NCBI GenBank assembly: GCA_030691635.1
Contig: JAUYEF010000014.1
Coordinates: 1-34,975, forward strand
Direction of reading: 5' to 3'
Length of the DNA: 34,975 nucleotides
DNA from: Bacillota bacterium
GTDB lineage: Bacteria > Bacillota > Sulfobacillia > JAUYEF01
This document shows positions 1 through 34,975 of the stretch, piece by piece. The position numbers and the translations under genes were made by a program. Numbering within the stretch: the first letter of the stretch is position 1; every line of letters begins with the position of its first letter. The notes under the pieces are model-generated. The model ran no database searches. It was given only the letters and a program-made list of their open reading frames with translations, and had not been told where the DNA came from.

Positions 1-2
1 AG

Positions 3-1241
3 ATCATCAGAGAGGCCGATGCCGCGTTCGTGAACCTTGAGGTGGTGACTCCCAGGCAACCCCTGATACCGTCTGCAGAACACGGCGGGGCGAACCTTGG
101 CGCCCAGGAGTACGTGCTTGATGAGTTGAAGTGGATGGGCTTCAACCTTTACAGTGTCGCGAACAACCACTCGAACGACTACACGTACAAGGGGCTTCTC
201 GACACGATGCACGCGTTGCGCGAGCGCGGCATGGTGTATGCCGGCGGCGGCGCGAATCTCGGGGAGGCCCGGTCGCCGGCATACCTCGACACCGCGGACG
301 CACGAGTGGCCGTCCTGGGTGCGACATCGTCCTTCGTGGTGGGCGCGCCAGCAGGTCCATCCCGAGAGGATATGCCCGGCCGCCCCGGCATCAGCCCGCT
401 CCGCGTGGACTACGAGATCGCGCTCGACCAGGTCCGCTACGAAGCTCTGGCTGAGATTGACGAGGCCCTCGGCACGGCCGAGGTGGCGCGCGAGCGGCGC
501 CAGCTTGCGCGCATGCCCGCGCAGGAGGGTATCATGGAGTTCATGGGGCTCAGGTTCGTCAAGAGCGACCGGCCCGCGATCATGGAGAGGATTAACCAGC
601 GCGATCTTGGCGACATCTGCCGCTGGATAAGTGACGCGAAGAGGCAGGCGGAGTTCGTGGTGATGAGCCTTCACGCCCATCAAGGGCGGAACCGCAGGGG
701 CAACTGCCCGGACATCGCGGACTTTCTGCCTGAGGTCACGCACCGTCTTATCGATGCGGGCGCTGATGTCGTGGTCGGCCACGGCCCGCACATGCTTCGG
801 GCCTGCGAGGTGTACAAGGGGAAACCCATCTTCTATTCCCTGGGCGACTTTTACTACGTGAGCTCGGGCATCCAGAGATATCCTGCGGAAATCTACCTCA
901 ACCTGGGACTTCCGCCTGATGCGACGCCGGCCGATGTCCAGGACACCAACAACCGGGACAAAGACGGTAACCCGCGCGGGTTCGCGGCTGAGGAGCGGTT
1001 CTGGCAGTCGGTGATACCTGTCTGCACGTTTGAGGACTGGAAGATGGTCAGTCTCGAACTCCACCCGATCGAGCTGAAATTCCGGGCGCGCCACCGTTCG
1101 GTTCGCGGCGAGCCGCGCCTGGCAGACGTTGAGACAGGCACCAGCATACTGAGCCAGGTTGCCGCGCTCTCCGCGCCCTTCGGCTTCAAAATCGACATCG
1201 AGGCTCGCGGCCAATACGTCGTGGGCAGAGCGAGCTGGTAG
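3..1241 (+). CDS. CapA-family (PGA_cap) metallophosphatase-like protein, 5' end cut by window
   Basis: About 412 residues are visible. The reading frame is already open at the window edge (codons IIREADAAF precede the first GTG at 30), so the true start lies upstream. The protein belongs to the CapA/poly-gamma-glutamate capsule family with a calcineurin-like fold. Visible motifs are NNHSNDYT, SLHAHQG, VVGHGPHML and YSLGDF. It is clearly paralogous to the minus-strand CapA gene ending at 29349, and comparison suggests only about 35 residues are missing. Where the paralogue has SLGNF this copy has SLGDF, an Asn-to-Asp change in a conserved family motif. Substrate is unknown; the family is linked to poly-gamma-glutamate or other polymer handling. 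Family assignment is firm, function is not. Confidence 0.88.
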   Translation: MIREADAAFVNLEVVTPRQPLIPSAEHGGANLGAQEYVLDELKWMGFNLYSVANNHSNDYTYKGLLDTMHALRERGMVYAGGGANLGEARSPAYLDTADARVAVLGATSSFVVGAPAGPSREDMPGRPGISPLRVDYEIALDQVRYEALAEIDEALGTAEVARERRQLARMPAQEGIMEFMGLRFVKSDRPAIMERINQRDLGDICRWISDAKRQAEFVVMSLHAHQGRNRRGNCPDIADFLPEVTHRLIDAGADVVVGHGPHMLRACEVYKGKPIFYSLGDFYYVSSGIQRYPAEIYLNLGLPPDATPADVQDTNNRDKDGNPRGFAAEERFWQSVIPVCTFEDWKMVSLELHPIELKFRARHRSVRGEPRLADVETGTSILSQVAALSAPFGFKIDIEARGQYVVGRASW

Positions 1242-1355
1242 CAGCGTTCGAAGGGCCGAGACAGTCAAGGAAACGCAACCAACAGTTTTCTGCTGTTGAT
1301 CGTCATGCAGGTGCCTTTCGCTGCGGAACATAGCTTCCGAGAGGAGGCGGTTTTG

Positions 1356-1508
1356 ATGTTCGCAAAGCGAAACGCGCTGGACAGAACCACATGGGAGTTC
1401 ATGGGGCTCGGTTGGTGGCTTTGGCACATCCTGATGTTTGTCGGACTCGCGGGGCTTGTCATGATGGTCAAACACCGGCTGCATCCCGATTCCCGCTGCG
1501 AAGAGTAG
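1356..1508 (+). CDS. small single-pass membrane protein, 50 aa
   Basis: ATG at 1356 is preceded by GAGGAGG (1341-1347) with 8-nt spacing, which favours it over the earlier in-frame start at 1296. The product is 50 residues with one hydrophobic segment (about residues 17-37, GLGWWLWHILMFVGLAGLVM) and a short charged tail ending RCEE. No family is recognised. It lies about 115 bp after the CapA gene on the same strand. The good ribosome binding site and clean membrane segment suggest a real small protein, but no function can be given. Confidence 0.5.
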   Translation: MFAKRNALDRTTWEFMGLGWWLWHILMFVGLAGLVMMVKHRLHPDSRCEE

Positions 1509-1589
1509 CCCGGTCGCGCAGTTGGTGGTGCTCCGGCATGACCGGCCACGCAACTACACGCTTCAAGGAATAAGAGCGCCCGGGGGCTG

Positions 1590-2214
1590 CGCTGACCATC
1601 GAGCAGGCCAAAGGCCGCGAGCCCCAGGAGGGCCGCCTGTGTCGTCTGAAGTGTTGAGAGGCCGAGCAGCGCCACCCCCTGGAGGACCAGCGCCGAGAAG
1701 ATCAGCCCGGAGCGCTTCGTGCGATGTACCCTATGAGAGAGAGCCCGCTATCATGCCGATCTGATAGGCCGATTGGACAAACCCGTAGGTCTGTGGGCCT
1801 GAGAGGAGCACCTGCTTGGTCCATACCGGCAGGAGGACGAACAGCGGGGTTATCAGGAAGTTCATCACCATGATGAGAAGGAGGACCTTGACCAGCACTA
1901 TGTTGGAGAGTATGTACTGGAACCCTTCCCTCATCTCTGCGAGGATTATGCGCCTTCGCGCCAGCCGCCCCGCCGCGCCGGCGGCCACCTCGGCCCGCGC
2001 GCACAGAGCTGCGTCAACCTGGGCTCACCCTCCCGGTCTGTATCATCCAAATAACAGCAGCGCCGAGACCGCCATGCTGAAGGCGTTGAAGTAGAAGAGC
2101 GAGACCGTTCCCAGCAGTGCGATCGCCACCCCTGCCGCCGAGTAGCCGATGGCCTGGGTCATAGCGGGCAAAACGAATGCGACCTCCCCGGCGTCTTGTG
2201 CTATTGCGTGGCTG
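1590..2214 (-). pseudogene. decayed MFS transporter remnant
   Basis: The minus strand carries recognisable major facilitator pieces in several frames. Reading from the right, one frame gives a segment containing LPAMTQAIGYSAAGVAIALL and then LFYFNAFSMAVSALLLFG before a TGA. A second frame (1731-1988) gives REGFQYILSN, LITPLFVLLPVW and SAYQIGMIAGSLS before a TAG near 1731. The reading then continues in two further frames (LIGYIARSAPG, then LIFSALVLQGVALLGLSTLQ). The order matches one continuous MFS protein around transmembrane segments 5-9, broken by at least two frameshifts and a stop. N- and C-terminal parts are missing. Confidence 0.75.
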
Positions 2215-2330
2215 CTTCAGGAGAAGTTCAGGGCGGGTGCCGGGAGTCCTGCTTCACTTGGGAATGCAGAACAGGCGCCCCCGTTTCACATAGGATAACC
2301 GACGCGTTCCGCAGAAAAATGTACATATCT

Positions 2331-2344
2331 GATAACCTGTTATC
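2331..2344. promoter_or_regulatory. inverted repeat GATAAC-CT-GTTATC upstream of the catabolic operon
   Basis: A perfect 6+2+6 palindrome ends 27 nt before the chosen ATG at 2372 of the first operon gene. A further GATAACC occurs at about 2294-2300, and TATC-T-GATA overlaps the left arm. Size and position fit a dimeric repressor operator overlapping the promoter or leader. No convincing -35/-10 pair was found beside it, and no regulator gene lies in the window, so the role is inferred. Confidence 0.4.
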
Positions 2345-2371
2345 CATTCGCTGTCCATGGAGGACGATCAC

Positions 2372-3382
2372 ATGAGGTTTTCCCGCCTGATCTCAACGAT
2401 AGACACTCACACCGAAGGGGAGCCGACGCGCACCGTGATAGGCGGCATACCCCGTATCCCGGGGAAGACAATGGGCGAGAAGATGCTGTACTTCAGGGAC
2501 AACATGGACGGGCTCAGGCGGACTCTCATGTTCGAGCCCAGGGGGCATGGGGTGATGTCCGGAGCAATCCTGACCGAGCCGTGCGACCCGAGGGCGGACG
2601 TCGGAGTGATATACATCGAGACCGGCGGCTACCTGCCGATGTGCGGCCACGATACGATCGGCTGCTGCACTGCTCTGGTGGAAGCTGGGATGGTCCCGGT
2701 GAAAGAGGGGATCACGGAGATCAAGCTCGACACTCCAGCAGGCCTGGTCACGGCGAAAGTCCTGGTCAAGAACGGCGCCGCCAAGGAAGTGACGTTTCGC
2801 AACATCCCCTCGTTCCTGTACATGCGTGACGCCAGAGTGCGCCTTGCCAGTGGCCAGGAGCTGACGATGGACATCGCCTATGGCGGGAACTTCTTCGGCA
2901 TCCTCGAGGCCCGGCAGGTCGGGCTGGAGATCCGTCCAGAGAGAGCAGGCGATATCATCCGGGTCGCCAACATGATCCGGGAGGCCGCATACGAGCAGAT
3001 CCGGGTGGTGCATCCAGAGAAGCCTCACATAGACAGGATGACCCACGTCGAATTCTACGGTGACCCCGAACAACCCGGCGCCGACGTCAGGAACGCTGTC
3101 GTCTTCCCGCCGGGACAGATAGACCGCTCACCCTGCGGGACCGGCACGTCGGCCAGGCTCGCGGCGCTCTATGCGAGGGGCGAAATCGGTCTCGGGCAGG
3201 AGTTTGTCCACGAAAGCATCCTCGGGAGCATCTTCCGCTCGCGGATTGTTGAGGAGACCGTGGTGGGGGGGCTCAAGGCCGTGGTCCCAGAGGTCACGGG
3301 CAGCGCATGGGTTATCGGCATCAACTCGTGGGTCATCGACCCGGATGACCCGTTGAAAAACGGTTTCTTGCTCGGCGTTTGA
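2372..3382 (+). CDS. proline racemase family protein, probable 4-hydroxyproline 2-epimerase
   Basis: The 336-residue product is of full family length. Both catalytic cysteines are visible: C91 in MCGHDTIG and C255 in DRSPCGTGTSAR. A Cys/Cys pair is the signature of racemases and epimerases; trans-3-hydroxyproline dehydratases of this family lack one Cys. ATG at 2372 is preferred over ATG 2357 because GGAGGA at 2359-2364 has 7-nt spacing, and because the paralogue on the minus strand also begins MRFSR. As first gene of an operon with D-hydroxyproline-dehydrogenase-like subunits and a DapA-family enzyme, it most likely converts trans-4-hydroxy-L-proline to cis-4-hydroxy-D-proline (LhpA role). 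Proline racemase activity cannot be excluded, but no D-proline reductase genes are visible. Confidence 0.85.
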   Translation: MRFSRLISTIDTHTEGEPTRTVIGGIPRIPGKTMGEKMLYFRDNMDGLRRTLMFEPRGHGVMSGAILTEPCDPRADVGVIYIETGGYLPMCGHDTIGCCTALVEAGMVPVKEGITEIKLDTPAGLVTAKVLVKNGAAKEVTFRNIPSFLYMRDARVRLASGQELTMDIAYGGNFFGILEARQVGLEIRPERAGDIIRVANMIREAAYEQIRVVHPEKPHIDRMTHVEFYGDPEQPGADVRNAVVFPPGQIDRSPCGTGTSARLAALYARGEIGLGQEFVHESILGSIFRSRIVEETVVGGLKAVVPEVTGSAWVIGINSWVIDPDDPLKNGFLLGV

Positions 3383-3433
3383 TGAGACCGGCGCTTGACG
3401 GTCTGGCCGCTCTGACTCCGGGAGGTGGCTTTC

Positions 3434-5098
3434 ATGAGGGACCTTTGGAACGGCCCGGGCGCCGCTCACCGCAGGGTGATCTACAAAGGCGCGGGCTATT
3501 CCGACGATGACATCCGCACAAAGCCGCATATCGGTATTGCCAACACCTTCACTGAAGTGTCGCCTGCCCACGCCCATCTTCGTTCGTTGGCGGAGGCCGT
3601 CAAGCAGGGAGTATGGGAGGCCGGTGGGCTGCCTTTCGAGTTCGGCGTCCCGGCCACGTGCGGGAATGTCGCGATCGGCATGGAGGAGATGAAGTACGAG
3701 CTCGCGGGCAGGGACGTTGTCGCGATGGCCGTCGAGTTTGTCAGCAGGGTCCACGCCTTCGACGGGCTGGTGATGCTCTCGTCCTGCGACAACATCATTC
3801 CCGGCCAGATGCTCGCTGCTGCGAGGCTGGACATCCCGAGTGTGCTGCTGACAGGCGGCCCGATGTACCCCGGCGTGTGGAGGGGCCGGCAAGTGCTGAC
3901 TCCGGACATAAACGTCCACGGCCTCTCAGGCGTGCTTCCGCGCGAATTCAACGAGATGGAAGACGCGGCGTGTCCAGGGTATGGCGCCTGCGCGGTGATG
4001 GGTACCGCCAATACCATGCAGATCTTGTCGGAGGTACTCGGCTTCTCGCTGCCGGGCACCGCCACCATCCCTGCCGCTACTGCCGCGCGCATACGGGCGG
4101 CGCGCGAGTCCGGCCGCGCAGCCGTCGACCTTATCAGGAGGGGCGTACGGCCCAGCGAGATGTTGAAGCGGGGCAGCCTCCTGAACGCTGTGATCGTCGA
4201 CCTTGCCATCGGCGGGTCGACCAATGCGGTGCTCCACCTGCTCTCGCTGGCGAGGGACCTGGACATAGACCTCAGCCTCGACGACTTCGACAGGCTGAGC
4301 GACGATACTCCCTGCATCTGCGCGGTGCGGCCCAACGGGCCGTATACGGTCGTGGACCTTCATGAGGAGGGTGGCGTGCCCGCCATCCTGAGTGCGCTCT
4401 CCGGCAAGCTCGACCTTGAGACGCGTGATGTCACAGGCCTGACCCTGGCCGAGCGGCTCGACGGGACCCGTCCGTGCCCCGGTGGGTCCAACCTGTGCCC
4501 CTGCGCAGTCATAAAGACGCCCGAGGATCCTGTCAGCGCTTCGTCAGGCCTCTCAGTCCTGAGAGGCAACCTGGCGCCTGATGGAGCCATCATCCGGTCA
4601 AGCGGAGTGCCGGAGGATATGAGGCGTTTCTCCGGGCCGGCGAAGGTCTTCCACAACGACTCCGAAGGGCTGCAGGCCGTCGAGAAGGGCGAGATCGTCC
4701 CCGGCGATGTGATTGTGATCCGGTATGAAGGGTGCCGGGGCGCGCCCGGCATGAAAGAGATCATGCTCACGACCGACGCAATGGTGGCTCGTGGACTGGA
4801 CCGGAGCGTCGGCTTGGTGACAGACGGCCGCTTTTCCGGGTTTAACTATGGCCCCATCGTGGGGCACGTTTCCCCGGAGGCGATGGATGGAGGGCCGATA
4901 GCGCTGGTCAAGAACGGTGACATCATCACGGTCGACATCGACGGGAAGGTTCTGCGCCTCGACGTTCTGGAGCCGGAGTTGCAGTGCCGCAGGGCCGCGT
5001 GGCATCGTCCGTCTCCAAAAACGACTCGAGGCCTCCTGGCGCTGTATGCCGCGACCTGCAGGCCTGCCCATGAAGGGGGAGCGATGCAGAACTGGTGA
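3434..5098 (+). CDS. IlvD/EDD family Fe-S dehydratase
   Basis: A 554-residue member of the dihydroxyacid / 6-phosphogluconate / aldonate dehydratase family. ATG 3434 follows GGAGG (3421-3425) with 8-nt spacing; an in-frame GTG at 3425 overlaps that site and is less likely. Expected cluster ligands are present: C76 (VPATCGNVAIG), C118 (SSCDNIIPGQM) and C186 (GYGACAVMGTANTM). The C-terminal swivel part (VTDGRFSGFNYGPIVGHVSPEA) is intact. The gene lies 51 nt after the epimerase and its stop overlaps the next start. No other branched-chain amino-acid biosynthesis gene is nearby, so a catabolic sugar-acid or hydroxy-acid dehydratase is more likely than IlvD proper. Some relatives dehydrate pentonates to 2-keto-3-deoxypentonates, which DapA-family enzymes turn into 2-oxoglutarate semialdehyde. 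The substrate here is inferred only. Confidence 0.85.
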   Translation: MRDLWNGPGAAHRRVIYKGAGYSDDDIRTKPHIGIANTFTEVSPAHAHLRSLAEAVKQGVWEAGGLPFEFGVPATCGNVAIGMEEMKYELAGRDVVAMAVEFVSRVHAFDGLVMLSSCDNIIPGQMLAAARLDIPSVLLTGGPMYPGVWRGRQVLTPDINVHGLSGVLPREFNEMEDAACPGYGACAVMGTANTMQILSEVLGFSLPGTATIPAATAARIRAARESGRAAVDLIRRGVRPSEMLKRGSLLNAVIVDLAIGGSTNAVLHLLSLARDLDIDLSLDDFDRLSDDTPCICAVRPNGPYTVVDLHEEGGVPAILSALSGKLDLETRDVTGLTLAERLDGTRPCPGGSNLCPCAVIKTPEDPVSASSGLSVLRGNLAPDGAIIRSSGVPEDMRRFSGPAKVFHNDSEGLQAVEKGEIVPGDVIVIRYEGCRGAPGMKEIMLTTDAMVARGLDRSVGLVTDGRFSGFNYGPIVGHVSPEAMDGGPIALVKNGDIITVDIDGKVLRLDVLEPELQCRRAAWHRPSPKTTRGLLALYAATCRPAHEGGAMQNW

Positions 5099-5439
5099 GC
5101 AAGAGACCAAGACCACAAGACGCAGCGCTTGCGTTACGAGTCATACACCACCCTGTGCTGGGCGATCAGGCTTCTGCCGGCCTCCTCGAGGTCACGGTGG
5201 ACGGCAGAGTGATCTTGGCACGGGAAGGGGAGACCATCGCTGCCGCGCTTCTTGCCGCGGGAGTCCGCACAAACCGCTACACGCCCAAGCGGCATGAGCC
5301 TCGCGGTTTGTTCTGTGCCATCGGGCAGTGCACGGACTGTGTGATGGTCGTAAACGGAGTCTCCAACGTCAGGACCTGCGTCACTCCAGTAGCGCCTGGG
5401 ATGACGATAAAGACGCAGCGTTCAATGGAGGGCCGGTGA
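5095..5439 (+). CDS. [2Fe-2S] electron-transfer subunit, HcnA/SoxA-like
   Basis: This 114-residue protein has a plant-type [2Fe-2S] ligand set in the spacing used by HcnA and the small subunits of D-hydroxyproline and opine dehydrogenases: C74, C79, C82 and C95 (FCAIGQCTDC ... RTC). The GTG start at 5095 overlaps the TGA of the dehydratase gene, indicating translational coupling. Its stop overlaps the ATG of the FAD subunit gene. In LhpBEF-type hydroxyproline dehydrogenase and archaeal four-subunit proline dehydrogenases an equivalent small subunit carries electrons between flavins. The role as a dehydrogenase subunit is a family-plus-context inference. Confidence 0.82.
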   Translation: MSKRPRPQDAALALRVIHHPVLGDQASAGLLEVTVDGRVILAREGETIAAALLAAGVRTNRYTPKRHEPRGLFCAIGQCTDCVMVVNGVSNVRTCVTPVAPGMTIKTQRSMEGR

Positions 5440-6569
5440 TGCCAGTGACGACGGACGTTGTGGTCATCGGCGCTGGCCCTGCCGGCCTGGCTGCCGCGCT
5501 TTCAGCGGCCAGGTATGGCGCGAGCGTGCTTGTCATCGATGCAAACCTCCGGCCTGGAGGCCAGTTGATCAAGCAGATCCACAAGTTCTTCGGCTCCCGT
5601 GAGCACCGCGCGGGCGTGCGAGGGATGGATATCGCACAGCAGCTACATGGCGAGGCTGTCGCGGCGGGCGCCAGGGTCTGGCTGGACAGCCAGGTCTACG
5701 GCGTATTCCACGGTGGAGCGCTGGAGATCGCCCGGGGTGGACTTGAGGAGGCCTCCACCGGCCGGCCAGCTGTAAAGGAGATCGTCCAGCCGCGGGCCAT
5801 CGTGCTCTGTACCGGGGCGTCGGAGAATGCCTTGGCTTTCCCCGGCTGGACCCTGCCGGGTGTTATGGGTGCGGGAGCGGCTCAGACGATGATCAATGTC
5901 GAAAGGGTCCTGCCTGGAAGGCGAGTCCTGATGGTCGGCTCCGGGAACGTCGGGCTTATCGTTTCCTACCAGCTCATGCAGGCAGGAGCCGAAGTCGTGG
6001 CTGTGGTCGAGGCAGCGCGCCGCATAGGAGGCTACGCAGTGCACGCAGTCAAAGTCAGCCGGGCAGGCGTGCCCATCTTGACTTCACACACTGTGGCAAG
6101 GGCGCTTGGGCTAGACGGTGTGCGGGTCGCGGAGGTCGTGGAACTCGACTCGGCGTGGAACCCCGTGGCCGGCACTGAGAAGGCGCTTGAGGTGGACACC
6201 ATCTGCATCGCCACGGGCCTCAGGCCTTACGCGAAGCTAGCCACGATGGCCGGGTGTGAGATGGCGTACTCATCACCCCTCGGCGGTTGGGTGCCGGTGC
6301 ACGGTGAGGACATGATGACATCCGTTCCGGGCCTGTATGTGGCCGGAGATGTGGCCGGTGTTGAAGAGGCCAGCACCGCCATGGAGGAAGGGCGCTTGGC
6401 GGGGCTGTCGGTGGTTGAGGCGCTCGGCCTGGCGGACGCCTCCCGCCTGGCAGAAGAGAAGAGGATGGCCCGGGAAAGGCTCCGGGATCTGAGGATAGGC
6501 CCGTTCGGCCAGATGAGGTCCGATGCCAAGCAGGCGCTGGTCCGCACGCAAGGGGGGAGGAAGGGATGA
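5439..6569 (+). CDS. FAD-dependent dehydrogenase alpha subunit (HcnB/LhpE-like)
   Basis: A 376-residue pyridine-nucleotide-disulfide-oxidoreductase-like flavoprotein. ATG 5439 overlaps the upstream TGA (TGATG) and sits 7-8 nt after GGAGG; the longer open frame starting at 5328 only shadows the previous gene. An N-terminal dinucleotide motif (VVIGAGPAGLAAA), a second Rossmann motif (MVGSGNVGL) and a C-terminal GLYVAGDVAGVEEA are seen. It lacks the fused C-terminal [2Fe-2S] domain found in many HcnB proteins; that domain appears instead as the separate gene at 7182. It probably forms the electron-accepting half of the dehydrogenase complex, passing electrons from the DAO-type subunit to the ferredoxin encoded next. 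Confidence 0.85.
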   Translation: MPVTTDVVVIGAGPAGLAAALSAARYGASVLVIDANLRPGGQLIKQIHKFFGSREHRAGVRGMDIAQQLHGEAVAAGARVWLDSQVYGVFHGGALEIARGGLEEASTGRPAVKEIVQPRAIVLCTGASENALAFPGWTLPGVMGAGAAQTMINVERVLPGRRVLMVGSGNVGLIVSYQLMQAGAEVVAVVEAARRIGGYAVHAVKVSRAGVPILTSHTVARALGLDGVRVAEVVELDSAWNPVAGTEKALEVDTICIATGLRPYAKLATMAGCEMAYSSPLGGWVPVHGEDMMTSVPGLYVAGDVAGVEEASTAMEEGRLAGLSVVEALGLADASRLAEEKRMARERLRDLRIGPFGQMRSDAKQALVRTQGGRKG

Positions 6570-7189
6570 CTGGGGAACCCAAGGCCAGGGAACCAGGGAT
6601 CAGGGAAGCCAGGGCCCGGGACGCCAAGACCGGGGAGACGGTGGAGACGAAAGGTTTCTACTCAGTCCAGGAACTGGCAAAGTCGCCCGGCTACCCTTCC
6701 CGCGAGCGCATGATGAAGGGGCCGGTGGCTGTCATCGAGTGCACGCAGGAAATCCCGTGCAACCCTTGTGAGGCGGCCTGCCCTCACGGCGCGATCACGG
6801 TGGGCCTGCCCATAACACGGTGCCCTGAACTTGATGGAGAGGAGTGTACCGGGTGCGGGCTTTGTATCGCGGCCTGCCCTGGGCTGGCGGTGTTTGTCGT
6901 GGATATGTGCTTTGCGCCGGGCCGGACGGCTGTGTCCTTCCCGTATGAGTACCTTCCCCTGGCGGCGAGAGGCGACAAGGTTACTGCCTGCGATAGGTCC
7001 GGGCATGCGGTGTGTGAGGCAGAGGTCCTTAAGGTGCTCTGCCCTCCTAGGAACGACCACACAGCAGTGGTCACCGTGGTGGTCCCGACGGCTTTCGCAC
7101 AAGAGGTCAGGGGCATTGTGAGACCAGGAGGCGGCATCGTGTGGCCACGAGGCGACGCTGGGAGGTCAGGAGGCGACGTGCGTGGGTGA
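6566..7189 (+). CDS. 2x[4Fe-4S] ferredoxin-type protein, 207 aa
   Basis: ATG 6566 follows a strong GGGGGGAGG and overlaps the upstream stop (ATGA). Two clusters are predicted from C59-C65-C68-C72 (CTQEIPCNPCEAACPHGAI) and C94-C97-C100-C104 (CTGCGLCIAACPG). The first has an unusual five-residue first gap. An N-terminal extension of about 50 charged residues and a C-terminal region of about 100 residues surround the clusters, so it is a complex subunit rather than a simple ferredoxin. Comparable ferredoxin-like subunits occur in the archaeal multi-subunit proline dehydrogenase. It likely passes electrons from the flavin subunits to soluble ferredoxin. Confidence 0.85.
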   Translation: MTGEPKAREPGIREARARDAKTGETVETKGFYSVQELAKSPGYPSRERMMKGPVAVIECTQEIPCNPCEAACPHGAITVGLPITRCPELDGEECTGCGLCIAACPGLAVFVVDMCFAPGRTAVSFPYEYLPLAARGDKVTACDRSGHAVCEAEVLKVLCPPRNDHTAVVTVVVPTAFAQEVRGIVRPGGGIVWPRGDAGRSGGDVRG

Positions 7190-7454
7190 TGACGTCGTGA
7201 TCTGCCGTTGCGAAGAAATGACTGTGGCGGACATACGTCAGGCCATCCGGGAAGGCGCCACCAGCCTCACCGGGATCAAAAGGCGCACCAGAGCCGGTAT
7301 GGGCCTGTGCCAGGGACGCACGTGCGAGACCTTGGTGGCGAGGATACTTGCCGAAGAACTCAAGAAGAAGGCGGCGGAGGTGTCTTGCTACAGCGTGAGG
7401 CCACCTATCGTGCCTGTGACGTTCGGCGTGCTTGCGGAGGAGCCACATGAGTAG
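7182..7454 (+). CDS. BFD-like [2Fe-2S] domain protein
   Basis: This 90-residue protein consists mainly of a bacterioferritin-associated-ferredoxin (Fer2_BFD) domain, with ligands C8, C10, C43 and C48 (ICRCEEMT ... GLCQGRTCE). The GTG start at 7182 lies 8 nt after AGGAGG (7168-7173) and overlaps the end of the ferredoxin gene; its own stop overlaps the next start by 8 nt. The domain is usually fused to the C-terminus of HcnB-type flavoproteins or to DAO-type subunits. Here it is free-standing, giving an unusually split complex. Confidence 0.85.
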   Translation: MGDDVVICRCEEMTVADIRQAIREGATSLTGIKRRTRAGMGLCQGRTCETLVARILAEELKKKAAEVSCYSVRPPIVPVTFGVLAEEPHE

Positions 7455-8652
7455 AGCACACGATGTCATTGTGGTGGGCGGTGGAGTGATCGGTAGCGCG
7501 GTGGCCTACTACCTGTCGAAGAAGGGTATCGACGTCCTGCTCTGTGAGAGGGGCGATGTGGCAAACGGGACTTCTTCCTCGTGCGACGGAAACGTGCTGG
7601 CGATAGACAAGATGCCGGGGTTCGATAGCCAGATCACGTTCGAATCACAGAAGCTGTACGACAGGCTCGAGACCGAACTCGGGCACGATTTTGAATACAG
7701 GCGGCTCGGCAGCACGCTGGCAGTGGAAGACGAGGAACAGGCAGTGACGGCGCGGGACTGGGTCCGGCGCCAGAAGCAGGCAGGCCTGCCAATGCGGTAC
7801 CTGGAGGGGCAGGAGGTCCACGACGACGAGCCACAGCTCGCCACGGACATCATTGGCCTTGTGGAATGCGCGTCGGACTCGTCTTTGAACCCCATGGCCG
7901 TCGTGTTTGGCTTTGTGCTCGCATCCCAGCGGCACGGCGCAAGCGTGAAGCGCTTCACGGAAGTCAGGAGCGTGGTCACGGGAGGCAAGAGTGAGGTTAC
8001 CGGGGTCGACACTTCCGAAGGCAGGTTCGCTGCCCCGAAAGTGATCATCTGCGCCGGCGTCTGGACACCGGCCCTAGCCGGGACCGTGGGCGTGAACGTG
8101 CCCATCACCCCGCGCAAGGGCCAGATACTTGTGGCTGAACGCACGAAGACCATCGGCAGGCGCAAACTCATGGAGTTCGGCTACCTCATGGCCAAGTTCG
8201 GTGGGCCAGCCAAGCGAAAAGTCGAGCCCGACATGGAGAAATACGGCATCGCTCTCGTGTTCGAGCCGACCCCTCACGGGAACTTCCTGATAGGCTCGTC
8301 ACGACAGTTCGTTGGATTCGACACCGTGTGTTCCAGCCGTGTCAACACTCTGCTCGCCCGAAGGGCCATCAGGTTCTACCCCGCGATCAGAGACGTGAAG
8401 GTGATACGATCGTACGCTGGCCTGAGGCCATACACCGACGACCACCTGCCGGTGGTCTCAGAGGCGCCGGAAGTTCCGGGGCTGTATGTGGCCGCGGGCC
8501 ATGAAGGCGACGGCATCGGCCTTGCGCCGGTGACCGGCCTGCTGATGTCGCAGATGGTGACGCGCGAACAGCCGGTAATGCCGGTGGAGCCTCTACGACT
8601 CGATCGCTTCCAGAGGAGTTCCGTGGGTGTCGGGCACGCATCTTGCTCCTAA
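7447..8652 (+). CDS. DAO-family FAD oxidoreductase, probable cis-4-hydroxy-D-proline dehydrogenase catalytic subunit (HcnC/LhpB-like)
   Basis: The product is 401 residues and starts at ATG 7447 after GGAGG. The TTG at 7432 only extends into the previous gene. The N-terminal motif VIVVGGGVIGSAVAYYL is the FAD-binding fold of the D-amino-acid-oxidase family. The C-terminal GLYVAAGHEGDGIGLAPVTG matches glycine-oxidase/HcnC-type proteins. With the [2Fe-2S] and HcnB-like subunits it makes the set known from LhpBEF, which oxidises cis-4-hydroxy-D-proline to pyrroline-4-hydroxy-2-carboxylate. The iron-sulfur partners indicate a dehydrogenase rather than an oxygen-using oxidase. D-proline or another D-amino acid remains possible. 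Confidence 0.83.
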   Translation: MSRAHDVIVVGGGVIGSAVAYYLSKKGIDVLLCERGDVANGTSSSCDGNVLAIDKMPGFDSQITFESQKLYDRLETELGHDFEYRRLGSTLAVEDEEQAVTARDWVRRQKQAGLPMRYLEGQEVHDDEPQLATDIIGLVECASDSSLNPMAVVFGFVLASQRHGASVKRFTEVRSVVTGGKSEVTGVDTSEGRFAAPKVIICAGVWTPALAGTVGVNVPITPRKGQILVAERTKTIGRRKLMEFGYLMAKFGGPAKRKVEPDMEKYGIALVFEPTPHGNFLIGSSRQFVGFDTVCSSRVNTLLARRAIRFYPAIRDVKVIRSYAGLRPYTDDHLPVVSEAPEVPGLYVAAGHEGDGIGLAPVTGLLMSQMVTREQPVMPVEPLRLDRFQRSSVGVGHASCS

Positions 8653-8677
8653 CTTCACACTCGGGAGGAGTGGTTCT

Positions 8678-9568
8678 GTGGGCAGACTTTCAGGCGTCAT
8701 GACAGTCATGATCACACCGCTCAAGAGCGACGGCTCGGTGGACTACCAAGGGTTTGAGAAGAACATCGATTGGCAGATCGGGCAGGGCATTCACGGCGTG
8801 ATCGCCCTCGGCAGCACCGGCGAGTTTGCGGCCCTGGAGGACGACGACAAGAAGAGCATAGCGGAGTTCGTGATGAAGACCGTCGGCGGAAGAGTGCCTG
8901 TCATCATAGGCACGACCGCGGAGACGACGGAGAAGACCATCCAGTACTCCCGGCACGCCAAAGCCATAGGGGCGTCCGGCGTCATGGTGCTTCCTTCATA
9001 TTACTGCAAGCCCAACCAGGAGGAGATGTTCACCCACTTCGCCAGGGTCGCCGACGCGGTGGACATCCCGGTGGTCATCTACAACAACCCCTGGAGCGCA
9101 GGGGTGGATATGCAGGCGGCGACGGTGGCGAGGCTCGCCCGGCACAACCCGAACCTGGCCTACATAAAGGAAAGCACCGCCGACATGCGGCGGATCCGTG
9201 ACATCATAGTGGAATGCGGCGACAGCATCACTGCGTTCTGTGGCTGGGAGGACCTTGCGTTCGAGTCGTTTGTCGTGGGCGCCAAGGGCTGGGTTTGCGT
9301 CATCGGCAACATCGCCCCGGCGCACTCGGTCAAGCTTTTCGACCTCGTCGTCAACAAGAAGGACTATTGCGCCGCCTGGGATCTGTACAAGACCATGCTT
9401 CCGATGCTGAGGTACCTGGAATACTCGGGTAAACTCCAGCAGACTCTGAAGTACTCGCTTGACCGGATGGGTCTGGCCGGCGGCCCGGTGAAGAGCCCGC
9501 GCCTACCGCCCAGCGCCGAAGACAAGACGCAAATCGACGGTATGCTCAAGGCCATGGGTCTGATCTAG
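8678..9568 (+). CDS. DapA-family lyase/deaminase, probable pyrroline-4-hydroxy-2-carboxylate deaminase
   Basis: The 296-residue class I aldolase-fold enzyme is of normal family length. GTG 8678 follows GGAGGAG (8664-8670) with 7-nt spacing. The Schiff-base lysine is K164 (YIKEST), the catalytic tyrosine is Y135 (VIYNNP), and the GSTGEF loop is present. Lysine biosynthesis is unlikely in this context. In hydroxyproline pathways a DapA-family protein (LhpC) deaminates the dehydrogenase product to 2-oxoglutarate semialdehyde, and close relatives dehydrate 2-keto-3-deoxypentonates to the same compound. Either role links the upstream dehydrogenase, or the IlvD-family enzyme, to the aldehyde oxidoreductase encoded next. 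Confidence 0.85.
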   Translation: MGRLSGVMTVMITPLKSDGSVDYQGFEKNIDWQIGQGIHGVIALGSTGEFAALEDDDKKSIAEFVMKTVGGRVPVIIGTTAETTEKTIQYSRHAKAIGASGVMVLPSYYCKPNQEEMFTHFARVADAVDIPVVIYNNPWSAGVDMQAATVARLARHNPNLAYIKESTADMRRIRDIIVECGDSITAFCGWEDLAFESFVVGAKGWVCVIGNIAPAHSVKLFDLVVNKKDYCAAWDLYKTMLPMLRYLEYSGKLQQTLKYSLDRMGLAGGPVKSPRLPPSAEDKTQIDGMLKAMGLI

Positions 9569-9608
9569 GCGATTCTGCGAGAGCTTCGAGCATAAGGAGG
9601 CCTGCCCG

Positions 9609-11480
9609 ATGGGGAACGGGTACTGGAACAGAGTACTGAGGGTTGACCTCACCACACGCACGACCTGGGTGGAAGGCGTCGGCGACGAGGTATGGAGGGA
9701 AGTGACGGGCGGCGCCGGGTATGGCGCGAAGGTGCTGCTCGAGGAGGCGACCCGTGACACCGATCCCTTCGGCCCGGAGAACCCGCTGGTGTTCGCCCTG
9801 GGCGCATACCAGGCGGGCAATTGCCCGGGCAACGCGAAGTGGACGGCTGTCGCCAAGTCCCCGCTGACGAACACATATGGCGACTCCGCCGGGGGCGCGG
9901 ACTGGGGAGTGCAGCTGAAACGAGCGGGTTACGACGCGCTCGTCATCAAAGGCGCAGCGTCCGAGCCGTGTTACCTCGTCATCAACAACGACCGGGTCGA
10001 GATCAAGAACGCCGACGGCCTGTGGGGCCTGGATGCATTCGAAACCTGCGCCCGCGTGCCGGAAATCGAGGGCGACAAGCGCTACGGCGTTGTCTGCATC
10101 GGTCCGGCAGGCGAGAAGATGGTCCGCATGGCATGCCTTGTGGCCGACGGGCACAGCTTCGCCGGGCGCTGCGGGCTGGGCGCAGTCATGGGGTCGAAGA
10201 AGTTGAAGGCCATCGCTGTCCGGGGCACGCAGTCCGTGGACGTGGCCGACCCGGCCCGTCTGGCGGGCCTGACGCGGGAGCACTTCGCGACGATCCACAA
10301 CGTAACGCGCCAGAACGGGCTCAGGGACCACGGCACGCCAAACCTCTGCATAACCGCCGAAGCGTTCGGCGACATGCCCATCAAGAACTGGACCGGAGAC
10401 GTCTGGCCGGAAGGCGCGAAAGCGCTGGGAGCGCCGAACTATACACAGGTGCTCAATGCCAGGCCGCTGCCGTGCACGAACTGTCCCGCGGGATGCCACA
10501 GGGACATCGAGGTCACTAACCCCAGCAAGTACGCCCTGAAGGGACCTGGCCCGGAATACGAGACGGTGGGCATGCTCGGCACGAACCTGCTGATAGATGA
10601 TCCGAAGGCCGTGGCGAAGGCAAATGATGTCTGCAACCGGCTCGGGATAGACACCATCTCCGCGGGCTCGGCTGTCGGCCTGGCCATGGAGGCGTTCGAG
10701 CACGGATGGATCACGCGAGACTCGACCGGGCTGGACCTCGGCTGGGGGAACGCGGACGCCGCCATCGAGCTGTTGGGCCAGATCGGGTCGCGGACCGGCT
10801 TCGGCGCGATATTCGCTGACGGGACGCTGGCGGGGGCCGCCAGGATCCACCCGGACGCGCCTGACCTTGTGGCGCAGGTGAAGGGCCTCGACCTGCCCGC
10901 CCACGACGCGCGCGCCTGCTGGAGCCTTGGCGTCAACTACGCGACCGGCACGAGGGGCGCCTGCCACATGAGGGGCGTGACCGAAGACGTGGAGATGGGC
11001 GGGTTTTTCGTCCCGGAGCTGGGAATCGTCAAGGACTGGTCGATGTTCTTCAACCCTGAGAACAAGGCTGCGCTGGCCCAGAGGCTCCAGGACTATTGCG
11101 CCTGGTGCAACTCGCTGGTGATATGCGTGTTCATGATCGATGGGGGAGAGCTCTCCATGACGTCGCTGGCGGACATCTTCAACGCCATCACAGGCTGGGG
11201 TTACGGCGTTGAGGACATCATGAAAGCGGGGGCGCGGATCTACAACCTGCAGCGTCTTGTGAACATCCGGGACGGCCACGACCGCTCGACCGACACGCTC
11301 CCTCTGAAAATGCGGATCCCGGCAAAGACGGGCTTCAGGGCGGGGAAGGCGCCGGTCCCCATAGACAGATACCTCGACGAGATCTACGCGGTCCGAAAGT
11401 GGACTCCCAGGGGACTTCCGACGCGTGAGTGCATTGAGGAACTCGGCCTTGAGACGTACGCCCGGCTGGCAGGCCTTTAG
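9609..11480 (+). CDS. aldehyde ferredoxin oxidoreductase (tungsten/molybdenum-pterin family)
   Basis: The 623-residue product is full length for the AOR family. ATG 9609 follows AAGGAGG. The N-terminal domain contains the pterin-binding region (GDSAGGADWGVQLKRAGYDA). The [4Fe-4S] ligands are C289, C292 and C296 (CTNCPAGC), with a likely fourth at C506 (LVICVF). AORs oxidise aldehydes to acids with ferredoxin as acceptor. It sits 40 nt after the DapA-family gene, and the operon contains no NAD(P)-dependent aldehyde dehydrogenase. The inferred reaction is therefore 2-oxoglutarate semialdehyde to 2-oxoglutarate. Substrate assignment is by position only, since the family accepts many aldehydes. 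Confidence 0.9.
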   Translation: MGNGYWNRVLRVDLTTRTTWVEGVGDEVWREVTGGAGYGAKVLLEEATRDTDPFGPENPLVFALGAYQAGNCPGNAKWTAVAKSPLTNTYGDSAGGADWGVQLKRAGYDALVIKGAASEPCYLVINNDRVEIKNADGLWGLDAFETCARVPEIEGDKRYGVVCIGPAGEKMVRMACLVADGHSFAGRCGLGAVMGSKKLKAIAVRGTQSVDVADPARLAGLTREHFATIHNVTRQNGLRDHGTPNLCITAEAFGDMPIKNWTGDVWPEGAKALGAPNYTQVLNARPLPCTNCPAGCHRDIEVTNPSKYALKGPGPEYETVGMLGTNLLIDDPKAVAKANDVCNRLGIDTISAGSAVGLAMEAFEHGWITRDSTGLDLGWGNADAAIELLGQIGSRTGFGAIFADGTLAGAARIHPDAPDLVAQVKGLDLPAHDARACWSLGVNYATGTRGACHMRGVTEDVEMGGFFVPELGIVKDWSMFFNPENKAALAQRLQDYCAWCNSLVICVFMIDGGELSMTSLADIFNAITGWGYGVEDIMKAGARIYNLQRLVNIRDGHDRSTDTLPLKMRIPAKTGFRAGKAPVPIDRYLDEIYAVRKWTPRGLPTRECIEELGLETYARLAGL

Positions 11481-11484
11481 CGCT

Positions 11485-11721
11485 ATGGCAGGTACTGTGC
11501 GCGTGTCCGTACGGCTCTTCGGCAGTTTGGCAGAGAAGCTGGGCGAACGGCGCGATGTTGACGTCACCGCTCCGGCAACGGTGGCCGGCCTGTTGCAGGC
11601 GCTTGGACTGACGGAGAAGACCATCTCGATAGCCGTGGTGGATGGTGTCCAGGTCCCGCTGTCCGCCAGTCTTCGCGACGGCGCCAGTCTCATGCTGGTA
11701 CCCCCGGTGATCGGTGGCTGA
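11485..11721 (+). CDS. MoaD/ThiS-family sulfur carrier protein
   Basis: A 78-residue beta-grasp protein ending in the Gly-Gly tail needed for adenylation and thiocarboxylate formation (PPVIGG). ATG 11485 lies 4 nt after the AOR stop; the longer open frame from 11425 lies inside AOR. MoaD supplies sulfur to molybdopterin/tungstopterin synthase, and AOR-linked MoaD copies are common. It is the last gene of the operon. No MoaE or other cofactor genes are in the window, so it must work with partners encoded elsewhere. Confidence 0.85.
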   Translation: MAGTVRVSVRLFGSLAEKLGERRDVDVTAPATVAGLLQALGLTEKTISIAVVDGVQVPLSASLRDGASLMLVPPVIGG

Positions 11722-12111
11722 CGTGCCCGGTGGGCTTGACTTGATTCGGTGTTCAGTTATGCTTCTCTCTTTACAGTCGGCGGGAAATGCACTCGCGGTG
11801 CGCACGTTGACCGAGAACATACACTCGCGGTGCGTAGGTTGACCCGAGGCGCACCGGGGTCGGGGTTACACTGGATCATCGAGAAGATCCCTGGCCGAAA
11901 AGTCGGTAGATCGAACGCGGTTTGCGAAAAGCGTTCTACCGTGAAACGCAAAACCGCAACCGCGTTCGAATCGCGAACCACTTTCTCTTGCGAATCCCGG
12001 ATGTCAGGCGCATACGGCCACGCGCAGTACCGTTGTTGAACATCCAACGAAGCAGTAAGGCAATGACGAACACTCGGTCTAATCATGCAGCCGCCCTCAA
12101 GTCCACCGGTG
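11722..12111. other. non-coding interval with direct and inverted repeats
   Basis: About 390 bp lie between the convergent MoaD and proline-racemase genes, with no plausible gene. An imperfect direct repeat of about 23 bp (CACTCGCGGTGCG followed by GTTGACC) occurs near 11790-11812 and 11821-11843. A perfect 11-bp inverted repeat, CGAACGCGGTT / AACCGCGTTCG, occupies 11912-11922 and 11958-11968, with a smaller nested GCGTT/AACGC stem inside. The structure could be a bidirectional transcription stop or the scar of a small mobile element. Confidence 0.45.
11912..11968. repeat. inverted repeat with nested stem
   Basis: Perfect arms CGAACGCGGTT (11912-11922) and AACCGCGTTCG (11958-11968) are separated by 35 nt that hold a second short inverted pair. 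No T-run follows on either strand, so a classical intrinsic terminator is not supported. Confidence 0.5.
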
Positions 12112-13119
12112 TCAGGCAAGCACAAAACCATTCGGGACAGGGTCGTTTGGACTCACGACGAAGGTGTGAAGCCCCGTCACAAACGCCTGTCCTTTTATTT
12201 CGGGCACTATCGCAGGAAGATTCCCGACCCGCGTGGTCTCGACCGCGCGTGCCACGAATCTTGTGCAGATGATGCTCTCATAGACGAACTCCTGGCCCAG
12301 CGCAAGCTCGCCACGCGCGTGGAGAGCCGCGACCCTGGCGGAAGTCCCTGTTCCACATGGTGAGCGGTCAAGGGATGCCGGCTCGATCACCACGCAGTTC
12401 TGCCCGTCCGCCCCGGGGGTGCGGGGAGGTCCGGTGAACTGCACGTAGGTGATGCGGTTGATGATAGGCATCTCGGGGTGGCAGACCGGCACCGTCGCGT
12501 TGATCGTATCCCGTATCCTGTTTCCTGCGGCGATCAGCCGGCCCGCATTCTCCGGCAGGATTTCGAGGCCAACCGCAGACGCCGGGAGGATCGCGTAGAA
12601 GTTCCCACCATAGGCCAGGTCGCACGTGACCCGGCCGGTCCCAGGCACGTCCACCGTCACGTCAGCCCGGTAGAGGAAAGACGGCACGTTGTTGAACCGG
12701 ACGCTCTCCACGGTGCCGTCGCACACTTCGGCGACGACTCTGACCAGCCCCGCAGGTGTGTCAAAGGCAATACGCGTCTCCGGCTCAGTGGCTTCAATCA
12801 TACCGGCCTCCAGCAGGGCGGTGCACGCGCCGATGGTGTCGTGGCCGCACATTGGCACGTAGCCCCCGACCTCGAAGTAGATGACACCGATATCCGCGTC
12901 GGGCCGGCAGGGCTCAGTGATGAGCGCGCCGGACATGACCCCGCTGCCGCGTGGCTCGTGCATCAGCACAGTCCGCACCCAATCGGCGTTCTCCCTGAGG
13001 CATGTCATCTTTTCTGACATGGTCCGGCCCTTCAGCCGTGGAGCTCCCCCGATGACAGTGCGGGTCGGTTGCCCCAGGGTATGAGTGTCGATTGTCTTGA
13101 GCATACGCGAGAAGCGCAT
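12112..13119 (-). CDS. proline racemase family protein, second copy
   Basis: A 335-residue paralogue of the protein encoded from 2372, matching it without gaps through the first catalytic region. Both cysteines are kept: C91 (VPMCGHDTIG) and C255 (DRSPCGTGTSAR), so a racemase or epimerase is expected. ATG at 13119 lies 9-10 nt after an AGGGGGG tract; a GTG directly upstream at 13122 is an alternative start. It is transcribed toward the operon ending at 11721 and appears monocistronic. Having two epimerases suggests distinct substrates, for example 4-hydroxyproline versus proline or 3-hydroxyproline, which cannot be settled by reading alone. The 260 bp upstream hold no other gene. Confidence 0.87.
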   Translation of the reverse strand: MRFSRMLKTIDTHTLGQPTRTVIGGAPRLKGRTMSEKMTCLRENADWVRTVLMHEPRGSGVMSGALITEPCRPDADIGVIYFEVGGYVPMCGHDTIGACTALLEAGMIEATEPETRIAFDTPAGLVRVVAEVCDGTVESVRFNNVPSFLYRADVTVDVPGTGRVTCDLAYGGNFYAILPASAVGLEILPENAGRLIAAGNRIRDTINATVPVCHPEMPIINRITYVQFTGPPRTPGADGQNCVVIEPASLDRSPCGTGTSARVAALHARGELALGQEFVYESIICTRFVARAVETTRVGNLPAIVPEIKGQAFVTGLHTFVVSPNDPVPNGFVLA

Positions 13120-13382
13120 CACCGTTGCCCCCCTGCAAAGCCGGTCACGATCATGGACTGCAATCAGATTCTCCGGGTCGACTGCGGAAACCTTGCAGGG
13201 TTATTGCCAGCGCAGTCCCACTATTGCGGATTTGTCATAATTCGACAGGAATCGGCAGAAAGTATTGACTGGAGATGTGTGGAATAAAATGGAAGAGAAT
13301 GCCCCGACCTTATGCCATTCCGCGCCAGTTGATGTGCCAACGGTCCCGCTACACTTGCCCCGGGTTTCCCGGAACGAGGTGA

Positions 13383-13760
13383 TGCCAACTCGGTTGCGGC
13401 CTGTTCGTCGGACCCACAAACAAGACTTACGACTGGATCTTCCAGGCGACCGTGGTGCCGCTTGGAGCCACGTTCTACGCGCTGCTGTCTTTCTACATCG
13501 TTTCGGCGGCGTACCGGGCCTTCCGCGTCAAGACGTCCGACGCGGCCATCCTGCTTGGGGCCGCGCTCATCGTGCTGCTGAGCCGGGCTCCGATCGGGGC
13601 GATCATCCGGGGTGGCTTCGAAGACTGGACACGTTGGATCATGGATGTCCCCAACACATCCGCCGCGAGGGCAGTCGCACTGGGTGCGTTCCTTGGTTCC
13701 ATCATCACTGCGATACGAGTCGGGCTTGGTCTTGACCGGCCGTATCTCAGCGGGGAGTAG
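13383..13760 (+). pseudogene. membrane protein gene A of a damaged trio, 5' end lost
   Basis: The frame is open from just after a TGA at 13380-13382 and reads CGLFVGPTNKTYDWIF, then two hydrophobic stretches (LGATFYALLSFYIVSAAYRAF and AILLGAALIVLLSRAPIG) and a third near the C-terminus. No ATG is in frame; only CTG 13401 and GTG 13452/13455 are available. An ATG with an adjacent GAGG at 13382 is in another frame. The coding-like sequence before GTG 13452 argues that the gene continued upstream and has lost its start by frameshift or deletion. From memory, similar conserved proteins of unknown function occur next to relatives of the following two genes, but this needs a search. Confidence 0.5.
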
Positions 13761-13774
13761 GGGGGTGCGTGCAG

Positions 13775-14050
13775 ATGACTTTCTGGGAACGCGCGTCCAA
13801 CCTTGACCGCAAGATCTATTACGCTCTGCTCATACTCGTGATTTCCTGGCCGATCATCAAGCCCTGGGGGCTTCCAGTCAAGATCAACAAGGAGACTCAA
13901 GGGTTCCATGACGCGATAGACGCTGTTCCGAAGGGTGGCATCGTGGCTGTCGCGGTGGACTACCGCACGGACTGCCTCGTGGAGCTGAGCCCGATGATGG
14001 TCTGCCTGACGAATCACGCCTTCCAGAGTTATCTTCGGCAACCTCGGCTA
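13775..14050 (+). pseudogene. membrane-anchored protein gene B, internally truncated
   Basis: ATG 13775 follows a TAGGGGGG tract and lies 14 nt after gene A. The first 80 or so residues look real: a basic start, one transmembrane segment (YYALLILVISWPIIKPWGLP) and a segment FHDAIDAVPKGGIVAVAVDY. After about 14030 the frame becomes Arg-rich and non-protein-like, running to a stop at 14251. A neighbouring frame resumes hydrophobic sequence (VIFGNLGYLMTRKAQKPG) that could be the original C-terminus. A deletion plus frame change is the simplest reading. No family name is known to me. Confidence 0.5.
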
Positions 14051-14102
14051 TCTGATGACCAGAAAGGCGCAGAAGCCGGGCGCCGCTGGAGGTGGCGGGC
14101 GA

Positions 14103-14557
14103 TTGACAAGCACACTCCTGACCTGGGTGGCGGCGTTCTTCACGTTGGGGATTTTCAGTTTCGTGTTCAAGGACAACAAAGCGTTCCGGATATCGGAATG
14201 CGTGCTGGTGGCGACAACCGCAGCGAACGGGATCGTGCTCACCTACCATAACTACATCCGGCCCACGATAGTCGTCGACATCGGCAAGAACGGGAACTGG
14301 CACTACGTCCTGCCGCTCCTGATCTGCCTGATGGTCTACACGCGTTTCTTCAAGTCGCTAAGGCGCTGGGCCAGGATCCCGATGACGTTCTGGATGGGAG
14401 TCGGAGCAGGCTATATCATCACCAGGCAGCCCGCGCTTCTGTTCAGCCAGGTACAGGCGTCGTTCATGAGCCTTAACACGGTGAACAACCTGCTCTTCAT
14501 CGCCGGCGTCGTCAGCACCCTGGTGTACTTCTACTTCACGGTCTCAGCAAAAAAAAA
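14103..14557 (+). pseudogene. membrane protein gene C, part 1 (split by IS21 insertion)
   Basis: A TTG at 14103 after GGAGGTGG starts a polytopic membrane protein (TSTLLTWVAAFFTLGIFSF, then several hydrophobic segments up to STLVYFYFTVSAKK). The frame runs straight into the left end of an IS21-family element at 14558, and the open frame beyond that to 14615 is IS sequence. The missing C-terminus is found on the other side of the element at 16735-16892 in the same orientation. The intact protein would be about 200 residues. Function unknown. Confidence 0.7.
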
Positions 14558-14612
14558 TGTCAAAACCGGTTTCAAATTCCCCAGAATCACCGGTGTGAAA
14601 TTCCCCACCCCC
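14558..14612 (+). repeat. IS21 left terminal inverted repeat with internal repeats
   Basis: TGTCA end plus two 18-bp CCGGT...ATTCCCCA repeats and a closing CCCC run. It matches the right end with scattered mismatches. Confidence 0.85.
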
Positions 14613-14617
14613 TGAGC

Positions 14618-15409
14618 TCACTTGGGTGGCTGGCTCACCTCCTGTCGTACCAGCGATGTGCTGAAGAACCCGGCTCGCTTCTTGTCTTTCAGCCTGTAAC
14701 TCTCGCCACGGATGTTCACCGTGGTTGAATGGTGCAACAGCCTGTCCAGTATCGCCGTGGCAAGAATCGCATCCCCGAACACAGTTCCCCAGTCGCCGTA
14801 GCTTTTGTTTGAGGTGAGGATGATCGAGCTTTTCTCGTACCTCATGGATACAAGCTGGAAGAAGATCGTGGCTCCGGTCTCGTCCAGAGGCAGATAACCC
14901 ATCTCATCCACGATCAGCACCTTGGGAGCCGTGTACACCCTCATCCTGCGCTCAAGCCTGTTTTCCGCCCACGCTTTGCGAAGGTCCGCCACCATATCGG
15001 CCGCGGTGATGAAGTAGACGCCCATGCCCTGTTGGATAGCCTGTATGCCCAGCGCCACCGCCAGGTGGCTCTTGCCAACGCCCGGCGGGCCCTGCAGGAT
15101 CACGTTGGATGCGTCGTGCGCAAAGCGCAGTGTGGCCAGTTCCCGGATCTGGCGCTCGTCAATGGACGGCTGGAACGAGAAGTCAAACTGGTCGAGCGTC
15201 TTGTAAAACGGCAGGTGGGCCAGGCGGGTCCTGGCCTTGAGGTATCGCTCGCGCCTTGCCGCGGTCTCAGCCTCGACCAGGTCCCAGAGGAACTCGGGGT
15301 ATGTGGCGTTGTTGTGCGCTGCGGCCTCGAGCCGGCTTTGCAGCAGCGATGCCATCTGCGCCAGCCCCAGCGCCTCAAGAGACTCGCGCAACTGCGTGAT
15401 CTGCGTCAT
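14618..15409 (-). CDS. istB: IS21-family helper ATPase IstB
   Basis: A 263-residue AAA+ ATPase of usual IstB length. Walker A is GPPGVGKS (about residues 106-113) and Walker B is VLIVDEMGYL. A DnaC-like fold and the ILTSNKSYGDWGTVFGD segment are typical of IstB. Its ATG overlaps the istA stop by 4 nt. IstB loads the IstA transposase on target DNA. The reading frame appears intact, so the element may still be active. Confidence 0.95.
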   Translation of the reverse strand: MTQITQLRESLEALGLAQMASLLQSRLEAAAHNNATYPEFLWDLVEAETAARRERYLKARTRLAHLPFYKTLDQFDFSFQPSIDERQIRELATLRFAHDASNVILQGPPGVGKSHLAVALGIQAIQQGMGVYFITAADMVADLRKAWAENRLERRMRVYTAPKVLIVDEMGYLPLDETGATIFFQLVSMRYEKSSIILTSNKSYGDWGTVFGDAILATAILDRLLHHSTTVNIRGESYRLKDKKRAGFFSTSLVRQEVSQPPK

Positions 15410-16617
15410 CGCTCGCCCACCCCCGCGACCGCCTCATACACCGAGAGCGGCCTTACCTCAACCTCGGGCGCCGCCACCAGCAGCCGCCCAGACCTGCGGG
15501 CGCTGCTATCCCCAAGCGGTATGCCTTGTAGATGAACAGGATTGGAGACCACCTGGAACCTGCCTTGCACCAGGTCGTGTACAGCAACAATGGTGCCGCC
15601 CCACTGGATCTCTACCTTGGTCTCCGAGAGCCTTGCGCACACGTCCCGGCCGGCGTACTGCCACGGCACCGAGTACCTGTTTGTGTGCACATCCACGTAG
15701 CAGTCGCGGCTGACGCTCCTGTTCAGGCGCTTGGATGTGTCGAACTCGGGCACCAGTTCCAGTGGAACCAGGTTCTCATCCCGGAACCGCTCCACGGGCG
15801 GCTGGTGCGTGGTGCCGTGTGGCCTGCAGTTCGCCACCTCCGAAAGCCATACTCTTGCCTGGGCGTTCAGGTCGTCCAGTGAACTCACCACCATAACACC
15901 TGGCAGAAAGTTCTGCTTCACGTAACCCACACCCGACTCGACCTTGCCCTTGGTCTTTGCCCTTCGAGGCCGGCACAGCCGCACCTTGAGCCCGTAATGC
16001 CGGCTGAAGTCCAGAAACCGCGTGTTCCAGCGCGGCGTGCCATCCGCCTCGCGTCCCGTGACCACCTGCTTCATGTTGTCCGTGAGCAGCACCCTGGGAA
16101 GACCGCCGAAGAACCTGAATCCATGGATTGTGCAGCGCAGCAACTCGTCTATGTGCTGGCGCGTGGTGAACTCAACGTACAGCATGCGCGAGTAGCCCAG
16201 CACCATCGTGAAGCAATACAGATTGTGTTTGACCCCATCTTCCATGATCGCGCCGCATTCGCCCCAGTCTATCTGCGCTTGTTCTCCCGGAGGAGTCTCA
16301 AACCTCATTGTGGCCTTGACCTTCTGCTGCTGCCTGAATGGGAACAGGAACTCGTTCAGTATGCTACGGCCTCCCGCATATCCGCGGAGCCTCAGTTCAC
16401 GTAGCAGCACCTCAGCGTTGAATACCCCGTCCGCCAGCCGCTTCATGGTATACTCTTTGTGCGGGTCGAGTTTGCTCGGTCGCCGCGATACGGGCTTCCT
16501 GGGCCGGAAGCCACCCTGCTTAAGCCATTTCCTGACGGTCTTCCGGTCGCAGTCCAGTTCCCTTGCGATCGCGCTGATGCTCATCCCGTTCTGGTGCATC
16601 TCGAACAGTCTTTCCAC
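15406..16617 (-). CDS. istA: IS21-family transposase IstA
   Basis: The best start is GTG 16617, 6 nt after AGGAGGT (16624-16630 on the plus strand), giving 403 residues. The frame extends to ATG 16698, but that codon lies inside the terminal repeat. An N-terminal helix-turn-helix (MSISAIARELDCDRKTVRKW) is followed by an rve/DDE integrase core: D in IDWGECGA, D in LLTDNMKQV and E in KGKVESGVGYVK. A C-terminal beta-barrel domain follows. It looks full length. Confidence 0.95.
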   Translation of the reverse strand: MERLFEMHQNGMSISAIARELDCDRKTVRKWLKQGGFRPRKPVSRRPSKLDPHKEYTMKRLADGVFNAEVLLRELRLRGYAGGRSILNEFLFPFRQQQKVKATMRFETPPGEQAQIDWGECGAIMEDGVKHNLYCFTMVLGYSRMLYVEFTTRQHIDELLRCTIHGFRFFGGLPRVLLTDNMKQVVTGREADGTPRWNTRFLDFSRHYGLKVRLCRPRRAKTKGKVESGVGYVKQNFLPGVMVVSSLDDLNAQARVWLSEVANCRPHGTTHQPPVERFRDENLVPLELVPEFDTSKRLNRSVSRDCYVDVHTNRYSVPWQYAGRDVCARLSETKVEIQWGGTIVAVHDLVQGRFQVVSNPVHLQGIPLGDSSARRSGRLLVAAPEVEVRPLSVYEAVAGVGER

Positions 16618-16681
16618 TTCCCTACCTCCTAGCAAAGTTGGCACCTCCACCTGGCCAAGGTTTTGGTGTCGGATTCGCTGG

Positions 16682-16734
16682 GGGTGGGGAATTTTCATCC
16701 GGCTACTATGGGGATTTTAGCACCGGCTATGACA
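16682..16734 (-). repeat. IS21 right terminal inverted repeat with internal repeats
   Basis: Read on the minus strand from 16734, it begins TGTCATAGCCGGTGC and ends in AAAATTCCCCACCCCC, mirroring the left end of the element. Confidence 0.85.
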
Positions 16735-16892
16735 CCAAGAACACCGCCGTAACAGGTATCTCGAGAGTGGGCAAGGTATTCCTCCTGGTGTCGTTCGGCG
16801 CCGCATTCGCCAACACCGTGATGGCTCGAATGTCGTTGCTCCTGGGACGGATGCAGTTCCTGCTCCAGACATGGCTTGGGATTGGGACATAG
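16735..16892 (+). pseudogene. membrane protein gene C, part 2 (C-terminus displaced by IS21)
   Basis: Directly after the IS right end the frame reads TKNTAVTGISRVGKVFLLVS, a hydrophobic/glycine segment, then NTVMARMSLLLGRMQFLLQT before TAG at 16890. It has no start of its own; the open frame to its left is IS sequence. Orientation and membrane-protein character fit the C-terminus of the gene whose first part ends at 14557. Confidence 0.7.
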
Positions 16893-16950
16893 GCTCTCGG
16901 CCGGGGCCGATTGCCGCAACACGAAGCCTCAAAATCAGGAGGTATGGCAG

Positions 16951-18531
16951 TTGAATGCTCTACAGGAGATGGACAAGCGCATCGTCTCACTCTTCGCGAG
17001 GTATGACTCACTGCTGGAGCATCAGGACTCGCTATTTATGCCGGTCAAGGAGAACTTCGAGCAGCTTCAAGCCGACATTGCCGCTGTGCACAGGGACGCC
17101 GTGGTCACGAAGCAAGATGTCAGCGGCCCGCTGGCTGATGCTCTTTTCGGGCACTGGACAGAGCTGTTTGAACTGCTAGAGGTGAGGATCAAGGATGACC
17201 AGTCATTTCCATACCGCTTTGTCCGTGGGGTCATAGGCAGGACAAACACTCTGATCAGTCTTGATTCCCGCGACCGGGACACAAAGCTCGAAGCCATAGA
17301 GAAGTTGCATGAGTGTGTGCCGCCCGTGCTGGACGCGGTCGGTGACCTCGCGGTCAACCTGCCCGAACTTGCCAGGGAACAGACGCAGGCCATGCTCTCC
17401 AGCATCGCGCAGCTCGCCAACGATGCGCCCCCCAAAATCGCCAGGGAGTTCGCCGGCGCGCCTGAGCGCCGGATCGATAGGGTCTCCGGCCTCATCAGGG
17501 CGAACGGGGAGAAGGCACAAGAGGTGAGCGACAGGCTTCGCGCCACCCCGGTTCCGGAACCCGCGAAGATGTACCACGGTCTCACGTATGCCGAGACGCT
17601 TCAGCTGATATACGGCATAGGGGTCGATGATCTCATCGCCTGGCACCGGGACGAAGTCGAGCAGTGCAACGACCGGTTCCTCGCTGTGGCCCGACGTATC
17701 GACCCACAGCGCGATCCGTTGACCATACTGGACCAGGACCTCGGCCCCTACAGCACGCCCGAGGAGATGCTGGAGGCGGGCAAGCGGCTGGTGCCGTTCT
17801 GCCGGGAAAAGGCTCTGGAGTACATCACGCTTCCGCCGGGTGAGGAATGTAAAGTATGGGAGACTCCCGAGCACTTAAGGGAGACCTACCCTTGGGGCGG
17901 CTACTGGGGCGGCAACACGCTCAATGGTGAACTGCACGGCGCTGTCTTCCTCAACAAGTGGAACTACCGGGCGGTCACCAAAGGCTGGGTCGAGTTGAAT
18001 GCAGTCCACGAGTGTTATCCCGGGCACCACGCTCATGCTGTGAAGACCGCGGCCGCGAAGATGCCACTGACCTTCAAGGCGGCGACCCTCACGGCCCGCT
18101 CTTCATCTCACAGCGAAGGCGTCGCGCACCGGTCGGAGACTCTGATGCAGGACATCTTCAACGACGCCTTCCCGCTATTCGTCGCATACAGGAGACTGCA
18201 CACCTCGGTCCGGATCTGGGCCGACCTGGAGATGTTCCACTTCAACCACGGGCGAGAACCGGCCGTGCAACTCTACATGAAGTACATGGGCCTCGACAGG
18301 CTGACCGCGACGGGCCAGGCTAAGTCCCAGGAGGCGACTCCGGGGTACTTCACCATCTACTACTACGGTATGAAGGCCCTGGAGAAACTCCAGAAGGAAT
18401 GCGGGTGGAACGACAAGGACTTCACGGAACTGATCTTCTCCGCGGGCAAGGTTTCTCTCGGCACGGTCAGGAAACTGGTGTACATGCAGGCCGGTGACAG
18501 GAAGAAGCTGCTGGAGGAGTTCTACGCATGA
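16951..18531 (+). CDS. DUF885 family protein, putative zinc metallopeptidase
   Basis: A 526-residue protein. TTG 16951 is placed 8 nt after AGGAGG (16937-16942); the ATG at 16944 is in another frame. The DUF885 signature HECYPGHH is at residues 353-360, followed by a conserved SEGVAHRSE segment that may supply a further metal ligand. The protein is rich in helices and has no signal peptide, so it is probably cytoplasmic. DUF885 proteins resemble M32-like carboxypeptidases but mostly lack proven substrates. It starts 58 bp after the disrupted membrane-protein gene. Peptide breakdown would fit a region devoted to amino-acid use. Confidence 0.85.
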   Translation: MNALQEMDKRIVSLFARYDSLLEHQDSLFMPVKENFEQLQADIAAVHRDAVVTKQDVSGPLADALFGHWTELFELLEVRIKDDQSFPYRFVRGVIGRTNTLISLDSRDRDTKLEAIEKLHECVPPVLDAVGDLAVNLPELAREQTQAMLSSIAQLANDAPPKIAREFAGAPERRIDRVSGLIRANGEKAQEVSDRLRATPVPEPAKMYHGLTYAETLQLIYGIGVDDLIAWHRDEVEQCNDRFLAVARRIDPQRDPLTILDQDLGPYSTPEEMLEAGKRLVPFCREKALEYITLPPGEECKVWETPEHLRETYPWGGYWGGNTLNGELHGAVFLNKWNYRAVTKGWVELNAVHECYPGHHAHAVKTAAAKMPLTFKAATLTARSSSHSEGVAHRSETLMQDIFNDAFPLFVAYRRLHTSVRIWADLEMFHFNHGREPAVQLYMKYMGLDRLTATGQAKSQEATPGYFTIYYYGMKALEKLQKECGWNDKDFTELIFSAGKVSLGTVRKLVYMQAGDRKKLLEEFYA

Positions 18532-19197
18532 GTGGGCTCTGAGGTATCTGGACTGAGGTTGTGATGAAGAGCCGCTGGCCTGTTGACGTTCAGACCGGCA
18601 GTGATGGATTCAGAAGCAGGGCTGTCCCCAGAGTACGTGGGACGGCCCCTCAGTCTTATGTGCACCATGTCAGCCAACACCCGCGCCGCGACGGTTTCCA
18701 GGCGACCATTGACAAGCCGGCCCTAGACTGAATTTACCTTAGGTGCCAGATTGAGGTGAGCGTTCCAGAAGATAGGGCCATTTCCTCGACATCACGCATT
18801 CGACCCGGCATACGCGACCAGCGTCAACATCGGGGCATTCCTCCAGAATTTCGAATGCCGCATCAAGGGCGGGGTGCGTCATATTGCATTTGCGCGCCCA
18901 TATCATTGGTTTCGAGGTCGAGACGAAGCTCGGACGTCTTTGACAAAGCACGCTAAGACTTTGCTCCTCATAGCAACCGCCAGGGAGATTCTGGAGGACG
19001 CCCATCCCATGACTCTGCGGGCAGGTGTTTTGTCAGCGTTTTCAGATATAAGTGCAAAATAATGCTATCGAGCAAGCCCATTGTTGCAGGAGTCTCAATT
19101 CATGGACCCGAACCTAGGACCGATGGGAGGAGATAGGAGGTGATGCTGGCAGGAGGCTGCCCGATGGTATCTCCGGTGCAGACTGGGCCGAATCGTT
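18532..19197. other. gene-poor interval
   Basis: About 670 bp without a convincing gene. It contains a hairpin near 18619-18648. A minus-strand open frame (18739-19005, 88 codons) has no recognisable family, start site or neighbour and is not called as a gene. Degraded sequence of the following M20 remnant may begin in its last 60 bp. Confidence 0.5.
18619..18648 (+). terminator. hairpin downstream of the DUF885 gene
   Basis: GGGCTGTCCC (18619-18628) pairs with GGGACGGCCC (18639-18648), 10 bp with one G-T pair and a 10-nt loop. It lies 88 bp after the stop and has only a weak T content after it, so termination is possible but unproven. Confidence 0.4.
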
Positions 19198-19707
19198 TTC
19201 CACATCGGCGGCTACCCAAAGTGGACTGCAGAGGAGGTGGACTTTGCCAGGAGGTTCCAGAAATCTCTCGGCAAGCCTGAAGTCGGCCTGCCGACCGAGG
19301 GGATAAGCGTGTCCGGCCCTCCTATCGTATTCACAGGTGGCGGCTCCTCTCACGTAAGTGAGGTCACGATGGTCTGCCCCACTGCGACCGTGGGCTTCCC
19401 CTCGAGCATTCCGGGTGTCGAAGGGCACCACTGGACCAGAGTAGCAGTATCTGGTACGACAATTGCGCATAAGGGCCTGAATGCTGGCGCCAAGGCGATA
19501 GCAGACACGGGCATCGACCTGCTTACCAGGCCTGATGTGCTGGCCAAAATCAAAGCAGAATTCGCCGCACAGCAGCAGAAATATCTCTACAGATCATACC
19601 TGCCTGCGGACGCAAGGCCACCTGTTGAACTCTATCAGGAACCGATGACCAAGTTTCGGCCGCTTATGGAGAAGTTCTACAACGAGAAGTTCAACGAACC
19701 CTGGTAA
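19198..19707 (+). pseudogene. C-terminal remnant of an AbgB-like M20 amidohydrolase
   Basis: From HIGGYPKWTAEEVDFARRFQ onward the frame matches the C-terminal third of M20-family aminobenzoyl-glutamate hydrolase (AbgB) type proteins: SSHVSEVTMVCPTATV, GVEGHHWT, IAHKGLNAGAKAIADTGIDL and the DARPP ending. A full protein would be about 450-480 residues, so two thirds including most metal ligands are missing. No start codon with a ribosome site is seen; GTG 19237 is internal to the conserved sequence. The gene is a truncated relic just upstream of the liv transporter genes. Confidence 0.72.
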
Positions 19708-19725
19708 ACGGGGCTACAGCCCCGT
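19708..19725 (+). terminator. short GC hairpin after the M20 remnant
   Basis: ACGGGGC (19708-19714) pairs with GCCCCGT (19719-19725) around a TACA loop, directly after the TAA. No T-run follows. It could be a weak or factor-assisted terminator separating the relic from the liv genes. Confidence 0.45.
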
Positions 19726-19887
19726 GCGCAAAACACTTGTGCCTTGGGCTGGGACGCCGTGTCTCTCATTAGGGTGGCATGCGGCCTCCGGCTCACTCCC
19801 ATGGATTGACGGGACTCCACGCTCATTTACGCAACGGAGAGCTTGGGGTCCTGGGTTCGAAGACTAGAGAATAGGAGGGAATGCGAT

Positions 19888-21066
19888 TTGCGTAAGGCAT
19901 TTTTGGCGATACTGCTGATCTTGACAGTTGCAGGTACCGGTGTTGCGGGGTGCGGTCAACCTGAGGCTGCCAAGAAGGAAGAGCCCAAGAAAGAGGCGCC
20001 GCTGGTCAGGGTTGGACTGAATGCCGAGATCACGGGCTCGGTACCCGTGGTGGGGCAATCGTGCAAGAACGCGGCGCTCATGGCTGCTGAAGAGGTCAAT
20101 GCCGCAGGCGGTCTGGAGGTGGGCGGCCAGAAGATAAAGGTCCAAGTCTTCGTTGAGGACAATGAGGACAAGGCAGAATCGGCGGCAGCCGCCACCCAGA
20201 AGCTTATCAACCAGAATCAGGTGTTGGCTATGGTGGGACCCAATGCAAGCCGCAACGCCATCCCGGCAGCCTCCGTGGCCGAGTCGTCTAAGGTGCCCAT
20301 GATCACTCCGTGGTCGACAAATCCCAAAACTACGGCAGACAAGAAATTCGTGTTTCGCGCATGCTTCATAGATGACTTCCAGGGCGTGGTGTGCGCGAAG
20401 TTCGCGGAGAATAACCTGCAGGCTAAGACCGCCGCTGTGCTCTATGACGTCGCAAGCGAATACAACAAGGGCATAGCGGAGATATTCAAGAAGACCTTCG
20501 AGTCAGGTGGCGCGAAAGTCGTCTCCTTTGAGACCTACACCACAGGCGATAAGGATTTCAGCTCGCAGCTCACCAAGATAAAGAACGCCAAGCCCGATGT
20601 TCTTTTCCTCCCCAACTACTACAGTGAAGTTCCACTTCAGGTACAGCAAGCGATAAGGCTGGGGTACAAGGGGAAATTCCTCGGCAGTGACAGCTGGGGC
20701 AGTCCCGAACTGGTAAAGCTGGGTGGCGCCGCCATGGAGGGGCACTACTTCAGCACCCACTACGCGCCGGATATCGCTACTCCCGTGGCCCAGAAGTTCA
20801 TCAGCGCGTACAAGCAGAAATACGGAAGCACTCCGGACGACGTCGCTGCGCTGACATATGACTCCTTTGGCCTTCTCTTCCAGGCGATCAAGGCTGCCGG
20901 GAAACTCGACCGTCAAGCGGTTAGGGACGCGCTGGCCAGCATCACCAAGTATACAGGCGTCACCGGCGAAATGCAGTTCAAAGGCACAGGAGACCCAATC
21001 AAGAGCGCGGTCATACTGCAGATTAAGGGTGGCGAGTTCAAGTATTTTGAGACAGCCAGGCCGTAG
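19888..21066 (+). CDS. livJ: branched-chain amino acid-type ABC transporter, substrate-binding lipoprotein
   Basis: TTG 19888 follows AGGAGGG (19873-19879) with 8-nt spacing; the frame upstream to 19843 lacks signal features. The 392-residue product starts with a lipoprotein signal (basic MRK, hydrophobic LAILLILTVAGTG, lipobox VAGC with C22), then a Lys/Glu linker and a periplasmic-binding-protein type 1 fold (VRVGLNAEITGSVPVVGQ...). It is the first gene of a complete livJHMGF set. The ligand could be branched-chain amino acids, but hydrophobic or cyclic amino acids, amides and others are also used by this family. Uptake of proline or hydroxyproline would suit the region but is a guess. Confidence 0.92.
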   Translation: MRKAFLAILLILTVAGTGVAGCGQPEAAKKEEPKKEAPLVRVGLNAEITGSVPVVGQSCKNAALMAAEEVNAAGGLEVGGQKIKVQVFVEDNEDKAESAAAATQKLINQNQVLAMVGPNASRNAIPAASVAESSKVPMITPWSTNPKTTADKKFVFRACFIDDFQGVVCAKFAENNLQAKTAAVLYDVASEYNKGIAEIFKKTFESGGAKVVSFETYTTGDKDFSSQLTKIKNAKPDVLFLPNYYSEVPLQVQQAIRLGYKGKFLGSDSWGSPELVKLGGAAMEGHYFSTHYAPDIATPVAQKFISAYKQKYGSTPDDVAALTYDSFGLLFQAIKAAGKLDRQAVRDALASITKYTGVTGEMQFKGTGDPIKSAVILQIKGGEFKYFETARP

Positions 21067-21078
21067 GCTGCAGGCTGC

Positions 21079-21106
21079 AAGGGGACAGGTGCGACCCTGT
21101 CCCCTT
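21079..21106 (+). promoter_or_regulatory. strong stem-loop between livJ and livH
   Basis: AAGGGGACAGG (21079-21089) pairs perfectly with CCTGTCCCCTT (21096-21106) around a TGCGAC loop. It begins 13 nt after the livJ stop and ends before the livH ribosome site at 21131. No T-run follows. Such hairpins commonly protect binding-protein mRNA or dampen read-through so that the binding protein is made in excess over the membrane subunits. Confidence 0.65.
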
Positions 21107-21143
21107 GGGTTGTTCCCACACCTCTGCTAAAGGAGAGGTATAC

Positions 21144-22043
21144 TTGGGTGCCTTTGTCCAGCAAATGCTCAACGCGCTTCAACTGGGCAGTGTGTATGCG
21201 CTCATATCGCTTGGATATACCATGGTTTACGGTATCCTGCGTCTCATCAACTTTGCCCATGGCGACATATTCATGGTAGCCGCATACGTTGGTTTCTTCG
21301 CGATGACATTCTTTCTCTCAGTGAGGCTGCCGAGTTCGCTGACGTTTGTCTGTGGCATGCTCCTGACGATGGCTGCCACAGCTCTTCTTGCTGTCTTCAT
21401 TGAACGGGTTGCATACAGGCCACTGAGAAATGCGCCTCGAGTGTCCGTGGTGATCACCGCCCTCGGGGTAGGAACCTTCCTCGAGAATTTCACGCTCGCT
21501 ACCCTGGGCGCTGAGCCCCGGAGGATGCCGGCGTTGATCCCCGCAGTGAACCTGGATCTTCAAGGAGTAACGATATCGACAGTTCAGATAGTCATTGTTC
21601 TTGTGTCGGTGTGTCTGATGCTCCTCTTGGACGCAACAGTCATGAAAACCATGACAGGGATAGCCATGCGCGCCGTTTCGTACGATCGGACGACCGCCCA
21701 GCTGTTGGGTGTTCCTGTCAATCGAATCATATCCATCACGTTCGCGATTGGATCTGCAGTCGCCGGCGCAGGCGGTATTCTCTACGGACAGGCATACCCC
21801 ATCATAGACCCGTATATGGGTCTTCGAATCGGTTGGTGGGCCTTCATTGCTGCCGTAGTAGGTGGTATTGGGAACATCCGGGGCGCAATGGTCGGGTCGT
21901 ATGTGCTTGCACTGGTTGAGATACTCACGCCCGTGTTCCTCCCGTCCACCTACAGGGACTTTGTAGCCTTTTCGCTGCTCCTGCTGTTCCTGGTTCTCCG
22001 GCCGACCGGCATTCTTGGCCAGCCGATGGCTAAGAAGGTCTGA
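21144..22043 (+). CDS. livH: ABC transporter permease LivH
   Basis: TTG 21144 lies 5 nt after AGGAGAGG (21131-21138). The 299-residue polytopic protein has about eight membrane segments and the family start (QMLNALQLGSVYALISLGYTMVYGILRLINFAHGD, given here as type only in part). The conserved cytoplasmic loop MRAVSYDRTTAQLLGVPVNR contacts the ATPases. It pairs with LivM encoded 27 nt downstream. Confidence 0.93.
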   Translation: MGAFVQQMLNALQLGSVYALISLGYTMVYGILRLINFAHGDIFMVAAYVGFFAMTFFLSVRLPSSLTFVCGMLLTMAATALLAVFIERVAYRPLRNAPRVSVVITALGVGTFLENFTLATLGAEPRRMPALIPAVNLDLQGVTISTVQIVIVLVSVCLMLLLDATVMKTMTGIAMRAVSYDRTTAQLLGVPVNRIISITFAIGSAVAGAGGILYGQAYPIIDPYMGLRIGWWAFIAAVVGGIGNIRGAMVGSYVLALVEILTPVFLPSTYRDFVAFSLLLLFLVLRPTGILGQPMAKKV

Positions 22044-22070
22044 TCACAATACGAGTCCAGGGGTGAGGAC

Positions 22071-23036
22071 ATGCCTACGCTGCGAAAACAGTATGTCCCA
22101 TGGTTGCTTGCCGCACTGTTCCTGGCGAGCCTGCTCCTGCCTGCGTGGTTGAACCCATACATACAACAAGTACTCATGTACGTGGGCATAAACATCATAC
22201 TGACCGCAAGTCTGAACCTGGTCAATGGGTATATGGGTGAGTTCTCGGTGGGTCATGCCGGATTCATGGCAGTTGGCGCTTACACCTCAGCGATTCTCAG
22301 CGTCTGGGTGTTTCCAAAAGCCTTCGGTCCGGTCGTGTTTCCGCTGGTTCTGGTCATTGGGGGCCTCGTCACCGCTCTCGCTGGTCTGGCCGTTGCAGTC
22401 CCATCATTTCGCACTCGGGGTGACTACCTGGCCATAGTCACCCTGGCGTTCAACATGATCATCAAGAGCGCGATAGAAAACATCGATGTAGTGGGCGGAC
22501 CGAGGGGTTTCATGGGTATCGACAAGCTCACCTCCATGGCATGGGTCTTCTTCTGGGTGATCGTGACACTCTACTCCATACGCAACTTCGTGTATTCGAA
22601 CTATGGTCGCGGAGTGCTATCTATAAGGGAAGACGAAGTAGCGTCAGAGCTGGTCAGCGTAAACACCAGACAGTGCAAGGTCTTTGCCTTCGTAATATCG
22701 GCCTTCTTTGCCGGTGTTGCCGGAGGGCTATTTGCCCATTTACTTCAGTTCATTAACCCGAGGAGTTTCGCCATATTCCCCAAAGGCACCGAGATTCTGG
22801 TAATGGTCTACCTTGGGGGTATCGGGAGCATAAGCGGGTCTGTACTCGGGGCCACTGTCTTCACGGTAGCTCTCGAGATCATGCGACCGCTGGGAGTCTG
22901 GCGCTGGGTTGTGCTTCCGCTGACTCTGGTACTGCTGATGATCTTCCGGCCTACGGGCATGATGGGCCTCAGAGAGGCAAAGATCCTTGTTCCTGAGAGC
23001 GAGGAGGTGAGGGCTCGTGGCGCTGCTGGAGATTAG
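22071..23036 (+). CDS. livM: ABC transporter permease LivM
   Basis: A 321-residue second permease from ATG 22071, preceded by GGGGTGAGG. About eight to nine membrane segments are visible. Family landmarks include NLVNGYMGEFSVGHAGFMAV and the coupling loop YGRGVLSIREDEVASELVSV. The end overlaps livG by 20 nt, showing tight co-translation. Confidence 0.93.
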   Translation: MPTLRKQYVPWLLAALFLASLLLPAWLNPYIQQVLMYVGINIILTASLNLVNGYMGEFSVGHAGFMAVGAYTSAILSVWVFPKAFGPVVFPLVLVIGGLVTALAGLAVAVPSFRTRGDYLAIVTLAFNMIIKSAIENIDVVGGPRGFMGIDKLTSMAWVFFWVIVTLYSIRNFVYSNYGRGVLSIREDEVASELVSVNTRQCKVFAFVISAFFAGVAGGLFAHLLQFINPRSFAIFPKGTEILVMVYLGGIGSISGSVLGATVFTVALEIMRPLGVWRWVVLPLTLVLLMIFRPTGMMGLREAKILVPESEEVRARGAAGD

Positions 23037-23784
23037 CGGTCTCACTCACTACTTCGGGGGTTTGAGGGCAGTACACGATTTCAACCTCGAGATGGAGCCA
23101 GGCGAGATCGTTGGGATAATCGGCCCAAACGGGGCCGGCAAGACCACTGTGTTTAACCTCATCACGGGAGTTTACGTGCCCGCCGAGGGTACAATGATGT
23201 TCCGTGGCCATAGTCTGGTCCGTCAGCCCTCCCACACGATTACCTCCTCCGGCATAGCCCGTACCTTTCAGACAATACGTCTTTTCAAAGACCTCTCGGC
23301 TCTTGACAACGTGCGCACGGCGCAGTACTCGCAATGCGGGTATGGCGCCGTGGATGCAGTGCTTCGTAGTAAACGGTTCGCGCACGAGGAACGCCAGATT
23401 ACCGAGAGATCGCTAGAACTTCTTGAAGCGTTGCGCCTGGAGCGATACACTTTTCACCAGGCCAAATCGCTGCCTTATGGCGAGCAACGCCGGTTGGAGA
23501 TTGCCAGAGCGTTGGCAGGTAAGCCGGCGTTGCTGCTGCTCGATGAACCTGCCGCGGGGATGAACCCTGGCGAGATCACTCGCATCATGGATTTCATCCT
23601 GTGGGTCAGACGTGAGTTTTCGTTGACTATCCTGCTTATTGAACACCAGATGCGAGTTGTTATGGGAATCTGCGAGAGGATCAAGGTTTTGGACTTCGGC
23701 GAGACAATCGCCCATGGCCCGCCGGCACAGATCCAGAGAGATCCCCGTGTGCTAGAGGCTTATCTGGGAAGGGGGGCAGGTTAA
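23017..23784 (+). CDS. livG: ABC transporter ATP-binding protein LivG
   Basis: A 255-residue ATPase. GTG 23017 lies 9 nt after GAGGAGG (23001-23007). Walker A is GPNGAGKT (36-43), the signature region is [15 protein letters not shown], and Walker B is [13 protein letters not shown], followed by the switch histidine in LLIEHQM. The signature has LPYGEQ instead of LSGGQ, as is usual for LivG. Its TAA overlaps the livF ATG. Confidence 0.94.
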
Positions 23785-24536
23785 TGGCTGTAGGCGGCAC
23801 GGTCTTCTCGACCCAAAATGACGAGGCACTGCTCTCAGTGGAAAGCCTGTCGGTGTCCTACGGGGCCATAACCGCAGTAAGGGGCGTATCTCTGCAGGTA
23901 TACCCCGGACAGATCGCCACGTTGATCGGTGCGAACGGAGCAGGCAAGTCGACGATTCTTCGCGCTATCTCGGGTGTGGTTCCCATTGCTGGCGGAAGCA
24001 TCCGGTTTTGCGGCACAAGCCTGGTCAATGTGCCGCCGCATAGAATCGTGGAGATGGGTATTGCCCATGTGCCCGAAGGGCGGGGCATTTTCGGCAATCT
24101 GACTGTGGACGAAAACCTACGCCTCGCATCGTACACGCGCAGGCACAGAGCATCCCTCGCACAGGACTACGAGCGCGTCCTTACCATATTCCCGAGGCTC
24201 AGAGAGCGAAGGCGTCAACTCGGCGCCACGCTCTCAGGGGGCGAACAGCAGATGCTCGCGGTCGCACGCGCGCTTATAACGGGCGGCAAGCTGATGCTGC
24301 TTGATGAGCCATCCATGGGGCTTTCGCCCATCCTGGTCGAGCAGATCTTCAAGGTAATCGAGGAAATCCGCAAAGCGGGTACGACGATATTGCTGGTCGA
24401 GCAGAATGCCCACATGGCTCTCAGGGTTGCGGATCACTGCTATGTTCTTGAGACCGGCACAATGGCCATGAGCGGCTCACCATCTGAACTGATGCGTGAC
24501 CCCCGTGTGAGGGAGGCCTATCTCGGCGTCGCGTGA
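23784..24536 (+). CDS. livF: ABC transporter ATP-binding protein LivF
   Basis: A 250-residue second ATPase. ATG 23784 overlaps the livG stop (TAATG). Walker A is GANGAGKS (49-56), the signature is LSGGEQQMLAVARAL, Walker B is LMLLDEPSMGL, and the switch is LLVEQN. It completes the importer; no further transporter gene follows. Confidence 0.94.
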   Translation: MAVGGTVFSTQNDEALLSVESLSVSYGAITAVRGVSLQVYPGQIATLIGANGAGKSTILRAISGVVPIAGGSIRFCGTSLVNVPPHRIVEMGIAHVPEGRGIFGNLTVDENLRLASYTRRHRASLAQDYERVLTIFPRLRERRRQLGATLSGGEQQMLAVARALITGGKLMLLDEPSMGLSPILVEQIFKVIEEIRKAGTTILLVEQNAHMALRVADHCYVLETGTMAMSGSPSELMRDPRVREAYLGVA

Positions 24537-24711
24537 CGACAGACCAATCCCTGTCTGAACTGTGCTTCCCAACGGTAACGCTGGACAGGAGACTTCCCTT
24601 TGGATGGCGAGGGTAGGGCGCAAAGGGAATGTCACGTAAAAACATCGTTTTCCTTTCGCCCCTTATGCTTGTTCATTGCAGGAAACTCACCGTGCATCCC
24701 TCTAGCTGACA

Positions 24712-24965
24712 TCACGAAAGCTGGCGAGTCAAAGACGGCCAAGATCCCGGTGGACAAAGCCGACGGCCCCCAGCGACTTGAAGATGGGGCACCGGCGCAC
24801 AGTTTCCGAACGCTGTTGAAAGACCTCGGCACCCTGGCGCGGAACCGGATTGAGGTGCCGGGAGCACCGGCATTCGACATGCTTACACGTTCCACAGCCC
24901 TGCAGCAATGCGCGTTTGAACTGCTCGGCGTGAACCCTACCGGAGCTGTACCCAGTAGAAGGTGA
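24712..24965 (+). pseudogene. C-terminal fragment of an IS1634/IS4-type transposase
   Basis: The frame reads KIPVDKADGPQRLEDGAP and then FRTLLKDLGTLARNRIEVPG ... FDMLTRSTALQQCAFELLGV. This resembles the extreme C-terminus of IS1634-type DDE transposases. Only about 80 residues remain, the catalytic domain is absent and no start is evident. The surrounding intervals 24537-24711 and 24966-25138 hold no other gene that I can recognise. It is an IS scar between the liv genes and the AcnX operon. Confidence 0.6.
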
Positions 24966-25141
24966 TCCCATTTGACCAAAAGGCCAGCAGGGATGATGTT
25001 TCATTGCTCATGATAGGCGGAACTTCGGTCTGGAAGAAGGGATTCAACCCGGTGAGGCATAAAGATTTGACACGCGCTGTGCCTGCTGCGATGGAATAAC
25101 TCCCTGACGCAGATCATGTCGCCTCGACTGGGGGTGCGTTG

Positions 25142-26422
25142 GTGCGCCTGGCACAAGAAGAAGAGCTCATGCTCAGCGGCCGCAGAGGAGAAGCACTGAG
25201 GCTGGCGATGACGATCGTCGTCGAACTCGGAAGGCTTTACGGCGCCCAGAGACTGATTCGCATCTCCCAGGCTCACATAGATGGCTGCCTGTACAGCGCG
25301 GTCGGTGAAGCCGGGGCGGAGTTCGCCGCGAAACTCGCAGGTCTTGGGGCGCGAGTGGCGGTACCGACCACGCTCAACATCACAGCACGGGATATCCTGA
25401 ACTGGCAGGAGTTCCGCATACCCTCCGAGCACGCCGAGAACTCGCGGCGCGTTGAAGATGCCTACCTCAAGATGGGTTGCATCCCGACATGGACGTGCAC
25501 ACCCTACCAGCACGGCATTGTGCCACGCTGCGGTGACCAGATAGCCTGGGCTGAGTCTAACGCAATCTGCTACGCTAACTCCGTGCTCGGCGCCCGGACC
25601 AACAGGTATGGGGATCTCATCGACATATGCTGTGCCATTACGGGAAGGGCACCGGAATTTGGCTTGCACCTGGAGGAGAACCGGGCCGGCGAGGTCCTCG
25701 TGCGTTTTGACGTGCCTGACAGGGCGTTCGACGATGACTCGCTTTACTCGGCAGCTGGGTACCTGGTCGGAGAAGTGGCCGGCAGCAGGATACCTGTGGT
25801 TGCGGGATTTCCGGGCCACGCGACCCCGGACAACCTCAAGGCGTTCAGCGCGGCGGCAGCCTCCTCAGGAGCCGTCGGACTGTTTCACATAGTGGGGGTG
25901 ACGCCGGAGGCGCCGACTATGGAGGCAGCCTTCGCGGGCCGGGCACACCGTGAAGAAACGCTGGTGGGGCCACAGGACCTGCTGGCGGCGGCGGAAAAGC
26001 TCGATGCGTGTCCAGCCTGCGGTGGGTCAAGCGACCTGCACACACATGGCAGCGTGGACCTGGTTGTCACTGGCTGCCCGCATGCATCGTACATGGAGGT
26101 CGAGCGTGTCGCCGGGCTGCTCCGGGGCAGACATGTGAAGGACGGGATGGAGTTCTGGATCCTCACAAACCGGATGGTCGCAGGCCTCGCGGCAAGGTCG
26201 GGCCTCGATACGTTTCTTCGCGAGGCCGGTGTAAGGCTTTGCTGTGATACCTGCACGTTGCAGTTCCCGCTGGAGGCCTGGCACATCGGTTCGATCGTCA
26301 CCAATTCGGGCAAGATGGCGCATTACGCTCCGGGTATGTGCGGTTGCCGCACATACCTGAGAAGTATCGAGGCTTGCGTGGACGCCGCCTTGACCGGGGA
26401 GGTGGCTGAGCGTGGACGGTAG
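25142..26422 (+). CDS. aconitase X catalytic (large) subunit, probable cis-3-hydroxy-L-proline dehydratase
   Basis: A roughly 426-residue AcnX catalytic domain protein. The start is either TTG 25139 or GTG 25142; the GTG is better spaced from GGGGG. Family landmarks are the N-terminal LAQEEELMLSGRRGEALRLAM, HIDGCLYS, the LGARTNRYGD segment, and a C-terminal region rich in Cys (RLCCDTCT, APGMCGCRTYL) that can bind a metal or Fe-S centre. Bacterial AcnX proteins of this separate-subunit kind include cis-3-hydroxy-L-proline dehydratases forming pyrroline-2-carboxylate; archaeal ones act on phosphomevalonate. A second hydroxyproline-type function in this window favours the former. The next gene is its swivel partner. 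Confidence 0.85.
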   Translation: MRLAQEEELMLSGRRGEALRLAMTIVVELGRLYGAQRLIRISQAHIDGCLYSAVGEAGAEFAAKLAGLGARVAVPTTLNITARDILNWQEFRIPSEHAENSRRVEDAYLKMGCIPTWTCTPYQHGIVPRCGDQIAWAESNAICYANSVLGARTNRYGDLIDICCAITGRAPEFGLHLEENRAGEVLVRFDVPDRAFDDDSLYSAAGYLVGEVAGSRIPVVAGFPGHATPDNLKAFSAAAASSGAVGLFHIVGVTPEAPTMEAAFAGRAHREETLVGPQDLLAAAEKLDACPACGGSSDLHTHGSVDLVVTGCPHASYMEVERVAGLLRGRHVKDGMEFWILTNRMVAGLAARSGLDTFLREAGVRLCCDTCTLQFPLEAWHIGSIVTNSGKMAHYAPGMCGCRTYLRSIEACVDAALTGEVAERGR

Positions 26423-26873
26423 AGCGGGGTGTCGGGTCTCGCTGGTCCCCCTGGTTCCCGGCGACGCCCGCGGTGAGCTGGCGGTGTCCACCGTGCCCCT
26501 GAGCTTCTGGGGAGGTTTCGATGCCACGTCCGGCAGAGTCACAGACGTGCGTCATGACCTCTGCGGACAGTCGTTGACAGGCAAAGTGCTCGTGATACCG
26601 GCCTCGCGGGGCTCGAGCAGCAGCTCTGGCGTGCTCCTGGAGTCGATCCGGCTCGGCACATGCCCAGCCGCGATCATCTCCCAGGTCGCAGAACCCATTC
26701 TCGCCATCGCCTCGATCATTGCCCGGCAAATCTATGGCCGGTGGGTGCCTGTGGCCACGTTGTCCGCCGCTGAGGCGGCCTTTCTCGAGAGCGGGCAGAT
26801 GGTGTGTGTCCGGATTTCGGCAAATACCGGCGAGATGCTATTAGACAAGCAACAACGCTGGAGGGATACGTGA
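26412..26873 (+). CDS. aconitase X swivel-domain (small) subunit, DUF126
   Basis: A 153-residue swivel-domain protein. GTG 26412 lies 8 nt after GGGGAGG and overlaps the large subunit gene by 11 nt. The conserved loop is GKVLVIPASRGSSSSSGVLL, with a Ser-rich stretch where relatives have Ser/Cys/Gly. In AcnX the small subunit closes over the active site and contributes a catalytic Ser. Separate subunits encoded in this order are usual for the two-gene form. Its TGA overlaps the next ATG. Confidence 0.87.
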   Translation: MDGRAGCRVSLVPLVPGDARGELAVSTVPLSFWGGFDATSGRVTDVRHDLCGQSLTGKVLVIPASRGSSSSSGVLLESIRLGTCPAAIISQVAEPILAIASIIARQIYGRWVPVATLSAAEAAFLESGQMVCVRISANTGEMLLDKQQRWRDT

Positions 26874-28033
26874 TGGGGACGACACAAACAGGCTGCTACT
26901 ACCCGGACCGGTGGCCGGTATGGGAACACAAGACGCCTGAGGATGCGGCTATGTCCGCAGACGCAATCAAGCAGGCGATAGACTTCTCGATTCAAAGCGA
27001 GAGCAACCTGTCGCGTGACCTGGCGATGAACAAGGTGCTGGCGCTGGAGGAGCCCCACGCAGGCGTAATCGGGCCGATGAAGGTGCGGGGCGACGTCACC
27101 GGCGTCATCGTCCGGCACGGTTACATCGTGGCCCAATGGGGTGAGCCCGACCGCGTGGACATGACCTTCAGCGCGACGAAGAGCTACCTCTCGTCCTGCG
27201 CAGGCCTCGCCCTCGACCGGGGGCTGATCCGCAGCGTGCATGACCACGTGGGCGACTACGTCAGGGACGGTGGGTTTGACTCGCCGCACAACAGCCAGAT
27301 CACCTGGCACATGCTCTTGAACCAGACGAGTGACTGGCAGGGCACATTGTGGGATAAGCCCGACTGGTGCGACCGGCCGGAGGGGCCGAAGTCCGAATGG
27401 GCGAACCGGAAGCTCAACACCCCGGGCACGGTCTGGAAGTACAACGACGTGAGGGTTAACCGGCTGGCGCTTTCCCTGCTGCGCGTGTGGCGGAGGCCGT
27501 TGCCGCAGGTGCTGCGGGAGCACATCATGGAGCCCATAGGCGCCTCGGCGACATGGGAGTGGCACGGGTACGACAACGCGTGGGTCAAGGTAGAGGGAGT
27601 AATGATGCAGTCCGTGAGCGGTGGCGGGCACTGGGGCGGCGGGATGTTCATTACCGCCATGGACCACGCACGCTTCGGGCTGCTCTGCCTGCGAAATGGG
27701 AAATGGCAGGACCGTCAGATCCTGTCGGAGCGATGGATCAGCATGGCGCGGACGCCGACCGGCACCCGCGATTGCGGAGGCATCTCCGCGCACGCGACGC
27801 ACTCCATGCCTGCGGAATGCCAGATCAGCTACGGGTACATGAACTGGAGACTCAACACGGGCAAGGTCCTTCTGCCGAGTGCCCCGGAGTCGAGCTATTT
27901 CCACTCTGGAGATGGCGCGAACGTCATCTGGGTAGACCCCGAACACGACCTATTGGTCGTCGTGCGGTGGATCAAGCGGGACCAGCTGGACGGCTTCATC
28001 AAGCGTGTGCTGGACGCCGTGAAAGACGCGTAG
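26873..28033 (+). CDS. serine hydrolase of the class C beta-lactamase/D-peptidase family
   Basis: A 386-residue protein of Pfam beta-lactamase type. ATG 26873 shares its A with the upstream TGA. The SxxK motif is S100-A-T-K103 (FSATKSYLSS), a Tyr motif YND is at residue 190, and HSGDGAN near the C-terminus corresponds to the third motif. No signal peptide is seen, so a cytoplasmic esterase, amidase or D-aminopeptidase is more likely than a secreted beta-lactamase. Co-transcription with AcnX and NamZ hints at use of peptide- or cell-wall-derived substrates. Confidence 0.85.
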   Translation: MGTTQTGCYYPDRWPVWEHKTPEDAAMSADAIKQAIDFSIQSESNLSRDLAMNKVLALEEPHAGVIGPMKVRGDVTGVIVRHGYIVAQWGEPDRVDMTFSATKSYLSSCAGLALDRGLIRSVHDHVGDYVRDGGFDSPHNSQITWHMLLNQTSDWQGTLWDKPDWCDRPEGPKSEWANRKLNTPGTVWKYNDVRVNRLALSLLRVWRRPLPQVLREHIMEPIGASATWEWHGYDNAWVKVEGVMMQSVSGGGHWGGGMFITAMDHARFGLLCLRNGKWQDRQILSERWISMARTPTGTRDCGGISAHATHSMPAECQISYGYMNWRLNTGKVLLPSAPESSYFHSGDGANVIWVDPEHDLLVVVRWIKRDQLDGFIKRVLDAVKDA

Positions 28034-28055
28034 TCGGGTCTTCCGGGGCGGGAGC

Positions 28056-28091
28056 CAGGGGCCTTTCACGGGAGATGTCAGGGGCCTTTCA
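28056..28091. repeat. 13-bp direct repeat before namZ
   Basis: CAGGGGCCTTTCA occurs at 28056-28068 and again at 28079-28091, in the 107-bp gap between the serine hydrolase and namZ. Role unknown; it may be local duplication. Confidence 0.45.
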
Positions 28092-28140
28092 GGGCCGGCA
28101 CCGGCGGAGACCGGGCGGTGAACAAGGGGGTCGAGACTCG

Positions 28141-29289
28141 ATGGTCCGTTGCGGCATAGATAACGAGGCTGCCCTGTCCCGAGCGCTCCGCGGCAGAAAG
28201 GCCGGCGTGATCACCAACCACACCGGGCTGGACGCTTCGCACACGCCGGTGGCGCTGGCGCTCGTGCGGCGATATGGCGTCAGGGTGGTCCGGCTGTTCT
28301 CGCCGGAGCACGGGATGTGGGGCGACGTGCAGGACCTGGATTCCGTGGCGGACACGGTCGAGCCGCTGACAGGGTTGCCTGTCACGAGCCTGTTCGGCCC
28401 TTCCCTCAGCCCACCCAAAGGATCTCTGAAAGGCATCGACACGCTCGTTTTCGACATCCAGGACATCGGCTCACGCTACTACACGTTCATGTGGACGATG
28501 GCCAAGTGCGTGGAAGCCGCCGCGCGGGCCGGGGTGAAGTTTGTGGTCCTGGACAGGCCGAATCCCGTGACCGGGACGCGAGTGGAAGGCAACCTTTCGC
28601 GCCGTGAGTTCTCATCATTCGTCGGGCTCTACCCGTGCGCAGCGCGTCACGGCATGACGGCAGGGGAGATGGCGCTCTATGTCAACGCCGAATTCGGGCT
28701 CGGCGCCGACCTTGAGGTTGTGAAGATAGAGGGCTGGCGCCGCGGCATGTGGTTTGATGAGACGGGGCTGGCCTTTGTGCCCCCGTCTCCAAACACCACA
28801 GGCCTCACGATGGCGACGCTGTACCCGGGCACATGCCTGATCGAAGGCACGAACCTGTCCGAGGGCAGGGGGACGACCCAGCCCTTTGAGGTTGCCGGAG
28901 CACCGTGGCTGGATCCGTTCGCGTTTGCCGGCGAACTCAACTCCCGTGCTCTTCCAGGCGTGTGGTTCCGGCCGACGTACTTCACACCATATGCCTTTAA
29001 GCATAACGGCATACGCTGCGGCGGCGTGCAGGTGCACATAGCCGATCGAGAAGCGGTCAGCGCCTTTGACCTGGGCCTTCACATGATCTGTGCAGCCAGG
29101 GCGGCATCGTCCGAGTTCCGCTGGAGAAACGACCCCAACACGTACGCGATTGACCTTCTGGCAGGGACAGATGAGCTGCGCCTCGCCATCGACGATGGCG
29201 CGACTCCGTCGGACCTCGAGCGCATGTGGGCGCCGGGACGGGCCAGGTTCGAAACGGCGAGGGCCAGGTGCCTGCTCTATTCAGGCTAA
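28141..29289 (+). CDS. namZ: DUF1343 protein, NamZ-type exo-beta-N-acetylmuramidase
   Basis: A 382-residue protein of full family length starting at ATG 28141, after AAGGGGG (about 10-nt spacing). The open frame extends far upstream to 27487 but that part is a shadow of the serine hydrolase. Landmarks are AGVITNHTGLD, VRLFSPEHGMWGD, DIQDIGSRYYTFMWTM, VLDRPNP and EGTNLSEGRGTTQPFE. NamZ removes terminal N-acetylmuramic acid from peptidoglycan fragments. Many NamZ proteins are secreted, but no signal peptide is visible here, so it may work inside the cell on imported fragments. It is the last gene of the AcnX transcription unit. Confidence 0.87.
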   Translation: MVRCGIDNEAALSRALRGRKAGVITNHTGLDASHTPVALALVRRYGVRVVRLFSPEHGMWGDVQDLDSVADTVEPLTGLPVTSLFGPSLSPPKGSLKGIDTLVFDIQDIGSRYYTFMWTMAKCVEAAARAGVKFVVLDRPNPVTGTRVEGNLSRREFSSFVGLYPCAARHGMTAGEMALYVNAEFGLGADLEVVKIEGWRRGMWFDETGLAFVPPSPNTTGLTMATLYPGTCLIEGTNLSEGRGTTQPFEVAGAPWLDPFAFAGELNSRALPGVWFRPTYFTPYAFKHNGIRCGGVQVHIADREAVSAFDLGLHMICAARAASSEFRWRNDPNTYAIDLLAGTDELRLAIDDGATPSDLERMWAPGRARFETARARCLLYSG

Positions 29290-29348
29290 ACGCCCTGTGG
29301 CGGGTGCGCACCCCACCCCGGTTTGGATGGCCGCCGGCCGTTCCGGAC

Positions 29349-30683
29349 CTACCTCCACGACCCTTCGCCCACAACTCTTGAGCCCTGGTCCTGAATGCTG
29401 ATGTGAAACCCGAACGGCGCCGATGCCGCGGCGAGTCGCTCGAGGATGGCGCGCCCTGTCGTCCTGTCCGCCAGCTGGGGCGTTCCGCGGCGGGCCCGGT
29501 GCCCTGCCTGGCACAATTCCACAGGATACAGATCGATCCGGCTCAGCGCCCAGTCATCGAACCGGCAAACGGCCACCACGCTCTGCCAGAACCTCTCGTC
29601 TGCGATCTGCCCGCGGATCCTGCCCTGCTTGTCGAAGTCCCGCCAGTCCATCGCATCGGCCGGTGTGGAACCGGGACCGAGGTCGAAGCGTTCGTAACCC
29701 TCCGCAGGGTAACGCCTGATGCCCGAAACTTCGTAGAAGAAGTTGCCGAGCGAGTAGAAGACGGGCTTGCCCCTATACACCTCAAAAGGGCGCAGCATGT
29801 GCGGGCCGTGACCGACGAACACGTCTGCGCCTGCATCGATGAACGCATGCGCTGCCTCGGGGATGAAGTCGGCCAGTTCAGGGGTGTTGCTGTCGCGGGC
29901 GACACCCTCGTGCGCGTGCAGCGACGCCACCACGAACTCGCTCTGGCGCCGAGCATCACCTATCCATGCGCATATCTCATCCAGGTCCCGCCTGTGGGGA
30001 CGTGTCCGGACCCCAGGAGCCTCACCGGCCACGAACTTGGCACCAAGGAACTGCAGTGTGCCGCCCGTTTCCACCGGGTACGACCCGAACTGCTTACGCC
30101 TGCGGTTGACCGCCGCCGTGCCCAGCACCTCATCGATGTGCGCAAGGGCAGCCAGGCTCTCGGTGTCGAGCACGTATTCGGCATCCACCCGCAGGGGGTT
30201 GAGTCCTGGGCGGCCCGGCATGTCTGTCCGCGACGCGGCGGCGAGAGCCCCGGTCACGTAGGATGAAGCCATGGCCATGAGGCCGACACGCCCCGCTGCG
30301 GTCTCCAGGTAACCAGGCGAGCGGGCCTCGCCCAGGTTCCGGCCCCCGCCCGCGAACACCATGCCTCTCTCGGTGAGCGCGTCCATCGTGTCCACAAGGC
30401 CCTGGTAGGTATAGTCCACAGCGTGGTTCGTGGCAACATTGAACAAGGTGAAACCCATCGCCTTGAGCTCATCGAGCACGTATTCCGGGGCGGCCAGGTG
30501 AAGCCCGCCGTACTCTGAAGACGGGACGAGCGGGGGCCTCGGCGTCACAAGCTCGAGGTTGACGAACGCCGCATCTGCCTGTTGTATCACCTGGATGAGG
30601 TCACGGAACGCCGCATCGGTCCGGTGCGTGCAGCGACGCATGATAATCGCGTCGCCAGCCGCAACAAACGTGAACGAAGACAC
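29349..30683 (-). CDS. CapA-family (PGA_cap) metallophosphatase-like protein
   Basis: The start is GTG 30683, 7 nt after AGGAGGG (30691-30697 on the plus strand), giving 444 residues; the open frame to 30809 is longer but lacks a better site. The protein begins directly with the fold (SSFTFVAAGDAIIMRR), so there is no signal peptide, unusual for CapA proteins that are often exported. Motifs are NHAVDYTYQG, SLHAHEG, VGHGPHMLRPFEVY and YSLGNF. It is a diverged paralogue of the gene at the left edge and is convergent with namZ. Confidence 0.9.
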   Translation of the reverse strand: MSSFTFVAAGDAIIMRRCTHRTDAAFRDLIQVIQQADAAFVNLELVTPRPPLVPSSEYGGLHLAAPEYVLDELKAMGFTLFNVATNHAVDYTYQGLVDTMDALTERGMVFAGGGRNLGEARSPGYLETAAGRVGLMAMASSYVTGALAAASRTDMPGRPGLNPLRVDAEYVLDTESLAALAHIDEVLGTAAVNRRRKQFGSYPVETGGTLQFLGAKFVAGEAPGVRTRPHRRDLDEICAWIGDARRQSEFVVASLHAHEGVARDSNTPELADFIPEAAHAFIDAGADVFVGHGPHMLRPFEVYRGKPVFYSLGNFFYEVSGIRRYPAEGYERFDLGPGSTPADAMDWRDFDKQGRIRGQIADERFWQSVVAVCRFDDWALSRIDLYPVELCQAGHRARRGTPQLADRTTGRAILERLAAASAPFGFHISIQDQGSRVVGEGSWR

Positions 30684-30890
30684 GGGTAAACCCTCCTCAT
30701 ACGCGTATTGGCAGGCCATTGCTTCGCCGGTTGGAGCAGGGCCTCCTTCCCGTGGCGGGGTGAGCGCTATTGGCCGGTTCAGCGGACCCGCAGGGGACGG
30801 CCTTCCCACCGGAACCAGGAGTCCCTTGGGCCGTCAGAGAAAGGGTCTGCTCATTCGCGAAATGTCTATGGAGAAGAGGCTTCCCACTCT
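30684..30890. other. divergent intergenic region between capA and the phosphoesterase gene
   Basis: About 207 bp separate two divergent genes and must hold promoters for both. No -35/-10 pair close to consensus stands out on either strand. Confidence 0.4.
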
Positions 30891-31772
30891 ATGCTCTTGT
30901 GGTTTGCTCGAAACACGGCGCGCCGGCTGATGGTCTGGGTTGTTGCGCTTGGCCTGCTTGTCACCTATACCTACTACCAAACTCACTCTATCAGGCTCAC
31001 CAGGTATAGCGTGAACGTGGTCGGCCTTCCTGCGCGGCTCGACGGGCTCACCATCCTTCACCTCAGCGATCTGCACAGCAAGGAGTTCGGCAGGGACCAG
31101 GCACGGCTGGCCGCCATGATGGGCCGGCTGGATTTCGACATCGCGGTGCTGACAGGTGACTTTATAGATGCGGTCAAGCAGGTCAAAAAGCCTGCGCTTG
31201 ACGTCGCAGCGGCGCTCAAAGGGAAGCCTGCCTTCTATGTTTTCGGAAACCACGACATGCGGCCGGAGTGCGATGCGACTGGGGAGTTGCGCGCGCTGGG
31301 TGTGCAGGTCTTGCGCGACCAGGCTGCGCAGGTCGCCGTCGGAGGCGATAGAGTGTGGGTCCTGGGCGTCGATTGCGCATACTCGACCGCGCGGGGCTTC
31401 GACGGCGTCGTCCGCCAGGCCGGGACCGCGCAGACGACTCTGCTGCTGGCGCACGCGCCCGGCGTCTTTGAACAGGCCGCCGCCGCAGGGGTCGACGTGG
31501 TCTTCGCGGGCCACACCCATGGAGGACAGATCAGGCTGCCGTTCGTGGGAGCGATCTACGCCCCTGGCCAGGGGCTGTTCCCAAAGCAATCGTGGGGGCT
31601 CTACAGGTCCGGGCGGACCACGATGATCGTCAACGCCGGGCTCGGAGAGAGCATTGTGCCATTCAGGTTTCATTGCAGGCCTGAGGTTGTCCTGGTGACC
31701 CTGCACAGTGGCGCAGCCGGGCAGTCCGCGCCCGGGCCCACAGGAACCGGCGCGCGTTTGGTGGAATACTGA
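30891..31772 (+). CDS. membrane-anchored metallophosphoesterase (YkuE-like)
   Basis: A 293-residue protein starting at ATG 30891 after GAGAAGAGG. One N-terminal membrane segment (LMVWVVALGLLVTYTYY) is followed by a calcineurin-like domain with all metal motifs: HLSDLHSKEFG, LTGDFID, FGNHDMR, LLLAHAP and GHTHGGQI. YkuE-type proteins act outside the membrane and some hydrolyse lipid-linked phosphates such as UDP-diacylglucosamine. The open frame before 30891 shows no conserved sequence. Substrate unknown. Confidence 0.88.
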   Translation: MLLWFARNTARRLMVWVVALGLLVTYTYYQTHSIRLTRYSVNVVGLPARLDGLTILHLSDLHSKEFGRDQARLAAMMGRLDFDIAVLTGDFIDAVKQVKKPALDVAAALKGKPAFYVFGNHDMRPECDATGELRALGVQVLRDQAAQVAVGGDRVWVLGVDCAYSTARGFDGVVRQAGTAQTTLLLAHAPGVFEQAAAAGVDVVFAGHTHGGQIRLPFVGAIYAPGQGLFPKQSWGLYRSGRTTMIVNAGLGESIVPFRFHCRPEVVLVTLHSGAAGQSAPGPTGTGARLVEY

Positions 31773-31813
31773 GCCTTGATCGCTAAATCAGGCCCGAAGA
31801 AGGAGGGTCCCAT

Positions 31814-31999
31814 ATGCCGGTAGTCATAGTGAAAATGTGGGAAGGACGTACCCTCGAACAGAAGCGCGGCATTGTCAAAGGCATCACCGACACGTTCGTC
31901 AACGTGGCTAAGACCAATCCCGACGCTGTGACGGTCATCCTGGATGAGTACTCCAAGAGCAACTGGGGCAAGGCAGGAAAGCTCGCAAGCGAGAGCTAG
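31814..31999 (+). CDS. 4-oxalocrotonate tautomerase family protein
   Basis: A 61-residue small tautomerase with the catalytic Pro2 (MPVVIVKMWEGRTLEQKRG) and the family ending DEYSKSNWGKAG. ATG 31814 follows AGGAGGG (31801-31807). Members form hexamers and interconvert enol and keto acids. No aromatic meta-cleavage genes are nearby, so the substrate is open. Confidence 0.92.
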   Translation: MPVVIVKMWEGRTLEQKRGIVKGITDTFVNVAKTNPDAVTVILDEYSKSNWGKAGKLASES

Positions 32000-32107
32000 A
32001 GCGACACCCTTCCACTTTCACCACGCAACGCCTCCAAGGACTCACGCCGGCGCCGTCGAAATAGTGAGAAAAGAACGCTGGACGCCGGGAATAGAGGGGA
32101 TGTCACG

Positions 32108-34801
32108 GTGAGAAGGGGAAGGGTTCCTTTACTCTTCGTACTCGGCATCGGGCTGGCCGTTGCCGCACTCTCGGTGTTCATCTCCAACCTGTACACCGAC
32201 TGGCTGTGGTTTTCGGAGGTCGGGTACCCCCAGGTTTTCCTCAAGACGCTCTGGGCCAGGGTCAGCACCGGTTTCGTCGGGAGCACCTTGCTCGGCGCAT
32301 TCCTGCTGGCAAACCTCATGTACGCGAGGCGCGTGCCTTCTCTCTCCATGGTGGAACCTGAGGACAGGGTCGAGCCGATACTTGAGGTGGGCCAGCGCCG
32401 GTTGAGCCTTGTATGCCTTGTCATCTCCAGCCTTGCGGCATGGGGATTCAGCCTGTTCCTTATGCGTTCCTGGCTGGTGGTCCAGAGGTATCTGAATGCT
32501 GTGGATTTCGGATACCCCGACCCCATCTACTCGAAAGACGTGGGGTTCTACGTCTTTAAGCTGCCTTTCTACAGCCTCTTATACCAGTCGGCGTTCCTTG
32601 CAGTGTTCGGCGCCATGCTTGCCTGCGCGTTGATTTACCTGAGCACCGTGGCGATCGGGCGCCTCAGGGGCGCCGCCGTATTCCACCGCAAGGCGCGGCT
32701 CCACCTGTTCGCGCTGTTGTCACTGGCTCTGGCGATCAGAGCCTGTGGTTACCAGCTGGACATCTGGAGACTCGTGTACTCCCCGCGGGGCGTGATCTTC
32801 GGCGCCAGCTATACCGATATTCACGCTGAGCTCCCTGCTCTGAGAATCCTTGCCGTTCTTTCGGTGCTGGTGGGTCTGGTAGTCTTGTTGACCGCAGGTA
32901 GGCGCTCCATGCGTCCGGCGTTCCTCGCCGTCGCCGTATTGCTGATTTCGTCGGTGGCGCTGCGGCAAGGCTTCACCACGCTTGTGCAGCGCGTGGTGGT
33001 GTCACCCGATGAGATTGCCAAGGAGAAACCGTTCATCGAGAATAACATCCGGATGACGCTCCGGGCGTTCGGCCTCGAAAACGTGATCGAAAGGCCCTAC
33101 TCCGCCGTGAGCAGCCTCACCCGACGCGAGATCGACCGGAACTCCGAAACCTTGTCCAACGTGCGCCTGTGGGACTGGCGCCCGCTGAAGCAGACCTTCA
33201 GCCAGCTTCAGGAGATGAGGCTCTACTACACGTTCAACGACGTGGATACAGACCGTTACACCATCGACGGGAAGTACCGCCAGATGTGCCTGGCCGTCCG
33301 CGAGATGAACCAGGAGAACCTCGCGGACCAGGCCAAGACATGGATCAACAAGCATCTGAAGTTCACGCACGGGTACGGTCTAGTCATGAGCCCGGCCAAC
33401 GAGGTGGGCCAGCAAGGGCTTCCCATATTCACCGTGAAGGATATCCCGCCCAACGCTTCTCCCGGCCTGACCGTGACCCGTCCCGCCATCTACTTTGGCG
33501 AACTGACGTCTGAGTATGTCATCGTCGGCACGCGCGAAGACGAATTCGACTACCCGCTAGGCGACCAGAACGTTTTGACACAGTACGATGGCACGGGCGG
33601 GATTCCCACCGGCTCGATTCTCCGGAGACTCGCGTTCGCCCTCAGGTTCCGGGACTATGAGATACTGCTGTCCAGGGCCATCACCAGCCGCAGCAGGATC
33701 CTGTTTAACAGGGACCTGACCACGCGAGCATCGACACTGGCTCCGTTCCTCCTGTATGACCAGGATCCCTACCCCGTCATAGATGACGGCCGGGTGACAT
33801 GGATATATGATGCCTATACCGCCACCAGCGACTTCCCGTACTCCGAGCCTTCTACGAGAGGCTTCAACTATATCCGCAACTCCGTGAAGGCCACTATAGA
33901 CGCATATAACGGCGACATCACTTTCTACCTGTTCGACACTCAGGACGCGCTAGTTCGCGTTTACGCCAGGATCTTCCCCGGCATGTTCAAGCCGTATGAA
34001 GCGATGCCCGAGGGTCTGAAGCGTCACATCAGGTACCCGGCCGACCTGTTTGAGACTCAGGCCGAGATGTATATCACGTACCACATGCAGGACCCCATGG
34101 TGTTCTATAACAAGGAGGACCTCTGGGGGATCCCGCCTCACGGCAAGGAAGGCCACGAGATGAAGAGCGAGTCCTACCACATGATCCTCCGCCTGCCTGG
34201 AGAGACCAGCTCCGAGTACATATCGCTCATGGCGTTCACGCCGTTTCGCAAGCAGAATATGATCGCGTGGCTGGCCGCCCGTTCGGACGTGCCCAACTAC
34301 GGCCAGTTCATACTCTTCAAGTTCCCTAAAGAGCACCTGGTATTCGGGCCGACCCAGATCGACGCCAGGATCGACCAGGATGCGGACATCTCACCGAAGT
34401 TGACGCTCTGGGGACAGCTCGGGTCGAGGGTCATAAGGGGCAACCTGCGCGTTATACCGGTCGACGGCTCGATCCTGTACATCGAGCCGCTCTACCTGCA
34501 GGCGACCGAAAACCGCCTGCCCGAGCTGAAGAGGGTCCTCGTGTCCTACGGCGATAGGGTCGTCATGGAAGACACGCTCGACAAGGCGATAGCTGCCGTT
34601 TTCGGCGCACCAGCAGCTCCAGCAGCCATACCACAGCCAGGCGAGGCCAATATGACCGACCTGGTGAAGCGGGCCATGGACCTGTACAACGAGGCAAAGG
34701 TGAAAAGCCAGGCCGGCGATTGGGCGGGATATGGGAAAGCGCTGGACGAGCTGGGCAGGGTGCTGCGCCAGATCAGTGAGCGGACAGAGGAGAGGCGGTA
34801 G
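32108..34801 (+). CDS. UPF0182 family large membrane protein
   Basis: An 897-residue protein starting at GTG 32108 after GAGGGGA (32094-32100). The first 290 or so residues contain about seven membrane segments, with family landmarks YTDWLWFSEVGY and DPIYSKDVGFYVF. A long exposed domain follows with TRREIDRNSETLSNVRLWDW, EVGQQGLPIF and the MTFP-like MAFTPFRKQNMIAWLAARSD. An Ala/Pro linker and a short helical C-terminal tail (LVKRAMDLYNEAKVKSQAGD) complete it. Length and order are normal for the family, whose function is unknown. Confidence 0.93.
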   Translation: MRRGRVPLLFVLGIGLAVAALSVFISNLYTDWLWFSEVGYPQVFLKTLWARVSTGFVGSTLLGAFLLANLMYARRVPSLSMVEPEDRVEPILEVGQRRLSLVCLVISSLAAWGFSLFLMRSWLVVQRYLNAVDFGYPDPIYSKDVGFYVFKLPFYSLLYQSAFLAVFGAMLACALIYLSTVAIGRLRGAAVFHRKARLHLFALLSLALAIRACGYQLDIWRLVYSPRGVIFGASYTDIHAELPALRILAVLSVLVGLVVLLTAGRRSMRPAFLAVAVLLISSVALRQGFTTLVQRVVVSPDEIAKEKPFIENNIRMTLRAFGLENVIERPYSAVSSLTRREIDRNSETLSNVRLWDWRPLKQTFSQLQEMRLYYTFNDVDTDRYTIDGKYRQMCLAVREMNQENLADQAKTWINKHLKFTHGYGLVMSPANEVGQQGLPIFTVKDIPPNASPGLTVTRPAIYFGELTSEYVIVGTREDEFDYPLGDQNVLTQYDGTGGIPTGSILRRLAFALRFRDYEILLSRAITSRSRILFNRDLTTRASTLAPFLLYDQDPYPVIDDGRVTWIYDAYTATSDFPYSEPSTRGFNYIRNSVKATIDAYNGDITFYLFDTQDALVRVYARIFPGMFKPYEAMPEGLKRHIRYPADLFETQAEMYITYHMQDPMVFYNKEDLWGIPPHGKEGHEMKSESYHMILRLPGETSSEYISLMAFTPFRKQNMIAWLAARSDVPNYGQFILFKFPKEHLVFGPTQIDARIDQDADISPKLTLWGQLGSRVIRGNLRVIPVDGSILYIEPLYLQATENRLPELKRVLVSYGDRVVMEDTLDKAIAAVFGAPAAPAAIPQPGEANMTDLVKRAMDLYNEAKVKSQAGDWAGYGKALDELGRVLRQISERTEERR

Positions 34802-34918
34802 GCAGTCCGGCAGGGGTTACGGCGGAGCGCGAGGAATAGAAACCGGGAACGTCGGCAAGGAATAGCCGGGAGTCTTTGATGGACGATGGGGGGCATGAAT
34901 AGGTCTGAGAGTAGGGAC

Positions 34919-34947
34919 TTTACGGGGCATATAATACCAAGTATACT
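34919..34947 (+). promoter_or_regulatory. possible sigma70/sigmaA promoter at right edge
   Basis: TTTACG (34919-34924), a 17-nt spacer and TATACT (34942-34947) form a fair -35/-10 pair; a TATAAT at 34930-34935 overlaps the spacer. The region is more AT-rich than its surroundings. It would drive the open frame starting at ATG 34954. Confidence 0.4.
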
Positions 34948-34953
34948 AAAGCC

Positions 34954-34975
34954 ATGAAACTATCGGCCTGGGCAA
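34954..34975 (+). CDS. start of a gene cut by the window, possibly an IS607-type serine recombinase
   Basis: ATG 34954 opens the frame MKLSAWA up to the window end. Serine recombinases of IS607 elements often begin MKLS-[EK]-[WY]-A before a MerR-like helix-turn-helix, so this could be the left end of such an element. Only seven residues are visible and no ribosome site precedes it, so this is a hint only. Confidence 0.25.

Follow-up and report, generated by a model that had tools for sequence, protein, structure and literature searches.

A predicted hydroxyproline-degradation operon in which an aldehyde:ferredoxin oxidoreductase may replace the aldehyde dehydrogenase

Analysis of a 34,975-nucleotide stretch of a Bacillota contig (JAUYEF010000014.1), hereafter the window, identified a single plus-strand gene run that is probably the hydroxyproline operon of an anaerobe, in which an aldehyde:ferredoxin oxidoreductase (AOR) takes the place that an NAD(P)-dependent aldehyde dehydrogenase (ALDH) normally has. 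In the proposed route, a proline-racemase-family (PR) protein, PR1, would convert trans-4-hydroxy-L-proline to cis-4-hydroxy-D-proline, which a flavin–iron-sulfur dehydrogenase (DAO, HcnB, 2Fe-2S, BFD, and 4Fe-4S subunits) would oxidize to the cyclic imine. A DapA-family enzyme would form 2-oxoglutarate semialdehyde from the imine by deamination and dehydration, and the AOR, served by the neighboring MoaD, would pass electrons from the semialdehyde to ferredoxin, yielding 2-oxoglutarate. We infer each reaction, metal, and electron acceptor of this scheme from sequence comparison; at that level, hydroxyproline breakdown is a well-supported assignment for the cluster, and oxidation of 2-oxoglutarate semialdehyde by the AOR is the best available reading.

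All genes named in an earlier sequence-only reading of this DNA were present on the plus strand with Pfam matches, and the complete order was PR1, IlvD/EDD, 2Fe-2S, HcnB, a protein with two 4Fe-4S motifs, BFD, DAO, DapA-family, AOR, and MoaD (Table 1). The mostly overlapping junctions it described were also found, with overlaps of 4 bases (IlvD/Fer2, Fer2/HcnB, and HcnB/Fer4) or 8 bases (Fer4/BFD and BFD/DAO) and short gaps of 42 bp between PR1 and IlvD and 40 bp between DapA and AOR; the start of MoaD, inferred from sequence, lies 5 bp past the AOR stop. The IlvD/EDD dehydratase, second gene of the operon, had been overlooked, as had the second racemase-family gene (PR2) and the aconitase X (AcnX) pair. 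No RNA elements were detected in the window by Rfam search.

Table 1. Features of the gene run at 2372-11721 and of the genes downstream of it.
Feature	Coordinates	Strand	Evidence
PR1, Cys/Cys proline-racemase family, predicted trans-4-hydroxy-L-proline 2-epimerase (LhpA/HypE type)	2372..3382	+	PF05544 Pro_racemase 412 bits
IlvD/EDD-family dehydratase	3425..5098	+	PF00920 ILVD_EDD_N 361 bits; ILV_EDD_C 222 bits; complete
2Fe-2S subunit, HcnA-like, of predicted D-hydroxyproline dehydrogenase	5095..5439	+	PF13510 Fer2_4 102 bits
HcnB-like FAD/NAD(P)-binding dehydrogenase subunit	5436..6569	+	PF07992 Pyr_redox_2 112 bits; SoxA-like region 140 bits
Subunit with two 4Fe-4S motifs	6566..7189	+	PF00037 Fer4 31 bits; two Cys motifs read in sequence
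BFD-like [2Fe-2S] subunit	7182..7454	+	PF04324 Fer2_BFD 55 bits; PF17806
DAO-type catalytic flavoprotein, predicted cis-4-hydroxy-D-proline dehydrogenase	7447..8652	+	PF01266 DAO 218 bits
DapA-family enzyme, predicted hydroxyproline-pathway type	8627..9568	+	PF00701 DHDPS 216 bits
AOR-family aldehyde:ferredoxin oxidoreductase, single large subunit, predicted 2-oxoglutarate-semialdehyde oxidase	9609..11480	+	PF02730/PF01314 (AFOR_N/C) 241/365 bits
MoaD/ThiS-type protein, Gly-Gly end, predicted sulfur carrier for pterin cofactor	11485..11721	+	PF02597; ThiS 38 bits
PR2, second Cys/Cys proline-racemase-family gene, convergent	12112..13122	-	Pocket Ser/Tyr/Ile; 58% identity to PR1
AcnX catalytic and swivel subunits, predicted cis-3-hydroxy-L-proline dehydratase	25139..26873	+	PF04412 475 bits, PF01989 87 bits; separate downstream run

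The Cys/Cys pair reported for PR1 is present as C91 (MCGHD) and C255 (SPCGTG). Hydroxyproline epimerases are marked by Ser or Val at R1 together with His at R2 (PMC1964878), and their pocket residues have also been defined, site 5 being Cys or Tyr (PMC4364671). PR1 carries Ser63 (R1/site 1) and His225 (R2/site 4), the corresponding residues of proline racemases being Phe and Leu, and the same Ser and His were also found in the operon PR proteins of four other genomes (G035, G053, G101, and G102) and in those of ALDH-type clusters. Site 5 of PR1 is Phe245, as in proline racemases, instead of the Cys or Tyr of epimerases, and is Val in the PR proteins of ALDH-type clusters. The score of PR1 was under all NCBIfam epimerase cut-offs (359.4 bits vs 376 for NF010578, with the other epimerase models further under). 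PR1 is therefore not assigned to the characterized LhpA/HypE subgroup; by activity it is predicted to be a trans-4-hydroxyproline epimerase.

The gene set for a heteromeric dehydrogenase is present by Pfam, with DAO-type, HcnB-type, and small iron-sulfur subunits encoded on adjacent genes, and the enzyme is predicted to oxidize cis-4-hydroxy-D-proline. Its DAO protein shares 63–68% identity with the operon copies of other genomes. The 4Fe-4S subunit was considered as a component specific to AOR operons, since among the loci compared at first its matches were all of the AOR type, but a class-wide search found its family in 43 of 154 genomes, which overturned this idea. The suggestion that the dehydrogenase also feeds ferredoxin was not supported, since this family is so widespread and since the potential of proline-type imine formation is too high for direct ferredoxin reduction. 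The proline/P5C potential is about -0.12 V. A quite unlikely variant is electron confurcation. Here the aldehyde step would be NAD(P)-independent, with the AOR reducing ferredoxin at low potential at the expense of 2-oxoglutarate semialdehyde; the dehydrogenase, enlarged by the subunit with two 4Fe-4S motifs and containing the NAD-binding HcnB, would reduce NAD+ by pooling this ferredoxin with the less reducing electrons released when D-hydroxyproline is oxidized.

The DapA-family enzyme next to the AOR has the motifs YNNP...VD and KE...D-x-R-R, which are common to the DapA proteins of ALDH-type hydroxyproline clusters and of Bacillus badius, where DapA adjoins the ALDH in a cluster of that type. 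The nearest plasmid-borne DapA proteins (45%, Azospirillum) adjoin a fused dehydrogenase and no racemase, a point against the proposed route. AcnX is a cis-3-hydroxy-L-proline dehydratase frequent in hydroxyproline clusters (PMC5144071); each of the five operon genomes has AcnX genes inside the cluster or close to it, and the window pair scored 402 bits against NF051439, under the equivalog cut-off of 700. The canonical bacterial pathway for trans-4-hydroxy-L-proline consists of 4HypE, cis-4-hydroxy-D-proline dehydrogenase/oxidase, Pyr4H2C deaminase, and KGSA dehydrogenase (PMC4113996). The window operon matches it in the families and signature residues of the epimerase, the DAO/HcnA/HcnB/BFD-type dehydrogenase, and the DapA-family enzyme. 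Comparative genomics thus backs the earlier claim of a hydroxyproline operon through the epimerase pocket, the DapA motifs, the AcnX linkage, and the genes of the canonical cluster. In contrast to the canonical pathway, the operon has AOR and MoaD genes, and neither it nor the genome was found to encode a KGSA dehydrogenase; it also has an additional 4Fe-4S subunit, which the canonical three-part dehydrogenase lacks, as well as an internal IlvD/EDD gene.

Linkage of PR, dehydrogenase, DapA, and AOR genes without an ALDH gene was sought in other genomes, most of them drafts, and recurred in G035, G053, and G102, and in G101 with no DapA gene beside the AOR. The run PR-Fer2-HcnB-Fer4-BFD-DAO-DapA-AOR, without IlvD, is present in G035, G053, and the Bipolaricaulota genome G102, which has a frameshifted creatinase/prolidase-type gene between DapA and AOR. 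The hosts are two Firmicute-type and two Bipolaricaulota MAGs, at protein identities of about 50–70%. Because the same order without IlvD occurs in four further genomes of two phyla, the arrangement is not due to chance.

A whole-genome PF00171 search was performed for a possible ALDH acting on the semialdehyde elsewhere. The genome of the window (96.8% complete) gave only two hits, both of the methylmalonate-semialdehyde type (533 and 534 bits vs a 448.5 cut-off). The same search gave no hits in G014, G101, and G102 and only weak partial hits (<=97 bits) in G035 and G053, so that no 2-oxoglutarate-semialdehyde dehydrogenase was detected by PF00171 in the genomes with this AOR clade. Two clusters of the same class (L157 and L163) combine PR, dehydrogenase, and DapA genes with an ALDH instead of an AOR; the top model for the L157 enzyme was KGSA dehydrogenase, at 652 bits and under the 770 cut-off. 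Of the proposal that the AOR performs the last step, the position in the cluster and the failure to find a semialdehyde-dehydrogenase-type ALDH in the operon genomes therefore stand; the activity is what we infer.

Class I tungsten oxidoreductases have Thr243, Glu313, Tyr427, and His448 in Pf numbering (PMC13328260). The window AOR has both AFOR domains, the cluster cysteines C289, C292, C296, and C506, and the conserved residues T243, E316, and H453; the position of Tyr427 is taken by His432, a residue that 26 of the 29 other aligned AORs share. The protein presumably holds tungsten and reduces ferredoxin. In the AOR tree, the operon AORs fall in a clade of seven with support of 100/99. The window AOR is of the same family as the formaldehyde ferredoxin oxidoreductase (FOR) of Pyrococcus furiosus but is nearer AOR than FOR (354 vs 277 bits). 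Arg481 and Arg492 of FOR, which we take to hold glutarate, are replaced by Gln494 and Val507 in the pairwise alignment, which leaves carboxylate binding through FOR-like arginines unsupported; the multiple alignment shifts Arg481 (FOR shows Gln in that column), and the two alignments agree at Arg492 only. For FOR itself, glutaric semialdehyde or dialdehyde was proposed as the native substrate, and glutarate was present in the crystal (PMC12096430).

An unlikely though serious alternative is that the operon serves hydroxyproline while the AOR scavenges a broad range of aldehydes in amino-acid catabolism, with a main substrate such as acetaldehyde or glyoxylate, the semialdehyde being removed by the AOR incidentally or by an unrecognized enzyme. 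AORs are usually seen as broad aldehyde detoxifiers (PMC12096430), and this genome has five AOR-family genes. In G101, a second AOR of the clade adjoins a D-threonine-aldolase-like gene, and a 49% relative in G203 lies behind an L-threonine-aldolase-like gene. The genome G014 has DapA-AOR-MoaD (67–73% identity) behind TRAP-transporter genes, with no proline racemase found in its 91%-complete sequence; either the DapA-AOR pair works with another input there, or the racemase is missing by chance. This module and the AORs beside threonine-aldolase-type genes argue against strict AOR specificity. On the other hand, a scavenger would not be expected from the placement of the AOR directly 3' of DapA, or DAO, or DapA plus the peptidase gene, across five operons from two phyla, nor from the canonical semialdehyde dehydrogenase not being found in the five operon genomes.

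The IlvD/EDD gene is superfluous to a pure trans-4-hydroxyproline route, and its step is unexplained by the reading that we prefer. It could belong with DapA and AOR to a sugar-acid or keto-acid module that forms a 2-keto-3-deoxy acid by dehydration; DapA would dehydrate this acid or split it by aldol cleavage, and AOR would oxidize the resulting aldehyde. The racemase and dehydrogenase would then only share the transcript or feed the same semialdehyde. Pentonate and hydroxyproline routes converge on 2-oxoglutarate semialdehyde, each of the five operon genomes has an IlvD/EDD gene within the cluster or close by, frequently accompanied by a second DapA, and G014 has the DapA-AOR pair without a racemase. 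Such a module is nevertheless improbable, given that the hydroxyproline-cluster motifs are in the AOR-adjacent DapA and not in the second one, that the sole IlvD match in G014 is a 43% paralogue, and that the top models for the window IlvD are those of general dihydroxy-acid dehydratases (585–588 bits; TIGR00110 585, under the 618 cut-off), and that it reaches 418 bits vs the 882 cut-off of the NCBIfam L-arabinonate dehydratase model. Racemization and oxidation of proline itself, with the AOR acting on a proline-derived aldehyde, would agree with the ProR-like Phe245 and with the nearest solved structure to PR1, the Acetoanaerobium proline racemase (372 bits). Ser63 and His225, the linkage to AcnX, and a deaminating DapA that would have no substrate make it highly improbable.

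Hydroxyproline is a major amino acid of collagen. If the AOR-dependent route is true, it would be a second form of anaerobic hydroxyproline use besides the glycyl-radical dehydratase (HypD), with the energy of the aldehyde kept as reduced ferredoxin. A replacement of ALDH by AOR had been presented as undescribed, and no account was found in the open-access library searched; subscription papers and preprints lay outside the search. The closest precedent is Aromatoleum aromaticum, in which a tungsten AOR covers an amino-acid-catabolic aldehyde step when the NAD-linked dehydrogenase is missing; that enzyme is multi-subunit, can use NAD, and acts on phenylacetaldehyde in phenylalanine degradation in a deletion mutant (PMC6365974, PMC12096430), whereas the window AOR is a single-subunit gene fixed in a hydroxyproline operon. 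A 2026 survey found a defined physiological role for only 5 of 92 tungsten-oxidoreductase clades (PMC13328260), and an AOR clade fixed in a catabolic operon, for which a substrate can be predicted, adds another role that is open to direct test. The HypD route, which is likewise anaerobic, differs in using radical dehydration rather than epimerization and oxidation, and the dehydratase was absent from this genome and from G053 by search. In G099, a HypD gene adjoins a related PR-dehydrogenase cluster (L153).

The operon comprises ten genes on one strand, with junctions that are overlapping or short. Nine of them had been listed by the sequence-only reading, and Pfam searches gave the same assignments; a full-length IlvD/EDD dehydratase gene within the run had been overlooked. 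The features of the operon and of the remaining window are summarized below.

Features of the operon and its surroundings in the window
Feature	Coordinates	Strand	Basis or remark
Ten-gene run: proline-racemase family (PR1), Fer2_4, HcnB-like flavoprotein, 4Fe-4S protein, BFD, DAO, DapA family, AOR (aldehyde:ferredoxin oxidoreductase family), MoaD/ThiS, with the gene in the next row	2372-11721	+	Pfam
IlvD/EDD dehydratase, full-length, tenth gene of the run	3425-5098	+	Pfam
Second Cys/Cys proline-racemase-family gene, convergent, downstream of operon	12112-13122	-	58% identity to PR1
Genes reading as branched-chain-type ABC transporter, ahead of aconitase-X pair	19843-24536	+	Translations read by eye
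Aconitase-X catalytic and swivel gene pair, ~13 kb downstream of operon	25139-26873	+	Profile matches
IstA/IstB-like pair, between operon and transporter genes	14618-16698	-	By eye
DUF885 protein	16876-18531	+	Metalloprotease-like HE..GHH stretch
CapA-like protein	30-1241	+	By eye
CapA-like protein	29349-30809	-	By eye

PR1 possesses both catalytic cysteines. Two positions distinguish hydroxyproline epimerases from proline racemases: R1/site 1 holds Ser/Val rather than Phe, and R2/site 4 holds His rather than Leu/Cys (PMC1964878; PMC4364671). PR1 carries Ser63 and His225, and the same residues were found in the operon racemases of the four other operon genomes and in the racemases of clusters with an NAD(P)-dependent aldehyde dehydrogenase (ALDH). 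Because Phe is retained at site 5 and none of the NCBIfam epimerase models reached its cut-off with PR1, hydroxyproline-epimerase activity is predicted here without formal family membership. The second racemase-family protein has Tyr at the position of His225 and Ile at that of Phe245, and perhaps acts on another hydroxyproline isomer.

Several neighbouring or related genes also bear on a hydroxyproline role. The operon DapA and the DapA of canonical hydroxyproline clusters have the motifs YNNP...VD and KE...D-x-R-R in common, which are missing from a second, neighbouring DapA of related genomes. Aconitase X, a cis-3-hydroxy-L-proline dehydratase, is frequent in hydroxyproline clusters (PMC5144071), and each of the five operon genomes has it within the cluster or close by. 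Together with the transporter genes, the pair in the window (19843-26873, +) probably forms a set for uptake and cis-3-hydroxyproline dehydration. A sister genome has related racemase-dehydrogenase genes, a PR-Fer2-HcnB-BFD-DAO set, at locus L153 (2650-10977). They adjoin the gene of a trans-4-hydroxyproline dehydratase of the glycyl-radical type, which scored 1,414 bits with a model whose cut-off is 1,100, and that of a radical-SAM protein, the probable activase of the dehydratase. An Azospirillum plasmid (L229, 5883-8837, -) encodes a 984-aa protein that fuses Fer2, Pyr_redox, BFD and DAO domains, which would be a one-chain form of the dehydrogenase, and that adjoins a DapA with 45% identity to the DapA of the window.

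The gene order PR-Fer2-HcnB-Fer4-BFD-DAO-DapA-AOR was kept in genome G035, the Clostridia MAG G053 and the Bipolaricaulota genome G102, while the operon of a second Bipolaricaulota genome, G101, is without the DapA gene. The operon AORs formed one clade in the AOR tree with a support of 100/99. Whole-genome searches for the ALDH family recovered two genes in the own genome, both of the methylmalonate-semialdehyde type. G035 and G053 gave nothing beyond weak, partial matches, and no match was obtained in G101, G102 or G014, a genome with part of the operon genes; completeness was 97% for the own genome, 91% for G014, 97% for G035 and 92% for G053. In contrast, other genomes of the same class combine the racemase, dehydrogenase and DapA with an ALDH, which is adjacent at two loci (L157 and L163) and near the cluster at three (L162, L164 and L170), with no racemase in the stretch read at L164 and L170. 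The best-scoring model for the ALDH of L157 was that of the 2-oxoglutarate-semialdehyde dehydrogenase, and in Bacillus badius DapA is likewise followed by an ALDH. This linkage, the failure to find an ALDH of the 2-oxoglutarate-semialdehyde type in the operon genomes and the contrast with ALDH-bearing clusters point to a probable replacement of the dehydrogenase by the AOR, as the sequence-only reading had proposed.

The contrast partly reflects lifestyle, since strong ALDH matches were also missing from three relatives without the operon (G099, G004 and G059). Other gene contexts weigh against a strict reading. G014 retains DapA-AOR-MoaD and has the glycyl-radical hydroxyproline dehydratase, and no proline racemase was detectable in it. 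A second AOR of the operon clade in G101 adjoins a D-threonine-aldolase-like gene, and in genome G203 an L-threonine-aldolase-like gene is followed by an AOR relative with 49% identity. The wider AOR group thus appears to work with several enzymes that release aldehydes from amino acids, and 2-oxoglutarate semialdehyde is a putative substrate of the operon AOR, assigned from gene context. AORs of or near the operon clade stand directly after D- or L-threonine-aldolase-like genes at L054 (610-3782) and L219 (7004-9963), which suggests that anaerobes couple the oxidation of aldehydes to PLP aldolases.

A mutant is known in which an AOR takes over from an ALDH in phenylalanine degradation, and glutaric semialdehyde oxidation has been proposed for formaldehyde ferredoxin oxidoreductase. 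In the open-access literature searched, no description linking hydroxyproline with the AOR enzyme family was found. Therefore, the operon would encode a known hydroxyproline pathway in a new form.

The sequence-only reading also had the D-hydroxyproline dehydrogenase feeding ferredoxin. The gene for the 4Fe-4S subunit is genuine, but its family is widespread across the class and so is uninformative on this pathway specifically. Imine formation from proline-type substrates has a potential too positive for unaided reduction of ferredoxin; a confurcating role of the dehydrogenase is possible but improbable.

IlvD/EDD genes belong to the cluster or its vicinity in every one of the five operon genomes, with identities of ~53-73%. 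As the own genome has a second copy elsewhere, a non-biosynthetic role of the operon copy is possible.

Among the other genes of the window, the IstA/IstB-like pair reads as an IS21-type insertion element. The two CapA-like proteins are mutually similar and are encoded close to the two ends of the window. The DUF885 protein, encoded near the hydroxyproline genes, is possibly a peptidase.
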